From positions 5,303,501-5,367,500 of the forward strand of contig NZ_AP023360.1 of assembly GCF_018326265.1 (NCBI RefSeq): DNA of 64,000 bases. Direction: 5' to 3'. The position numbers and the translations under genes were made by a program. Shown here piece by piece: positions 1 through 64,000 of this stretch (positions are counted from its first letter, which is position 1; the number at the start of each line of letters is the position of its first letter). The notes under the pieces were generated by a model that was not told the origin of the DNA, did not search any database, and saw nothing but the letters and a program-made list of their open reading frames with translations. The stretch is from Catellatospora sp. IY07-71 (lineage in GTDB: Bacteria; Actinomycetota; Actinomycetes; Mycobacteriales; Micromonosporaceae).

Positions 1-1042
1 CTGTGCTGGGCGATCCGGACATCGGTGGTCTGGTCGGCCGCCGAGGTACGGCCCAGATCGAGCGTGACCCGGCCGAACAGAGCCTGGTAGTCGGCCACGT
101 GCCGGCTGCGGAGAGTGTCATAGGGCGTACCCTGTGCCGCGTTCAGCCGCGCGCGGGCGCTGCCCGAGTAATCGCCGTTGACGTTGCTGTAGCTGACGTA
201 GCTGGACCCGATGGAGATCAGCAGCGTCACGCTGTCGGCGTTGGTCACGCGTAGGGTGCCCCCCGAGCTGCTGGTGCTGCCTCCCGTGGCGATCGCCTTC
301 GCCAGCGCGAGGAAACGCACCGAACCGGCGATACCTCGTTGATCTCCCGACCGGCCGTCCACGGCGATCGTCGTGCTGTCCGGGCTGGACATCGTGACGC
401 GCTGCGGACTGGAGTAAGACGCCGTGAACGAGATGGCCCCAGGCCTGTCTGCCGTCAGGCGCACGGCGATGATCTGGTCAGGCGCGCTGGCGAATGCCTC
501 ACGCTGATACCGGACGCCGTTCTGCACGTATGAGACCGTGGTGGTGGCGGTGGTCAGGTCCAGGTAGCGGGTGTACTGCGACGACGTGCCGGCGGGGAAC
601 GCCAGGTTCAGGTTGCCGATCGTCTGGTAGGCCAGCTGGCCGGCTGGCCGGCCGAGCATGTTCTGGTCGATCATGCTCTGGGCCTGGCTCCACTGGTTGG
701 CGAAGACCAGGCGCCGGATCTCCGCCAGAGCGCCGGCGCCTTGCGTGTTGCTGTAGTCGTGCGGGCCCCCGGCCCACACCGTGTCCTCGTTGAGCTGGAA
801 CCGTTCAGTGTCGGTGTTGCCGAACACCATGGCACCCAGGCGTCCGTTGCCGATGGGAAGCGCACGCAGCCAGTCGGTCCCGGCGCTTTCGTCATACCAG
901 AGAGCAAGGTCGTTGGCCGCCAGCACCTGCGGTGGAACTATCGCGCCGGCCGAGGCCGCCGCGGTCCATGCCCCTGGCGCCAACACCGCCCCAGCTCCAG
1001 CCACCGCGGCCCGAGCAGCCGCCTTCGTGATAGGTCTGTCAT
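1..1042 (-). CDS. GH95 alpha-L-fucosidase, N-terminal part, frameshifted in the Tat signal
   Basis: The gene runs off the left edge; about 345 N-terminal residues are present. The reading frame contains LPIGNGRLGAMVFG and LNEDTVWAGGPHDY and continues to SIGSSYVSYSNVNGDY, all typical of the glycoside hydrolase 95 N-terminal and linker regions (1,2-alpha-L-fucosidase/alpha-galactosidase family). The ATG at 1042 follows GGAGG (1047-1051) and reads MTDLSRRRLLG, a twin-arginine start. The hydrophobic Tat core and the whole enzyme are in another frame. Adding one G to the run at 1010-1012 restores a continuous Tat signal and mature protein. This is either a real inactivation or a homopolymer sequencing error. 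Expected product: a secreted fucosidase acting on plant or host glycans. Confidence 0.85.
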
Positions 1043-1102
1043 GTGTCCTCCAAAGCAGGAGCGCTTGTCGGGCCGTCCGGGCGACGGCCTCGGCACGTCT
1101 GA

Positions 1103-1174
1103 TCAGTTACGAATGGTCCGTTGCTGCTCGGTGCCGCCGTGGTGGCACCAGAGATGGATCCTGGTGCCGTCGGT
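1103..1174 (-). pseudogene. C-terminal stub of a ricin-type (CBM13) lectin domain
   Basis: The last 23 codons before the TGA at 1103-1105 read TDGTRIHLWCHHGG followed by TEQQ...IRN. This matches the C-terminal QxW repeat of the CBM13 domain of the nearby esterase ([12 protein letters not shown]...QQWSTRN), including the terminal RN-stop. The final QxW tryptophan is lost (QQR) and one codon is missing. No lectin-like sequence is seen further upstream, so this is a degraded 3' end of a former carbohydrate-active enzyme gene. Confidence 0.5.
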
Positions 1175-3391
<2,217 letters not shown>

Positions 3392-3420
3392 CCGCCGGCT
3401 CCGGTGGATCGAGGCGAACG

Positions 3421-3450
3421 GCGGGGCCCGCCGAGAACGGCGGGCCCCGC
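3421..3450 (+). terminator. Terminator hairpin after the esterase
   Basis: A perfect 12-bp stem (GCGGGGCCCGCC, 3421-3432, with 3439-3450) and a 6-nt loop lie 30 nt after the esterase stop. There is no U-tract, as is usual in actinomycetes. Confidence 0.75.
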
Positions 3451-3670
3451 CACGAGTGACCACGCCGTGGGATCGTCTGCCCACTGGGCCGCCACGCGCA
3501 CGACGAGATCGACCCGCACTGTGGCACGACGCCGGCCACGCCATGTCCTAGGTCGAGCTGATCCTTGACGTGCTCATCGGCGTCGACCCGAAAGGGGCCA
3601 GGACGTACCGCGACAACACCCGGTGCCGTGCGGTCCGCTGGGTTGGTGCGCACGCACGCCCGAGGCCGGG

Positions 3671-5050
3671 TCATCGCCGGCCGAGCGCCGCCGGGTCGGC
3701 CCCGCGAAGCTCGTCCCGGGCTTCCGATCCGCTGCAGGTGGCGAGGCTGCAGAAGCGCCGCTGGCCGGTCTCATCCAGAAACAGCCAGCCGCAGCTCGGG
3801 TTCGGGCAGGTGCGCACCGCCAGCCTCCGCGGGTCGGTGAGCAGGCCCGCGGCGGACCAGGCTGCGGCCAGCACCGGCAGTCGCAGCCCAGCGCCCAGGT
3901 CGGTGCGCCAGCGCGCGCCGTCGCCGTGGGCCGGCAGGAGCAGCTGCCACCGAGCCGCCTCCTGCGCCAGGACGGCAACCTGCTCGAACGTCTCCCTGCC
4001 GGGTGTCTCGGTGAGGCAGGTGTACAGGTCGGTGCGCAGCCGGCGCGCCTGGTCGAGCACCGCCGCCGCCTCGTCGGGACAGCGCTCGGCCAGCACGCAC
4101 AGGCGGCTGACGGCGGCCTCGTCGGCCAGTCCCGCGAATCCTGTCCACACGGCAAGGGTGCGGTATCTGCGCAGCCACTCCGATCCCGGTAGCGGCGGCT
4201 CGTGCCGCCATCCGGCGAACGTGTTGCAGAAGTCGAGCGCCGGGTGGCCGCCGACGCTCCAGGGCAGGCTCTCCTCGCGCAGGCGCACCTCGTACACCAT
4301 GCGGCGGGGCGCGTCGAGCCGCGGATCGCGCTGCAGGATGCGCCGGTGCAGTTCGGCGAGCTGTTCGCCCGGATCCACGCCGAGGTCCTCGGCCAGCGCC
4401 CGCCGGGTCCGGTCGTAGAGCAGCAGGGCGTCGGCCTGCCGGCCGTCGCGGTAGAGCGCCGTCATCAGGGCCCCGACCAGTCGCTCCCGCGTCGGGTGCG
4501 CCGCTGCCAGGTCGGGGACCTCGGCGATGACCTGTTCCTGCCTGCCGAGCAGCAGCCACGCCTCGGCCTGCATCTCCAGCGCCAGCAGGCGGGTTTCGTC
4601 GAGCTGCGCGCCGAGCAGCTCGCGCAGTCCGTCAGGGGCGAGGTCGGCCAGCAGCGGGCCGCGCCAGAGTCCGAGCGCCTGGTCGAGCAGTTCCACCCGT
4701 GCGTCCGGCTCGGCCGACTCGGTGGCTCGGCGCACCAGCGCGGCGAACTCGTGCATGTCGACGGTGAGACCTTCGGGGGAGACCAGATAGCCGTCGTTGC
4801 TGGTGCTGATGCGCACGCCGTGGGCGGCGAGCGCGGCGCGCACACGGCCGATGTAGGTGTGCACGGCGCTGCGCGCCGACGCCGGGGGCCGGTCGCCCCA
4901 CAGCAGCTCGATGACTCGGCCGGTCGGCACCAGCCGGCCCACCTCGCACAGCAGGATCGCCAGGAGCAGCCGCTCCTGACGCCGGATGCCAAGCTCGACG
5001 GCGGTGCCACCGACGGCGGCCTCGAACGGGCCGAGCAGACGAAACTCCAT
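3671..5050 (-). CDS. SARP-family regulator fused to an ABATE/CGNR zinc-finger domain
   Basis: 459 residues from the ATG at 5050 (MEFRLLGPFEA, the canonical SARP start). An in-frame GTG at 5131 would add 27 residues without a better ribosome-binding site. Residues about 1-95 are an OmpR-type winged helix, and about 100-240 a bacterial transcriptional activator (BTAD) domain. A PWSVGGHPALDFCNT segment then opens an ABATE-type stress domain ending in a CGNR-type zinc finger (CPNPSCGW...FCSLATCS). SARPs activate secondary-metabolite or secretion genes. The fused CGNR half suggests a second DNA- or RNA-binding surface. It is divergent from the secreted protein at 5274, its most likely target besides itself. 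Confidence 0.8.
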   Translation of the reverse strand: MEFRLLGPFEAAVGGTAVELGIRRQERLLLAILLCEVGRLVPTGRVIELLWGDRPPASARSAVHTYIGRVRAALAAHGVRISTSNDGYLVSPEGLTVDMHEFAALVRRATESAEPDARVELLDQALGLWRGPLLADLAPDGLRELLGAQLDETRLLALEMQAEAWLLLGRQEQVIAEVPDLAAAHPTRERLVGALMTALYRDGRQADALLLYDRTRRALAEDLGVDPGEQLAELHRRILQRDPRLDAPRRMVYEVRLREESLPWSVGGHPALDFCNTFAGWRHEPPLPGSEWLRRYRTLAVWTGFAGLADEAAVSRLCVLAERCPDEAAAVLDQARRLRTDLYTCLTETPGRETFEQVAVLAQEAARWQLLLPAHGDGARWRTDLGAGLRLPVLAAAWSAAGLLTDPRRLAVRTCPNPSCGWLFLDETGQRRFCSLATCSGSEARDELRGADPAALGRR

Positions 5051-5273
5051 ACCCAAGCCACGCGTCAGGCAGCCGGACAGGTTGGCCGCGGGCACGGTCA
5101 GGACGCGGTGAGCGGCCGTGGTGATGATCACTTCATCGGAAGGTCGCAGCGGCGGTCAGTCCAATTTGTCTGACATCGCCGTCGGGTCCGTGGTCAGCCC
5201 GTGGTCAACGGCTGCCGCGACGCTGATCGAAGTCCGGGCCGACCAGGTCGAGACACGAACCCGAGGAGCAAAC
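5051..5273. promoter_or_regulatory. Divergent promoter region of the SARP and the secreted protein
   Basis: A 223-bp gap between divergent starts. It contains the short repeat GTCGGGTCCGTGGTCAGCCC/GTGGTCAACG near 5180-5212 (GTGGTCA twice), which could be the direct-repeat type of site SARPs bind. No confident -35/-10 pair was found. Confidence 0.3.
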
Positions 5274-5792
5274 ATGCGCCGACTGAAAACCGTCGCCATC
5301 GCGTCGGTCATGGCGTTGTCCGCGGCCACACCCGCCTCCGCCGCGGAACCCTCCGCCGCACAGGGCGCCTGGAGACCGGCCCCGCAGGCCTCGTACGACC
5401 TGCCTGCCGGGGCGCGCTGCGACTTCGCCGTGCACACCCGGCCCGTCGTCGACGAGGTGCGCAAACTGGTGCTGGACACCTACCCCGACGGCAAGCCCAA
5501 GCGGGAACTGTACGCCGGCGACCTCATCCTGGAGATCACCAACACCCAGACCGGGGCGAGCACCCGCGCCGACGCCGGCGGCACCACAATGATCGACTAC
5601 CACGCCGACGGGTCCATGACCTGGTACGCCGTCGGCCCAGTGATGGTGGGCTTCCGCACGGGCGGCGGCACACTGCCGCGCGGCCTGTACATCCTCGACG
5701 GCGTGTACACCCTCGACATCGCCGCCGACGGGTACAAGACCGTGGACATGGTCCAAGGCAGCACCCGCGATCTCTGCGCCGACGTCGCCTGA
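5274..5792 (+). CDS. Small secreted protein of unknown function
   Basis: 172 residues. ATG at 5274 preceded by GAGGAG (5263-5268). MRRLKTVAIASVMALS...ASA is a Sec signal peptide. The mature part has two Cys (near residues 46 and 168) likely to form one disulfide, a Gly-rich GGGTLPRG turn and a beta-rich pattern, with no family I recognise. It follows the SARP divergently and ends in its own terminator, so it may be SARP-controlled. The export call is well supported; no function is proposed. Confidence 0.7.
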   Translation: MRRLKTVAIASVMALSAATPASAAEPSAAQGAWRPAPQASYDLPAGARCDFAVHTRPVVDEVRKLVLDTYPDGKPKRELYAGDLILEITNTQTGASTRADAGGTTMIDYHADGSMTWYAVGPVMVGFRTGGGTLPRGLYILDGVYTLDIAADGYKTVDMVQGSTRDLCADVA

Positions 5793-5796
5793 GCCG

Positions 5797-5831
5797 CCGC
5801 GGTGACCGGCGGGCTCCGCCGGCCACCGCGG
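5797..5831 (+). terminator. Terminator hairpin after the secreted protein
   Basis: Sixteen-base arms (5797-5812 and 5816-5831) pair with one mismatch around a 3-nt loop, 5 nt past the stop codon. Confidence 0.75.
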
Positions 5832-5960
5832 TCGTCCCGAACCTTGATCCTTACCCGCCCGGTGCGCTGCCCCTGGTCCACCCGGCTGGTCAAGACCCAC
5901 GACCGGCTCACCACCGCCGAGAGCGACCTGTCAACCGACGGCGAACATCGACGGTGTCCT

Positions 5961-6188
5961 TCAGTCCGATGGCCCGCTGGCTCGGGCCTTGTCGGCACCG
6001 GCTGTGCTGTGCCGCAACCGCCCGTGACCGCTGTACCAATCGACGATCAACACCGTGGCGTCATCGGGTAGATCCGGCCCCGCCACGCGTATGAACGCAT
6101 CGGTGATGGTCCGCGTCGCCTCCCTCGGATGAAGATCGACGAACTCCAGCTGCCGGATCCGCCAGATACACGGGCGTTTCCCCAACAA
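5961..6188 (-). pseudogene. C-terminal stub of a SpoIIE/PP2C-type phosphatase
   Basis: A 75-codon frame contains DLHPREATRTITDA and LPDDATVLIVDW. This is the closing helix and metal-binding DDAT strand of SpoIIE/RsbU-type PP2C serine phosphatases, which normally have 350 or more residues. Everything upstream, including the other metal-binding aspartates, is missing, so it cannot be active. The tail after DWYSGHGR looks like read-through sequence. Confidence 0.45.
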
Positions 6189-6211
6189 GACGACCAGGCG
6201 GACCTGCTGCG

Positions 6212-6244
6212 GCCGCTGCCCTCGAGCGCGCCGAGGGCAGCGGC
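6212..6244 (-). terminator. Terminator hairpin after the Thr-rich secreted protein
   Basis: A perfect 13-bp stem (GCCGCTGCCCTCG, 6212-6224, with 6232-6244) and a 7-nt loop lie 8 nt beyond the stop of the minus-strand gene at 6253. Confidence 0.75.
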
Positions 6245-6252
6245 GGCGCAGG

Positions 6253-7587
6253 TCAGCAGAGCCCGTTGCAGCCGCCGCCGGAAGTCGGGGGAGCGGCGAT
6301 GATCGGGCTGGGCAGGTCGGGGTGGCCCTCCGGCTGCGCTGTCGTGATCCGCTTCGGTTCGGTCAGCACGAACAGCTCACCGACGGTGCCGTCGACCAGC
6401 ATGATCGTGGTCGGGTTGCGCGGGTCCTCGGGCTGCTCCTCCATGCCGGGGGCGTTCCATCCGGGCACGACGGTGATCGCCGCGCCGCGCAGGCGCAGCG
6501 TGGAGTCCACCATCTCCTGGGTGACCATCACGTTGTACGCCTGCTCGGGGTCGAGGTAGTGCGTCTGCTTCGAGCACTGTGTCCCGCTGGCGTCGCACAC
6601 GGTGGTCGTCGTGGTCGTGGAGTGCGTCGACCCGTCCCCCGAGGTGTACTCGGTCGTCTCGGTGGTCCTGGTGCCCATCAGGTTGCCGTCTTCGTCGCGG
6701 ACGTACTCGGTGGTGGAGGTGTAGGTCGTCTGCGAGCCGTCGGCTTCGAGGACCTGCTCGGTGTGCGTCGACTGGATCAGGTTGTCGTCGCTGTCGAGGA
6801 CCTGCACGTCCTCGAACACGACCTCGGTGGTGCCCTCCTTGGTGGAGTAGCCCTGCGTGACGATCGTTCCGACCTTGTCGCCCTCGGCGTCGATGATCTC
6901 CTTGCTGACGCCGTCCTTGATGGGAGTGATGATCTCCTTGGACTCGTCGGCGTAGGTGCGGACGGTGCGGCCGCCCCATGCGGTGTCGACGTCGACGACC
7001 CCGCCGCCGTGGACGTGGTTGAGGGGGCTTTTGGTGCCTCCGCCGCTGATGAGGCTGACCTTGATGCCGCTGACCCGGACCTCGGCGGGCGCGTCTGAGG
7101 GTCGCAGGTCGTCGAGCCCGAGGGCGAACCCGTCGCTATCCGGTGAGATGCCGTACTCGGCCAGCTTCTCGGCGGAGATGCCCAGCCGGGTGAGCGTGTC
7201 GGGGCGCTGGTGGACGGGGAAGGCCCCGAGCAGGTCGACACCGAGTTCCTCCCGCGCTTTCATGATCTCGGCGGGCACCAGGGCCAGCGCGGCGAGGCCG
7301 TATTCGAACGACGGCAACTGTCGGGCGTTGAGCAGCTCGGCGATCAGCTCAAGGCCCGGGCGGCTGGCCGGGTCGTAGGGGTCGGTGCCGGCTCGCAGCT
7401 CGTCGGCGTCGCAGACGCCGTCGTGGTCGGAGTCGACCACCGACCAGGCGACGTAGCAGGCCGTCGGGTCACACAGCCGCAGGGTGCTGTACTTGCGCGG
7501 CCTTTCCTCGGCGGCGCCCGCCGCAGTCGCGGTCAGAGCGACGAACGCGACAGCCGCCATACCGGCGCGGAACAGTTTCGGCATCAT
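6253..7587 (-). CDS. Secreted calcium-site protein with Thr-rich repeat region
   Basis: About 444 residues using the ATG at 7587 (a second ATG follows directly at 7584). The start MPKLFRAGMAAVAF...AAGAAEE is a signal peptide; the longer upstream frame would place it internally. DSDHDGVCDADE near residue 50 is a DxDxDG calcium-binding loop of the thrombospondin type 3/EF-hand kind. The central third is a chain of short Thr/Glu-rich strands (TTEYV, TRTTETTEY, STTTTTTV), suggesting an extended beta-structure. The C-terminus ends GGGCNGLC with a probable disulfide. Unknown function; probably cell-surface or extracellular. Confidence 0.65.
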   Translation of the reverse strand: MMPKLFRAGMAAVAFVALTATAAGAAEERPRKYSTLRLCDPTACYVAWSVVDSDHDGVCDADELRAGTDPYDPASRPGLELIAELLNARQLPSFEYGLAALALVPAEIMKAREELGVDLLGAFPVHQRPDTLTRLGISAEKLAEYGISPDSDGFALGLDDLRPSDAPAEVRVSGIKVSLISGGGTKSPLNHVHGGGVVDVDTAWGGRTVRTYADESKEIITPIKDGVSKEIIDAEGDKVGTIVTQGYSTKEGTTEVVFEDVQVLDSDDNLIQSTHTEQVLEADGSQTTYTSTTEYVRDEDGNLMGTRTTETTEYTSGDGSTHSTTTTTTVCDASGTQCSKQTHYLDPEQAYNVMVTQEMVDSTLRLRGAAITVVPGWNAPGMEEQPEDPRNPTTIMLVDGTVGELFVLTEPKRITTAQPEGHPDLPSPIIAAPPTSGGGCNGLC

Positions 7588-7750
7588 CGGCGAACCATCC
7601 CACCACGTCTGCCCACCGCCCGCCGTCTGTCGGCAAACTGCCAGTGCAAGTCCGCGTGCCTGTCGCTGATGAGCTGGGAAGCGATGTGCTCCGCCCGGCA
7701 TTGACCCGTGGCGACGGGTCAGCTCAGCGCGCATCCTGCAGGCAGAGCGT

Positions 7751-7785
7751 GGCGGGCGGACGGGCATGACGGCCCTCCGCCCGCC
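7751..7785 (-). terminator. Terminator hairpin
   Basis: GGCGGGCGGA (7751-7760) pairs exactly with TCCGCCCGCC (7776-7785). The intervening GGGC/GCCC extends the stem past a one-base bulge. It lies 8 nt past the stop of the membrane-tail stub at 7794, which it probably served. Confidence 0.6.
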
Positions 7786-7793
7786 ATTGAAGG

Positions 7794-7877
7794 TCAGTAT
7801 TCGCGGCGTCTCCTGACGATGGACATTCCCAGGAAGATCCCGATGATGAGCACCAAAGGCCGCGACCCACGGATCCG
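7794..7877 (-). pseudogene. Possible membrane-anchor tail of a lost gene
   Basis: A 27-codon open stretch reads RPLVLIIGIFLGMSIV followed by RRRREY and a stop. That is one hydrophobic helix with a positive cytoplasmic tail, directly followed by a strong terminator. It has no start codon of quality and an in-frame stop upstream at 7878-7880. It reads as the 3' end of a deleted membrane-protein gene, but is too short to assign. Confidence 0.3.
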
Positions 7878-8163
7878 TCAGACCTGTCGGCCGGCAGCGC
7901 GCGAAGGCGACGAGTGGCGAAGCGGCCCCGGGGCCGGCCCGCTCATGGCAGCCCGTTCGCGGGCCGAGGCAGCCCAGCCACCATGGCCTCGACCTGCCCG
8001 CCGGCAGACAACCCCAGTTGCCTGGCCGGGCTGTGCCGCTGCGGGCTGCGGCGCTGGTCCGCTGTCAGCAGGCCGACTGATGTTACGTGCGAGCACTGAT
8101 GTCGCGCCGTAGCTGGATTTCTACCGTCTACGGGGTCAGAACCTGCGGCATAAGGAGAAAGAC

Positions 8164-8552
8164 GTGACACTCAGGCACAGACTGCAGGCAGTGCTGCTCG
8201 GCGTACTCGGATTGGCTACCGCCGCGATGCTGGTCGTGGCGTCACGTACGGCTGACCCGGCCACCCGCCAGCAAGTTGTGCCCGCCTCCCCCCGGGAGGC
8301 GGGCACAGCCCCGTCAGCACCATCGGCCACGCCGCACGCCATCGTCGTTGGCTGCCGTAACGGCCCGGCCAAGTGCTGCCGGGCACCACGATTCAAGAAT
8401 CTGGCCCGTCTGCGACGGGATCAGCGCAGCACCGCGGCCGCAGCCCTGCGGCGCGGAGCGACCGTCCCCGGGGCCCTGATGACCGATCATTTGTGCCCCG
8501 CCAACAACCGGCAGCCAGGAAACCTCTGGCGGGAAGCCACGGAATCCGCTCG
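8164..8552 (+). pseudogene. Signal-peptide ORF that decays after a strong hairpin
   Basis: GTG at 8164 sits 7 nt after AAGGAG (8151-8156). The first 30 codons give a clean signal peptide or anchor (RLQAVLLGVLGLATAAMLVVAS). After about 38 codons the frame enters a perfect 14-bp hairpin and then low-information Arg/Ala-rich sequence with no recognisable domain. The frame continues to 8940 only by running antisense through the TfoX-like gene, so a stop before that is not defined. Either the gene is a remnant, or the true product is a short secreted peptide. Confidence 0.4.
8277..8307 (+). terminator. Perfect 14-bp hairpin inside the signal-peptide ORF
   Basis: TGTGCCCGCCTCCC (8277-8290) pairs without mismatch to 8294-8307 across a CCC loop. 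It lies about 115 nt after the GTG start of the ORF at 8164, so it could attenuate that transcript or be the terminator of a very short gene. Confidence 0.55.
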
Positions 8553-8945
8553 TCAGGTCAGCTTCTTGCGGGCACGACCGGCTGTCTTCTCGGCGGGCTT
8601 ATCCGCCGTCTTGCCGCCGGCGTCCTGGGCGTTGTGTTCGAGTGCCAGGTCGACCCAGAATCGCAGCGCCGCCTTGGGCTCCACGTCGGAGCGTGATACG
8701 ACCAGCCAGCCTTTGCTCATCCGGCGACCGCTCATCTCGGCCCATTCCGCGCCGTTGACGCCGAGCAGCGCGTCGACCCGGCTCGGGTCGACGCGGACCA
8801 AAAGGTCGCCATTGGTGTTGGCGCCGACGGTCAACCTCTCGTTGACCATGAACGACAGCCCGCCGAACATGCTGACCTCTCGAACATGGGTCTGCCCGTC
8901 CAGGGCCTCGCGCAGGCGCTCTGCCAGTTGTCTGTCGTAAGCCAC
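8553..8945 (-). CDS. TfoX/Sxy N-terminal-domain protein
   Basis: 130 residues, GTG start at 8945 with GGGAGAGG upstream. MFGGLSFMVNERL and the following LLVRVDP are the signature of the TfoX N-terminal fold. Stand-alone copies of this length are common in actinobacteria. The C-terminal 35 residues are Lys/Ala-rich and disordered, ending RARKKLT, possibly contacting nucleic acid. The E. coli namesake regulates competence with CRP; the role of these small homologues is unknown. Confidence 0.75.
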   Translation of the reverse strand: MAYDRQLAERLREALDGQTHVREVSMFGGLSFMVNERLTVGANTNGDLLVRVDPSRVDALLGVNGAEWAEMSGRRMSKGWLVVSRSDVEPKAALRFWVDLALEHNAQDAGGKTADKPAEKTAGRARKKLT

Positions 8946-9073
8946 GTCGTGTCCGCCTCTCCCATCCCCCTGAACGAGCGTATTCGCCGGCTCGCGGCTC
9001 CAGTCGCCGCAGCCGCCCTCGCGCGAGCACGACGTGCCGGTGCTTCGGGGCGTCGCGTGCGTCCCTCGGCGCG

Positions 9074-9262
9074 GGCCACATCATCCGCAACGCGGCCCTG
9101 GCGTGCGTGGCGCTGCTCGGGCTGGCGGCCTCGGCCGCCAGCGGCCCGCTGGACGTCGGGTACGCGGTGCCGGCCGGGGTCACCGGAGCTGTGCTGGGCG
9201 CGCTGGTCACCGCCGCCGAGGACATCGCGGCCGTCTTCCGCCCTCGCCGGGCGCCGTCGTGA
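9074..9262 (+). pseudogene. Membrane-protein C-terminal fragment
   Basis: A frame without any start codon reads HIIRNAALACVALLGLAAS, then GYAVPAGVTGAVLGALVTAA, then FRPRR before the TGA at 9260. These are two clear transmembrane helices with a basic cytoplasmic tail. Sequence before about 9074 in this frame is not protein-like. Best read as the 3' remnant of a small membrane protein; family not recognised. Confidence 0.35.
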
Positions 9263-9511
9263 CGGCCCGCGCTCCGGCGTTGCGGCACCACCTCTTACGG
9301 TCTGCGTGAGCTGTGCTCGGCAGCCGGCTTCAACGGGTCGCAGGGTGTCGCTTCAGCAGAGTCGTTTGCGACACATGCAGGCCATTCCTTTGCGAGGATG
9401 ATGCTGCCAGCCGCCGGACACGCGAGCGATCAGGCCCGCAGACGTGTGGCGCACGCCGCCGGTGCCCGGCTCAGGACGTGGTGCCGACGTCGAGCAAGGA
9501 GCCGAGCCGAG

Positions 9512-9916
9512 ATGACCGTGGAAAACCGGAGCACGTCCGTGCTCACCCCGCTGTACGAACGGCAGCTGTCGATGGGGGCGCAACCCGTCGAGGTCATGAC
9601 GCTGCTGGTCGAGATCCCGCCTGGCGGTAAGGGTCTGCCGCCGCACAAGCACTCCGGCCCGATCTTCGGATACATGATCGAAGGCGAGATGCTGTTCGAG
9701 CTCGAAGGCGAGCCTGAACGGGTCATCAAGGCCGGTGAGGCGTTCTTCGAACCAGGCGGCGACGTCATCCACTACCGGGACGCCAACAACCTGCCCGACG
9801 CCACCAGCCGCTTCGTGGTCGTCATGCACATGGTGCCCGGCCAGCCCATGCTGACCTACGTGGACGACACCGAACTCGACGCCCGCCGCGACCGGCGCGC
9901 ACCGCGCCCGCAGTAG
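9512..9916 (+). CDS. Single-domain cupin protein
   Basis: 134 residues from the ATG at 9512, preceded by AAGGAG (9496-9501); a longer upstream frame is Arg-rich and unlikely. Cupin motif 1 is GKGLPPHKHSGPIFGYMIEGE, with the two His, Tyr/Glu positions of a small metal-binding barrel. Motif 2 is EPGGDVIHYRDANN. The body resembles quercetinase/YhhW-like cupins that bind one divalent metal through His-His-Glu-His. Likely a cytoplasmic enzyme or sensor of a small molecule. It stands alone. Confidence 0.75.
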   Translation: MTVENRSTSVLTPLYERQLSMGAQPVEVMTLLVEIPPGGKGLPPHKHSGPIFGYMIEGEMLFELEGEPERVIKAGEAFFEPGGDVIHYRDANNLPDATSRFVVVMHMVPGQPMLTYVDDTELDARRDRRAPRPQ

Positions 9917-9977
9917 CGGGGCCGGCATCCGCGGCGGGTCGACGAACCGGCGGGAAGACCAGCTGCGTTCAGGCTGG

Positions 9978-10089
9978 TCCGATGAACAGCTGCTCGCATC
10001 CACTGGAACAGCGTCATCGGGTGCACGCCGAAGTCGTTGGCGATCTGCTCGACCGTCACGCCGGCATCGCGGTTCTGCGCGACCCGCGC
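9978..10089 (-). pseudogene. Transposase helix-turn-helix stub (IS3 OrfA type)
   Basis: The frame reads RVAQNRDAGVTVEQIANDFG and VHPMTLFQWMR, the N-terminal HTH of IS3-family OrfA proteins. It is then lost after about 37 codons. The stub starts immediately beside the stop codon of the DUF202 gene (10091), so an old insertion event touched the end of that gene. Confidence 0.6.
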
Positions 10090-10090
10090 G

Positions 10091-10369
10091 CTAGAGCCGC
10101 TCGGCGACCAGGCACAGACCCACGGCGGCGAGTGCCGCAGCAGCGAGCGCGGGCAGAGCGGGGTGGGGTTCGCGGGTCGGTGACCGGCGCAGTTGACGCC
10201 GGCGCAGGTCGGCGATGCCGAGCAGGAGGAGCGCGGCGGCGGCGAGCGCTGCGTGGATGGTGGTGCTGAGGCTGTCGTCGAGGCGCAGCAGGAGCGCGGC
10301 GGCGGCGACGCCGGACAGGCCGGTGCGTCGCCAGGACAGCGCGGTGCGCTCGGGGGCGAGTCCGCTCAT
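10091..10369 (-). CDS. DUF202 small membrane protein (second of pair)
   Basis: 92 residues, ATG at 10369. LAPERTALSWRRTGLSGVA is the DUF202 signature (ERTxLSWxRT), followed by three predicted transmembrane helices. The start overlaps the stop of the upstream DUF202 gene by 4 nt (ATGA), so the two are translationally coupled and probably form a hetero-oligomeric membrane complex. DUF202/YidH proteins have no settled function. The 3' half of this gene is repeated almost identically at 51400-51517. Confidence 0.8.
   Translation of the reverse strand: MSGLAPERTALSWRRTGLSGVAAAALLLRLDDSLSTTIHAALAAAALLLLGIADLRRRQLRRSPTREPHPALPALAAAALAAVGLCLVAERL
10133..10250. repeat. 118-bp repeat, copy 1 (inside DUF202 gene)
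   Basis: Matches 51400-51517 in the same orientation with a single substitution (A versus G near 10215). Weaker similarity continues about 25 bp to the right. The copy here is part of an intact gene. Confidence 0.9.
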
Positions 10370-10692
10370 GCGCGGGCGACGAGCAGCGCCGCGGCGGTGC
10401 CCACGAGGGCGGCGATGGCCAGCAGGGGCAGGGCGGGTGTGGGGAGCGGCTCGTGGCGTCGCAGTGCCTTCTGCACCGCTCGCCAGCGCGGGTAGCTGAG
10501 CACGGCGACAAGTGCGCCGCAGGTGAGCAGGCCGGTGCCGAGGGCGGCTTCGACGGTTCCGGTGAGCTGCCAGAGGGCGACGCCTGCGGCCATGAGGGCG
10601 AGTGCTGATCGCAGGTACGCCAGCAGGGTGCGTTCGTTGGCGAGGCTGAAGCGGTAGTCCGGTTCCTCGCCGATGTCGTTCAGTCGGGGCAC
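10366..10692 (-). CDS. YidH-like DUF202 membrane protein (first of pair)
   Basis: 108 residues from the GTG at 10692; an in-frame ATG at 10722 would give 118. DYRFSLANERTLLAYLRSAL is the YidH/DUF202 signature, with the conserved NERTxLAY motif at the start of helix 1. Three hydrophobic helices follow. It is coupled by a 4-nt overlap to the second DUF202 gene. Divergent from the large transport operon, sharing its 150-200 bp intergenic region. Confidence 0.8.
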   Translation of the reverse strand: MPRLNDIGEEPDYRFSLANERTLLAYLRSALALMAAGVALWQLTGTVEAALGTGLLTCGALVAVLSYPRWRAVQKALRRHEPLPTPALPLLAIAALVGTAAALLVARA

Positions 10693-10752
10693 GGGGCCGA
10701 CAGTAGGGCAGTGCAGGATCACGGCCCGCAGGCGGGGGGTGAATCATTAACG

Positions 10753-10780
10753 TAAGGAACTTGTAGGAAGAAAATTAATC
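10753..10780. promoter_or_regulatory. AT-rich control region ahead of the amino-sugar operon
   Basis: A 28-bp AT-rich island in a GC-rich context, with the tandem elements TAAGGAA (10753) and TAGGAAG (10764), lies about 100 bp upstream of the ABC binding-protein gene. GGAA-type repeats are plausible half-sites for the RpiR regulator encoded in the operon. This is inference; no experimentally known site is matched exactly. Confidence 0.3.
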
Positions 10781-10872
10781 ACGGCACCCTCTAGTCAACT
10801 CGCTGATCACGCTGTTACGGTCCCTTCGCGGCACTCGCCAGGCGCCGCCCACTTGAAGGGAAACCGCCCCGT

Positions 10873-12420
10873 ATGCCTTCTTCGCCCCTCTCCGTTTCCC
10901 GCCGCACCCTGCTGGCCGGCGGTGTCTCCACCGCATTCCTGGCCCTGACCGGCTGCCGCTCGGCCGTCGACGAGCCCGCCGGCACCGCCGCCGGCGCACC
11001 GGTCCGCGGCGGCACCCTGCACCTGGCCGCCAGCGCCGACGCCCAGCCGGGCGCGGTCATGGCCAACCGCGCCGGCAACTGGATGTGGCGGCGGCTGGTG
11101 TTCGAGCCGATCGCCGAACTCGACGACCAGCGCCGCCCGCAGCCCGTGCTCGCCGAGAACTGGACCTACAACGCCGAGCGCACCCAGCTCGTCGTCGACC
11201 TGCGCGACGACGTCGTCTTCCACAGCGGCCGCCCGATGACCGCCGAGGACGTCGTCTACTCCCTGGAGCAGGTCAAGGACGCCAAGAACGCCTCCCAGCT
11301 GCGCGCCGTCGCGCTCAAGCTGACCGTGAAGGCCACCGGCGCGCACCAGGTCACCATCACCATGGACAAGCCCAGCGACAGCCTGTTCGACCTGTTCCAC
11401 CTCACCGCGATCGTCGACAGGGACAGCTTCGGCCAGATCGCCGACGGCGGCGCCGTCGTCGGCACCGGCCCGTTCGTGTGGAAGCAGTGGCGGCCCAAGG
11501 CCGGTATCAGCCTGGAGCGCAACCCGAAGTACCGCGTCGCGGACCGGCCCTACTTCGACAAGGTCGAGGTCGCCGTCATCGCCGACGCCACCGCGCTGCA
11601 GTCGGCGCTGCGCGGCGGCCGCGCCCACCTCGCCAACGGGCTCACCAGTACCGACATCGCCGCCCTCAAGGCCGACTCGGCCTACATCCTGGAGAACGCG
11701 GGCGGGGTGTTCTACCCGCTCGGCCTCAACGTCACCGCCGCGCCCTTCGACAAGAAGGAGGTCCGCCAGGCCGTCGGCTACGCCCTGGACCGCGAGCGGA
11801 TCAAGGCGCAGGTGTTCGGCGGCGACGCCACCGCCTCCGACCTGTGGTGGACCCCCACCGAGAACGGCTACCCCAAGGACCTGGCCGCCCACTACAGCCT
11901 GCAGCTGGACAAGGCCAAGGCGCTGATCGAGCAGGCCGGGGCCAAGGGCGCCAAGGTGCCGATCGCATTCGCGAACCTGCCCACCATGAAGAGCCTGTTC
12001 GAGATCGTCCGCTTCAACCTGGAGCAGATCGGCCTCGCGCCCGAGGCCGTCGCGCTGGACACCGCCGAGTTCGACGCCCGCCAGGTCGCCGGCACCCTCG
12101 GCCCGGCATTCCTGCTGCTGCACGGCATGGTCGGCTTCTCCGCCGCGACCATCGTCGACGCGATGCCGTCGCTGCGCGCCGGCAACCCGTCGAAGTACGC
12201 CGACCCGCAGTACGACACCCTCAAGGCGGGCCTGCAGCAGGCCGACGACAACGGGCGGCCGAAGGCGCTGACCGACCTGTCGACGTACCTGCTCGACAGC
12301 GCGTTCAGCCACGTCACCGCCGTCGCCCCGCAGTACCACGTACGCACCGCCAAGCTCACCGGCCTGACCACCGTGCCGCTGGGCTGCGTCGTGGCCACGG
12401 ACGCGTACCTGGCGGCCTGA
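10873..12420 (+). CDS. ABC transporter family 5 substrate-binding lipoprotein
   Basis: 515 residues. SRRTLLAGGVSTAFLALTGC combines a Tat motif with a lipobox (TGC), so it is a Tat-exported lipoprotein on the outer face of the membrane. The body is a peptide/nickel-type (SBP_bac_5) protein, with LVVDLRDDVVFHSGRPMTAEDV as the family signature. It opens a run of co-directional genes with MurQ and an amino-sugar kinase downstream. The ligand is therefore more likely a peptide-linked amino sugar (muropeptide) or oligosaccharide than a simple dipeptide. That ligand is inferred. Confidence 0.85.
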   Translation: MPSSPLSVSRRTLLAGGVSTAFLALTGCRSAVDEPAGTAAGAPVRGGTLHLAASADAQPGAVMANRAGNWMWRRLVFEPIAELDDQRRPQPVLAENWTYNAERTQLVVDLRDDVVFHSGRPMTAEDVVYSLEQVKDAKNASQLRAVALKLTVKATGAHQVTITMDKPSDSLFDLFHLTAIVDRDSFGQIADGGAVVGTGPFVWKQWRPKAGISLERNPKYRVADRPYFDKVEVAVIADATALQSALRGGRAHLANGLTSTDIAALKADSAYILENAGGVFYPLGLNVTAAPFDKKEVRQAVGYALDRERIKAQVFGGDATASDLWWTPTENGYPKDLAAHYSLQLDKAKALIEQAGAKGAKVPIAFANLPTMKSLFEIVRFNLEQIGLAPEAVALDTAEFDARQVAGTLGPAFLLLHGMVGFSAATIVDAMPSLRAGNPSKYADPQYDTLKAGLQQADDNGRPKALTDLSTYLLDSAFSHVTAVAPQYHVRTAKLTGLTTVPLGCVVATDAYLAA

Positions 12421-12421
12421 C

Positions 12422-13372
12422 ATGCTGACGTTCCTGCTGCGGCGGCTGCCGTCGCTGGCCGGGGTGCTGCTGGCCAGCTCCGTGATCGCGTTCGCGCTGC
12501 CGCGGCTTGCGCCCGGCGACCCGGCCGTCACCATCGCCGGCCCGGACGCCGCCCCGGAGGCGGTCGCCGCGGTACGGGACGCCCTCGGCCTCGACCGGTC
12601 CCTGCCCAGCCAGTACCTGCACTGGCTGGGCGGGGTCCTGTCCGGCGACCTCGGCACCTCGTTCACCACCGGCCGGCCCGTCGCCGAACTGCTCGCCGAC
12701 CGCGCCGCCAGCACCGTCGAACTGGCCGTCGTCGCCGCGCTGCTGATGAGCCTGCTCGGCATCGGCCTGGGCGTGCTCGGCGGCAACCGGCGCAGCCCCG
12801 CCGTGCGCGCCGCCGTCGACGGTGTGAGCAGCGCCCTGCTGGCCGCCCCGCCGTTCCTCACCGGACTGCTGCTGGTGCTCGCGCTGGGCATCGCCTACCC
12901 GGTGCTGCCCGCAGGCGGCGAGGTGTCGCTGCTCGACGACCCCGTCATCGGCATCCAGTACCTGATCATGCCCGCGGTCGCGCTGGCGCTGCCGCAGGCC
13001 GCCGCGATCGGCCGCCTCGTGCAGACCGAGATGCGCCGCAACCGCGGCGAGGAGTTCGTCGACCTCGCCACGGCCAAGGGGCTGAGCCCCGGCCAGGTCA
13101 CCCGCAGGCACGTGCTGCGCACCAGCCTCGGCACCGGCGCCGTCGCGATCGGGCTGCGCCTGGGCGAACTGCTGGCTGGCGCGATCGTCGTGGAGGCCGT
13201 GTTCGCCCGCAACGGTCTGGGCACCCTCGCCGTGGCCAGCATGGCCGGCCGCGACTACCTCGTCGTGCAGGTCCTGGTGCTGCTCGCCGTGGCGGTCGCC
13301 GCCGTCATCCAGATCCTCACCGAGCTGGTCCTGGCCTGGCTCGACCCCCGCGTCCGGCTCGGAGCCTCATGA
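12422..13372 (+). CDS. ABC permease, DppB/OppB type
   Basis: 316 residues, starting 1 nt after the previous stop. Six transmembrane helices with the DppB-like extracytoplasmic loop after helix 1 (LAPGDPAV...LGLDRSLPSQY). The coupling-helix EAA region is EFVDLATAKGLSPGQVTRRHVLR. It pairs with the DppC-type permease, which it overlaps by 4 nt. Confidence 0.88.
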   Translation: MLTFLLRRLPSLAGVLLASSVIAFALPRLAPGDPAVTIAGPDAAPEAVAAVRDALGLDRSLPSQYLHWLGGVLSGDLGTSFTTGRPVAELLADRAASTVELAVVAALLMSLLGIGLGVLGGNRRSPAVRAAVDGVSSALLAAPPFLTGLLLVLALGIAYPVLPAGGEVSLLDDPVIGIQYLIMPAVALALPQAAAIGRLVQTEMRRNRGEEFVDLATAKGLSPGQVTRRHVLRTSLGTGAVAIGLRLGELLAGAIVVEAVFARNGLGTLAVASMAGRDYLVVQVLVLLAVAVAAVIQILTELVLAWLDPRVRLGAS

Positions 13373-14205
13373 CCACCCTCACCGCCACCCGCCCGCGCAG
13401 CCGCTACCTGTCGGCGCTGCGCACCCCCCGCGGCCTGACCGGCACAGCGCTGGTCACGATCCTGTGCCTGGCCGCGCTGCTCGCCCCGGTGCTGGCCCCG
13501 CAGGGCTACGACGCCCAGGGCAGCGGCTCGCTGCAGCCCGGCACCTGGCCCGCCCTGTTCGGCACCGACGAACTCGGCCGCGACATCCTCGCCCGTGCCC
13601 TGTACGGCCTGCGCACCGACCTGGCCCTGGTCGGCCTCGCGGTGCCGGTCAGCGCCGTCGTCGGCACCCTGCTCGGCCTGGCCGGGTTCCTGCACCGCGG
13701 CCTGGGCACGCTCCTGCAGCGCTGCCTCGACGTGGTGCTCGGCTTCCCCAGCCTCATCCTCGGCATCAGCATCGCGCTCGTGCTCGGCGCGGGCTGGTGG
13801 GCGCTGTTCGTCGCGATCGTCGTCTACGGCCTGCCCGCCTTCGGCCGCCTGGCCCGCGCCGGGCTGCTCACCCAGGCCCAGCGCGAGTACGTACACGCCG
13901 CGCAGGTCATGGGCGTGCCCCGCACCACGATCATGATGCGGCACATCCTGCCGCACGCCCTGGACCCCGTCATCGTGCAGATCGCCGTCGGCATGGTCGG
14001 CGGCATCTTCCTCGAATCGTCGCTGAGCATCGTCGGCCTCGGCATCCAGCCGCCCGAGCCGTCGCTGGGCGCGCTGCTCAACACCGGCATGCGGTACATG
14101 ACCGCCCAGCACCTGTACGTCCTCGGGCCGGCGCTGCTCCTGCTGCTGCTGGCCTGGGGCCTGACCCTCATCTCCGACGCGCTCAACGAGGCGGTACACC
14201 GGTGA
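13369..14205 (+). CDS. ABC permease, DppC/OppC type
   Basis: 278 residues. FGTDELGRDILARALYG is the DppC-family signature, and the EAA loop reads EYVHAAQVMGVPRTTIMMRHILPH. Start overlaps the upstream permease stop (ATGA) and its stop overlaps the GTG of the ATPase gene, showing tight translational coupling in the importer operon. Confidence 0.88.
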   Translation: MTTLTATRPRSRYLSALRTPRGLTGTALVTILCLAALLAPVLAPQGYDAQGSGSLQPGTWPALFGTDELGRDILARALYGLRTDLALVGLAVPVSAVVGTLLGLAGFLHRGLGTLLQRCLDVVLGFPSLILGISIALVLGAGWWALFVAIVVYGLPAFGRLARAGLLTQAQREYVHAAQVMGVPRTTIMMRHILPHALDPVIVQIAVGMVGGIFLESSLSIVGLGIQPPEPSLGALLNTGMRYMTAQHLYVLGPALLLLLLAWGLTLISDALNEAVHR

Positions 14206-16169
14206 CCACCCCACTGCTACAGGTCCAGGGCCTGCGTACCAGGTTCGGCGACACCACCGCCGTCGACGGCGTCGACCTGACCGTCCACCGCGGCACCATC
14301 CTCGGCGTCGTCGGCGAGTCGGGCTCCGGCAAGTCCGTCACCGCCCGCTCGGTCATGCGGCTGCTGCGCAGCCCCGGCCGGGTCGCCGAAGGCACCGTCG
14401 CGTTCGACGGCGAGGACCTGTTGGCCCTGCCCGACCGGCGCATGCGGCGGCTGCGCGGCGGCCGGATCGCGATGGTGTTCCAGGACCCGCAGTCCGCGCT
14501 CAACCCGGTGCGCACCGTCGGCGACCAGATCGCCGAGGCGCTGACCGCCCACGGGGCCACCCGCACCGCCGCCCGCGCCCGCGCCGCCCACCTGCTCGGC
14601 CTGGTCGGCATCCCCGACGGCCCGAACCGGCTCGACGACTACCCCCATCAGTTCTCCGGCGGTATGCGCCAGCGCGTCGTCATCGCCATCGCCCTGGCCA
14701 ACGAGCCCGACCTCCTCATCGCCGACGAACCCACCACCGCCCTGGACGTCACCATCCGGGCGCAGATCCTGGCGCTGCTGGCCCGGCTGCGCGACGAGCT
14801 GGGCGTCGCGATCGTCGTCATCACCCACGACATGGGCGTGGTCGCCGAGCTGTGCGACGAGGTCGTCGTCATGTACGCCGGACGCGTCGCCGAACACGGG
14901 ACCGTCGAGCAGGTGCTGTCCGCGCCCCGGCACCCGTACACCGCGAATCTGCTGCGGGCCATGCCCCGCCTGGACGCCGTCCCGGCCGCGCGGCTGACCG
15001 CGATCCCCGGCACGCCCCCGGACCCGGCCGACCTGCCCGCCGGATGCGCGTTCGCGCCACGTTGCGCGCAGTCCACCGACGTCTGCGCCCAGCAACGCCC
15101 GGCGCTGCGCGCCGTGGACGGCCGCGAGGTCGCCTGCTGGCACGCCGCCGACAGCGCCGTCGTCGCCGCCCCGGTCCCGGCCGCGCCCCGCCCACCGGTC
15201 GGCGCGACCGTGCTCGCCGTCGAGGACCTGCGCGTCGACCTCGCCGGGCGCAGCCGCCTGTGGCGTCCCGCGACGCCGGTGTACGCCGTCGACGGCGTGT
15301 CCCTGCACGTCGCCGCAGGCGAGACGCTGGGCCTGGTGGGGGAGTCCGGCTGCGGGAAATCCTCCCTGGCCAAGGCCATCGTCGGCCTCAACCCGATCAC
15401 GTCCGGAACCGTCCGCGTCGACGGCACGCCCGCCGACCCGGCCCGCGGCGGTGTGCGCGGCGCGGTGCAGTACGTGTTCCAGGACCCCTACGCCTCGCTC
15501 AACCCTCGCCGCACCGTCGGGCAGTCCATGGCCGAGGCCCTACGCGCCGGCGGCACGCCCGCCGACCAGACCCGCGAACGGGCGGCGCAGCTGCTGGCCA
15601 CCGTCGGTCTGACCGCCGCGCACCTGGACCGCTACCCGCACGCGTTCTCCGGCGGCCAGCGCCAGCGCATCGGCATCGCCCGTGCGCTGGCCACCAACCC
15701 GCGCGTGCTGCTGTGCGACGAACCCGTGTCGGCACTCGACGTGTCGGTGCAGGCCCAGGTGATCAACCTGCTTGCCGACCTGCGTGACGAGCTCGGCCTG
15801 GGCTACCTGTTCATCGCCCACGACCTGGCCGTCGTGCGGCACCTGGCCGACCGGGTCGCGGTCATGTACCTCGGCCGCATCGTCGAGACCGGACCGGCCG
15901 AGCAGGTGTACGCCGAACCGCAGCACCCCTACACCGCCGCGCTGCTGTCGTCGTCGCCCGAACCCACCCCCGGCCTGCGCCGCGAACGCATCGTGCTGAC
16001 CGGCGACCTGCCCAGCCCGAAGAACCCGCCGACCGGCTGCCGCTTCCGCACCCGCTGCCCGGCCGGGCCGCTGCACCGCCCCGACCGGCAGATCTGCGTC
16101 GACGTCGACCCGCGGCTGAGCACCGACGCGCACACGGCCGCCTGCCACTTCCCCGGGCAGCTGCGGTGA
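14202..16169 (+). CDS. Fused double ATPase of the peptide-type ABC importer (DppD-DppF)
   Basis: 655 residues from the GTG at 14202, which overlaps the DppC stop; a much longer upstream frame is antiparallel noise. Half one has Walker A GESGSGKS, signature FSGGMRQR and Walker [13 protein letters not shown]. Half two has [16 protein letters not shown] and [12 protein letters not shown]. Each half ends with the oligopeptide-transporter tail ([10 protein letters not shown]...[23 protein letters not shown]...GCRFRTRC). The two subunits that are separate in Opp/Dpp systems are one polypeptide here, as in GsiA-type importers. Confidence 0.9.
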
Positions 16170-17173
16170 GCGCCCTGGCCCGGATGCGGGCGATGTACGC
16201 CTTCGACCGGTCACTGACCGACCCCGACGCCACGGACCGGCTGCTCGACCGGGCCGCCGCAGCCGGGATCACCATCCTGATCACCAAAGCCGCCGCGGTC
16301 ACACCCGCCCTCGCCGACGCCTGCCACCGCGCCGGGCTGAGCGTGTACGGCAGCATCGCCTGCTTCAGCGACCACGCCGACCCGCGACCCCGCGAGGACC
16401 TGCGCCCCGTCGACGAGCACGGCGGCTGGACGGCCATGGAGTGGTACACCGGGCTCATCCCCACCGACCCCGACCACGTGCAGGCACTGGTCCGCCGGTG
16501 CGCCGACCTGGCCACCGGACCGGCCGACGGGCTGGTGCTGGACTTCCTGCGCTGGCCGCTGCACTGGGAGCTGGAACTGCGGCCGGGGGCCACCCCTCGC
16601 AGCGCGTCGTTCGACCCGGTCACCCTCACCTCATTCACCCGCGCCACCGGCCACCCGGTGCCCGCCGACCCGCGCGAGGCCGCGCGGCTGCTGCTCGGCC
16701 CGCTGTACGAGCCGTGGCACACCTGGCGCGAGCAGGTCATCACCGACGTGACCGCCGGTATCGCCGCCGCGGTCCGGGCCGCCCGGCCCGGCCTGCCGCT
16801 CGGCATGTTCCTGGTGCCCGGCGACGCGTGGCAGCGCCGCCTGGTCGGCCAGGACATCGCCGCCCTCGGGCAGCACGTCGACGGGTTCCTCGCCATGACC
16901 TACCACGCGATCCTGCACCAACCCCCGTCGTGGGTGGCCCGAACCGTCGCCGACCTCGCCGCCCGCACCACCCGGCCGGTCGTGACCATGGTGCAGACCA
17001 CCACCGACCCGGCCCTGGCCCGCGGCGCCGACTGGGGCGACCGCCTGGACGCCGACGCGTTCGCGCAGACACTGGCCGAGGTGGACGGTCCACTCTGCCT
17101 GTTCCCCGCCGAGGGGATGGATGATCCACGGTGGCGTGCGCTCGCCGCCACCGACCGAAGGAGCCTGTCATGA
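16166..17173 (+). CDS. TIM-barrel-like protein, putative cytoplasmic glycosidase
   Basis: 335 residues, GTG overlapping the ATPase stop. No signal peptide. Alternating strand/helix segments with acidic residues at strand ends (DGLVLDFLRWP, SIACFSDHADP, PLGMFLVPGD, GFLAMTYHAI) look like a GH-type (beta/alpha)8 barrel. I cannot place it in a numbered family. The DFLRWP aspartate and the C-terminal LFPAEGMDD acidic residues are candidate catalytic groups. Its position between the importer and MurQ suggests it trims the imported compound. Function is inferred from context. Confidence 0.6.
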   Translation: MSALARMRAMYAFDRSLTDPDATDRLLDRAAAAGITILITKAAAVTPALADACHRAGLSVYGSIACFSDHADPRPREDLRPVDEHGGWTAMEWYTGLIPTDPDHVQALVRRCADLATGPADGLVLDFLRWPLHWELELRPGATPRSASFDPVTLTSFTRATGHPVPADPREAARLLLGPLYEPWHTWREQVITDVTAGIAAAVRAARPGLPLGMFLVPGDAWQRRLVGQDIAALGQHVDGFLAMTYHAILHQPPSWVARTVADLAARTTRPVVTMVQTTTDPALARGADWGDRLDADAFAQTLAEVDGPLCLFPAEGMDDPRWRALAATDRRSLS

Positions 17174-18054
17174 CCGTCGACGTCCTGGTCCGCCTGCGCG
17201 GGATGATGTCCGGCCTGCCCCGCGCCGAGCAGGCCATCGCCCGCGTCGTGCTCGACGACCCCGGCACCGCCGCCGAGCTGACCATCTCCGAGCTGGCCCA
17301 GGCCGCCGGGACGTCGGAGACGACGGTCACCCGGTTCTGCCGCAACATCGGCCTGCGCGGATACGCCCAGCTGCGGCTGCACCTGGCCGCCGAGGCCGAG
17401 CGGCAGCGCGCCGACGCCCGTCCCGGCGTCGACCTCGCCGGGGACATCACCCCCGCCGACAGCACCGCCGCCATCATCGCCAAGGTCGGCTTTGCCGACG
17501 CCCGCGCCGTCGAGGACACCGTCGCCCGCCTGGACATCGCCGCCCTGGACCGGCTGGTCGCGGCCATCGACGCGGCCGGGCGCACCGACGTCTACGGGGT
17601 CGGCTCCAGCGCGACCGTCGCCGCCGACGCGGCGCAGAAGCTGCTGCGTATCGGCCACTACGCCGCCGCCTGGTCCGACCCGCACGCCGCGCTGATGAGC
17701 GCGTCGAGCCTGCGGCCCGGCGACGTCGCGGTCGCGCTGACCCACTCCGGGCGCACCCGCGACATCCTCGACGTGCTCGCCGAGGCCAAGCGGCGCGGCG
17801 CGACCGTCGCCGTGATCACCAGCAACCCCGAGTCCCCGGCCGCTGTCCTGGCCGACGTCGTGCTGGTCACCGCGGCCAGGGAGACCACCTTCCGCAGCGG
17901 CGGCACCGTGTCGCGCACCGCGCAGCTGACCGTCGTCGACTGCCTGTTCGTCCTGCTGGCCAAGCAGCGCTACGAGGAATCACTGGAGGCCATGGAGCGC
18001 GCGCACGACGCGGTGCGCGGCCGCGCCCTGCCCAAGGAGAGGGACCCAAGATGA
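17170..18054 (+). CDS. RpiR/MurR-family transcriptional regulator
   Basis: 294 residues. ATG at 17170 with AAGGAG (17158-17163). Residues 1-77 are the HTH_6 domain (ISELAQAAGTSETTVTRFCR). Residues about 115-260 are a SIS sugar-phosphate-binding domain (DVYGVGSSATVAAD, LTHSGRTRDI). RpiR regulators sense phosphosugars; beside MurQ the effector is probably MurNAc-6-phosphate or GlcNAc-6-phosphate. It ends in an ATGA overlap with murQ. Likely local repressor of this operon. Confidence 0.88.
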   Translation: MTVDVLVRLRGMMSGLPRAEQAIARVVLDDPGTAAELTISELAQAAGTSETTVTRFCRNIGLRGYAQLRLHLAAEAERQRADARPGVDLAGDITPADSTAAIIAKVGFADARAVEDTVARLDIAALDRLVAAIDAAGRTDVYGVGSSATVAADAAQKLLRIGHYAAAWSDPHAALMSASSLRPGDVAVALTHSGRTRDILDVLAEAKRRGATVAVITSNPESPAAVLADVVLVTAARETTFRSGGTVSRTAQLTVVDCLFVLLAKQRYEESLEAMERAHDAVRGRALPKERDPR

Positions 18055-18962
18055 GCACCACCGCCGGCGCCGTACGCGTCGCGTCGCCCACCGAAGGCCG
18101 TAACCCCCGCACCACCGACCTGGACCGGCTCGGCACCCTCGACCTGGTCCGAGCCCTGCACGCCGAGGACGCCCAGGTGCCCGCCGCCGTGGCCGCCGCG
18201 CTGCCGCAGCTGGCCGAAGCAGTCGACCTCGTCGTCGCGGCCCTGCGCCGCGGCGGCCGGATCCACTACTTCGGCGCCGGATCCTCCGGCCGGTTCGGGG
18301 TCCTCGACGCCGCCGAGGTCCCCCCGACCTACGGCCTGCCCGCCGACCGGTTCGTCGCCCACCTCGCCGGCGGCGAACAGGCGATGACCGCCGCCGTGGA
18401 GAGCGTCGAAGACCACGCCGACGCCGGTCACGCCGCCGCCGCACAGGTGGGCATCGCCGACGTGGCAGTCGGGCTCACCGCCAGCGGCCGCACCCCGTAC
18501 GTCGCCGGGGCGCTGACCGCCGCCCGCGCCGCCGGGGCCCGCACCGTCCTGATCAGCGGCAATCCGCACGCGCCGCTGGCCGCGCTCGCCGACGTGCACA
18601 TCGCCGCCGACACCGGACCCGAAGCCGTCATGGGCTCGACCCGGATGAAGGCCGGCACCGCCCAGAAGCTGGTGCTGCACACCCTGTCCACCGCCGCCAT
18701 GGTCAGGCTCGGACGCACCTACTCCAACCTGATGGTCGACGTCGTGGCCACCAACGCCAAGCTGCGCGGCCGCGTGCTGGCCATCCTCGTCGCCGCGACC
18801 GGCGTCGACGAGCAGACCGGCCGCCGGGTCCTGGCCGACTCCGGGGGCGACCTGAAGACCGCGATCGTCGCCGTGCTCAGCGACCTGGACCCGGTCACCG
18901 CGCGCATCCGGCTCGACGAGGCCGGCGGCCACGTCCGCCAGGCCATCGCCGCCCGGCCGTGA
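18051..18962 (+). CDS. murQ: N-acetylmuramic acid 6-phosphate etherase
   Basis: 303 residues, the normal MurQ length. It cleaves the D-lactyl ether of MurNAc-6-P to give GlcNAc-6-P and lactate. SPTEGRNPRTTDLD near the N-terminus, YFGAGSSGRFGVLDAAE and MGSTRMKAGTAQK are the family signatures, on a SIS fold. The catalytic Glu lies in the DAAEVPPTYG stretch. Overlaps both neighbours by 4 nt. Its presence ties the whole operon to peptidoglycan-sugar catabolism. Confidence 0.93.
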   Translation: MSTTAGAVRVASPTEGRNPRTTDLDRLGTLDLVRALHAEDAQVPAAVAAALPQLAEAVDLVVAALRRGGRIHYFGAGSSGRFGVLDAAEVPPTYGLPADRFVAHLAGGEQAMTAAVESVEDHADAGHAAAAQVGIADVAVGLTASGRTPYVAGALTAARAAGARTVLISGNPHAPLAALADVHIAADTGPEAVMGSTRMKAGTAQKLVLHTLSTAAMVRLGRTYSNLMVDVVATNAKLRGRVLAILVAATGVDEQTGRRVLADSGGDLKTAIVAVLSDLDPVTARIRLDEAGGHVRQAIAARP

Positions 18963-19948
18963 CCGGCTACGTCCTCGGCTTCGACATCGGCGGCACGGGG
19001 GTGCGCGGCGCGCTGGCCCGCATCACCGCCCGCGGAGCCGAACACCTCACCACCCGCACCGACCCCACCCCGATCCGGATGGGACCCGACGGCGTCGACC
19101 CGGCCGAAGTCGGCCGCGCCGTCACCGCCGTCACCGCCGCGCTCCTGCCGTCCGGACACACCCCCGCGGCGCTGGTGCTCGGCTGCACCGGCGCGGCACT
19201 GCTCGGCAGCGGGCTGCGCAGACAGCTGGCAGCCGCCGTCACCGCCGACGGCCCTCGCCCGGCGCCGGTCCTGCTCTGCTCCGACGTGCTCACCTCGCAC
19301 ATCGGAGCGCTCGGCTCCGGCGGGGGAGCGGTAGTGGCCGCCGGGACCGGCGCCATCGCGCTGGGCAGCGACGGCCGCGGCGCCTGGCGGCGCGCGGACG
19401 GCTGGGGCACCCTGCTCGGCGACAGCGGCGGCGGCGCCTGGGTCGGCCGGACCGGCATCGACGCCGCGCTGCGCGCCGAAGACGGCCGCCCCGGCGGATC
19501 GCCCGCGCTGCTACGGGCGCTGGTCGCCCGCTACGGCAGCCCCGCCGACCTCGTCCACGCCGTCACCAGCCGCGCCGACCGCGGCGCGGTGCTGGCCGCG
19601 TTCGCCCCCGACGTCGCCGCCGCGGCGGCCGACGACCCGGTCGCATACCGCATCCTGCGCACCGCCGGACGGCACCTGGCCGACACCCTGCTCGCCGCGT
19701 TGCCCCCAGGCGCACCACCGCGCGCCGCGGCCGTCGGCAACCTGCTGCACGCCGGACCGCCGCTGACCACAGCCCTCGCCGACCGGCTGACCGCCCGAGC
19801 CCCCGACCTGCGCCTGCTCACCCCGGCAGGCACCTCTTTGGACGGCGCGATCACCCTCGCCGCCGCCGCCGTGCACCAGGCGCTGCCCCCCGGCGCCGAC
19901 CTCGAACGGCTCACCCCCGCCGGTCACCCCACCACCCAGGCGGCCTGA
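18959..19948 (+). CDS. BadF/BadG-type amino-sugar kinase (GlcNAc/MurNAc kinase)
   Basis: 329 residues, GTG start overlapping murQ. The ASKHA phosphate-1 motif is GFDIGGTGVRGAL; the second phosphate site is VVAAGTGAIALG and the Gly-rich DSGGGAWVG follows. This is the GlcNAc-kinase/MurK subfamily. It would supply MurNAc-6-P to MurQ and/or GlcNAc-6-P to central metabolism. No PTS gene is present, which fits import by the ABC system followed by cytoplasmic phosphorylation. Confidence 0.85.
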   Translation: MTGYVLGFDIGGTGVRGALARITARGAEHLTTRTDPTPIRMGPDGVDPAEVGRAVTAVTAALLPSGHTPAALVLGCTGAALLGSGLRRQLAAAVTADGPRPAPVLLCSDVLTSHIGALGSGGGAVVAAGTGAIALGSDGRGAWRRADGWGTLLGDSGGGAWVGRTGIDAALRAEDGRPGGSPALLRALVARYGSPADLVHAVTSRADRGAVLAAFAPDVAAAAADDPVAYRILRTAGRHLADTLLAALPPGAPPRAAAVGNLLHAGPPLTTALADRLTARAPDLRLLTPAGTSLDGAITLAAAAVHQALPPGADLERLTPAGHPTTQAA

Positions 19949-19984
19949 GCGCCGCCCACCCCCCGAAGGGAGTGATCCTCCGAC

Positions 19985-22558
19985 ATGGCCGTCGACAGGA
20001 TCCGCATCACCCGGCACGCGACGCGCGTAGCCGCGACCAGCGCACTCGCCCTCACCGCCACCCTGCTCACCGCGCTGCCCGCCCACGCCGCCAATCCCGA
20101 ACCGGCGCTGGTCCCCAGCCTGCGCCAATGGACCGGCGGCACCGGTACCCTCGCCCTCACCGCCGCCACCCGCATCATCGTCGACCCCGCCGACGCGAGC
20201 GCCGCCACCTCCGGCGTCACCGGACCGCTGCTGTCCACCCGGACCCTGTCTCAGGTCGCCGTGGAGCTGCGCGACGACATCACCGCCGTCAGCGGCCTCA
20301 CCCCGACGGTCGTCACCTCGGCCACCGCCAACCCCGGCGACATCGTCCTGCGCCTGGACGCCGACGCCGGTCTGGGCACCGAGGGCTACCAGCTCACCGT
20401 CGGGGCCACCGCCACCCTGACCGCCCCGACCTCGACCGGCGTCTACTACGGCGGACGCACCCTGGCCCAGCTGCTGCGCCTGGACACCGCCCACACCGGC
20501 CTGCCCGCCGGCACCGCCCGCGACTGGCCCGCGCTGGCCTACCGCGCCGAGCACTTCGACGTCAGCCGCCGCTTCATGACCGTCGCCGAGATCACCGACG
20601 AGATCCGGCGCATGTCGTGGAACAAGCTCAACGTCCTGCAGCTGATGTTCAACCAGGCCAACGCGTTCCGGCTCTACCACCCGTCGTACGCCGCAGCAGC
20701 GCCCACCGACCCGGCCCAGCGCTACAGCCAGGCCGACGTCAACACGATCCTGCAGGTCGCCGCCGAGCACCACGTCACCGTCGTACCCGAGATCCAGAAC
20801 CCGACCAAGATGGCCCCCGTCGCGGGCCTCGGCGGCGTCGACCGCTCCCTGAACACGCAGTGCGGCGACCCGCAGACCCTCGACTTCACCGACCCGGCCG
20901 TCGTGACGTGGATGCAGCAGATCGTCACCACCTTCGCCGTCTGGTTCCCCGCCACCTACGTCCACCTCGGCAACGACGAGGTCCCGGCGGCCCTGGCGAG
21001 CTGCCCCTATCTGCAGGCCAAGATGACCGGCGGCCTCACCACGCTGGCCGACCTGCAGGAGGTGTACATCGAGCAGTTGCGCCAGACCGTCGTCGGCCTG
21101 GGCGAGAAGGCCATGATCTGGGTCAACAACACCGACATCCAGCCCGCCACCGACGTGCTCATCATGAACTTCGGCCCCACGTCGGTGTCGACGACGATGC
21201 GCTCGCTGGGCTACGACGTCGTGGACTCCTCGTACAAGACGGGGCCGTACGACCGGTTCTACATCTCACCGGCCGATTACGAGTCCAAGGTCGTCGCCCG
21301 CGGCGAGATGTACGCCTGGACCCCGGTCGCCCACGCCCGCAACGCCGGGCAGGTCCTGGCCGCCTGGGGTGACGACCTGTTCTTCAGCGAGACCGGCTAC
21401 TACCTCGACATGTTCGACGGCCGCCGCTCCGAACTGGCCGAACGCACCTGGAACACCGACCCGGTGTCGCTGACGTTCGCGCAGTTCACTGCCGCGGTCG
21501 CGGCACTGGGCGACGCCCCCGGGGCGACCGCCCGCACCCACCCGCCAGCGACCACGAACGCCCAGCCCATCCACCGCTACACCTACGACGCCGCGTACAC
21601 GCCCACCGCCGCCACGCACTACCCCGGCTACTGGCAGCTCAGCATCGCCGACACCGTCGGCACGCTGCACGGCAACGGCTGGCTCTACCGCCCCACCTAT
21701 CCGGCGACCGGGCGCAGCGGCAGCGGCCTGCAGTTCACCGCGGGCACCTCGCAGACCCTCAGCCTGGGCGGCCGCGCGATCCCGGGCGAGTGGACGTTCA
21801 GCACCTGGATCAAACGCACTGCCGACGGCACCAACACCGTCCTGGTCCGCGACATGGAGCAGGCCATCAAGGTCGAGGAGTACGGCACCAGCCACCAGGT
21901 CGGCATCACCCGCTACGGCGTGGGCAACTACCCGTTCGCCTACGTCCTGCCGCTGGGCCAGTGGGTGCACCTGACCCTCGTCGGCACCGCGACCGGCACG
22001 AGCCTGTACGCCAACGGGGCATTCCAGCAGAGCATCCCGCAGACCATCGCGCTGCCGCTGGGTGGGCTGGGCGGCAAGCGGCCGTTCTCCGGGGTGCTCG
22101 ACGACACCGCCGTCTACCGTCAGGCGCTCACCGCCGCCCAGGTGTCCGACGCGTACGCCGCCGCAGTGGGCGACGACCTCGCCCTCGGCCGGCCGGTCGT
22201 GGTGTCCAGCACTTACCGCGTCGGTGTGGAGGCGGTCAACGCCGTCGACGGTGATGCGACCACCCGCTGGTCCAGCGACCGCAGCGACCCGCAGTGGATC
22301 TACGTCGACCTCGGCTCGACCCGCACGATCGACCGGGTGCGCGTCAACTGGGAGGCCGCCTACGGCAAGTCGTACCAGATCCAGGTGTCAGGCGACGCCG
22401 TCAACTGGACGACGGTCTACTCGACCACCACCGGCGACGGGGGAGTCGACGACCTGACCGGCCTGTCCGGCACCGGCCGCTACGTGCGCCTGTACGGCAC
22501 CCAGCGCGGCACCGTCTACGGCTACTCCATCTGGGACTTCAACGTCTACGGAGCCTGA
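19985..22558 (+). CDS. Secreted GH20 beta-N-acetylhexosaminidase with LamG-like and CBM32 domains
   Basis: 857 residues, ATG at 19985 with AAGGGAG upstream. Signal peptide ends PAHAAN. A GH20b-like N-domain precedes the catalytic barrel (about 180-500), where HFDVSRRFM and HLGNDEVP mark the family. The catalytic Asp-Glu pair is in GNDE, instead of the usual GGDE. Residues about 540-710 are a concanavalin-like LamG fold and about 715-857 an F5/8 type C (CBM32) domain. It removes terminal GlcNAc or GalNAc outside the cell, feeding the importer. Last gene of the operon, followed by a terminator. Confidence 0.9.
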   Translation: MAVDRIRITRHATRVAATSALALTATLLTALPAHAANPEPALVPSLRQWTGGTGTLALTAATRIIVDPADASAATSGVTGPLLSTRTLSQVAVELRDDITAVSGLTPTVVTSATANPGDIVLRLDADAGLGTEGYQLTVGATATLTAPTSTGVYYGGRTLAQLLRLDTAHTGLPAGTARDWPALAYRAEHFDVSRRFMTVAEITDEIRRMSWNKLNVLQLMFNQANAFRLYHPSYAAAAPTDPAQRYSQADVNTILQVAAEHHVTVVPEIQNPTKMAPVAGLGGVDRSLNTQCGDPQTLDFTDPAVVTWMQQIVTTFAVWFPATYVHLGNDEVPAALASCPYLQAKMTGGLTTLADLQEVYIEQLRQTVVGLGEKAMIWVNNTDIQPATDVLIMNFGPTSVSTTMRSLGYDVVDSSYKTGPYDRFYISPADYESKVVARGEMYAWTPVAHARNAGQVLAAWGDDLFFSETGYYLDMFDGRRSELAERTWNTDPVSLTFAQFTAAVAALGDAPGATARTHPPATTNAQPIHRYTYDAAYTPTAATHYPGYWQLSIADTVGTLHGNGWLYRPTYPATGRSGSGLQFTAGTSQTLSLGGRAIPGEWTFSTWIKRTADGTNTVLVRDMEQAIKVEEYGTSHQVGITRYGVGNYPFAYVLPLGQWVHLTLVGTATGTSLYANGAFQQSIPQTIALPLGGLGGKRPFSGVLDDTAVYRQALTAAQVSDAYAAAVGDDLALGRPVVVSSTYRVGVEAVNAVDGDATTRWSSDRSDPQWIYVDLGSTRTIDRVRVNWEAAYGKSYQIQVSGDAVNWTTVYSTTTGDGGVDDLTGLSGTGRYVRLYGTQRGTVYGYSIWDFNVYGA

Positions 22559-22568
22559 CATGGGGCCG

Positions 22569-22602
22569 CCCCCGCCCGGTTCACCGCGGAACCGGGCGGG
22601 GG
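22569..22602 (+). terminator. Terminator of the amino-sugar operon
   Basis: A perfect 14-bp stem (22569-22582 with 22589-22602) and 6-nt loop lie 10 nt after the GH20 stop codon. The 240 bp that follow hold no gene and probably the promoter of the regulator at 22843. Confidence 0.8.
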
Positions 22603-22842
22603 GCCAGCGCCGGTGGCCCGAGCGCCGCCAGGCCGGCCTCCGGGCATCACGGGACGGCGGTGACCTCGCACGACAAGGTTGCGGGTGAAGAATAGTTGCG
22701 AACGCGTCTGGTCTGCGGGGTAAGGGTGTTGCTACGGTCTTTCAGCGGTGCGCCTGTCGGCGAGCCGGGCCGTGCCGTCCGGTGGAACCCGTGTCGACGT
22801 CGGCCGCCGGTGGGCGCCGCGGGACTTTTCTGAGGGGCCGCG

Positions 22843-23823
22843 ATGCTGGATGTGCTGGGCCTCGAACCGTTCGAGGAAGGCGTCTACCGCCGGCTCGTCC
22901 GGCGGACCTCCGACACCGCCGACGGGCTGGCCGCGGGGATGCAGGCCGACCCGTCACGCATTCACGACGTGCTGCGGTCGCTGCAGGACAAAGGCCTGGT
23001 GGCCCCCTCGGCGACGGCTGCCGGACACTTCACGGCCTCACCGCCGGAGCTGGCGCTCGGCTCGCTGCTCGTACAGCGCCAGGACGCCATCCGTAAGGCG
23101 CAGCTGGAGGTCAGCAGGCTCACCGAGCAGTACCGCAGCGCCACCCCGGAACGCGCCGAAACCGACGTCGTCGACGTCGTACGCGGCGGGCAGGCCGTCG
23201 CCCAGCGCTTCGCCCAGCTGCAACGCGGTGCCACCAGCGAGGTGCTGGCCCTGGTGAAGGCGGACGTGGCGATGGTGGCCGTGGAGGACAACATCGACGA
23301 GGAGGCCGCCGTGCACCGCGGCGTCACCTACCGCGTCGTGCTGGAACGGGCGGCGTTCGAACGGCCCGGCTTCGTGGACCGGGTCGTCGAATCCGTCAAC
23401 GCGGGCGAACACGCCCGGGTAGTCGCGCAGGTGCCGCTGCGCCTGGTGATCGCCGACCGGGCACTGGCACTGGTGCCGCTGGCCCCGCGCGACTCGAACG
23501 CCCCCGCGGCCCTGCTGGTGCATCCCAGCGGGCTGCTCGACGCGCTGACAACCCTGTTCGAGCTGGTGTGGGCGCAGGCCAACGAGATCGTCCCGACCGC
23601 GCAGGGGATCAGCGAGCTGGCCGCGCACCGGATCGACGAGATCGACGCGCGCATCCTCACCCTGCTGCTGGCGGGCCTCACCGACCAGGCCATCGGCAGC
23701 CAGCTCGGCCTGTCGCTGCGGACCGTGCAGCGCCGCGTCAGCAACCTGATGGAGCAGGCCGGGGTCGTCACCCGCTTCCAGCTCGGCCACGTGGCCGGTC
23801 GCCGCGGCTGGGTCGGCGCCTGA
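22843..23823 (+). CDS. TrmB/LuxR-like helix-turn-helix regulator
   Basis: 326 residues, ATG at 22843 after GAGGGG. The N-terminus (EEGVYRRLVRRTSDTADGLA) resembles a TrmB-type winged helix that decides between promoter states. The middle is an uncharacterised ligand domain, and the last 65 residues are a LuxR-like HTH (ILTLLLAGLTDQAIGSQLGL then SLRTVQRRV). This two-HTH architecture is common in actinomycete orphan regulators. Upstream of two secreted proteases, which it may control. Confidence 0.8.
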   Translation: MLDVLGLEPFEEGVYRRLVRRTSDTADGLAAGMQADPSRIHDVLRSLQDKGLVAPSATAAGHFTASPPELALGSLLVQRQDAIRKAQLEVSRLTEQYRSATPERAETDVVDVVRGGQAVAQRFAQLQRGATSEVLALVKADVAMVAVEDNIDEEAAVHRGVTYRVVLERAAFERPGFVDRVVESVNAGEHARVVAQVPLRLVIADRALALVPLAPRDSNAPAALLVHPSGLLDALTTLFELVWAQANEIVPTAQGISELAAHRIDEIDARILTLLLAGLTDQAIGSQLGLSLRTVQRRVSNLMEQAGVVTRFQLGHVAGRRGWVGA

Positions 23824-23943
23824 GCCGCATCGCGGCATCGCATTTACGCCATGGCACCTTTCCGCCAGGGCGAACGGGTTCACCGGCCCAGCACACGGCT
23901 GCAAGATCTTCTCCAGTCAACCACCCCTGGAGAAGGAGCGCCC

Positions 23944-26601
23944 GTGCCCCGCTTACCCGCCGGCCGGAAATCCGTCGCCGTGTCCATCGCGCTGATCGGC
24001 GCAGTCGCCGCGGGCACCGCCGGTGTCTTCGCCGTCCCACCCGCCGCGGCCGAGATCAACCCGACCACCGACAAACTCGGTGACCACGACCGAACCCTCA
24101 TCGCGCAGTACGCCCGCCAGCGCGCGACGCGTGCCCTGCCTGACGGCGCCACCCAGCCGATGCCCGAGTTCGTCACGCTGCTGCTGGCCGTCCGCGATGG
24201 ACAGACCGAGCAGGTCACGGCCGAGCTGACCGAGCTCGGCGCGACCGTGACCGGGACGACCCCCGAGATCGGCTACGTCAAGGTGAACGTGCCGTTCGCC
24301 GACATCGACCGCGCCGTCGCCATCGACGAGGTCGTCGCCGCGGACGTCGACGAGCTGCTGCGGCTGGAGCCGGTCGGCGAGCACCGCACGGCACCCGCAG
24401 GCGGCAAGCCCGGCAGCAGCCTGCCCACGGCGCCGTCGGCGGCCACGCCCGACGACAACCCGTACCTGCCGACGGGCGAGACGGGCTCGGTCACGTTCAA
24501 GGTCCAGCACCCGACCTATGACGGCCGTGGCGTGACCATCGGCATCATGGACAGCGGCGTCGACCCCACCCATCCGGCGCTGGCCACCACCACGACCGGT
24601 GAACTGAAGCTCGTCGACTCCGTCGTCGGCAGCAGCCCGGCGAACCTCATCGACACCCTGTTCGACGACACCTGGCGTTACCTCTCGCCGAGCAGCCGGG
24701 TGACCGGGCCGACGTTCACCGACCCCCTCCTGCGCCGCACCTGGACCGGCCCGGCCGAAAGCGGCCTGCGGGTCAGCGCCAAGAAGGTCTCGGTGTCGAG
24801 CATCAGCGGCAGCTACCTCGGCGTGCTGTACCGCGAGTCCGACGACGCCGTCTGGGTGGACACCGACCAGGACTTCGACTTCACCGACGAGGAGCTGATG
24901 CGGCCGTTCGCGGTGGCCCGCCAGCTCGGCCACCTCGGCGTCGACGACCCCGCCACGCCGGTCAACGAACGGGTCCCGTTCACGATCGACCTGGAGAAGA
25001 ACCTCTTCGCCAACACGTCGAGCTGCCGCGACGCCGGCTGCCACGGCGTGAACATCAACTGGATCGCCGAGGGGCACGGCACCCACGTGGCGGGCATCGC
25101 CGCCGGGCACGGCCTGTTCGGCGGGGCCATGAATGGCCAGGCGCCCGGCGCGAAGCTGGTCTCGATGCGCGCCTGCCACGCCTCCGGCTGCTCCACCGCG
25201 GCGCTGACCGACGGCATGGTCGAGCTCGCCACCGTGCACGGCGTCGACGTCATCAACATGTCGATCGGCTCGTCGCCGACGTTCAACGACGGTCACAGCG
25301 CCCGCGAGCTGCTGTACAACCGGCTCATCGACGAGACCGGCGTGCAGATCTTCATCTCCGCGGGCAACTCCGGCGCGGGCACCAACACCGTCGGGGAGCC
25401 CACCGGCGCCGACCGGGTGGTCAGCGTGGGCGCGTCGGTGTCGAAGGAGACCTGGTGGGCCAACTACGGCTCGCAGGTCAAGACCCCTAAGGGCATCTTC
25501 CCGTTCTCCTCGCGCGGCCCGCGCGAGGACGGCGGGTTCAAACCCGACATCACCGCCCCCGGCTCGGCCGTCTCCACCACTCCCGACTGGACGGCCAGCA
25601 GCGGCCCGGCCGAGACCGGATACGCGCTGCCGCCGGGCTACTCGATGCTCAACGGCACGTCGATGGCCGCCCCGCAGGCGACCGGTGCCGCGGCGCTGCT
25701 GCTGTCGGCGGCCAAGCAGCACGGCCTGGCCGTCACCCCGGCCGACCTGCGCAACGCCATCTACGCCACGGCAGACTTCACCGAAGGCGTGGAGGCGATC
25801 GCCCAGGGCCGGGGCCAGCTCGACGTCCGCCAGTCATGGACGCACCTGACCAACGGCGTGGCCGCCGACACCGTGACCGTCGACGCGCCGGTCTGCACCA
25901 TCCTGTCGCACCAGCTGACCACGCCGCACCGCGGCAGCGGCCTGTACAACGGCTGCGCACCGAGCGCGGGGGGCCAGGTCGTGGGCGCGGCACGCACGTA
26001 CGACCTCACCCTGACCCGCACGGGTGGCGCCGACACGGCGGTCACCTACGCGCTGTCGCTCCAGGGCGACGACGGCACGTTCACCGTGCCAGCGCAGGTG
26101 CTGCTGGACAAGAACGTCCCGACCACCGTCCAGGTCACCGCCACCCCCGCCACGCAGGGCATGCACAGCGCGGTGCTCGTCCTCGACGACCCGGCCACCC
26201 GGGCCGTCGAGCAGCACACGATGCTCGCCGTTCGGGCCGCCGCGCCCCTGGCCGCCGGCGCCACCTGGTCGGTGCAGGGCACCGTCAAGCGCAACGGCAC
26301 CATCGTGTACGCGGTCGCCGTCCCCGCCGGGACGAAGTCGCTGACGGTGAACCTGTCCGGCCTGGCCGGCGGCAGCCAGACCCGCTGGTGGGCGTTCAAC
26401 CCCAACGGCGTCAGCGGCGAGAGGTCCGTCGCGGGCACCGGCTACTGCTACGCCGGCTACCTCGACGGCAACGGCTGCGACCCGGCCGCCCGCACCTACA
26501 CCAACCCGCTGGCGGGCGTGTGGGAGTTCGTCGTCGAGTCGCGGCGCACCAGCCCGCTGCTGGACAACCCGTTCCAGCTCCAGGCGTCGATCACCCAGTG
26601 A
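23944..26601 (+). CDS. Secreted subtilisin-family (S8) serine protease
   Basis: 885 residues from the GTG at 23944, placed 6 nt after GGAGAAGGAG; this start leads straight into a signal peptide (KSVAVSIALIG...PPAAAE). An I9-like propeptide follows (residues about 55-140). The catalytic triad is Asp203 (GIMDSGVD), His378 (EGHGTHVAG) and Ser573 (NGTSMAAP), with the oxyanion Asn in ISAGNSGAG. About 120 residues are inserted between Asp and His. The C-terminal 250 residues form beta-sandwich repeats ending in a pre-peptidase-like domain (GTVKRNGTIVYAVAV). Extracellular protein degradation. Confidence 0.9.
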   Translation: MPRLPAGRKSVAVSIALIGAVAAGTAGVFAVPPAAAEINPTTDKLGDHDRTLIAQYARQRATRALPDGATQPMPEFVTLLLAVRDGQTEQVTAELTELGATVTGTTPEIGYVKVNVPFADIDRAVAIDEVVAADVDELLRLEPVGEHRTAPAGGKPGSSLPTAPSAATPDDNPYLPTGETGSVTFKVQHPTYDGRGVTIGIMDSGVDPTHPALATTTTGELKLVDSVVGSSPANLIDTLFDDTWRYLSPSSRVTGPTFTDPLLRRTWTGPAESGLRVSAKKVSVSSISGSYLGVLYRESDDAVWVDTDQDFDFTDEELMRPFAVARQLGHLGVDDPATPVNERVPFTIDLEKNLFANTSSCRDAGCHGVNINWIAEGHGTHVAGIAAGHGLFGGAMNGQAPGAKLVSMRACHASGCSTAALTDGMVELATVHGVDVINMSIGSSPTFNDGHSARELLYNRLIDETGVQIFISAGNSGAGTNTVGEPTGADRVVSVGASVSKETWWANYGSQVKTPKGIFPFSSRGPREDGGFKPDITAPGSAVSTTPDWTASSGPAETGYALPPGYSMLNGTSMAAPQATGAAALLLSAAKQHGLAVTPADLRNAIYATADFTEGVEAIAQGRGQLDVRQSWTHLTNGVAADTVTVDAPVCTILSHQLTTPHRGSGLYNGCAPSAGGQVVGAARTYDLTLTRTGGADTAVTYALSLQGDDGTFTVPAQVLLDKNVPTTVQVTATPATQGMHSAVLVLDDPATRAVEQHTMLAVRAAAPLAAGATWSVQGTVKRNGTIVYAVAVPAGTKSLTVNLSGLAGGSQTRWWAFNPNGVSGERSVAGTGYCYAGYLDGNGCDPAARTYTNPLAGVWEFVVESRRTSPLLDNPFQLQASITQ

Positions 26602-26605
26602 ACAC

Positions 26606-26648
26606 CGACCGGTGTGGCGGGCCGTCCTGCCGCCCGCCACACCGGTCG
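26606..26648 (+). terminator. 17-bp terminator between the two proteases
   Basis: CGACCGGTGTGGCGGGC (26606-26622) pairs exactly with 26632-26648 around a 9-nt loop. It separates the two protease transcripts although only 77 bp lie between the genes. Confidence 0.8.
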
Positions 26649-26678
26649 CTGCCGTCGATCGGAAGGAAACACCGGCAC

Positions 26679-29600
26679 ATGCCCACCCCCTCACTCTGGC
26701 GGCGCGCCGCCACCCTCGGCCTGCTCGGCGCGGTCACCCTCACCGCGTCCAGCCTGCCGACCCTGCCCGCCACGGCAGGCACCGGCCTGACCGGCGGCAC
26801 TCCCGCCGCCGCCGAGGTCCAGGTGACCCTGATCAGCGGCGACCGGGCGCTGCTCGGCAAGGACCCGGCGGGCCGGCCGACCGCCACGGTGCTGCCCGGC
26901 CCGGAACCCGACCCGCACGGCTACCTGACCCGCACCTTCCGCGGCGACGTGTACGTCATGCCCGCGGCGGCCGTCCCGCTGATCGACTCCGGTCGCCTGG
27001 ACGAGGAGCTGTTCAACGTCACCGGGCTGGTGCGGCAGGGCTACGACGACCGCAGCACCGACCGGCTGCCCCTGCTGGCGACCTACGGCAGCACCGTCGC
27101 GCGGACCGGACGGGCGCCGCAGGCACCCGACGGCGCCGACGTCGTCGCGACGCTGCCGGTGGCCGACGCGGTCGCCCTGTCGGCGGGCAAAGCAGACGCC
27201 GCCCGGCTGTGGAGCGACCTGATCGACGCCGACGGTCCGCGCATCGCCAAGCTGTGGCTCGACGGGCGGGTCACCGCGACCATGGCCGACACCACCGCGC
27301 AGATCAACGCCCCGAAAGCCTGGGCCGCCGGGTTCGACGGCACCGGCACCACGGTGGCGGTGCTCGACAGCGGCTACGACGCCGCCCACCCGGACCTGGC
27401 CGGCCAGGTCCTCGACTCCAAGAACTTCACCACCGAATCCGGCGGCGCGGTCGACCGGCACGGGCACGGCACCCACGTCGCCTCCACCGTCGCCGGCACC
27501 GGCGCGGCCTCCGGCGGCACCGAGAAGGGCGTCGCACCCGGCGCGAAGCTGGTGATCGGCAAGGTCCTCGACCGCGCCGGCAACGGCCAGGAGTCGTGGA
27601 TCATCGCGGGGATGCAGTGGGCCGTCGACAAGGGTGCCGACGTCGTCAACATGAGCCTGGGCGGCAGCATCGGCACCGACTGCACCGACCCGATCGGCGT
27701 GGCCGCCCAGCGGCTGACCGCGCAGTCGAAGACCCTGTTCGTCCTCTCGGCGGGCAACTCCGGCCCCGGCGCGGGCACCCTCGGCTCGCCCGCCTGCGCC
27801 GACGGCGCGCTGACGGTGGCCGCGGTCGACGCGTCGGGCGTCACCGCACCGTTCTCCAGCCGCGGCCCCGTCACCGGCTCGCACCGGGTCAAGCCCGAGA
27901 TCGCCGCCCCCGGGGTCGGTGTCGTCGCCGCCCGCAACGGCGGCGGCACTGCCGACCCGTACACGGCCATGTCCGGCACGTCCATGGCCGCACCGCACGT
28001 GGCCGGGGTCGCCGCGCTGCTCACCCAGCGCCACCCGGGCATGAGCGCCCAGCAGCGCAAGGCCGTGCTGGTGTCCTCGGTCGCGCCCGGCGCAAGCGGC
28101 GGCGTCTACGAGCAGGGCTCGGGCGTCGTGGACGCGCACCGCGCGGTCACCACCGACGTGTACGGCCCCGGCACCGTCGACGCGGGCTCCTTCGCCTGGC
28201 CGCACCTGCACCAGCGGCCGTCGACCACCACGGTGACGCTGACAAACGACGCGGCCCGCCCGATGACGTTCGCGCTGTCCCTTGAGGCCGCCACCGGCGA
28301 GGACGGCACACCCCTGGCCAGGCGCACCCTCAGCCTGGGCCTGGACACGGTCACCGTGCCCGCCCACGGCACCGCCGACGTGCCCGTCATCCTCGACCCG
28401 GCGGTCAAGCAGAGCCCCGCCGCGTACGGCACGATCGGCGGGCGGCTCGTCGCCCGCGCCGACGACGGCACCACCGTCACCACCGCCGTCGGCGCCTGGC
28501 TGGAACCGCACACCGTCACCGTCACCCTGCACCTGCTCGACCGGCGCGGCCGGGCCCCGGCCACCCCGTCGTTCGTCGACGTCATCGACATCGACCGGCT
28601 CACCGCGCAGCGGTTCACCACCTTCACCACCGACCCGGTGCTGCGCCTGCGCGAGGGCCACTACTCCATCGCGGCCGTCATCGCCAGCCGCGACGACGGC
28701 ACCACTGGCGAGGCGGGCCTGGTCCAGTCCGTCACGTTCATGGGCGACCCGGACCTGGTCGTCAACCACGACGACACCGACCGGACCATCACCTACGACG
28801 CCCGCACCGCCGTCCGCCAGCAGCTCGACGCCGAACGACCCGTCGAGGCGCAGAACATCACCGTCCAGTACGGCCGCTGGTGGGACAGCGCCTACCTCGC
28901 CGCGGCCTACAGCGGCGGCAAGTCCGTCGACGAGGTCTACCTCGGCCACACCGCCCCGGTGCACTCCGGCGGCTTCGAACTGGACCTGTTCTACCGCCTG
29001 TACGCCCCCGAACTGGACCTACGCACCGACTCCGGTCTCACCCTGAAGCCGGAATACCTCGGTGCGCCCTTCACCCAGCAGGCAGCCGCGGTCAAACTCG
29101 ACGGCACCGGCTCAGCACAGCTGACGTTCGCCGGTGCCGGCACCGCGACCGAGCTGGCCGCCGCAGGGGTGGCGGGCAAGGTGGTGCTTGTCCACAACGC
29201 GGCCAACCCGACCGCGGTGCTGTCGGCGGCGGCCACCGCCGGAGCCAAGGCAGTGCTGTTCGGCCAGGACGCCGCCGGGCGGTGGATCACCGTCGCCGCG
29301 GGCAAGACCATCCCGGGCCTGACCGTCAGCGGCGCGGAGTCGGCGGCCCTGCGCCAGGCGCTCACGGCGGGGCCGGTGACCTTGACGTGGCACGCGGTCG
29401 CCGCCAGCCCATACGTGTACAACCTGGCGTTCGCCGATGAGCGCAAGACCCGCCCGGACGCCGTCCGCCGCGTCCGCGACCGGGAGCTCGGCCGGGTCGA
29501 GGAGACGGTGTACTCGATGCGTACCGACCGTGCGGTCTTCGAGGTCCTGCAGGCCTACCGGCCGTCGTTCCCGACGGCCGCGGCGATGGCCTCGGAGGTG

Positions 29601-30446
29601 CTGCGGGCGCCGCTGACCCGTACCGCCTACTTCACCGCCGGCCAGCAGTGGCGGCAGCTGATCGGCGGGGCGGGGGTGTTCGACGAGTACATGACCGACG
29701 TGCCCCGCACCTACACCGCGGGGTCGGTGCGCTCGGCGAACTGGTACCGCGGTCCGGTCCGCTCCACCGGCCTGCGCCGGGCGGACCTGTCACCGGAACG
29801 CATCGGCGAGCGGCAGGACAACCGGATCGGCATCGCGATGCTGCCGTTCGGCGACAGCGACCCCGACCACTACAGCGCCGGTGGCGGCTTCGGCGACGCG
29901 GGCAACGTGCAGGTGTTGCGCAACGGGCAGCTGGTCGGCGACTCGCCGTTCCCGTCGGGGGTGTGGGCGGTGCCCGCCGAGGCCGCCGACTATGAGCTGC
30001 GGGTCACCACCATGCGGTTCAATCCCGGGCCGCCGTACCACCCGAACTGGAACCTGTTCCACCGCACCGAGACCTCCTTCCGGTTCCGCTCCGAGCGTCC
30101 CGGCGACAGCGGCCTGTACCCGCTGCCGCTGCTGGTGCCGTCCTACGACATCGCCGTCGACGAGCGCAACCTGACCCCGGCCACCACCGGCTTCCGGATC
30201 GGGTTCGGCGCGTCGGGCCAGCGCGACTACGACGCCGGTGACATCGTCGGCGCGCGGCTGTGGGTGTCGTTCGACAACGGGGCGACCTGGACCGAGGTCC
30301 CGGTGACCGGCTCCGGCGGCGGCTTCGCCGCCTCCGTCGACCAGTCCGGCCAGGCGGGTCAGGACGCATCGCTGCGGGTCGAGCTCACCGACGAGCACGG
30401 CGCCAGCGTCCAGCAGACGATTATCAAGGCGTACGGAGTGCGGTAG
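26679..30446 (+). CDS. Large secreted S8 serine protease with PA domain
   Basis: 1255 residues from the ATG at 26679, after GGAAGG (26661-26666); upstream read-through in frame is noise. Signal peptide MPTPSLWRRAATLGLLG...TAG. Catalytic triad Asp230 (VLDSGYDAAHPD), His263 (HGHGTHVAS), Ser435 (SGTSMAAPHVAG); the Asp-His spacing is short, as in classical subtilisins. A protease-associated domain lies at about 825-900 (GKVVLVHNAANP...GAKAVLFGQD). The last 300 residues are beta-rich. Related in plan to the upstream protease but not a recent duplicate. Confidence 0.9.
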   Translation: MPTPSLWRRAATLGLLGAVTLTASSLPTLPATAGTGLTGGTPAAAEVQVTLISGDRALLGKDPAGRPTATVLPGPEPDPHGYLTRTFRGDVYVMPAAAVPLIDSGRLDEELFNVTGLVRQGYDDRSTDRLPLLATYGSTVARTGRAPQAPDGADVVATLPVADAVALSAGKADAARLWSDLIDADGPRIAKLWLDGRVTATMADTTAQINAPKAWAAGFDGTGTTVAVLDSGYDAAHPDLAGQVLDSKNFTTESGGAVDRHGHGTHVASTVAGTGAASGGTEKGVAPGAKLVIGKVLDRAGNGQESWIIAGMQWAVDKGADVVNMSLGGSIGTDCTDPIGVAAQRLTAQSKTLFVLSAGNSGPGAGTLGSPACADGALTVAAVDASGVTAPFSSRGPVTGSHRVKPEIAAPGVGVVAARNGGGTADPYTAMSGTSMAAPHVAGVAALLTQRHPGMSAQQRKAVLVSSVAPGASGGVYEQGSGVVDAHRAVTTDVYGPGTVDAGSFAWPHLHQRPSTTTVTLTNDAARPMTFALSLEAATGEDGTPLARRTLSLGLDTVTVPAHGTADVPVILDPAVKQSPAAYGTIGGRLVARADDGTTVTTAVGAWLEPHTVTVTLHLLDRRGRAPATPSFVDVIDIDRLTAQRFTTFTTDPVLRLREGHYSIAAVIASRDDGTTGEAGLVQSVTFMGDPDLVVNHDDTDRTITYDARTAVRQQLDAERPVEAQNITVQYGRWWDSAYLAAAYSGGKSVDEVYLGHTAPVHSGGFELDLFYRLYAPELDLRTDSGLTLKPEYLGAPFTQQAAAVKLDGTGSAQLTFAGAGTATELAAAGVAGKVVLVHNAANPTAVLSAAATAGAKAVLFGQDAAGRWITVAAGKTIPGLTVSGAESAALRQALTAGPVTLTWHAVAASPYVYNLAFADERKTRPDAVRRVRDRELGRVEETVYSMRTDRAVFEVLQAYRPSFPTAAAMASEVLRAPLTRTAYFTAGQQWRQLIGGAGVFDEYMTDVPRTYTAGSVRSANWYRGPVRSTGLRRADLSPERIGERQDNRIGIAMLPFGDSDPDHYSAGGGFGDAGNVQVLRNGQLVGDSPFPSGVWAVPAEAADYELRVTTMRFNPGPPYHPNWNLFHRTETSFRFRSERPGDSGLYPLPLLVPSYDIAVDERNLTPATTGFRIGFGASGQRDYDAGDIVGARLWVSFDNGATWTEVPVTGSGGGFAASVDQSGQAGQDASLRVELTDEHGASVQQTIIKAYGVR

Positions 30447-30470
30447 CCGGCCGCCGCCGTACCGGCTGAC

Positions 30471-30506
30471 GATGCGGGCCCGAGCCTTCAGGCCTGGGCC
30501 CGCATC
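30471..30506 (+). terminator. Terminator after the large protease
   Basis: An 11-bp perfect stem (GATGCGGGCCC, 30471-30481, with 30496-30506) lies 24 nt after the stop codon. It also marks the left edge of the decayed mobile region. Confidence 0.75.
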
Positions 30507-30559
30507 GAAGGTTCCTCATCGGCCTCTGCTCAGTTAGGCCGGCGAGAACGCGGGCCTCG

Positions 30560-30838
30560 ACGCTGCGGATGGCGCGTCAGCGGGTCGTCGAAGGCGACGA
30601 CAGCGCGGTTCGAGAGAAGCGGCCCAAGTCGTCGAATAGTATCCGTTCGATCATGCTCGACAAGGAGACCGCGGCGATGCTCGGCCGGCTGCGGCGGGTG
30701 GGCGGCAGCGCCTACATGTTCACGGGGCGGACGAACCTGCCGTTGCGGCCGGACAACATCACCGACCGGTTCAACAAGCTGGCGGCGGCCGGGGGTGTGC
30801 GGCAGATCGGGCCGCACCAGATCCGGCACATGCTCGTC
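30560..30838 (+). pseudogene. Phage/ICE-type tyrosine integrase, 3' fragment
   Basis: The frame carries QRVVEGDD, KSSNSIRSIMLD, LPLRPDNITDRF and PHQIRHM. These are consecutive segments of the catalytic domain of actinomycete serine-free (tyrosine) integrases, with HxxR as QIR. It stops at the HQIRHMLV motif: the last third with the catalytic Tyr is gone. At 30837 it meets the stop codon of an IS3 orfA on the other strand. The N-terminal domains are also absent. Inactive. Confidence 0.75.
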
Positions 30839-31136
30839 ATTGCCCCATCTCCCGAGCAAAATACTGGGCTGCCTTGCGGAGAATGTCCTTCTCCGTCTCC
30901 AGTTCCCGCACCCGGGCGCGCAGCTTGCGGAGCTCTTCACGCTCGGTGAGCGTCAACTCGGGCTCGGCGGCCCGGCCGCCTGCCTCAGCGCGCTCGGCGG
31001 CGCGGACCCACCCACGCAGGGTCTCATGGTTGACGCCCAGCTCACGGGCTATCTGCCGCAACGGCGAGTCCGACGAGCGGACCAACGCCACCGCGTCCTT
31101 GCGGAACTGTTCGGTGTACTGCGAAGGGCGTGCCAC
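30837..31136 (-). CDS. IS3-family transposase OrfA, orfB missing
   Basis: 99 residues from the GTG at 31136 (VARPSQYTEQFRKDAVALV). HTH segment LRQIARELGVNHETLRGWVR is followed by a leucine-zipper-like coiled coil (LTEREELRKLRARVRELETE). OrfA normally acts with OrfB through a -1 frameshift. Here no orfB follows, because the sequence directly past the stop is integrase. The element is therefore a one-ended relic that cannot transpose itself. Confidence 0.8.
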   Translation of the reverse strand: MARPSQYTEQFRKDAVALVRSSDSPLRQIARELGVNHETLRGWVRAAERAEAGGRAAEPELTLTEREELRKLRARVRELETEKDILRKAAQYFAREMGQ

Positions 31137-31192
31137 CAGGACATCCTTCGAGCATCGAGCCGGCGGCAACGCGACACCGTGTCGACAGACGG

Positions 31193-31241
31193 CTGCGGTC
31201 GAGGCTCCGGCGCGCCACCTTAGCCCGAGCCTCGACCGCAG
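31193..31241. repeat. 15-bp perfect inverted repeat behind the IS3 stub
   Basis: CTGCGGTCGAGGCTC (31193-31207) and GAGCCTCGACCGCAG (31227-31241) are exact reverse complements with a 19-nt spacer. Placed between orfA's start and the next minus-strand gene's stop at 31264, it may be that gene's terminator or part of the insertion-sequence end. Confidence 0.55.
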
Positions 31242-31263
31242 ACGTGAGCACCCGGCAGAATCG

Positions 31264-31956
31264 TCAGGGCGACTTGGACAGCGCGCCGGTGTAGTTGCTG
31301 GCGTTCTGGTACCAGACTCGGCCGTCACGAAGTGAGAGCACCGCAGCGGGATACAGCTGGTACCCGCACGGGTCTGAGGCGGCACGCTCATCCGGGTCGA
31401 CCTTGATTGCGCCGTCAATGCGGACCTCGACCAAGTACAGCTTCATGAGGCAGTCGCCGCTGTTCGTCGGGTAACGCACGGTCCCCGCCTCGGAGCCTTT
31501 GCCCAGGCCGGTAGAGTTGAGCACCAGGGTGACGGTGTAACGGGTCGTGCCGGCCTGGCTGGTGACAGTTCCCTGCCAGCTGCCGGCCAGCTCGGCGGGC
31601 ACCTTCCAGTTGGCCTCGTCCGGCAGTGGCTGTCCGGAGTCGCCGCCGGAGCCAGGAGCGCCGGCAGTCGGTGCCGCAGCTGCTGCCGACCGCAGTTTGG
31701 CAACCTCGTCGGTGAGGCGCTTGTTCTCCGCGTCCAGGGTGGCTTTCTCTTGTGTGAGCGAGTCCACCGTCTGCTGGAGGTTGTCGTTCTGTGTGCCCTG
31801 CTCCTCGTTCTCGACCTGCGTGAGCGCGCCCCAGACGCCGACGGCGGCGGTGACCAGGGTCAGAAAGCCGGCAAGGACAGGAGAGTGCAGAAACGAGAAA
31901 CGCCCCCGGCGTGATGTGGTCGTGTCCGGCGGGGTGGACGAGGTTGAGGTGGTCAC
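31264..31956 (-). CDS. Membrane-anchored coiled-coil protein of unknown function
   Basis: 230 residues from the GTG at 31956, after GGGAG. The Ser/Thr-rich N-terminus is cytoplasmic. One transmembrane helix (SPVLAGFLTLVTAAVGVWGA) is followed by a heptad coiled coil (NLQQTVDSLTQEKATLDAEN), a Pro/Gly linker, and a beta-barrel-like C-domain opening with ELAGSWQGTVTSQAGT. The last domain recalls small extracellular ligand or inhibitor folds. A predicted surface receptor or scaffold; no family recognised. It may be cargo of the mobile element. Confidence 0.65.
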   Translation of the reverse strand: MTTSTSSTPPDTTTSRRGRFSFLHSPVLAGFLTLVTAAVGVWGALTQVENEEQGTQNDNLQQTVDSLTQEKATLDAENKRLTDEVAKLRSAAAAAPTAGAPGSGGDSGQPLPDEANWKVPAELAGSWQGTVTSQAGTTRYTVTLVLNSTGLGKGSEAGTVRYPTNSGDCLMKLYLVEVRIDGAIKVDPDERAASDPCGYQLYPAAVLSLRDGRVWYQNASNYTGALSKSP

Positions 31957-32341
31957 GAAGCTCCCACGGTTCGAGGCAAACGGAACCAGGAGCGTAAATG
32001 CGTTGCCTGCCCTAAAGCTGTCGAAAATCCGACAATTCAGCCGCCTGGTCGACCTGTGTATGTCTGCGTGGAGCCGTGCGAAAGCCGCTCGGCGACATCG
32101 AGTGGCCGACCAGGACTTAAGTCCGGACGCTCCGTAATGCCGCAGAGGCAGGGTGCTCAACCGTCACTGGATAGGCCGCCTCTGGTGACGCAAAATGCAG
32201 GCGGAGCATTCGCCAGAGCCAAGCGCAGAAATCAGTAACGGATCTAACGCTGGAAGGGTCGGAGGCATCCGAGCATCGTGCCTGATCATCGCTGGGAGCT
32301 CCGCAGATCGCGCAGCCGGGTCAGGTACTGGGAGACTGCAG
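31957..32341. other. Non-coding stretch between two minus-strand genes
   Basis: 385 bp, noticeably lower in GC than its surroundings, holding the promoter region of the coiled-coil protein. No gene, repeat or RNA structure was recognised. Confidence 0.4.
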
Positions 32342-33382
32342 TTAGGCGGGCCAGCCGAGCAGCCGCGCGCCGAGTACGGCGGTGTGCAGCGTGAACCGTT
32401 GGGTGGGCTCGCCGGGGTGGTATCCGGTGAGCGTGTGGATGCGGTCGAGGCGGTAGGTGACCGCGCGTACGCTGATGTGCAGCTGCCGAGCGGTGGCGGT
32501 GTGATTGCCCTCGTTGTCGAACAGGGCAGCCAGCGTGTCCAGGTAGGGCTGGGCACCGCCGCGGGCACCGGTCAACGGCCCCAGCACGGTGGTGACCAGG
32601 TCGGTGATCGCGTCGCGGTCACGGAGCAGCACGGGAAACACGAGCAAGTCCGAGGCGTGCAGCACCGGTGCCGAGAACCCCAGACGGTCTGCCAGGTGCA
32701 GGGCGTTGCGTGCCTCGTCCAGCGACGTGGCCAGACCTGACAGGCCGTGGTGGGTGCGGCCGACCGCGACCTGCCACCCGGTGCTGAGGCTGGACTGCAG
32801 GTGCCGGGCCAGTTCTGCGGGCACGCCGCGCAGTCCACCGGCGCAGACGCAGATCAGTTCGCCGTCGCGGGCGGTGGTGAGGATGTTGGCGCCGCCGAAT
32901 CGTGCGGCCAAGGTCTCGTCGAGGGTGTGTACGAGGTTGCCGTCGGAGGCCGGCACGCGGGCGACGATGACTGTGTGCTGGCCGGACAGGCGGATGCCGT
33001 AGCGCTGGGCGCCGGCGGCGAGCCGTCCGGGGTCGGTGTGTGGCGCGAGCAGGTCGTCGACGAACGCGGCGCGGTCCCTGTCGCGCTGGTCGGCTTCGTC
33101 GTGGGCGCTGCGGTGGTAGCCGTCGAGGACGGCCGCGGTGACCTTCCGAAGACGCGTGAGCAGGTCGAGCCCTGCGGCTGAGGCTTCCGGCGCAGCCGTG
33201 GCGAGCCAGTGGGCGGCCGCGGCCTGCAGGAGCGCGTCCACGGTGTCGGCGACCGTCAGCGACCCTGCAGCCGCTGCCGTGCCCAGCGCTGACGCGTCGG
33301 CGTGAACCTCGTCGGGGCGGGCGCCGGAGCTGACCACGCGTTCGCAGGCTTCGGTCAGCCAGGTGGGAGGGGTGGGTGGCAT
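32342..33382 (-). CDS. PucR/CdaR-type helix-turn-helix regulator
   Basis: 346 residues from the ATG at 33382; a longer upstream frame is not coding-like. The central GGDEF-like fold (VAVGRTHHGLSGLATSLDEA) and C-terminal PucR HTH (LFDNEGNHTATARQLHISVR, then AVTYRLDRI) define the PucR/CdaR class. Members sense metabolic intermediates (purine, sugar-diacid or proline pathways). It is codirectional with, and 65 bp downstream of, the truncated permease, so a former target operon may have been lost. Confidence 0.85.
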   Translation of the reverse strand: MPPTPPTWLTEACERVVSSGARPDEVHADASALGTAAAAGSLTVADTVDALLQAAAAHWLATAAPEASAAGLDLLTRLRKVTAAVLDGYHRSAHDEADQRDRDRAAFVDDLLAPHTDPGRLAAGAQRYGIRLSGQHTVIVARVPASDGNLVHTLDETLAARFGGANILTTARDGELICVCAGGLRGVPAELARHLQSSLSTGWQVAVGRTHHGLSGLATSLDEARNALHLADRLGFSAPVLHASDLLVFPVLLRDRDAITDLVTTVLGPLTGARGGAQPYLDTLAALFDNEGNHTATARQLHISVRAVTYRLDRIHTLTGYHPGEPTQRFTLHTAVLGARLLGWPA

Positions 33383-33447
33383 CGCGTGTCCTGTCGGCTG
33401 GAGGTCGAGCCGGCCGGTAGGGGCAGGGCCGCCCCTACCGGTCCGCG

Positions 33448-33968
33448 TCAGACGCCTACGTCGCGGCGGTCGAACATGGCGATTCCGGCTGCCGCGCCGA
33501 CGACGCCGACCGCCACCAGCGCGAGCAGGTGGGCAGGGTGCCAGCCGGTGTGCAGGGGGTCGGTGCCGATGAAGTAGTGGAACGGCGACAGCCATTTCAG
33601 CCAGTCGCCGCCGTCGATGATCCCGGAGATGCCCCGCAGGATGTATCCGGTCACGGCCAAACCGCCCCCGACGGCGAGAGCCAGGCCGCGCCGGCCGGTG
33701 GCCGCGCCGACGGCGAAGGTGATGCCCAGGTAGCACCAGGCGAGCCCGACCAGTCCGGCCGATGCCGAAGCGATGTTGTCGGCGGGCACGTCGATGCCGA
33801 CGCCGGGCGCGATCGCCAGCACCAGGACACCGGGGACGGCGGCCAGCGCTGTGACCGCGAGGAACGTGGCCAGCAGCCGCTGTGCGGCGAATGCGCGCCG
33901 GGACAGCGGGTTGACCATCAGCAGTTCGATGCCGCCGTCCTCTTCGGGCCGGGGGATGGTGCGCACCG
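33448..33968 (-). pseudogene. ABC-2 type permease lacking its 5' part
   Basis: The frame from RPEEDGGIELLMVNPLSRR to FDRRDVGV carries the last four or five helices of an ABC-2/NatB-like permease (FAAQRLLATFLAVTALAAV, LAWCYLGITFAVGAA, YFIGTDPLHTGWHP). Full proteins have about 250-530 residues; about 170 remain. The 5' side is replaced abruptly near 33965 by DUF3631-like sequence. The partner ATPase gene that normally precedes it is absent. Confidence 0.7.
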
Positions 33969-34055
33969 GGCAGGATGACGTACTGCGCGATGGTGGCGCG
34001 TAAACGGTCGAGCAGTGCCGCGCCGTCGATGGCGGGCCGGTCCTTCTTCGGTCGG
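33957..34055 (-). pseudogene. N-terminal stub of a DUF3631-like phage/plasmid protein
   Basis: In a frame shifted from the plausible GTG start, the sequence reads RPKKDRPAIDGAALLDRLRA followed by TIAQYVILP. This is the opening helix of DUF3631-type ATPases found with mobile-element primases. It stops at the permease junction. Its start overlaps the end of the primase remnant, as expected for the usual prim-pol/DUF3631 gene pair. Confidence 0.5.
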
Positions 34056-34690
34056 TCACAGTGTCACTCCTTCTGCGGCGAACCCACTTCGGATGGCGTT
34101 TGGGGGTGGACTTGGCCCAGGCCAGCCTGCGGCGGCGCAGGCGGCCAAGAGCCGGTCATAGGCTTGCGTGCTGGTCATCTGGGCTGCGGCGACGATCCGG
34201 GCGGCACCACGGGCGCAGCCGTACAGCGTCACGCGTCGGCGGCCCTCCTGGGCCTGGCGGATGCGGGCGACCAGCGCGTCCATGAGCCGGTCGGGATGGG
34301 AGATGGCCCCCCGCTACGCGGGGGTGGTGTGTGGCCGGCACGTTGGGGCGGGTGCCGCCGGATCTCGGCCAGGCACGCGCTGACCAGTGCGGGGGCCACC
34401 TCCTCTACGCGCGCCCCCTTATCAGCCCACCGGTACGGACGCCGGTGACGGGATGGCGTGAAGGCGGCGCGACGACGTAGCCGCCGTCTGCCTTCACGTC
34501 GATGCCCGGACCGAGCCGCATCCCCTGGTCACAGGGGACGCTGATGCCGCCAGGGTGGCGGTAGTACAGGTGCAGCCCACCGGAGCCGGTACGGACGTAC
34601 CTGGTTGGCGGGGTGAGCCCGCGTGCGATCAGGGCGTCCAGCGACGTCGTGCCGCCGTGGGCGCGGGCGCTGGCGGCACTGGCGCAGGAG
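34056..34690 (-). pseudogene. Bifunctional primase-polymerase (prim-pol) remnant
   Basis: Three out-of-frame blocks are seen in order: PPTRYVRTGSGGLHLYYRHP to GIDVKADGGYVVAPPSRHP (34405-34560), the prim-pol catalytic core; EEVAPALVSACLAEIRRHP near 34370; and ARIRQAQEGRR...YDRLLAACAAAGW to the stop at 34056, the C-terminus. Frameshifts and a loss of the N-terminus make it non-functional. Such primases replicate integrative and plasmid elements of actinomycetes, supporting the mobile-element reading of this region. Confidence 0.7.
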
Positions 34691-34710
34691 TTGAGCGGCG
34701 GGCGGCGGGA

Positions 34711-35636
34711 ATGAGAGCGCTCGGCATAGATGGCCTCGCGGTCGCGCTGCCAGCCGGCCAACGCGTCACGGACCTCGCCGCCACGGTCGGTCTGGGCACC
34801 GACAAGACATCGGCCCTGCAGAGCAACGGTCTCGTCGCGGTGCCTGTCGCGAAGCCAGGGCCCTTCATCGACTTCGCTCTGAAGCCGGTCGAGATGCTCC
34901 TAGCGAAGTCGCCCGATGTCCTGGCCGACGTGCGGCTTGTCCTGCTCGCCCACTCGGCTCCGCTACTGGTTCCCGGCGACAGCGACCTGCTGGCCGATCT
35001 GACCGATCGCGCCGGTCTAGGGGGTACGGTCTCGTTCGCCTTCAGCGGGCAGCCCTGCGCGGTGCTCCATACGGCCATCCAATGGGCGCTGACCGCTCTG
35101 GAGGCGGACGCCGAAGGCTCGGCTCTGGTGGTAGGCGTCGACCGGGCCAACCATCCTGCGGAGCGTTTCTTCTTCGGCTCAGCCATGGGTGACGCGTCAG
35201 TCGCGCTGCTCCTCGGGCGGCGATCGGGGCGGAACCGGATCGTCGGCGGCCATCAATACACGGAACTCTACGCTTCCGAGGGTGAGTGGTCGGCGCCAGC
35301 GGCGATTGCGGCCTTTCGGGAGCGCAATCCTCTCCTGATCCGAGCTGCGATCGAACGCTGCCTCGAGCGAGCGGGGCATACGCTTCCGACGTCGCTGCGA
35401 TCATACCGCATACGCCGTACCTCAGCATTTGGGACACAGTGGCGAATCTGCTTCGCTATCCACGGGAACGTATCGTGACGGATTTCATTCGTCACACCGG
35501 ACACCTTAGTTCGAACGACACTTTTGTGCATTACCATCGCGCGCGGATGGATCGGCGGGTAGATGACGGCGACTTGGTCCTCCTCGTCAATCCGGGATTC
35601 GGGGGAAGCCAGGGGTGCACCTTGATCAGAGCCTGA
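34711..35636 (+). CDS. KAS III-like ketosynthase, single-base frameshift
   Basis: About 308 residues if one G is added to the run at 35373-35376. The first frame runs MRALGIDGLAVALPAG to RCLERAG; the second continues SDVAAIIPHTPYLSIW to GFGGSQGCTLIRA. The fold is thiolase/KAS III: catalytic Cys in FAFSGQPCAVLH, His in IPHTPY. The usual GNTSSAS Asn loop reads GHLSSND here, so the third residue differs. Such atypical KAS III proteins often act in natural-product acyl transfer rather than fatty-acid initiation. As sequenced it would be truncated. Confidence 0.65.
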
Positions 35637-35801
35637 ACACCTGGACGGAGGCCCGGATCCCTTCTTCCTGACAGCACGCCTGGCAACGCGCAAGTCCACG
35701 GGGACGCACCGCCGACCGGATCGCCGCCGGTGTCGACACGGCCGGTCGCCATGATGTTCCGCTCGGCCATCAGGGCCCGGCACCGATCCACCGGTCATGG
35801 T

Positions 35802-36635
35802 TTACCTATGTCCGAGCGCCTGTAATCCGGGCCATCGCCAACTGTCGGCCTCGGGCCAGGTTGCCGCGAGCCGGGCGGCGAGTACGCCACCGAATGCCAC
35901 GGTTCCCTCGTGGGATGCGTAGGCAATCCAGTCGTGATGCTCGTCTGTCCAGAGACCTTCCGACCCGGTGTACCTTGGGGCGAAGATCTCGACATCCAGC
36001 AGGTAGTCGGCCCCGTACTCGCGTAACTCGACGACACGCGGGCGGGCCAGCTCTCGCAGCACTCGACGGACCTGATCGACGCCGTCGTCCTCCCACATCG
36101 ACTCTTCGGTCAGCACCAGAACGTCATGCGGAACCGAACTACTCAGCAACGGGTGCCACCAGCCGTTCTGCATACCCCATCGCTGCTGCAGCGACGTCCG
36201 CCAGGCCGGTGACTCCTCGGGCGTCAGCACACGCCGATACGGGACCGGATCGATGCGGAAATCGGGCTGCGCCCTCCAACGCTGCACCTTTGCCGCGAAC
36301 AGCCGGCGCTCATCGGCCATGGCCTCTGCTTGGACCTGGTCGTACGGAGGCTCGGTGAACGGGGAGTCCGCACTCGCGGCAGCCGCGAGCATCATGTTGG
36401 TCACTACGTCGACGCCGGGAAGCCGGTCCGGATCGAGTCGCTCAACCTCCATAAGCATGGCGTCCACGACGTTGTAGCGGGGGAAGATCCGCTTCGCTTC
36501 GGTGGTGTAGTGGTACCCATCAGCCTGGCGGCCATCGTTTGGCAGCCGGCCATACTCCCTCCAGAGTGCCTCGTAGCGCGCCGTCAGATACCGGCGCGAC
36601 GCCCAGTGCAACGTTTCGGGATCCACGCAAGCCAT
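35802..36635 (-). CDS. Hypothetical protein, 277 residues
   Basis: ATG at 36635 lies directly behind GGAGAGG; GTG three codons later has better spacing and may be the true start. Soluble, acidic, rich in Trp and Tyr (RWGMQNGWWHPLL, EIFAPRYTGSEGLW). It ends in a possible nucleotide-independent fold with LRELARPRVVELREYGADYL. No signal peptide or known motif. A 37-bp piece of it, coding SADSPFTEPPYD, recurs at 37422-37458. It may be element cargo. Confidence 0.6.
   Translation of the reverse strand: MACVDPETLHWASRRYLTARYEALWREYGRLPNDGRQADGYHYTTEAKRIFPRYNVVDAMLMEVERLDPDRLPGVDVVTNMMLAAAASADSPFTEPPYDQVQAEAMADERRLFAAKVQRWRAQPDFRIDPVPYRRVLTPEESPAWRTSLQQRWGMQNGWWHPLLSSSVPHDVLVLTEESMWEDDGVDQVRRVLRELARPRVVELREYGADYLLDVEIFAPRYTGSEGLWTDEHHDWIAYASHEGTVAFGGVLAARLAATWPEADSWRWPGLQALGHR
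36339..36375. repeat. 37-bp direct repeat, copy 1
   Basis: Identical to 37422-37458 and inside the 277-residue hypothetical gene. The pair brackets the tRNA-Pro scar. Confidence 0.9.
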
Positions 36636-36920
36636 CCTCTCCGGTCAGCACGGCACCAAAGCTGCCAGTACCAGCTGCTTGATCTATAGCAGCACCGCCG
36701 CGACACAAGACCAAGACCCGAGACCTTCCAGTTCGAGGCCCGGCCCGCATCACAGGCGCACGAATCTGCCGCGTGTCGAGCGGTCCTGCCCAAGATGCCG
36801 GACACACGGGGACCAGGTGGGGACCACACGAGATGAGCCTCAGTCCTGGATCGGCTCCGTAGTGGCGTCGGGTCACGGAGTGTATCGCGCGTGACGTGCG
36901 CAGACGCCTGGTCGCCCGTC

Positions 36921-36962
36921 CTGGGGGTCAAGGGGTCATCGGTTCGAATCCGGCCAGCCCGA
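36921..36962 (+). tRNA. Orphan 3' half of tRNA-Pro(GGG), attachment-site scar
   Basis: The sequence begins in the anticodon loop (CTGGGGG), continues TCAAG (3' anticodon stem), variable loop, and a T-arm with TTCGAAT. It ends with the 3' acceptor strand CAGCCCG and discriminator A. The 5' half (acceptor CGGGCTG, D-arm) is absent upstream. The T-stem carries one mismatch. A perfect terminator follows 18 nt later. An orphan tRNA 3' end with its native terminator is the classic distal attachment site of a tRNA-integrating element. Not a functional tRNA. Confidence 0.75.
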
Positions 36963-36980
36963 CAGGGTAGACATGCAGGT

Positions 36981-37016
36981 CAGAAAGCTGATCCCGATCA
37001 TGGGATCAGCTTTCTG
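36981..37016 (+). terminator. Terminator behind the tRNA-Pro scar
   Basis: CAGAAAGCTGATCCC (36981-36995) pairs exactly with 37002-37016 across a 6-nt loop and is followed by TGCTTCT. This is the ancestral terminator of the tRNA gene, marking the chromosomal side of the scar. Confidence 0.8.
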
Positions 37017-37274
37017 TGCTTCTCGGGGACCAGTTGGTCAAGTGCGTCAGCCCTGAAGCGCTTCTTGACCGCTGGTCAAGTACGCCTTGCAGTTCGTGCA
37101 TTGGGACGGCGGCCAAGGACTCGTTCCCAGAGGAGCTGCTGCGCAGAGTTGACGGCTCCGCTGCCGAGTACACAACCGTGGAGGCGACAAGCGTCGCGAT
37201 CTCGCGCCCGAACGAAGCCCAGGAACCTACGCTGAGGAGGGGGCCGCCGTCGGTAGGGTAGGCAGGGGTGGGTC

Positions 37275-37406
37275 ATGAGCGGCACCAAGCCGAACATCGT
37301 GTTCGAAGTGGACGCAGGCGTCTTCGCTCCCGCCCGGTTCGGCGCCGTGGCCGCGGTCGGCGCCGTCTGTCTCCTGGCCTTGCTCGCTATCCTCATCCTG
37401 GTCTGA
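37275..37406 (+). CDS. 43-residue single-span membrane protein
   Basis: ATG at 37275 behind GGGGTGGG. It encodes MSGTKPNIVFEVDAGVFAPA followed by a clean 22-residue hydrophobic helix (VAAVGAVCLLALLAILILV) and a stop. The acidic N-terminus and apolar C-terminus give one transmembrane span. Codon use matches the neighbours. No family recognised; it might be a small regulatory membrane peptide or a decayed stub. Confidence 0.45.
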   Translation: MSGTKPNIVFEVDAGVFAPARFGAVAAVGAVCLLALLAILILV

Positions 37407-37421
37407 CGCGGCTCGCGGCTC

Positions 37422-37458
37422 GTCGTACGGAGGCTCGGTGAACGGGGAGTCCGCACTC
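37422..37458. repeat. 37-bp direct repeat, copy 2
   Basis: Exact copy of 36339-36375, here outside any convincing gene. Similarity ends sharply on both sides. Confidence 0.9.
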
Positions 37459-37730
37459 ACGTCCGCCCCTGGGCGCCTGCCCTCCAGCCGCCCTGATCAC
37501 ACCGGGGAGGCAGGGACCTTCGGCCCAGACGGCAATGACCTCGGCCCGTACACCATCGCACGTACCTGGAGGACGGTGAAGTGTGTACGGAGATGCTCCG
37601 ACGTACCGTTGGCGGTCCGTTGTCAACTGAATCGTCTTCCGGCTTATCGAGCTGCCTGACGGGGCATTCCGGCCCTGGTCTGTACCGTCCTCGGATACGC
37701 CTACCGTCCGCCCGTCGAAGGGAACCGGCA

Positions 37731-38063
37731 ATGGACAAATCGTCGTTGACGGAACTGGCGACCCGGCTCATGGACGCCGGGCGAAAATCGTCCAGCGGCC
37801 GAACCGCCCAAACCGTCTATGGAGGAAACGCTCGCATACTGCGCCAGACCGTCCTGGCCCTGCGCGCCGGCGAGTCCTTGGCCGAGCACGAGAATCCCGG
37901 CGAGGCAACCGTGCATGTGCTGCAAGGACGGGTACATCTGGCGAGCCGGGACGACTCATGCGACGGCGCCAGCGGGGATCTGGTGGTTGTGCCGGCCGGC
38001 CGCCATACGCTGACCGCGATCGAGGACGCCGTCGTGCTTCTCACCGTCGCCAAGCACCCGTAG
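37731..38063 (+). CDS. Small cupin-fold protein
   Basis: 110 residues, ATG at 37731 with GAAGGGAA upstream. ALRAGESLAEHENPGEATVH followed by VLQGRVHLAS is a cupin motif 1 in which His-x-Asn-Pro-Gly replaces the usual two-His pair. Motif 2 is DLVVVPAGRHTLTAIED. These short cupins often accompany redox or sulfur genes. Function unknown; a ligand-binding or antioxidant role is a guess. Confidence 0.7.
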   Translation: MDKSSLTELATRLMDAGRKSSSGRTAQTVYGGNARILRQTVLALRAGESLAEHENPGEATVHVLQGRVHLASRDDSCDGASGDLVVVPAGRHTLTAIEDAVVLLTVAKHP

Positions 38064-38135
38064 GCGAGCTGGTCGTCACACCCGCGCGAACCCGAGAGCG
38101 GTTCCTGCGCCGCGTATGGCCACTGAGGCTCAGGG

Positions 38136-38771
38136 TCAGCGGGTGGGGCTTGGTGTCGCGCCCAGCATCTGGCGCATCTGCTCGATTTGAGCGCTCTGGC
38201 TGGCCTGGATCTTCTCGGCCAGCTGCTTGACGGCCGGGTTCGCGCCAGTGGCGAGCTCAGCCTTCGCCATCGCGATCGCGCCCTCGTGGTGGGCGATCAT
38301 CATCTGCAGGAACATCTGGTCGAATCGTTCGCCGCTCATGTTCTGCATGGGCCCCATGTCGGGCATCGGGCGCATCGACGGCATCATGCCGTGGCCCATC
38401 GGCGGCGACATCGACGGCATCGCCATGCCGGGTCCCATCGACGGCACTGGCTTGCCCCACTGCTGCAGCCAGGTGCTCATCTGCTCGATCTCGGGCGCCT
38501 GCTCCTGCTCGATCTGGCCGGCGAGCTGCTTGACGTCGGCGTTGGCGGCTCTGGCGGCGGCCATCCGGGCCATCATCAGCGCCTGCTGGTGGTGAACGAT
38601 CATCTGCTGGAGGAATTGCACGTCGGCGTCGTTGAACTGCTGCGTGGGGCTCGGCTGCGCTATGGCGGGCATCGCCGGGCTCTGCGCGCTCTGGACGCCG
38701 GCGCAGCTGGATACCGCGGCCGTGGCGAACAACGCCACAGCGATGGCTGCGGTGCGTACGGCGTGACTCAT
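38136..38771 (-). CDS. DUF305 lipoprotein
   Basis: 211 residues from the ATG at 38771. Signal peptide with lipobox VSSC. Two DUF305 (ferritin-like helical) repeats, each with an HH motif: QMIVHHQQALMMARMA and MMIAHHEGAIAMAKAE. They are joined by a Met/Pro-rich linker (GPGMAMPSM, GHGMMPSM) that could bind Cu(I). Extracytoplasmic, metal-binding. Last gene of the sulfide/persulfide cluster, 141 bp after tauE, probably separately promoted. Confidence 0.85.
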   Translation of the reverse strand: MSHAVRTAAIAVALFATAAVSSCAGVQSAQSPAMPAIAQPSPTQQFNDADVQFLQQMIVHHQQALMMARMAAARAANADVKQLAGQIEQEQAPEIEQMSTWLQQWGKPVPSMGPGMAMPSMSPPMGHGMMPSMRPMPDMGPMQNMSGERFDQMFLQMMIAHHEGAIAMAKAELATGANPAVKQLAEKIQASQSAQIEQMRQMLGATPSPTR

Positions 38772-38912
38772 GTCGGCCTCCCTGTACACCTGACCGCGAC
38801 AACTTTAAGGGTGAAATGCCAGCCTTGCGGCTTTTTAACGAAAGTTGCGCTGTCCGCTTCGCCGCGGGATCGCGGCCCGGCGACCGGCCAGGCTGATGCC
38901 GCCGTCTGGCTC

Positions 38913-39452
38913 TCAACCGGCAAGTTGCCCGGCGAGCACGCCTGCGCCCATGACGATGACGAACCAGCCGAAGGCTTGGCGCAGCAGGTCGGGTCGCAGT
39001 CGTCCGGCCAGGCGGCCGCCGACGAGGCTGCCGGTGACGGCGACTGCGGTGACGGCGGCCGTCAGGCGCCAGTCGATGGTGACGCTGTGCAGGTATCCGG
39101 CCAGGCCGGCCGCTGACTTCATGGCGATGACCAGCAGGGACGTCCCGACGGCGGTGGGCATGGGCAGTCCGCCGAGCAGCACGAGGGCGGGTACGACGAG
39201 GAAGCCGCCTCCGGCGCCGAACAGGACGCCGGTGCGCCACTGCACCCGCCCGCCGCGGGCGTGGGGGATGAGGGCGACGGCGCTGGTGACGCCGACGACG
39301 ACCAGCGACATCGCGATCGCGGGCTTCGGCTCCACGGCGGCCAGGTAGACCAGCACCGGGACGGTCAGGATGGAACCGCCGCCACCGAGCAGCCCCAGAG
39401 CGAGGCCGATGAGGACAGAGGCCGCCAACGCCAGGGCGATGGTGACGCTCAC
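38913..39452 (-). CDS. TauE/SafE-family permease with an internal deletion
   Basis: 179 residues, GTG at 39452 overlapping the rhodanese stop. The first half ([20 protein letters not shown]...[16 protein letters not shown]) joins [20 protein letters not shown] directly. Family members of 245-260 residues carry about 65 residues between these two related half-repeats. One or two transmembrane helices are therefore missing, probably by recombination between the GAGG-type repeats, yet the frame is open. In sulfur clusters TauE exports sulfite or sulfonates; activity of this shortened form is doubtful. Confidence 0.75.
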
Positions 39453-40033
39453 CGGGCCGCCTCGTGCGCGCGCAGCCTTGCCAGAGCGGCCGTGCCGGCC
39501 GTCCCGCCGCGGGATCGGTTGTAGGGAAGCTTTGCCAGCAGCATGCCCATGGCGCAGGTGTCGGTGCCAGCGGCGAAGGTCAGCCCGGCACCGACGAAGC
39601 CGGCCAGGTAACGGGCGCCGGGCAGCCAGCTGCTGGCGATGACGGAGGCCAGCACGATGCCACCGGCGGCGAGTCGCACCTGGCGTTCGAGGCTCCAGCG
39701 CTGCCGACCGCGGACGACGGGTGCGCCCGCGGCGAGCCACGCGTTGAGCCCGCCGGACAGGACACGGGTGCCGGTGGCTCCGGCGGCGGCGAGCCTGGTC
39801 TGGCACTGGCCGGCGCGGTTGCCGGACTGGCAGACGATGATCATCGTGCCGCCGGCGGCGGCCACAAGGTGTTGCAGGTGCGCGTCGACCTGGTCCAGGG
39901 GCAGGTTGATGGAGCCGGCGATGTGCGCGGTGTCGTACTCGCCGGGCGTGCGCACGTCGACGAGCAGCGCTTCGGTATCGCCGCTGAGCAAAGCTCGGGT
40001 GGTGGTCACGTCGATGGTCGCGCTCGGTGTCAT
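39449..40033 (-). CDS. Rhodanese with C-terminal membrane domain (YgaP-like)
   Basis: 194 residues from the ATG at 40033. Residues 1-110 form a rhodanese domain with active-site loop CQSGNR, which carries sulfane sulfur on its Cys. Residues 115-175 contain two hydrophobic helices of the DUF2892 type (AAGGIVLASVIAS, AGFVGAGLTFAAG). The plan equals that of YgaP, a membrane sulfurtransferase. Overlaps tauE by 4 nt, placing both in one transcript. Confidence 0.85.
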   Translation of the reverse strand: MTPSATIDVTTTRALLSGDTEALLVDVRTPGEYDTAHIAGSINLPLDQVDAHLQHLVAAAGGTMIIVCQSGNRAGQCQTRLAAAGATGTRVLSGGLNAWLAAGAPVVRGRQRWSLERQVRLAAGGIVLASVIASSWLPGARYLAGFVGAGLTFAAGTDTCAMGMLLAKLPYNRSRGGTAGTAALARLRAHEAAR

Positions 40034-40099
40034 GGGTCGCTCCTCGTGGATGGCGGTGGGCGGCACGGCGTTCGCCGGTGTCGTGGGGGCGGGTGCTGG

Positions 40100-41428
40100 T
40101 CAGGCGGCCTGGGCGGCGGCGAGGTCAGGCACGCCGGCTCGGTCGAGGGCGACCGGCTGGTAGCCGTGGCGCAGCAGCAGGGTCGCCGCGATGGCGGCGC
40201 GGCGCCCGGAGCCGCACGCGACCAGGACGGGGCGGGCGGGGTCGAGCTCGGCGGGGACGCCTTCGGTGATCAGGTCGGGCAGGAAGCGGTGCGCCGCGTG
40301 CTCGATCGCGATGGCGGCGTGTTCGCTCGGCATGCGCACGTCGAGGAGTTGCGCGCCGGCGGCGGCTGCTCGCGTCGCGAAGGCGGGCAGGTCGAGCAGC
40401 TCGAACCGGGCGGTGGCACGGTCGCCGAGGTCGTGGACGACGCCGGCGACGGTGTCGACACCGATCCGCGCCAGCTGTGTGACGGCTTCGGGGATGTCCT
40501 GGTCCCGGTCGGCGACCAGGACGATCGCCTCGTCGTGGGGTAGCAGCCACCCGGCCCACGAGCCGAAGTCCACGCCCAGTTCGATGCCGAGCGAGCCGGG
40601 CAGGTGACCTGCGGCCATGACCGGCCGAGGCCGGATGTCCACGACGTGGGCGCCGGCGGGCAGCTGGTCGGCATGCAGTTCGGGCGCGATGACCGGGGGC
40701 ATGGGTGGCATGCCCAACGTGTTGGCCGGGCCCATGTACTGGTAGAACGCGGGGATCGGCATGGGGTCCGCCAGCAGCCGGTCGGCGAAGGTTTCGACGT
40801 CGGGTACGGCCAACAGCGGGTTGGTGTCGATCTCGGCGCCGATGGTGGAGGTGTGGCGGCCGGCGCCGGAGGCGGTGCAGAACGAGCCTTCGCCGTGCGT
40901 GGGCAGCAGCTCGACGCCACGGGGCAGCCCGGCGAGCCGGTGCAGCGACCCGTGCTGGAGCCTGGCCAGGGTGCGGGCGCGCGGCCGGCCGAGCAGGTCG
41001 GGGCGGCCGGCGGAAGCCACCAGCAGGCTGCCGCCGGAGAACACGGCGACCGGTTCGCCATCGATCAGGATCAGGTAGCTCGTGTGCTCCGGAGTATGGC
41101 CAGGGGTGTGGATCGGCCGCAGGACCAGGCCCTGCCCACCTCGGATGTCCTCCAGGTGGAATGCCGGCGTATGGGGGTAAGCGGGGGCCGCCGCGGCGGG
41201 CAGGACCAGCTCGGCGCCGCTGCGCAGGGCGGCCTGCCGGCCACCGGAGACGTAGTCGTTGTGCAGGTGGGTCTCCAGCACGAATCGCAGCTGCACGTCA
41301 CGCTCGGCGGCTTCGGCCAGGAACCGGTCGATGTCACGCTGCGGGTCGACGAGCACGCCGTGCCCGTCATGGGTCAGCAGGTAGGTCTGGTCGCCCAGAC
41401 CCGGAGTGCGGAACGAGACGATCTCCAT
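40100..41428 (-). CDS. MBL-fold persulfide hydrolase with two rhodanese domains (CstB-like)
   Basis: 442 residues, ATG at 41428. Metallo-beta-lactamase part has THLHNDYVSGG (HxHxD) and HTPGHTPEHTSY, as in persulfide dioxygenases. Two rhodanese domains follow. The first has lost its Cys (VADRDQ) and the second keeps it (ACGSGRRA). This is the architecture of CstB-type enzymes that turn persulfides into thiosulfate or sulfite. Two CstR operators lie 23-82 bp upstream, so expression should be induced by sulfane sulfur. Confidence 0.88.
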   Translation of the reverse strand: MEIVSFRTPGLGDQTYLLTHDGHGVLVDPQRDIDRFLAEAAERDVQLRFVLETHLHNDYVSGGRQAALRSGAELVLPAAAAPAYPHTPAFHLEDIRGGQGLVLRPIHTPGHTPEHTSYLILIDGEPVAVFSGGSLLVASAGRPDLLGRPRARTLARLQHGSLHRLAGLPRGVELLPTHGEGSFCTASGAGRHTSTIGAEIDTNPLLAVPDVETFADRLLADPMPIPAFYQYMGPANTLGMPPMPPVIAPELHADQLPAGAHVVDIRPRPVMAAGHLPGSLGIELGVDFGSWAGWLLPHDEAIVLVADRDQDIPEAVTQLARIGVDTVAGVVHDLGDRATARFELLDLPAFATRAAAAGAQLLDVRMPSEHAAIAIEHAAHRFLPDLITEGVPAELDPARPVLVACGSGRRAAIAATLLLRHGYQPVALDRAGVPDLAAAQAA

Positions 41429-41450
41429 GTCGCTACCTCTCTATAACTGG

Positions 41451-41466
41451 ATACCCCAGGGGGTAT
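41451..41466. promoter_or_regulatory. CstR/CsoR operator 1
   Basis: ATACCCCAGGGGGTAT, the G-tract palindrome recognised by CsoR/CstR repressors, 23 bp upstream of the MBL-rhodanese gene. Confidence 0.8.
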
Positions 41467-41494
41467 CTAATAAGTATAAAACGGCACGAAGTTT

Positions 41495-41510
41495 ATACCC
41501 CAGGGGGTAT
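41495..41510. promoter_or_regulatory. CstR/CsoR operator 2
   Basis: Same 16-bp sequence as operator 1, with centres 44 bp apart (about four helical turns). An AT-rich stretch (ATAAGTATAAAAC) between the two sites probably contains the promoter -10. Confidence 0.8.
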
Positions 41511-41559
41511 TCGAGTGGCCTAAGGATGCCGCCGCCCACCCGGGACGGCGGCTATGCGG

Positions 41560-42143
<584 letters not shown>

Positions 42144-42157
<14 letters not shown>

Positions 42158-42578
42158 GCCTGATCAGGTCGCTGCTGGTGAGCATGCCGACCGGGTGGCC
42201 GCTGTCGTCGACCAGCGCGACGGCGTCGACCGCCGTCGACCTCATCAGCCGCGCCGCGTCCACGACCACGGCGTGTGAATCGAGCACCGCGGCCTCGTGG
42301 TCGAGCACCTCGGCGGCGGTCAGCTCGGCGAGGCTGCGGTGCCCGGCTGCCGCGGCGGCGACGGCGCGAGCGGCCAGCACCCCGACGCAGCACCCCTGTT
42401 CATCGACGATCGCCAGATGCCGGAACCCGCCGGTGAGCATCTGCTGCAGTGCCTCGTCAAGGGTTACCGACGACGGTGCCGCCAGCACCGGGCTGCTCAT
42501 GACCTCGGTCACGGGCCGGCGGGTCCAGGCGCAATGCCGCATGTCGGCCGGCACCGGGGTTGCATAGATCGCTTTCAT
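42144..42578 (-). CDS. CBS-pair protein (Hrp1-like)
   Basis: 144 residues, ATG at 42578. Two CBS motifs: VTEVMSSPVLAAPSSVTLDE with FRHLAIVDEQGCCVGVL, and VLDSHAVVVDAARLM with AVDAVALVDDSGHPVGMLTS. Stand-alone CBS pairs of this length include Mycobacterium Hrp1 (Rv2626c), a DosR-regulon protein. A nucleotide-sensing or redox-linked role is likely. Divergent from the first Acg-type gene. Confidence 0.85.
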
Positions 42579-42751
42579 CTCGCCTCCACTGAGCGTGTCC
42601 TGCTCTCTGTCTCCAAAGTGCGTGCGGGCAGTCGGCGCCGGTCAGAGCACAGCGACCCGTGCTGGCAGGACCAAGGACCCCTTCCCAGGCATACCGGCAC
42701 GTCAGCCGCACTGGATGCGTTATCACTGGTGGTGGCGTAAGGAGGCACACG

Positions 42752-43759
42752 ATGACCGACGACCCGGCAGCACACGGCGATGAGGTCCTCGAGGCGTACC
42801 AGCGGGCGGCGGAGGTAGGGGGCCGCGCGCCGTCGGTGCACAACACGCAGCCATGGCGGTGGCTGGCCACCCGTTCTGGCCTGGAGCTTCGCGCCGACCG
42901 CAGCCGGCAGTTGCATGCTGCCGACCCGGACGGGCGGCTGCTGACGATCAGCTGCGGGGCGGCGCTGCACCACGCCCGGCTCGCCCTGCACGCAGCCGGG
43001 TGGGTGCCGCAGGTGGCGCGGATGCCCGACGCCCGGTCCGCCGACGCCCTGGCGGAGATCACGGTGAGCGGGCACGGGCCGACCACGGCACAGCAGCGGC
43101 GGCTGTTCGACGAGATCGACATCCGGCACACCGACCGCCGCCCGACCGTCGAGCGCAAAGTGCCGCACGACGCCCTGCAACTCATCCGGCAGGCCGCGGT
43201 CGACGAAGGCGCCGGCCTGCACTGGCTCGCCGAACCGGACCTCGACGACCTGGCCGTGGCCGCGGCCCGCGCCAACGAGATCGGCCTGGCCGATCCCGAC
43301 CAGCGGGCGGAGATGGACTACTGGGTCGGCGGCACCCGCCCTACCCGCACCGGCGTGCCGTCCGACGCCGTCCCTCAGTCGGCTCCGCAGACGGACGTGC
43401 CGGGCCGGGACTTCGGACGGCCGGGCACCCTCGACGCCGGGCACGGCCACGCCCGATCGGCCGTCTACGGGCTGCTGTTCACCTCCGGTGACCAGCCCGG
43501 TGACTGGCTGCGGGCGGGGGAGGCGCTGTCGGCGTGCTGGCTGAAGGCCACCGACCTCGGTGTGGCGGTGCTGCCGCTCAGTTCGGTGGTCGAGGTCCCC
43601 GCGACGCGGGAGATCGTGCACCGGATGCTGGCTGGCGCCGGTTATCCGATGCTCGTGCTGCGGTTCGGGTTGGCCGACCAGGACCAGGCGCCGGTGCCCG
43701 GCACACCGCGGCTGCCGGCAGAGCGGACCACCTGGCCAGGCCAGATCCCACAGCCGTAG
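42752..43759 (+). CDS. Acg-type nitroreductase-fold flavoprotein 1
   Basis: 335 residues; ATG at 42752 after AAGGAGG (42739-42745). RAPSVHNTQPWRW, RQLHAADPDGRLLTISCGAA and HTDRRP are hallmarks of the Acg (Rv2032) family, which keeps the nitroreductase fold and a buried FMN behind a lid instead of acting as a classical nitroreductase. The C-terminal half has the FMN-contacting AGEALSACWLKATDLGVA. DosR-regulated in mycobacteria. One of three intact paralogues in this island. Confidence 0.88.
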   Translation: MTDDPAAHGDEVLEAYQRAAEVGGRAPSVHNTQPWRWLATRSGLELRADRSRQLHAADPDGRLLTISCGAALHHARLALHAAGWVPQVARMPDARSADALAEITVSGHGPTTAQQRRLFDEIDIRHTDRRPTVERKVPHDALQLIRQAAVDEGAGLHWLAEPDLDDLAVAAARANEIGLADPDQRAEMDYWVGGTRPTRTGVPSDAVPQSAPQTDVPGRDFGRPGTLDAGHGHARSAVYGLLFTSGDQPGDWLRAGEALSACWLKATDLGVAVLPLSSVVEVPATREIVHRMLAGAGYPMLVLRFGLADQDQAPVPGTPRLPAERTTWPGQIPQP

Positions 43760-43767
43760 ACCGGGTC

Positions 43768-43784
43768 ACCGGCGACGCGCCGGT
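43768..43784 (+). terminator. Short hairpin after Acg 1
   Basis: ACCGGCG and CGCCGGT pair perfectly around ACG, 9 nt past the stop. A weak terminator candidate between convergent genes. Confidence 0.4.
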
Positions 43785-43865
43785 TGCCAGACAACCGACG
43801 TCAGCAGCACCGTCCCAAAGCCGTGAGCAGCACCCAGTCGTGGCCGCTGCGCGGCACCGGCTGCG

Positions 43866-44282
43866 TCACCTGGCCAGCAGCGCCACCAGATCGGAGCCGG
43901 TGACGATCCCGACGGCCACACCGCGCCGGTCGACGACAGCGACGGCGTCGACGCCGGCCGCGCCCATCAGCCGAGCGGCGTCCATGACCGTCGCGTCCGC
44001 GCCGACCACGGCAGGTTGCCGATCGATGACCGAGCCGACCGTCCGGTGGGACAGGGACGCCGGGTCCGCAGCCCAGGCAGCTGCGATCACCCGGTCGGAG
44101 ATCACCCCTGCGCAGCGGCCGGCGTCGTCTACGGCGACCAGATGCCGCAGCCGCTCGCGGCCCATCCCGGCCAGCGCTTGCTCTAGGACGCTGGACGTGT
44201 GCGCGCAGCACGGCGGCTGGCTCATGACCTGCCGTACCGGCAGGTCCGCCGTCTGCAAACCCACCTTCGTCGTGATCCTCAT
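43866..44282 (-). CDS. CBS-pair protein 2
   Basis: 138 residues from the ATG at 44282. Two CBS motifs (VRQVMSQPPCCAHTSSVLEQ with LRHLVAVDDAGRCAGVISD; ATVMDAARLMGAAGVDAVAV with VGIVTGSDLVALLAR). Same gene plan as the CBS protein at 42144 and also divergent from an Acg-type gene, so the CBS-Acg divergent pair has been duplicated. Sequence divergence is large enough that the duplication is old. Confidence 0.85.
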   Translation of the reverse strand: MRITTKVGLQTADLPVRQVMSQPPCCAHTSSVLEQALAGMGRERLRHLVAVDDAGRCAGVISDRVIAAAWAADPASLSHRTVGSVIDRQPAVVGADATVMDAARLMGAAGVDAVAVVDRRGVAVGIVTGSDLVALLAR

Positions 44283-44372
44283 TGTCCGCCATCCTCGTGG
44301 TCCGTGCGGCGATATGTCCTGACCTGCGAGGACCGCCCCTGAACAGGGCTTCGGGCGGCATACCGTGAAAGC

Positions 44373-45341
44373 ATGAACATCACAGGGCTGCAACTTCGAG
44401 GTGCCCTGATCGAGGCGGCACGCGATGCGCTGGCCGCGCCGTCGGTCTTCAACACCCAGCCGTGGATCTGGCGGACCAGCACCGAAAGCCTTCAGCTGTT
44501 CGCCGACGAGCATCGGCGGCTGGCCACGGATCCAGACGGCCGCCAACTGATGATCAGCTGCGGCTGCGCCCTGCACCACGCCTGCGTCGCGCTGTCAGCA
44601 AACGGCCTGATCCCCGACGTGCAGCGCCGGCGCGCAGAGACGATCAACGGTCCGCTGGCGGTCGTCACCGTTCGGGAAGCCGCCGCCCACGACACGCAGC
44701 TGAACCTGTATCGGGCGATGGCCCGCCGCCGCACCGACCGCCGCGCTTTCACCGCCGAACCGGTCAGCAGCGCCACCGTCAGCACCCTGATAGCCGCCGC
44801 CGAGCAGCACGGCGCACACCTGCAGCCGCTGACCGCCGACCACCTGACCGTCCTACGGCAGGTGGCCGGTGAGGCCGCCGTACGGCAGGCCACCGAACCC
44901 GCGTACCAGGAGGAACTGCTGCGGTGGACGAACCGGCCCGCCGAGGCGGGCGACGGCGTTCCCGCGGTCACCGCGGTGACCGCATCCGAACGCCGGGTGC
45001 CGGTCCGGGACTTCACATACTTCAGCTCCGGGTACTCCGCCGGGCCCGAACACGACGTCGGCGCCGTGTACGGGCTGCTGTTCACTGACGCCGACACGCT
45101 CACCGACCGGCTGCGTGCCGGTGAGGCGCTGTCGGCGGTCTTGCTGACCGCGACCGCCGCCGGGCTCGGATCGTCGCCGTTCAGCGACGTCATCGAGTTC
45201 CCCGACCTGCGGGCGAAGTTGCTGCGGCTGATATCGGGGCCGGGACAGCCGCAGATCCTGGTCCGTGTCGGACACCCGCCGCCCGGGCGTCCGGCTCAGA
45301 GCCCACGCCGCCCAGCCGCGCAGATGCTCGACCCGCCGTGA
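44373..45341 (+). CDS. Acg-type nitroreductase-fold flavoprotein 2
   Basis: 322 residues, ATG at 44373. AAPSVFNTQPWIW, RLATDPDGRQLMISCGCALH, RRTDRRAF and VGAVYGLLFTDAD follow the Acg pattern. Overlaps the following stress-protein gene by 4 nt (GTGA), so the two are co-translated. Proposed role: FMN storage or redox protection during hypoxia. Confidence 0.88.
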   Translation: MNITGLQLRGALIEAARDALAAPSVFNTQPWIWRTSTESLQLFADEHRRLATDPDGRQLMISCGCALHHACVALSANGLIPDVQRRRAETINGPLAVVTVREAAAHDTQLNLYRAMARRRTDRRAFTAEPVSSATVSTLIAAAEQHGAHLQPLTADHLTVLRQVAGEAAVRQATEPAYQEELLRWTNRPAEAGDGVPAVTAVTASERRVPVRDFTYFSSGYSAGPEHDVGAVYGLLFTDADTLTDRLRAGEALSAVLLTATAAGLGSSPFSDVIEFPDLRAKLLRLISGPGQPQILVRVGHPPPGRPAQSPRRPAAQMLDPP

Positions 45342-46630
45342 CCACCGCCACGCCTGCGGCGCGACCCGTCGCCGCCGGAACGCTGCGGGCCGACCGGATC
45401 GACGCGGTCCTCTTCGACCTCGACGGTGTGCTGACCGACACCGCGAGCTTGCACGCCGCAGCCTGGAAACAGGCATTCGACGCGGCCCTGCTGGCCCATG
45501 CCGGGCCTGACGCGAGACCGTTCGACGCCGAAGCCGACTACGGCGCACACGTCGACGGCCGACCGCGCCTGGACGGAGCGCGCGGCTTCCTCGAGTCCCG
45601 CGGCCTGCCTCTGCCAGAGGGCAACCCGGACACGGCAGCCGGATCTCCGATTCGGGCGCCTGACGCACCGGTCGGGCGGCATCGTGGACACATGGACCCT
45701 GACGCCGCCCAACCGCGCGCCGCTGGACGCGACCATCCGGTGATCGCCGGGGTGGACGGCTCCGAATGCGGCATGTTCGCCGCCCACTACGCCGCCCGGC
45801 GTGCCCGTGAGCGCAGCGCGCCACTGGAACTGGTCTGCGGTTACCAGAGCGCCCTGTACGGCTTCAGCCCACCCTGGTTGGGCGGGGAGTACCTGGCAGC
45901 CGATCAAGGCGCCGCTCGGCAGGCCGCCGAAGAGGCCCTAGTCGGTGTCACCGCGCAGGTCCGCGAGCAGTTTCCCGACCTGGAAGTGCGTTCCCATCTG
46001 AAGGCCGGCGCCGGAGCACCTGTCCTGATCGAGGAGTCCCGCCGGGCGGCGCTGCTCGTCGTGGGCAGCCGGGGCGCCGGCGGCTTCACCGGCCTGCTGC
46101 TCGGCTCGGTGTCATCCCAGGTCGCGGCCCACGCCCACACCGCGGTCGTCGTCTTCCGGCCCACCGGCGCCGACGCCGACGGCAGCGGATCCGCCGCGAC
46201 GCTCAGCGGGCCTGTCATGGTCGGCTACGACGGATCCCCGACCGCACAAGCGGCGCTGACGTTCGCCGCGCGCGAGGCGCTACTGCGCCACACCACCCTG
46301 ATCCTCGTCAACGTCCACTGGCAGGCCCCCTGGTACCGCGGCGACGAACCTGCCGTGGACCCGGTCGAAGCCGCACGCGCAGAGGCCGAGCAGCTGCTCG
46401 CCGACGCGATCACGCCGTGGCGCGCCGAGCACGCGGAACTGGCAGTCGAACTACGGACCGTGCACAGCCTCAACGCCGAACATGCCCTCATCGACGCCGG
46501 CAAGGACGCCGGGTTGACGGTCGTCGGGTCGCGCGGCCGCGGCGGCTTCACCGGCATGCTGCTGGGCTCGGTCAGCCATGCCCTCGTCGAGCACGCCCAC
46601 GGCCCCGTCGCGGTCGTCCACACCACCTGA
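45338..46630 (+). CDS. Tandem universal stress protein with truncated HAD domain fused in front
   Basis: 430 residues. Residues 20-98 are the first part of a beta-phosphoglucomutase-like HAD hydrolase (DAVLFDLDGVLTDTASLHAA, VDGRPRLDGARGFLESRG), which breaks off before the core domain is complete. After a short linker, residues 130-430 are two full Usp domains, each with the ATP-binding tail (GSRGAGGFTGLLLGSVS; GSRGRGGFTGMLLGSVS). An internal ATG at 45692 would give a normal 312-residue USP. Gene fusion or a stub read through in frame; the HAD part lacks later catalytic motifs. Confidence 0.8.
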   Translation: MTTATPAARPVAAGTLRADRIDAVLFDLDGVLTDTASLHAAAWKQAFDAALLAHAGPDARPFDAEADYGAHVDGRPRLDGARGFLESRGLPLPEGNPDTAAGSPIRAPDAPVGRHRGHMDPDAAQPRAAGRDHPVIAGVDGSECGMFAAHYAARRARERSAPLELVCGYQSALYGFSPPWLGGEYLAADQGAARQAAEEALVGVTAQVREQFPDLEVRSHLKAGAGAPVLIEESRRAALLVVGSRGAGGFTGLLLGSVSSQVAAHAHTAVVVFRPTGADADGSGSAATLSGPVMVGYDGSPTAQAALTFAAREALLRHTTLILVNVHWQAPWYRGDEPAVDPVEAARAEAEQLLADAITPWRAEHAELAVELRTVHSLNAEHALIDAGKDAGLTVVGSRGRGGFTGMLLGSVSHALVEHAHGPVAVVHTT

Positions 46631-46675
46631 GCCACGCCGCGCTCGGGCGGCGGGCATGGCCGACGACCTGCCGCG

Positions 46676-46975
46676 TCACACGGCGGCCGCAGCGGTGAGG
46701 TCCTGCCACACCGGGCACGAGCCGGCCTCGGATGAGGCGACCGGTGTCCGCAGCGGGCGCACGAACACCACCAGCTGAGGAGAACCCGACGTGCCCAGCA
46801 TCAGGCGTAGGCGGTCCCGCGCCAGAGGAACTACGGCCGGCTGGGCAGGTATCGACGCGATCAACCCCGCCCTGGCCGAATCGGCAAGCAGCTCACGCGC
46901 CACCTGGCCCGCCCGGGCCCGGTCGTCGGGCAGGTCGCCGTCGGTGCCGAGCACGACCGCCCAGCCCTTCCGGCC
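46676..46975 (-). pseudogene. C-terminal stub of a further Acg-type flavoprotein
   Basis: PGRKGWAVVLGTDGDLP, RAGQVARELLADSARAGLIA and LARDRLRLMLGTSGSPQLVV correspond to the final third of Acg proteins (compare VYGLLFT, AGEALS and RLISGPGQPQILV in the intact copies). The stub begins exactly where a CBS fragment starts on the opposite strand. Confidence 0.65.
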
Positions 46976-47111
46976 CGGCTGGGCCGCATGATCGGCATCG
47001 TCAGCCGGCGTGACCTGCTGGCCGTCTTCCGGCGAGCCGACGCCGACATCCGCCAGGAGATCACCGACTCGATCCTCGGCCAGGCCCTGAACCTTCCCGC
47101 CGACGCGGTCG
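46976..47111 (+). pseudogene. Fragment of a CBS-BON protein
   Basis: RLGRMIGIVSRRDLLAVFRR followed by DADIRQEITDSILGQALNLP is the end of a second CBS motif and the start of a BON domain. It stops about 45 codons later, where USP sequence begins in another frame. Confidence 0.6.
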
Positions 47112-47114
47112 CCG

Positions 47115-47225
47115 TCGTTCGTGCTCGGCGCCCACAGCGGCCCTCGGGCCGTCCCATCGGTTACGCAGCAATGCCTGCACGCCGTCGGCTGCCCGGTCGT
47201 GATCGTGCCCGCCGGACACCCCTGA
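47115..47225 (+). pseudogene. C-terminal stub of a universal stress protein
   Basis: SFVLGAHSGPRAVPSVTQQC followed by HAVGCPVVIVPAGHP and a stop is the last strand-helix-strand of a Usp domain with the CPVVIVP ending. It is joined directly to the CBS-BON fragment. Confidence 0.65.
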
Positions 47226-47403
47226 ACGCTATGCGCGACATCCCGGCCCCGCAGGTGGTGCCGACGCCACCGGTCACGCCACACCGGCCGAGCACATGAT
47301 GTCCGGATCGGGACGTTGGTCCCGTCTCCGGGGAGCCAGGCGGCGCACTCCCCGGGGACACCTGCCCTATCCCGCGACCTCGGCCGTAGGCGACGGTGAA
47401 ACA

Positions 47404-49955
<2,552 letters not shown>

Positions 49956-49959
<4 letters not shown>

Positions 49960-50046
49960 AGCATGCCACCCGCCGCAGGTCGTCGTCGGCGCCGACGGAT
50001 CAGCCGGATCCCTGACCGCGGCAGCAGCTCACGCAGACCACGCCGG
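49956..50046 (+). pseudogene. N-terminal stub of a universal stress protein
   Basis: ATG at 49956 overlaps the ATPase stop. After a one-base shift the frame reads PPQVVVGADGSAGSLTAAAA, the first strand and ATP-loop of a Usp domain. It ends where a receiver-domain fragment lies on the other strand. Confidence 0.6.
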
Positions 50047-50081
50047 ACCACCTCGTGATCATCGAGCAGGAACACACGAAC
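50019..50081 (-). pseudogene. N-terminal fragment of a DevR/DosR-like response regulator
   Basis: VRVFLLDDHEVVRRGLRELL is the beta1-alpha1 opening of a NarL/DevR-type receiver domain, including the acidic DD pair. Only about 21 codons remain. The overlap with the USP stub on the opposite strand is partial. In mycobacteria the dormancy regulator DosR begins in the same way, but the fragment is too short to prove orthology. Confidence 0.5.
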
Positions 50082-50214
50082 ATGCCCGGATTGCCCACTC
50101 GTGCGGGCGTGCCCGGATAGTGACCAAAGACCCACTCCAGCTCAGGACCTGCGCCGACGAACTCCAGGCCGACCGCATCTGAGCCTCCAGAACCCGCGGG
50201 CAGACAGTGAAGAC

Positions 50215-51189
50215 ATGGCAACCGAACACACCGACCAGGCACAACCGCTGCGCGACGCCGCCCGCACCGCACTGGCGGCCCCGTCGGTCTTCAACACCCA
50301 GCCATGGCACTGGCAGACCACCGGCCGGAAACTCCTTCTGCGCGCCGACCGCACCCGCCAGCTGCACGGGGCCGACCCCGACGGCCGGATGCTCACCATC
50401 AGCTGCGGCGTGGCACTGCACCATGCCCGCGTCGCACTGGCCGCCACCGGCCACGACACCGAGGTCACGCTGCTACCCGACCCAGCCGACCCGGACCTGC
50501 TCGCCGAACTGGCCATCGTCGGCCCCCGCGAACCCCGGCTGGACGAGCTGCAGCAGTGCGCCGCGATCAGGCACCGACGCACCGACCGGCGCCCGTTCAC
50601 CAGCCAACCGGTACCCGAACCTGCCTGCCACGCCCTGGTCATCACCGGCGAGCGGCAAGGAGCCCACGTCCACCTGGTCGCAGCCGACCAGATCCCGGTC
50701 CTGGCCCTGGCCGCCGTGCGTGCCGGAGCCCTGCAGCTGTCCGACCCCGAATACCGCGCCGAACTCGCCGACTGGACGCACCGCCCGCCATGGAGCGGCG
50801 ACGGCGTACCCACCGCCACCGCCGTACGGGCCGCCCCGCGGCGCGTTCCGGTACGCGACTACGCGCCGTTCGGCGGGGAGACGATGCGACCGGGCCCCGA
50901 CACCGACGCCGGCGCCCGATACCTCATGATCTACACCGACGAAGACAACCCGGCAGCATGGCTGCACGCTGGTCAGGCACTGTCCGCCATCCTGCTCACC
51001 GCTCAGGTCGACGGGCTGGGCAGCGCACCCATCAGCGACATCACCGAAGTCGGCGCCACCCGCGACGACCTTCGCCGGCTGCTGCCGGGGCTCGGCCACC
51101 CGCAGATGTGCGTGCGCGTCGGACACGCACGGTGCGGACTTCCTCCACCCACCGCCCGTCGCAGCTACGAAGAATCCGTCAGCACCTGA
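50215..51189 (+). CDS. Acg-type nitroreductase-fold flavoprotein 3
   Basis: 324 residues, ATG at 50215. AAPSVFNTQPWHW, RQLHGADPDGRMLTISCGVA, HRRTDRRPF and AGQALSAILLTAQVDGLGSA give the Acg family. Closer to copy 2 than to copy 1 in the N-terminal motif (FNTQPW against HNTQPW). No obvious ribosome-binding site. Upstream fragments may have displaced its original promoter. Confidence 0.87.
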   Translation: MATEHTDQAQPLRDAARTALAAPSVFNTQPWHWQTTGRKLLLRADRTRQLHGADPDGRMLTISCGVALHHARVALAATGHDTEVTLLPDPADPDLLAELAIVGPREPRLDELQQCAAIRHRRTDRRPFTSQPVPEPACHALVITGERQGAHVHLVAADQIPVLALAAVRAGALQLSDPEYRAELADWTHRPPWSGDGVPTATAVRAAPRRVPVRDYAPFGGETMRPGPDTDAGARYLMIYTDEDNPAAWLHAGQALSAILLTAQVDGLGSAPISDITEVGATRDDLRRLLPGLGHPQMCVRVGHARCGLPPPTARRSYEESVST

Positions 51190-51230
51190 ACGCGCATCCC
51201 AAGCCGGTACGTGACGGGAGCCGGCGGCTG

Positions 51231-51396
51231 TCATTCGAACTTCGTCCATCGCCCTTCGGAGATCACCTCGACGGAGCTGTCGATGACCTTGATGGCGGTC
51301 TGCTCGTCGATGGCGTAGGCCGGAACGCCGATGTCGGCGGCCCACCGCTCTGAGCAGATCGGCCAGTTCGGATTCCCGTATCCAGTGGCAAAGGTG
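51231..51396 (-). pseudogene. C-terminal stub of a peptidase E (S51) family protein
   Basis: The frame ends GVPAYAIDEQTAIKVIDSSV followed by EVISEGRWTKFE and a stop. This is the C-terminal strand pair of the type 1 glutamine-amidotransferase-like peptidase S51 family. The catalytic part is absent; DUF202 sequence begins directly at its broken end. Confidence 0.6.
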
Positions 51397-51399
51397 TTC

Positions 51400-51540
51400 T
51401 GCCGCAGCAGCGAGCGCGGGCAGAGCGGGGTGGGGTTCGCGGGTCGGTGACCGGCGCAGTTGACGCCGGCGCAGGTCGGCGGTGCCGAGCAGGAGGAGCG
51501 CGGCGGCGGCGAGCGCTACGCGGCTGGTGATGCTGAACAC
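51400..51540 (-). pseudogene. DUF202 gene fragment and 118-bp repeat, copy 2
   Basis: Positions 51400-51517 repeat 10133-10250 with one difference; similarity weakens to 51540. It encodes ALAAAALLLLGTADLRRRQL and the Pro/Ala tail of the second DUF202 protein, without start or end. The near-identity over 41 kb implies recent copying or gene conversion. Confidence 0.85.
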
Positions 51541-51584
51541 GTGTCAGGGCACCGGTACGTGGCCATGCTTGGCACCGAAGCTGA

Positions 51585-52832
51585 TCATGTGCGTGCCGTA
51601 AGGTCGCTGACAGCGGCCGGTCGGGGTGCGGTCCGCAGGCCGGCCAGGGCTGATGCGGCGGTCAGGCATAGCAGTGCGACGGCGGCCATGAGAATGCTCC
51701 CGGTCGCGCCGGCCACGGCCAGCGGTGCGGCAGCCTTGGCGATGGTGATGGGGACGGTGAGGGTGCCGGAGATGGCGCCGTAGGCGGTGGTGCCGTAGCG
51801 GTCGACGATGATCGCGGGGCGGGCGATGGTCCCGACGCCGAATCCGAGTCCGAACACCGCGACGCAGGCCACGGCACCGGCGACGGTCCCGCCGAGCAGG
51901 GGTAGTGCGGCTGCGGCCGCTGCCTGTAGCGCGAACACCGCTGCGGTCGTGGTGGTGATCGGGTGGCGGCGGCCCAGGGTGGTGGTGGCGATGCGGCCGG
52001 TGACCGACAGCGCGCCGAGCATGCCGGCGATTGCGGCGGCGGTGGTCGCGGGGTGGCCCGCGTGGGTGAGGTAGCCGACGAGGTGGACGCTGACGGCCGA
52101 GGTCGCGATGCCGTGGGTGACGAATGAGATGGTCAGCAGCCAGAATCCGCGGTCGAGCAGCGTTCGGACGTCGGCCGGGTGCGGGCTGCCAGGTGTGTGT
52201 GTCGCAGATTTATCAGGGGCGCCGGCGGGGATCGCGACGGCGTGGCCGGTGATGGTGACAGCCGCGTGCAGCGCGGCGAGGACGAGCAGCGCGGTACGCC
52301 AGCCGTGGTGTTCGGTGAGCCAGCCGGTGGTGGGGATGAAGATGGTGGAGGCGAACCCGGCGACGATCGTGATGGCCAGCACCGCGCCGGCGCGGCGGTC
52401 CGGGCCGAGTTGGTGCACGACGACGGTGAACGCGGCTTCGTAGAGGCTGGTGGCCGCGGCCAGTCCGATGAGGGTGAACGCCGCGTACACCTGCCACACC
52501 TGCGTGGCCTGCGACAGGCCGGCCAGGGCGAGGGACCCCAGTGCGGCGCCGCCGGTCATGAGCCCGCGCGCGCTGCGGCGGTCGAGATAGCGGCCCACGG
52601 GGATCGCGGCTGCGGCGGCGACCAGGACGCTGGCGGTGTAGGCGCCGGTGATCACTGCGGTGCTGGTGTGCAGGGTCGCGGCGATCGGATGCAGGACGAC
52701 GGAGAACGTGTAGTACAGCACTCCGTAGCCGACGGTCGCGGTCGCGGCCAGCACGGCGATCAGACGGTGCCCGGTTGCGGGCGTGCCGCCGCCCCGGGCG
52801 GGGGCGGCGGCACGGTTCGCGGCGGCGGTCAC
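51585..52832 (-). CDS. MFS transporter of the arsenic region
   Basis: 415 residues, GTG at 52832, one base after the flavoprotein stop. Twelve predicted helices; RYLDRRSARGLMTGG is the loop 2-3 motif of the major facilitator superfamily. Part of the minus-strand arsenic operon. Substrate could be an organoarsenical, an arsenic conjugate or a sugar-phosphate; none is proven by sequence. Confidence 0.82.
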   Translation of the reverse strand: MTAAANRAAAPARGGGTPATGHRLIAVLAATATVGYGVLYYTFSVVLHPIAATLHTSTAVITGAYTASVLVAAAAAIPVGRYLDRRSARGLMTGGAALGSLALAGLSQATQVWQVYAAFTLIGLAAATSLYEAAFTVVVHQLGPDRRAGAVLAITIVAGFASTIFIPTTGWLTEHHGWRTALLVLAALHAAVTITGHAVAIPAGAPDKSATHTPGSPHPADVRTLLDRGFWLLTISFVTHGIATSAVSVHLVGYLTHAGHPATTAAAIAGMLGALSVTGRIATTTLGRRHPITTTTAAVFALQAAAAAALPLLGGTVAGAVACVAVFGLGFGVGTIARPAIIVDRYGTTAYGAISGTLTVPITIAKAAAPLAVAGATGSILMAAVALLCLTAASALAGLRTAPRPAAVSDLTART

Positions 52833-52833
52833 G

Positions 52834-54237
52834 TCAGCTGCCGCAGCATCCGCCGCCGTTGCTCGCCTCGGTGACGGGCTGGACGACAGGCAAGGTCAGC
52901 AGCCCGCCGGCGACACCGGTGGCCAGCCCTCGGGAGACCGCAGCCTGTGCCGCCGGTTCGGGCGCGCCGCAGCAGGACGCGTCGTCGTCTGCACCCAGGG
53001 CCGCGCTGCTGGAGCACACACCGGTCTCGGGCAGCTCCAGCTGCACGTCGCGGGCGGCGGCCCAGTCCCCGGCCAGGGCCGCGACGACGGAGCGGGCCTG
53101 CTCGTAGCCGGTGGCCATGAGGAACGTCGGGGCGCGGCCGTAGGACTTCGCGCCGATGGCGTAGTAGCCGGGTTCGGGCTGGGTGAGCTCGTCGACGCCA
53201 TGCGGCGGCACGGTGCCGCAGGAGTGCTGGTTCGGGTCGATCAGCGGCGCGAGGGCGCGGGTGGAGCCCATGATCGGGTCGAGGTCCAGGCGCAGCTCGG
53301 CGGCCATGGTGTGGTCGGGGCGGAAGCCGGTGGCGGACACGATCCGGTCGGCGGTCACCAGCGCGCCGCTGCGAGCGGTCACGGTCACCTGCTCGCCGTC
53401 GACGGCGATGGAACGCACCGAGAACCCGGAGTGCAGAGTGACGGCGCCGGACTCGACCAGCGCCCGGACCCGGGTGCCCAGCGCGCCGCGGGCGGGCAGG
53501 GCGTCGGCGTCGCCGCCGCCGTAGGTGCGGGTGGCCGCGCCGGTGCGGATCGCCCAGCTCACCTGCGTGCCGGGTGCTTCGGTGGCGAGCTGGGCGAGGG
53601 CGAGCAGGGTGTTGGCGGCGGAGTGCCCGGCGCCGACGACGAGGGTGTGCCTGCCGGCGAAGCGGTCGCGGTCACGGCCGAGCACGTCGGGCAGCGCAGT
53701 GTCGATGAAGGCCGCCGCCTCCGGTTCGCCGTGGGCGGGCAGGCCGGAGCCGCCGAGCACGTTCGGGGTGGGCCAGGTGCCGGACGCGTCGATGACCGCC
53801 CCCGCGGTCAGCTCCTGCCCGTCGGCGAGGCGGATCAGGAACGGGGCCTGCTCGCGGCCGGTGGAGCGGACGCGGTCGAGGCCGTCGCGGCTGATCGCGA
53901 CGACCTTTGCCCCGTAGCGGACCCGTCCGGCCAGGGCGGGCAGCTTGGTCAGCGGCTCCAGGTAGTCGGTGACGATCTGCGCGCCGAGCGGGAGGCCGTC
54001 GGGGTTCGGGGCGATCCAGCCGTCGGCTTCGAGCAGTCGCCGGGCGGCGGTGTCGATGTTGAACCGCCACGGGCTGAACACCCGGACGTGGCCCCAGGAG
54101 GCCATCGCGGAGGCCGGGCCGGTCCCGGCTTCCAGGACGAGGAAGTCCAGGCCGCGTTCGGCCAGGTGCGCGGCGGCGGCCAGACCGACCGGCCCGGCGC
54201 CGATCACCACGGTGGGAAGGGTGTCCTGCGTGCTCAT
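52834..54237 (-). CDS. FAD-dependent monooxygenase-like flavoprotein with Cys-rich tail (ArsO-like)
   Basis: 467 residues from the ATG at 54237. First Rossmann motif VVIGAGPVGLAAAAHLAERG; second dinucleotide site VVGAGHSAANTLL; GTWPTPNVLGG resembles the flavin-monooxygenase linker. The C-terminus carries the Cys clusters CSSSAALG, ASCCGAPE and GGGCCGS, well suited to bind arsenite or other soft metals. Lies between the 55-residue Cys protein and the MFS gene. Probably oxidises or reduces an arsenic-containing substrate; the reaction is inferred. Confidence 0.8.
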   Translation of the reverse strand: MSTQDTLPTVVIGAGPVGLAAAAHLAERGLDFLVLEAGTGPASAMASWGHVRVFSPWRFNIDTAARRLLEADGWIAPNPDGLPLGAQIVTDYLEPLTKLPALAGRVRYGAKVVAISRDGLDRVRSTGREQAPFLIRLADGQELTAGAVIDASGTWPTPNVLGGSGLPAHGEPEAAAFIDTALPDVLGRDRDRFAGRHTLVVGAGHSAANTLLALAQLATEAPGTQVSWAIRTGAATRTYGGGDADALPARGALGTRVRALVESGAVTLHSGFSVRSIAVDGEQVTVTARSGALVTADRIVSATGFRPDHTMAAELRLDLDPIMGSTRALAPLIDPNQHSCGTVPPHGVDELTQPEPGYYAIGAKSYGRAPTFLMATGYEQARSVVAALAGDWAAARDVQLELPETGVCSSSAALGADDDASCCGAPEPAAQAAVSRGLATGVAGGLLTLPVVQPVTEASNGGGCCGS

Positions 54238-54272
54238 CGTCGTACTCCTCTTACTCAGGCGCGGGCGGGCGG

Positions 54273-54440
54273 TCAGATGCGGACGGTGGCCAGCGCGGCG
54301 CGCTCGTAGCCGCGGGTGCGGGCGGCCTCGGCGCGGCAGGCGGTGGTGCACACCGGCTCGGCGCAGCCCTCACAGAAGGTGGTGGTGGCCACGACGTGCG
54401 CGGTGTGGGCGGCGGTGATGCGGCGGATCAGGGAGAGCAT
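54273..54440 (-). CDS. 55-residue Cys-rich protein
   Basis: ATG at 54440 with AAGGAG 15 nt upstream. FCEGCAEPVCTTAC gives four Cys (23, 26, 31, 35) in CxxC-x4-CxxxC spacing, suitable for one metal ion. First gene of the minus-strand arsenic operon, directly behind its control region. Possibly an arsenic or zinc chaperone; no named family. Confidence 0.65.
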   Translation of the reverse strand: MLSLIRRITAAHTAHVVATTTFCEGCAEPVCTTACRAEAARTRGYERAALATVRI

Positions 54441-54467
54441 GACGATCGGCTCCTTGTTTCGAAGTTT

Positions 54468-54488
54468 CTCTAAGCGACGTGTTTAGAG
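54468..54488. promoter_or_regulatory. Palindromic operator candidate (ArsR)
   Basis: CTCTAA and TTAGAG arms separated by 9 bp, 28 bp upstream of the Cys-rich gene. Confidence 0.5.
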
Positions 54489-54518
54489 TGCCGCCTACTT
54501 AGAGATCTGTCAACTCAG
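54489..54518. repeat. 30-bp motif shared with the opposite arsenic promoter, copy 1
   Basis: Matches 54996-55025 at 25 of 30 positions; the core ATCTGTCAAC is identical. Location ahead of an ars operon suggests a common ArsR-binding site. Confidence 0.6.
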
Positions 54519-54589
54519 CCTGTTGTGGCGCCCGCCACGGTGCTGCGCCGGCACGGCGTCGGCGTCGGCTGCCGTCATCGGTCGAATGC

Positions 54590-54919
54590 TCAGCACGGTG
54601 TCTCCTCGGGGCCGGCGACCGGCCGTCCCATGACCACGTCGGCGGCGGTGGGGAAGCGCTGCAGGCACGCCTCGTTGATCCGGTAGAGATTGGCGTTGCC
54701 CGACGACTCGGCGAGCACGAACCTGACCTCGGCCAGGATCTTCAGATGCTGGGAGATCGTCGACTGGGCCATGCCGACCGCTGCGGTGATCTGTCCGACG
54801 CTCATCGGCTCGCGGCGGCGGGCCAGCAGTTCGGCGATCTGGACCCGGGTCGGGTCGGCCAGGGCCCGGAACCAGGACGCGTACCGCTGCGCCACCTGCC
54901 GGTCCAGAAGCTCATTCAT
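54590..54919 (-). CDS. ArsR-family repressor 1
   Basis: 109 residues from the ATG at 54919, after GGAGG. Winged helix MSVGQITAAVGMAQSTISQH then LKILAEVRFV. A single C-terminal Cys pair position (ACLQRF, ETPC) could hold a metal. Lacks the ELCVCDL arsenite motif, so the inducer may differ. A TCATCG/CGATGA inverted repeat (54934-54953) lies just upstream. Confidence 0.82.
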   Translation of the reverse strand: MNELLDRQVAQRYASWFRALADPTRVQIAELLARRREPMSVGQITAAVGMAQSTISQHLKILAEVRFVLAESSGNANLYRINEACLQRFPTAADVVMGRPVAGPEETPC

Positions 54920-54933
54920 GACAACCTCCAACA

Positions 54934-54953
54934 TCATCGTGTATCGCCGATGA
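54934..54953. promoter_or_regulatory. Inverted repeat ahead of ArsR 1
   Basis: TCATCG (54934-54939) and CGATGA (54948-54953), 8-bp spacer, 15 bp upstream of the start. Probable autoregulatory site. Confidence 0.5.
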
Positions 54954-54995
54954 ACGATAATAGCGGTGCGTGGAGTGAGGTGCGACAACCTGCGT

Positions 54996-55025
54996 TGCCG
55001 CCTGCTTCGAAATCTGTCAACCTAG
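54996..55025. repeat. 30-bp motif shared with the opposite arsenic promoter, copy 2
   Basis: Counterpart of 54489-54518, ending 4 bp before the start of ArsR 2. A leaderless or very short leader transcript is likely. Confidence 0.6.
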
Positions 55026-55029
55026 GGGC

Positions 55030-55389
55030 ATGCCGAAGCAGACGCTCACCGTTCTCGAACCCGAGGTGTGCTGCGCGCCGCTGGCCACCGCCGCGGTGCC
55101 CGCCGAGGCCGCCGCCGACCTGGCCGCCTCGTTCAAGGCCCTCGGCGACCCGGTGCGCCTGCAACTGATGTCGATGATCGCCTCCGCCGACGGGGGAGAG
55201 GCCTGCGTCTGCGATCTGACTCCCGCCTTCGACCTGACCGGCCCGACCATCTCGCACCACCTGAAGGTGCTGCGCGAGGCGGGCCTGGTCGAGTCCGACC
55301 GCCGCGGCACCTGGGTCTGGTACCGGGCCAACCGGCCCAAGCTCGCCGCCCTGTCAGCGCTGCTCGCCATCGGGGCACCGACAGCCTGA
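55030..55389 (+). CDS. arsR: ArsR-family arsenite-responsive repressor 2
   Basis: 119 residues. EACVCDLTPAFDLTGPTISH followed by HLKVLREAGLV is the winged helix, with the alpha3 arsenite site CVC of classical ArsR. A second Cys pair near the N-terminus (EPEVCCAPL) is the extra ligand seen in actinobacterial ArsR. Likely regulator of both divergent ars operons. Confidence 0.88.
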   Translation: MPKQTLTVLEPEVCCAPLATAAVPAEAAADLAASFKALGDPVRLQLMSMIASADGGEACVCDLTPAFDLTGPTISHHLKVLREAGLVESDRRGTWVWYRANRPKLAALSALLAIGAPTA

Positions 55390-55465
55390 CCCGCCCCGGC
55401 CCTCGCCGGGTGGTCGTCACCAAAAGTTCATGATCACCAAGTTGACGAGCTGACCTGCGGCGCAG

Positions 55466-55795
55466 TTGCATAACCACGTGGTGATATCAGCTTCCAGTGA
55501 TGCTCCGGCGGAGGTGGTGCGGCTCCTCGCGGACCCGGCCCGCGCCGCGATCGTCGACATCCTCGCCGCAGGCCCCGCCTGCACCTGCCATCTCGTCGAC
55601 GACCTCGGCCTGACCCAGCCCAACGTGTCCAACCACCTGCGCGCGCTGCGCCACGCGGGAGTGGTCAAGGCCGAACCGTACGGCCGCTACACCTACTACC
55701 ACCTCGACGCCGACGTCCTCGAAGCCGCTGCGGCCCACCTCACCGAACTCGCCGCGCGCGCCCGCGCCGCCGCCGACCAGCGCCGGGAGTGCTGA
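55466..55795 (+). CDS. ArsR-family repressor 3
   Basis: 109 residues if TTG at 55466 is used; GTG at 55478 or 55481 are alternatives. HTH GLTQPNVSNHLRALRHAGVV with PACTCHLVDD giving a CxC arsenite or cadmium site at alpha3. A palindrome ACCACGTGGT at the start may be its operator. Its stop overlaps the aquaporin ATG. Confidence 0.82.
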   Translation: MHNHVVISASSDAPAEVVRLLADPARAAIVDILAAGPACTCHLVDDLGLTQPNVSNHLRALRHAGVVKAEPYGRYTYYHLDADVLEAAAAHLTELAARARAAADQRREC

Positions 55796-56541
55796 TGCCC
55801 ACCACTCTGCCCCGTCGCCTGCTCGCCGAGTTCCTCGGCACCATGCTGCTGGTCACCGCCGTCGTCGGCTCCGGCATCATGGCCACCACGCTGTCGCCGA
55901 ACGACATCGGCCTGCAACTGCTGGAGAACTCCACCGCGACCGTGTTCGCCCTGACGGTCCTGATTCTCATCCTCGGGCCGGTCTCCGGAGCCCACTTCAA
56001 CCCCGTGGTCACCATCGCCGCCTGGTGGACCGGCCGCCGCGAACCCGGCGCCCTGACCGGCACCGACGTCGCCGCCTACACCGCCGTCCAGACCCTCGGC
56101 GCGATCGCCGGCTCCGTGCTGGCCAACGCCATGTTCGACGTCACCCAGGGCATGTCGACCAAGGACCGCAGCGACGCCAACCTGTGGCTGGGTGAAACCG
56201 TCGCCACTGCCGGCCTCCTGCTGCTGATCTTCGCGCTGGTACGCACCGGCCGCGGCGCCCTGGCCGCACCGGCGGTCGGCGCTTACATCGGCGCCGCGTA
56301 CTGGTTCACCAGTTCGACGAGCTTCGCCAATCCGGCCGTGACCATCGGCCGCGCGTTCACCGACACCTTCGCCGGCATCGCCCCGGCCTCGGTGCCCGCG
56401 TTCGTCGGCGCGCAGCTCATCGGGGCCCTGGTCGGCATCGCCCTGGTCGCGCTGCTCTACCCGCAGCACAAGCCCGTCCCGGTCGTCGGGCCTGTCCCGG
56501 TCGAGACCGAACTCGCGGCCGCGGGCGTGGCGCAGCGCTGA
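55795..56541 (+). CDS. Aquaporin/aquaglyceroporin (MIP), probable arsenite channel
   Basis: 248 residues. First half-helix motif FNPVV (NPV instead of NPA) and second ANPAV; six transmembrane helices. Between arsR and arsC, as in AqpS-type systems where the channel lets arsenite made by ArsC leave the cell. No ArsB/Acr3 pump is visible in the window, so this channel may be the main exit route. Confidence 0.85.
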   Translation: MPTTLPRRLLAEFLGTMLLVTAVVGSGIMATTLSPNDIGLQLLENSTATVFALTVLILILGPVSGAHFNPVVTIAAWWTGRREPGALTGTDVAAYTAVQTLGAIAGSVLANAMFDVTQGMSTKDRSDANLWLGETVATAGLLLLIFALVRTGRGALAAPAVGAYIGAAYWFTSSTSFANPAVTIGRAFTDTFAGIAPASVPAFVGAQLIGALVGIALVALLYPQHKPVPVVGPVPVETELAAAGVAQR

Positions 56542-56627
56542 TGGCCACCGTCCGGGCCATCCGCGACGACCTCGACGTCCGAGTGCGACACCTCATCGAA
56601 GAACTCAACGCAGGAGATATGGCATGA
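56541..56627 (+). CDS. 28-residue coupled leader peptide before arsC
   Basis: ATG overlaps the aquaporin stop and its TGA overlaps the arsC ATG. The product (MATVRAIRDDLDVRVRHLIE...) would be one amphipathic helix. GCAGGAG (arsC ribosome-binding site) lies inside it, so translating it would couple aquaporin and arsC. It could also be a fragment of a longer ancestral protein. Confidence 0.4.
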   Translation: MATVRAIRDDLDVRVRHLIEELNAGDMA

Positions 56628-57034
56628 CCGACAAGAAGCCCAGCGTGCTGTTCGTGTGCGTGCACAATGCCGGCCGCTCGCAGATGGCCGCAGGCTGGCT
56701 GCGCCACCTCGCCGGCGACGCCGTCGAGGTCCGCTCCGCCGGCTCCGCGCCCGCCGACCAGATCAACCCCGTTGCGGTGGCGGCGATGGCCGAGGTCGGC
56801 ATCGACATCACCGGCCAGACCCCGAAGATCCTCACGTACGAGGACGCGGAGGCCTCCAGCGTGGTCATCACCATGGGCTGCGGCGATGTCTGCCCGTACT
56901 TCCCCGGCCAGCGACACGAGGACTGGAAACTCGACGACCCCGCCGGGCAGGGCATCGACGCTGTTCGCCCGATCCGCGATGAGATCCGCGACCGCGTCCA
57001 GGCCCTCGTCGACGACCTGCTGCCGCAAGCCTGA
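56624..57034 (+). CDS. arsC: Arsenate reductase, LMW-phosphatase type
   Basis: 136 residues. P-loop VCVHNAGRS with nucleophile Cys12, and resolving Cys86/Cys90 in GCGDVCPYFPG. The family reduces arsenate to arsenite with thioredoxin or, in actinobacteria, mycothiol/mycoredoxin. Ribosome-binding site GCAGGAG. Last gene of the plus-strand ars operon. Confidence 0.92.
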   Translation: MTDKKPSVLFVCVHNAGRSQMAAGWLRHLAGDAVEVRSAGSAPADQINPVAVAAMAEVGIDITGQTPKILTYEDAEASSVVITMGCGDVCPYFPGQRHEDWKLDDPAGQGIDAVRPIRDEIRDRVQALVDDLLPQA

Positions 57035-57201
57035 CCAGCGTCAGCGCAGTCCCTGACCGGACGTGCCGCGTGTCGGTCGAGGCCGGCGGGCGGCACACCA
57101 TGCCTGCATTTCAATGCGTTGCTGAGCTCCGCCGCACTGATCCTCGCCTGGCGGGGCCCACCCCGCACCAACCTCAGCAGAGTGGGCGCCGCTACGGGAG
57201 T

Positions 57202-57534
57202 TCAACCGCGTGGCGAATACATGATGACCGCGACGCCAGCCAGGCAGATCCCAGCGCCGATGACGTCGTAACGGTCGGGCCGGAACTTGTCGACGACCAT
57301 GCCCCACGCGAGGGAACCGGCGACGAACACCCCGCCGTAGGCGGCCAGGATCCGGCCGAAGTTCGCATCGGGCTGGAACGTGGCCACGAACCCGTACGCG
57401 CCCAGCGCCATCACCCCGGCGGCGATCCACCACAGGCCGCGGTGCTCGCGCCAGCCCTGCCAGATCAACCACGCCCCGCCGATCTCAAGGAGCGCGGCCA
57501 GCGCGAACAGGATGATGGAGCGGATGATCGTCAC
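57202..57534 (-). CDS. YnfA-family (UPF0060) membrane protein
   Basis: 110 residues, GTG at 57534. Four transmembrane helices; [35 protein letters not shown] and [15 protein letters not shown] are diagnostic. A small drug-metabolite-transporter-like protein, often next to metal genes. Last gene of the MerR-controlled operon. Confidence 0.88.
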
Positions 57535-57553
57535 GCCGGAAAGCCTAGATCGC

Positions 57554-57811
57554 TCACCGGGCGGTACTGCAGGAGCAGTCTCCGCCCGCGCAGCCGGTGG
57601 TGTGGGTGCGGCGGTGGGCCCACCACCAAGCCAGGCCGGTGACCGCGGCCAGGGCCAGGGCGATGCCGGGCATGATCTGCCCGAGGACCGCCCAGCCCGC
57701 ACCGCCGAGCAGCCCCGCGGCCAGCAGCAGCGGGATGAGGCAGCAAAGGGCGCAGGCCAGGCCGGTAAGTCCGGTGAGGCTGCTGGGCAGCAGGCGGCGA
57801 AGCGGGCTCAT
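57554..57811 (-). CDS. Small Cys-containing membrane protein (MerF/MerT-like)
   Basis: 85 residues. Helix 1 contains Cys20 and the Cys23-Cys24 pair ([11 protein letters not shown]), as in MerT/MerF; a second helix follows; the C-tail has Cys74, Cys79 and Cys81 (CAGGDCSC). ATGA overlap with merR. Likely moves or buffers Hg(II) or another soft metal. No merA is visible, so mercury detoxification as such is unproven. Confidence 0.7.
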
Positions 57812-58245
57812 GGGGTGGGTCCTTTGCGGTCGCGGTCGGCGAAGGGCAGGGGGCAGCAGTCGGTGGTGGCGCAGGTGGCCAGGTCGTCGCAGCCGGCGGC
57901 CAGGGCCGCGCGCAGGCCGGCGGCTATGGTCTGCAGGTCGGCGATCTTCGTCTCGATCTCGGCCAGCTTGTCGGCGGCGCGTTTCTGCAGGCCGGCGTCG
58001 CGGCGGCGGCCGTGGCGGTGGGTGCCGAGGTCGACGAGTTCGGCGACCTCGTCGAGGGTGAACCCGAGCCGCTGCGCGGTCTTGATCACCCGCAGGACGG
58101 TCAGCGCCTCGGCGGGGTAGAGGCGGTGGCCGCCGGGGCTGCGCACCGGTTCGGCCAGCAGGCCTCGGCGTTCGTAGTAGCGCAGCGTCTGCTGGTTGAC
58201 CCCGGCCGCCTCGGCCAGCTCGCCGCTGCGCAGCGGACCGTTCAC
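57808..58245 (-). CDS. MerR-family metal-responsive regulator
   Basis: 145 residues, GTG at 58245. HTH SGELAEAAGVNQQTLRYYER, dimerisation helix, and C-terminal Cys119, Cys125, Cys130 and Cys131 (CDDLATCATTDCCP). The cluster resembles actinobacterial MerR homologues near MerF-like genes. Controls the operon through the site at 58600-58630. Confidence 0.85.
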   Translation of the reverse strand: MNGPLRSGELAEAAGVNQQTLRYYERRGLLAEPVRSPGGHRLYPAEALTVLRVIKTAQRLGFTLDEVAELVDLGTHRHGRRRDAGLQKRAADKLAEIETKIADLQTIAAGLRAALAAGCDDLATCATTDCCPLPFADRDRKGPTP

Positions 58246-58592
58246 CTGGCGCCGCCGACGACGGTCGCGCGCTCGGCGATGGCGTCGAGCACGTCGACGT
58301 GCACGGCAGGCACCTCGATGTCCAGCCGCAGCCGTCCGGGTCCGTCGACGATGACGGTGAACGTGAAGAACGAGCAGCACTCGCTCTCCCGGGCGGCCAG
58401 GCCGATCACCTCGGCGGCTACGTCGGGGCCGCCGGACAGCAGCAGGCGCAGGTGCCGGTCGGTCACCCGATCGCCAGGCCCGGTGGCACGCGCGAACAAC
58501 GCGTCGAACTCGGCAAGCCGGAACGGCCGCTCGGCGGTGGGCAGGGTGCAGGCCTGCGGCACCCAGGCCGGTGGTGAGGTTTGGTCAGCCAT
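58242..58592 (-). CDS. Small protein with ECC motif, first gene of the MerR operon
   Basis: 116 residues from the ATG at 58592. LAARESECCSFFTFTVIVDG is the recognisable motif; Cys near residue 15 adds a third thiol. Homologues beside MerR regulators are common in actinobacteria but uncharacterised. Its 4-nt overlap with merR makes it part of the same mRNA; metal binding is inferred. Confidence 0.72.
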   Translation of the reverse strand: MADQTSPPAWVPQACTLPTAERPFRLAEFDALFARATGPGDRVTDRHLRLLLSGGPDVAAEVIGLAARESECCSFFTFTVIVDGPGRLRLDIEVPAVHVDVLDAIAERATVVGGAR

Positions 58593-58599
58593 GACCCCA

Positions 58600-58630
58600 C
58601 GGTAAGCCTGTACCTTGGTACAGGATGCAA
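58600..58630 (-). promoter_or_regulatory. MerR-type promoter with 19-bp spacer
   Basis: On the minus strand: -35 TTGCAT (58625-58630), a 19-bp spacer and -10 TTACCG (58600-58605). The spacer carries a perfect 18-bp palindrome CCTGTACC-AA-GGTACAGG (58607-58624). An overlong spacer with an ACC/GGT dyad is the hallmark of promoters activated by MerR proteins through DNA untwisting. It drives the operon starting at 58592. Confidence 0.8.
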
Positions 58631-58743
58631 GCCGGCGGAATGGGCCGAGTCGGAAGCCGAACGCGAAGTGCCTCAGCGGCACTGACGTCGATAGTCAAGA
58701 TCGGCATGGAGCTTCGCGGCACGTTCCGCCCCGTAACAACGGG

Positions 58744-61700
58744 CTACGGGGTGCCCGGCGGGCGGTCGACCAGGCGGACGATGCGCATCGCCGCGTATGG
58801 CCAGCGCTGCACCAGGTCGGCCACGCTGCCGGCCGCGGGCAGTGCCGGGCTCGGCGCCGCGGCGGCCTGATCGGCCGACGAGAACGTCACCGCGAGGAAC
58901 ACCGCGAAGTCGTTGAGCGGCTCGGTCGACAGGTTCACGTCGATCGACACCGCCCGCGGCATCCGGGCGCTCAGCTCCACCGTGAGCGGATGCGTCACCG
59001 TCCCGCTGGCGGGCACCGTCCGCCACCCGGCCGGTGCGGCGGGCGTGCCGCCGCCGATCACCGCGGCGATGTAGCCGGGCACCCCGGACGCGTCGGCGGC
59101 CAGCAGCGCCGCCGCGGTCGGCGCGGTCCGCATCAGCAGCACCACCTTGGCGTCCCCGGCCGGCAGCGGCCGGGCGTCGCGGTGGTGCACCAGCACGTCG
59201 ACCACGCTGGGCTCCCGGAACACGCGCCAGATCCGGTCGATGGACCGGGTGGGGTGCACGTGGTCCATCAGGTCCAGTTCAGTGGCGGCGGCGCTCATCG
59301 CGCCGGGGGAGTGCCACGGTGCCCGGTACACCGCGAGCGGATCGCCCGAGGCGCTGCTCAGGGCACCGGCGGTGGTCAGCCGGGTGCCGCCCACGACCAG
59401 GTTCCACAGGGCCCGGTTGATGCGCTTGCCGGTGCCCAGGGAGTTGCGGACCCGGTGCAGCTCGATGAGGTCGGCCAGCGCGTCGGTCCAGATGCCGTCG
59501 GCGGTGACGGACGGGAAGTGCCACCGGAACGCGGTCTGGAACGTCCACAGTTCGTAGACGGGGATGGCGTGCCGGGCGCCCCAGTTGCTGGTGGCAGTGA
59601 TGGCCCCGGTGCCGAACTGCCACCGGGGCGCGGTGGCGGGCACCTGTGGCCGTACCACGATGTCGGGGCTCTCCACGACCGTGAGCGGGGCAAGCACCGG
59701 GCTGACCCGCGGGTTGGCCATCGGCACCGGGAACCGGCGGCGGTTGTCGAAGGAGTGCACGCGCAGGTAGGTGCGGGGTGGTTCCTGCGGGGCGGCCAGG
59801 TCGACCTCCCACACGCCGCGCGACTGGAGCCCGGCGCGCAGCAGCCGCGGGCTGTCGGGGGCGCTGCCGGTCCAGATGCTGAGGTCCTGTACGACCGCCT
59901 GCGGCAGGTCGTTGACCATCGGGAACCAGTTGACGGTGGCGCCGCTGCGTTGGCCGTGCCAGACGCCGGTGATGGTGCCCACGTACACGTGGTTGGCGTC
60001 GGTGGGGTCGACGACGACGGCCTGCGCCGGGTCGAGGGGCCCGATCGCGGCACCGGCCGGGGCGGGCAGCTGGCGGCGCAGCTGGGTGGGCACGAAGGCG
60101 CGGGTGGCGTTGTCGAACCGGTAGCAGGTGTCGCCCGGCGTGGTCGCCGTGTCGCCGGTGCAGGTCAGGTAGAAGTCGGAGGTCTCCGGAATGGGCGCGA
60201 GGTCGGTGAGGGTGGTGACCGACAGGTCCAGGCGCGGCTGCGGCGGCCCCGGCGGTGGGGGCGGCAGCGGCGCGGGGGTCAGCAGCACGTCGGTGCTCCA
60301 CTGCCCGGAGCTGTGCTGGGTCCAGCGCACCACGCCCTTGTCGAACAGGGCCAGCAGTTCGGTGGCCGACACCCACTTGACGGTGAGCACGGGTCCGAAC
60401 GGTCCGATCCCGCCGGTGACCGGGCCGAGGGTGCCGCCGCCGGGCACGCCGAACGCGGTCATGGTGTCGGCGCCGCCGGGGCGTGGATCGGCGACGGGAG
60501 CCGGGGAGGCGGGCTGGAACGGCAGCACCCGCCAGGTGTTGTTCGGCAGCGCCGACAGGTTGTCGGTCAGCCACACGCGGTTGGTGCCCAGCGCGATCCG
60601 CCCGGTGCTCGTGCCCTGCCGCCGGATCGCCGACGGGCCGGAGTAGAACGCCGAGGCCCTGTCCTCGCGGTCGTTGCTGGCGATCTGCGTGCGCTCGGTC
60701 CGGGCCAGCGGGTCGACGAAGCCGGTGAGCGGTCGGCACTCCCACGACCCGTTGACGTACTGGGCCAGCACGTACTGCGACTGGACCGGGTGGAACAGCA
60801 CGCCGCCGCCGTCGCCGCCGAACGTGTCCTCCCACACCACCTCGCCCACGCGCATCAGCCGCCCGTTGTCCTGCACCCCGGCCATGCCGAAGTGGCTGCT
60901 GGTCGGATGCCCGGTCACGAAGTTGACCTCGAACGCGGCCAGCCCGGTCACCCGCGGCCCGAAGCTGTTGGCCCGCCCGGCCTGCGGCGACACGAACACC
61001 CCGCCGTCGCAGCCGACCCACACCTGCCGTACGCCGTTGACGGTGGCCAGCCGGATGCAGTGCACGTCGGCGTGGACGTTGTCGCCGATCAGCCCCGCGG
61101 GCCGCCCGCCACCGGCGGGCGGGGAGACGCCGGGGGCGTGCACCAGCGACGTGCCGGACACGTCCACGCACCACAGCGACGAGACCAGCGTGTCCGGCGA
61201 CGTTGTCACCGGGATCTGGGCGTAGGCGCCGCCCAGGTAGATCCGGTCGACGTCGGGGTTGCCGGTGGCGGTCACCACGTCGACGGCGATGGCCTGGTCG
61301 TAGTCGCGCTGGCTGCGGTGGTCGTGGGTCCGCCAGACCTCCGGGGTGCCGCTCAGTACGGCGGCGGCCGGGGAGGCCGCCCGCATGTCCGGGATGCGCC
61401 ACACGGTGTTCTCGTTGGGGGCGGTGGCGCTGCGTACGATGTCGCCGAGGACGTACACGCGGCCGTCGGCGGCGTGGGCCAGGCTCATCCGGCCCGCGAT
61501 GCCCGGCGGGGTCGCCGACGGCGCCAGCCCGCCCACCCAGCGGAACGAGACACCCAGGTCGTCGCTGTAGGCCACGCCGCTGCCCAGCGGCGCCTCGGTC
61601 GTCGGGGTCTCCACCCCGGTGGCGACCGCGACCACGATCCGGCCGTTGCCGGACGGATCGGAGGTGCTCAGCCACAGCACGTCGGTGACCATCGGGCGGG

Positions 61701-62478
61701 TGTTGGCGTAGGACGGGGCGCTGAACGGCACCAGCGCCCAGGTGAACCCGGCGCTGCCGCCCGAGGTGCTCCGGGTGCCCAGGAACAGCCCGCCGGTGGT
61801 CGCGGCCAGCACCCGGTCCTGCGCGGTGCCCGAGGTGGTGCCGGGCGTGGCGGCGGGATGCCGGGCCATCCGCCACGCGCTGACGCCCTCCATCACCGGC
61901 AGCCCGGTCCCGGGCTCCCACGGGTCGGCGGCGGTGCTGGCCGCCGGGCCGCGCGCGGCCAGCACGCCCAGCCCGGCCAGGGCGGGCCGGGCGGGGCGGG
62001 TGAACCCCGACTCGCCCGTGCCCACCATCACGAAGTCGTCGGCCGCGGTCGCGCCGAAGGCCACCAGCAGGCTGCCGCAGGACTTGGCCGAGTTGGGGCC
62101 GCCGGTCACCGCCGAGCGGGCCGCGGCGTCGCCGACGGGCCGCCAGAGCTGGCCCGCGTCGTCGCTGTACCAGAGCCCGCCCTTGCCGGTGCCCGCGTAG
62201 ACGCGGGTGCCGTCGGGGCTGACCGCGATGTCGCGGACCCGGCCGGTGGTGCGCACGTAGCTGGCGGTGCCGCTGGAGCGTGCCACAGACGGCCCGATCG
62301 GCACCCACCGGCGCACGTGCCGGCTGACCGGCAGCGGCAGGCCGGCCAGCAGCCGGCCGATGGCCGCGGCCAGCGCCCCGGCGTCGAAGTCGCCCAGCCG
62401 CGCGCTGCTGTACTGAGCGCGGCGGGCCGCCAGCCCCCGGCGCCGCGCCCGGCGGTCCTCCCGGCTCTGCTCGCTCAC
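58744..62478 (-). CDS. 1244-residue multi-bladed beta-propeller-like protein
   Basis: GTG at 62478 overlaps the upstream stop; longer read-through is antisense-like noise. Many BNR/sortilin-like blades: RDIAVSPDGTRVYAGTGKGG then LWYSDDAGQLWRPVGD, VYVGTITGVWHGQRSGATVN, LRAGLQSRGVWEVDL. A CVDVSG/CRPLTGF region and a C-terminal beta-sandwich follow. No signal peptide or anchor. Resembles large propeller proteins of unknown role; sialidase catalytic residues are not evident. Translation is coupled to the upstream gene, so the two probably assemble together. Confidence 0.75.
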   Translation of the reverse strand: MSEQSREDRRARRRGLAARRAQYSSARLGDFDAGALAAAIGRLLAGLPLPVSRHVRRWVPIGPSVARSSGTASYVRTTGRVRDIAVSPDGTRVYAGTGKGGLWYSDDAGQLWRPVGDAAARSAVTGGPNSAKSCGSLLVAFGATAADDFVMVGTGESGFTRPARPALAGLGVLAARGPAASTAADPWEPGTGLPVMEGVSAWRMARHPAATPGTTSGTAQDRVLAATTGGLFLGTRSTSGGSAGFTWALVPFSAPSYANTRPMVTDVLWLSTSDPSGNGRIVVAVATGVETPTTEAPLGSGVAYSDDLGVSFRWVGGLAPSATPPGIAGRMSLAHAADGRVYVLGDIVRSATAPNENTVWRIPDMRAASPAAAVLSGTPEVWRTHDHRSQRDYDQAIAVDVVTATGNPDVDRIYLGGAYAQIPVTTSPDTLVSSLWCVDVSGTSLVHAPGVSPPAGGGRPAGLIGDNVHADVHCIRLATVNGVRQVWVGCDGGVFVSPQAGRANSFGPRVTGLAAFEVNFVTGHPTSSHFGMAGVQDNGRLMRVGEVVWEDTFGGDGGGVLFHPVQSQYVLAQYVNGSWECRPLTGFVDPLARTERTQIASNDREDRASAFYSGPSAIRRQGTSTGRIALGTNRVWLTDNLSALPNNTWRVLPFQPASPAPVADPRPGGADTMTAFGVPGGGTLGPVTGGIGPFGPVLTVKWVSATELLALFDKGVVRWTQHSSGQWSTDVLLTPAPLPPPPPGPPQPRLDLSVTTLTDLAPIPETSDFYLTCTGDTATTPGDTCYRFDNATRAFVPTQLRRQLPAPAGAAIGPLDPAQAVVVDPTDANHVYVGTITGVWHGQRSGATVNWFPMVNDLPQAVVQDLSIWTGSAPDSPRLLRAGLQSRGVWEVDLAAPQEPPRTYLRVHSFDNRRRFPVPMANPRVSPVLAPLTVVESPDIVVRPQVPATAPRWQFGTGAITATSNWGARHAIPVYELWTFQTAFRWHFPSVTADGIWTDALADLIELHRVRNSLGTGKRINRALWNLVVGGTRLTTAGALSSASGDPLAVYRAPWHSPGAMSAAATELDLMDHVHPTRSIDRIWRVFREPSVVDVLVHHRDARPLPAGDAKVVLLMRTAPTAAALLAADASGVPGYIAAVIGGGTPAAPAGWRTVPASGTVTHPLTVELSARMPRAVSIDVNLSTEPLNDFAVFLAVTFSSADQAAAAPSPALPAAGSVADLVQRWPYAAMRIVRLVDRPPGTP

Positions 62479-64000
62479 GCGGGGTCCTCCTCCTCGGGCG
62501 TCACCCGGATCCAGCCCTCCTGCGCCTCGTGCGGCGACCGGGGCAGGTACGCGGTCTGCGTCGCCGCGACGATCGGGTCGTCGCGCCAGGTCAGCGGGCC
62601 GGTGCGCCGGGTGAACGTCTGCTTGTCGCCCAGCAGGTTCACCAGCGGCAGCCGGATCTCGGCCGGGTCGACCAGCACCGGCCCGACCCGCACCGACGGC
62701 ACCAGCCGCCGCAGGCCCGGCGTCACCCAGTGGTCGGACAGGGACAGGTGCTTGCGGGGCAGCACCCCGGAGGTCAGGTGCACTCGGCCCAGCGGCAGCA
62801 TCAGCAGCGTCAGCCGCACCGTCTGCCCCGGACGAATCGTGATCTGCCCGTCGGGCACCAGGTACGGGTGCGCCAGCGGATCGAGGCCGGGCGTGGTGAC
62901 CGCCCCGAGCAGCCCCAGGTGGCCGCGCAGCCGTCCGCTCTCGCGCGCCTGCGCGGCCACGACCCGGTCGACCAGGTGCAGCCGCGAGTAGTCGTCGTCG
63001 ACGTAGAACCCCAGCAGCGCGTCGTCGGTGCGGGTCAGCTCGCCCAGGCTCACCTCGAACCGCTGCTCGGCCAGGGCCGCGAACGCCGCCCGCCGGGCGT
63101 CCGCACCGCCGGGCTCGGTCACCTCGATCTCGGCCGTGTCGTCGGGGGCGTCCAGCCGCAGCACCGCCCGCACCACCGCGATGGGCCGTCCCACCAGCCC
63201 CGCGACCGTCGGCGAGCCGACCGCGGCATACGTGTCGACCGTCCACAGCGTGGTGTCCACGGCGCGCAGCAGCGCGGTCAGCGCGCTGCCGGCCGGGGCG
63301 GGCACCAGGGCGCGGGCCTGCGCGTCGGCCACGACCAGCCCCGCGGCGATCTGTCCGGTGATCCGTGCCGACGCGGGCAGGTCGGCCAGCGGCTCCGCGT
63401 CGGGCGGCAGCGGCCGGCCCGGGGCGGGCTCCCAGGTGACCGCGCCGGTCACCGGGTCGTGGCCCAGCTGCCCGAGCGCCTGCCCGCCGACGGTGAACGC
63501 CTCCAGCTCCTCGTCGATGTGGTCGGGCAGCAGGAACCCGGCGACCGGGTTCACGCCACCGGACGGGTCGAGCTGGTCGACGTACGCCTCGTGCAGGTCG
63601 CCGGGGGCGGTGGCGGCGGGCTGGGCCGGGTCGACCAGCCGGAACAGCCAGCGGGCGCTGTGCTGCAGCCGGGGCCGCAGCCGCATCCCGCCGGGCAGGT
63701 CCACGGCCAGGTCCAGGGTGGTCGCGGTGGCGGCGACCGCCTCGGCCGGGATCGCCAGCGTCCGCCCGAACGCGTCCACCAGCCGCAGCTTGTCCAGCTG
63801 CACCGTGCCCCCGAACAGCGGCACCGGCAGCGCCGAGGCCTGCGGCTTGCCGGTCGTGCCCCGGCGCACCACCCCGACGTAGTCGATGCCCAGCAGCCGC
63901 TCGCGGATGCCGTCCAGCGACGCCGACACCAGGTCCATGGGGGCGAGCAGGTCGCCCAGCCGCTGCAGGGCCAGCTCGTCGGCGGTGGACAGGGCCGACG
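62475..64000 (-). CDS. Large hypothetical protein, partial (5' end outside window)
   Basis: 508 C-terminal residues are visible; the frame stays open to the right edge (STADELALQRLGDLLAP), so the gene starts beyond it. Motifs include LPDHIDEELEAFTVGGQALG, DPVTGAVTWEPAPGRPLP, YVDDDYSRLHLVDRVVA and HLTSGVLPRKHLSLSDHWV. Mostly beta-rich and soluble. I recognise no family. It overlaps the propeller gene by 4 nt; size and partner suggest a structural or surface assembly. Confidence 0.7.
   Translation of the reverse strand, partial: SALSTADELALQRLGDLLAPMDLVSASLDGIRERLLGIDYVGVVRRGTTGKPQASALPVPLFGGTVQLDKLRLVDAFGRTLAIPAEAVAATATTLDLAVDLPGGMRLRPRLQHSARWLFRLVDPAQPAATAPGDLHEAYVDQLDPSGGVNPVAGFLLPDHIDEELEAFTVGGQALGQLGHDPVTGAVTWEPAPGRPLPPDAEPLADLPASARITGQIAAGLVVADAQARALVPAPAGSALTALLRAVDTTLWTVDTYAAVGSPTVAGLVGRPIAVVRAVLRLDAPDDTAEIEVTEPGGADARRAAFAALAEQRFEVSLGELTRTDDALLGFYVDDDYSRLHLVDRVVAAQARESGRLRGHLGLLGAVTTPGLDPLAHPYLVPDGQITIRPGQTVRLTLLMLPLGRVHLTSGVLPRKHLSLSDHWVTPGLRRLVPSVRVGPVLVDPAEIRLPLVNLLGDKQTFTRRTGPLTWRDDPIVAATQTAYLPRSPHEAQEGWIRVTPEEEDPA

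Follow-up and report, generated by a model that had tools for sequence, protein, structure and literature searches.

The murQRP systems of Escherichia coli and Bacillus subtilis are among the known systems closest to the operon analysed here; the B. subtilis cluster also carries NagZ, AmiE and NamZ. The operon lies in a 64,000-nucleotide stretch of the Catellatospora sp. IY07-71 genome (hereafter the window) and seems to serve the uptake and degradation of a bacterial cell-wall sugar by a route other than the customary sugar importers. Like murQRP, it combines an RpiR/MurR-type regulator with MurQ, and a NagZ-NamZ pair is found in the same genome. Unlike murQRP, it has an ABC importer and a separate kinase in place of the PTS; NagZ and NamZ are encoded at a separate locus, and a predicted barrel protein and a GH20 enzyme are additional. 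A second parallel is YejBEF-YepA of Agrobacterium, an Opp/Dpp-class ABC importer described as importing muropeptides (PMC9790009). The present importer shares that class and is likewise proposed to carry a peptidoglycan product, but it scores under the Yej model cut-offs and is part of a catabolic MurQ operon. MurNAc recycling in Mycobacterium smegmatis resembles the pathway considered here in its actinobacterial MurQ route to GlcNAc-6-P, whereas the available part of that account features no importer-barrel operon (PMC13041923). The same 2026 preprint calls the mechanisms that return peptidoglycan sugars in mycobacteria largely unclear. The re-entry of these sugars into actinomycete cells is poorly known, and the operon points to a specific importer, an unstudied enzyme and a regulator.

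All genes named in the first-pass annotation were recovered on the + strand, forming a co-directional set of nine (positions 10873-22558 of the window). Its description of most junctions as 4-nt overlaps also holds: six of the eight are of this kind, the others being a 1-nt gap between the lipoprotein and DppB genes (12420 to 12422) and a 36-nt gap preceding the GH20 gene. The set opens with a binding lipoprotein (10873..12420; Pfam SBP_bac_5, 219.9 bits), in which a twin-arginine-like leader and an LTGC lipobox were recognized by eye, and continues with a DppB-type permease (12422..13372; BPD_transp_1 and BPD_transp_1_N), a DppC-type permease (13369..14205; BPD_transp_1) and a fused DppD-DppF ATPase (14202..16169; two ABC_tran and two oligo_HPY domains). 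Then follow the unclassified predicted barrel protein, a probable cytosolic glycosidase (16166..17173), the RpiR/MurR-type regulator (17170..18054; HTH_6 and SIS), MurQ (18051..18962), a BadF/NagK-type amino-sugar kinase (18959..19948) and a GH20 protein with a Sec-type leader by eye (19985..22558; Glyco_hydro_20, Glyco_hydro_20b, Laminin_G_3 and F5_F8_type_C), whose catalytic domain scores 109.9 bits (cut-off 22.3). Third-codon-position GC is 0.92-0.97 across all nine genes and 0.75 in a 694-aa antisense ORF over the binding-protein gene. The first eight genes occur in identical order in two other Micromonosporaceae genera (44-77% protein identity), which speaks for more than chance; a GH20 gene follows the block in one of the two and is absent downstream in G139. 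The nearest peptidase-looking genes, called by eye, are secreted subtilisin-like ones from position 23851 onward.

The assignment of MurNAc-6-phosphate chemistry to the operon through MurQ is borne out: this protein, a MurNAc-6-phosphate etherase by family, scores 322.7 bits against TIGR00274 (cut-off 302), and the copies in the other two syntenic operons fall just under (301.1 and 295.6 bits). Residues E89 and E120, which we take to be the two catalytic glutamates (positions placed by eye), are invariant in nine aligned sequences. The PTS independence claimed at the outset is upheld as well. PTS_EIIC (PF02378) has no match in the genome, and the same search was positive in 7 of 14 control genomes. 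With MurQ above a curated cut-off and a genome devoid of PTS_EIIC matches, PTS-independent MurNAc catabolism is well supported. The kinase exceeds the Pfam BcrAD_BadFG cut-off (44.6 vs 31.5 bits) and reaches 54.8 of the 370 bits set for the GlcNAc-kinase equivalog NF046058 (NagK_SO3507); phmmer matched it to 1zc6, a GlcNAc kinase (7.2e-15), and to 8zo3, a MurNAc/GlcNAc kinase (2.1e-9). We propose, giving the idea an even chance of being right, that a saccharide containing MurNAc enters the cell by way of this operon and ends up as GlcNAc-6-phosphate with no PTS involved, the barrel protein cutting the glycosidic bond in the cytosol. The BadF kinase, judging from its family and from what MurQ needs, would phosphorylate the freed MurNAc, and perhaps GlcNAc as well; MurQ, by its family, would then remove lactate from MurNAc-6-P, and the route would be continued by NagA.

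A different view of uptake had been put forward in the first-pass annotation, namely that intact muropeptides enter through the peptide-class transporter and are trimmed inside the cell. We consider this unlikely. It is left unsupported because the nine genes include no amidase, peptidase, LD-carboxypeptidase or other peptide-removing gene by Pfam, because related binding proteins can carry oligosaccharides, and because a secreted-looking NagZ-like GH3 is encoded beside NamZ elsewhere in the genome. The term "peptide-class" is itself only a family call made from sequence. SBP_bac_5 proteins presumably correspond to the cluster C binding proteins. Members of subcluster IV of this cluster are described as having oligosaccharides as ligands (PMC10667598), so a peptide substrate does not follow from the importer class. 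Muropeptide import nevertheless has the Agrobacterium precedent on its side. Solved structures related to the binding protein also favor it: in the 60 entries listed out of 93, many carry a peptide-binder name and none an oligosaccharide-binder name, several being unnamed. In addition, with 593.1 bits the fused ATPase clears the 540-bit threshold of the OppF murein tripeptide/oligopeptide model. This score, however, sums two domains, and the nickel (NikD, NikE) and staphylopine (CntD, CntF) models are passed likewise, so that the OppF result does not discriminate. Scores for the YejB (67.8 of 445 bits), microcin C permease (80 of 439) and YejF (498.7 of 834) models all lie under cut-off, and the gene adjoining the operon in G139 encodes a relative of MPAB/Lcp-type oxygenases, not a peptidase. 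In the pathway that we favor, the lipoprotein and the DppBC-DF importer would bring in a product that is most likely a disaccharide with little or no peptide attached.

The barrel protein, which has no signal peptide by eye, matches nothing in Pfam or NCBIfam at E 0.001. It scores 13.6 bits against GHL10 (gathering cut-off 27.9) and has no listed match to DUF4015, a putative glycosidase domain. Its relatives match DUF4015, GHL6 and GHL10, DUF4015 being matched by 18 of 23 members at E up to 10. When relatives were scanned singly, 4 of 10, all from Chloroflexota, exceeded the DUF4015 gathering score of 27 bits, which none of the five actinobacterial members so scanned did; the two of these from MurQ operons (L012, L023) gave no family match at E 1. 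When a profile of the family was run against PDB sequences, the E values were 1.9e-8 for 4s1a, 0.0039 for PgaB and 0.082 for Cwp19, the last on a level with a ribosomal protein (0.088). Seven residues (D126, E135, D150, D239, Y246, H247 and Q277) are invariant in 23 sequences; of these, D126, the candidate for the Asp after strand 4 of a TIM barrel, lines up with the Asp in the FDYIRFP stretch of 4s1a. These alignments omit the barrel of L039, whose frame is apparently broken; one protein each from L026 and L027 was dropped from a comparison and replaced. DigH is taken here to be a GHL10 protein. Peptidoglycan glycans are described as the substrates of Cwp19 and DigH, and deacetylated poly-GlcNAc as that of PgaB (PMC6016235, PMC5765458, PMC5933820, PMC12288456). 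With the GHL10/DUF4015/GH153 barrels the window protein shares remote sequence kinship, clearest for 4s1a, weak for PgaB and at noise level for Cwp19, and a conserved Asp within an LDxxRxP-like motif. It differs from them in the HWE motif that follows this Asp and in its place in a sugar-import operon; moreover, Cwp19 is reported as a surface and PgaB as a periplasmic protein, whereas the window barrel lacks a leader by eye. It is probably an unstudied enzyme that cuts amino-sugar chains, and its best reading is a cytosolic glycosidase acting on an imported saccharide. An unannotated family thereby gains a first functional hypothesis.

Barrel genes are rare, occurring in 3 of 150 Micromonosporaceae genomes, that of the window included. 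Several of their loci adjoin amino-sugar genes, with importers that differ between loci. In Kitasatospora (L023), barrel, RpiR, MurQ and BadF kinase genes are clustered, and the adjoining importer is different and divergently oriented; in two Microbacterium loci, one of them with a ROK kinase, the neighbours of the barrel are GH20 and a sugar-type ABC importer. Both arrangements favor the pathway proposed above. Against it, only 4 of 10 actinobacterial loci have MurQ next to the barrel, a count on which we have rejected the notion of a strictly MurNAc-linked barrel, and in three of the ten (L017, L022, L025) no RpiR, MurQ, kinase or GH20 was found by homology. In Chloroflexota the barrel is paired with DppD-DppF in 10 of 14 loci, which make up one syntenic group. 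Nine of these ten barrels were included in the tree and all nine form one clade, so that the pairing amounts to approximately one event. Since gene calls at the related loci came from a simple script and were partly wrong (for example, an antisense frame over MurQ in L020), counts are based on tblastn and Pfam. L026 ends just past the barrel and L021 just before it, where neighbours may be missed; 12 MurQ contexts were all searched with the window genes, ORFs being listed for L071, L072, L074, L081 and L082. One could envision a general scavenging of amino-sugar glycans, such as chitobiose or sulfated glucosamine glycans, with MurQ serving a single branch. SGSH_C-domain sulfatases do occur near barrel relatives (one gene away in Ruania, adjacent in an Anaerolineae record), and the Microbacterium barrel lies beside GH20 without MurQ. 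The 4-nt overlaps that link RpiR, MurQ and kinase genes in the window, and the retention of these genes in all three Micromonosporaceae copies, speak against this idea, which we regard as very improbable. As a tentative proposal, somewhat more apt to be wrong than right, the barrels of Actinomycetota and Chloroflexota would found a new family of glycoside hydrolases, for the most part cytosolic, whose task is to split amino-sugar disaccharides after import, the barrel serving here as a dedicated MurNAc-freeing step after ABC import in a salvage layout free of both PTS and AmpG.

Genes for cell-wall sugars elsewhere in the genome show that calling the operon complete was too strong: NagA is encoded outside it, NagB of the TIGR00502 type and AnmK have no match in the genome, and a second gene resembling MurQ is present (290.8 bits, below cut-off). 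The genome has 13 GH3 matches; among eight loci examined, four have the NagZ motif, two of these without an obvious leader by eye, so a cytosolic NagZ may already be present and the candidate role of the barrel as the missing NagZ is weakened. Genes for a NagZ-type GH3 and for NamZ are adjacent, and each product has a leader by eye. This pair could mean that what enters is MurNAc already set free outside the cell by NagZ, NamZ and GH20, the barrel handling another bond or ligand. Such a scheme seems doubtful to us, as it leaves a conserved barrel without a role, and the pair lies about 1.2 Mb from the operon, with only weak ATPase matches to it in the 34 kb examined there. According to the disaccharide-import pathway, the secreted GH20, together with NagZ and NamZ, would trim peptidoglycan fragments outside the cell, leaving a glycosidic bond for the barrel to cut in the cytosol.

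RpiR would sense a sugar phosphate and act on the DNA that precedes the first gene. Promoter and terminator consensus scans, not informative for an actinomycete, gave none of either between 10500 and 24000, and a longer composed upstream pattern had no match in the window. A candidate promoter or regulator site is the AT-rich block AAGAAAATNNNNCACG (10768..10783, + strand); its presence upstream of all three syntenic operons is by construction, since the pattern was derived from those regions. In the 8.6 Mb genome the block occurs exactly only once; with one mismatch allowed there are three sites, against two for the reversed control. In the wider survey, an additional 70-residue match was seen in G490 (E 9.7e-4), and G616, G773 and G795 gave three further matches in the phylum.

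The nine genes that the first-pass annotation had read as a PTS-independent muropeptide salvage operon are all present on the plus strand between positions 10873 and 22558, and Pfam or NCBIfam models confirm their families with one exception. The binding protein matches SBP_bac_5, the permeases DppB and DppC match BPD_transp_1, the fused ATPase DppDF matches ABC_tran twice, the regulator HTH_6 plus SIS, MurQ TIGR00274 (322.7 bits against a cut-off of 302), the kinase BcrAD_BadFG, and the last gene of the operon GH20; the product of this last gene also carries laminin-G and F5/8 type C domains. The exception is a putative glycosidase-type barrel protein of 335 residues (16166-17173), which has no match in either collection at an E-value of 0.001. 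The 4-nt overlaps described for most junctions are found at six of the eight, the other two being gaps of 1 and 36 nt. The operon combines the core of a known pathway with one unclassified protein, and its layout is both unusual and conserved; no comparable layout was found in titles and abstract openings on this theme, a search outside which most subscription papers fall. The regions upstream of this operon and its two syntenic counterparts have two 8-mers in common, one lying inside the pattern AAGAAAATNNNNCACG and the other likely a ribosome-binding stretch. The pattern has a single exact match in the genome (window 10768-10783); with one mismatch allowed there are three matches against two for the reversed control, so that no other site is indicated. 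Elsewhere in the window, positions 22843-30446 encode a TrmB-type regulator whose C-terminal helix-turn-helix is LuxR-like, and after it two long proteins that by eye are secreted and subtilisin-like, and positions 2030-3391 encode a protein with ricin-type beta-trefoil lectin repeats.

Within the family, the barrel occurs in 3 of 150 genomes and 3 of 44 genera, its own included, and is absent from all ten other genomes listed as the same genus. In the other two carriers, G081 and G139, the order of the eight genes from binding protein to kinase is kept at 44-77% identity. GH20 lies downstream of this set in G081 only; in G139 the next gene encodes a relative of MPAB/Lcp-type oxygenases. Such rare but intact presence suggests a functional unit that was either transferred or often lost. 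TIGR00274 matches above the cut-off occur in 82 of the 150 genomes; MurQ is therefore common in the family and the barrel rare. One locus (L082:8598-10670) carries a MurQ (64.5%) and a BadF kinase (51%) that are close in sequence to those of the window, while its 19 kb contain no match to the barrel or the importer. Two same-genus genomes have an RpiR-MurQ pair next to a Dpp-type importer that is more distantly related and encoded on the other strand (L072:3023-10892, L075:8680-16678).

What might the barrel be? Among 23 aligned sequences, at E-values up to 10, DUF4015 is matched in 18, GHL6 in eight and GHL10 in five; the window barrel itself matches only GHL10 (E 0.036), a family that includes DigH. 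In single scans, four of ten relatives pass DUF4015's own cut-off, all from Chloroflexota, and none of the five actinobacterial ones does (two, L012 and L023, match no family at E 1); the link to glycosidase barrels therefore runs through intermediate sequences. Against PDB sequences the barrel profile finds 4s1a, an uncharacterised protein (E 1.9e-8), PgaB (0.0039 and 0.024) and, more weakly, an exosialidase (0.048), GH18 proteins (0.082 and 0.22) and Cwp19 (0.082), these weaker matches being level with a ribosomal protein (0.088). D126, E135, D150, D239, Y246, H247 and Q277 are invariant in the 23 sequences, and D126 aligns with the Asp of the corresponding motif in 4s1a. Two reports propose Cwp19 Asp196, equated with E. 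coli PgaB Asp466, and Bordetella PgaB D474 as key or catalytic residues (PMC5765458, PMC5933820), and we infer that D126 is their counterpart. Cwp19, which carries a GHL10 domain, acts as a lytic transglycosylase (PMC6016235), and DigH degrades glycans free of peptide (PMC12288456). The barrel is probably cytosolic: it has no visible leader, and a number of its relatives begin at the same MRA/MRS motif.

Searches at class and phylum level gave barrel matches in 4 of 394 genomes (one marginal) and, by profile, in 4 of 396, its own included in both; in named genomes that were scanned, 21 of 56 candidate stretches held up, 7 of them in Actinomycetota and 14 in Chloroflexota. Neighbours were counted at ten distinct actinobacterial loci: the window, L013, L017 and L020 to L026, L025 being the same place as G331. 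MurQ, the BadF kinase and GH20 each lie near the barrel at four (the GH20 copy of L026 is cut by the contig end), RpiR follows immediately downstream at five (a fragment in L021), and an ABC importer lies a few kb away or less at seven. The importers belong to three classes: Dpp-type at three loci, divergent NMT1-type at two and SBP_bac_1-type at two, L026 being so assigned by similarity to L024 only. At L017, L022 and L025, RpiR, MurQ, the kinase and GH20 are all absent. At 10 of the 14 Chloroflexota loci, forming one syntenic group, the barrel lies directly downstream of a DppD-DppF pair. SGSH_C-domain (N-sulphoglucosamine sulphohydrolase C-terminal) sulfatases stand close upstream of two relatives (L022:6456-8033; L033:1484-2917), adjacent or one gene apart. 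Where the neighbours are informative, they suggest that amino sugars in general are handled, not just MurNAc. Near the Microbacterium barrel lies a 313-residue protein without Pfam match (L024:5583-6524), and in Kitasatospora a 408-residue protein between RpiR and MurQ (L023:11879-13105) has a leader by eye and combines an F5/8 type C domain with an N-terminal part that has no assignment. The frame of one relative (L039:9935-10935) is apparently broken in two, whether in reality or by assembly error.

The first-pass annotation had proposed that whole muropeptides are imported and trimmed inside the cell. Peptide-class importers can transport muropeptides, as with YejBEF-YepA (PMC9790009), but oligosaccharides are the ligands of subcluster IV of the cluster C binding proteins (PMC10667598). 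The operon's binding protein is not placed by its sequence: among the best 60 of 93 solved relatives, the closest (5u4o) lacks a named ligand, and the names of others refer to peptides, opines, nickel or heme. The fused ATPase exceeds the cut-offs of several mutually exclusive models, including murein tripeptide/oligopeptide, because the scores of its two domains add up. As the operon holds no peptide-handling gene, a peptide-free or peptide-poor saccharide would be the more economical guess for the imported substrate.

Genome-wide, PF02378 (PTS_EIIC), AnmK and NagB of the TIGR00502 type have no match; NagA has one above the cut-off, outside the operon, and a two-SIS protein (C1:2286454-2287209) might be a candidate NagB-II. 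At about 6.48 Mb a NagZ-motif GH3 adjoins NamZ (C1:6479264-6482359, L093:16265-19360, minus strand), the former with a Sec-like and the latter with a Tat-like leader (both by eye; the TAT model scores below its cut-off). This pair is a predicted second peptidoglycan-sugar locus, with no close homologue of the operon importer found in the surrounding 34 kb. Two more NagZ-motif GH3 proteins have no obvious leader, which makes it less likely that the barrel simply replaces NagZ. A second RpiR-MurQ-like pair lies at C1:186797-188654 (L071:8798-10655, minus strand), its MurQ scoring 290.8 bits, below the TIGR00274 cut-off, and no further operon homologue occurs in the 19.9 kb surveyed around it. 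Another locus, L081, shows the same pair, next to what by eye is a similar sigma-factor-like gene.
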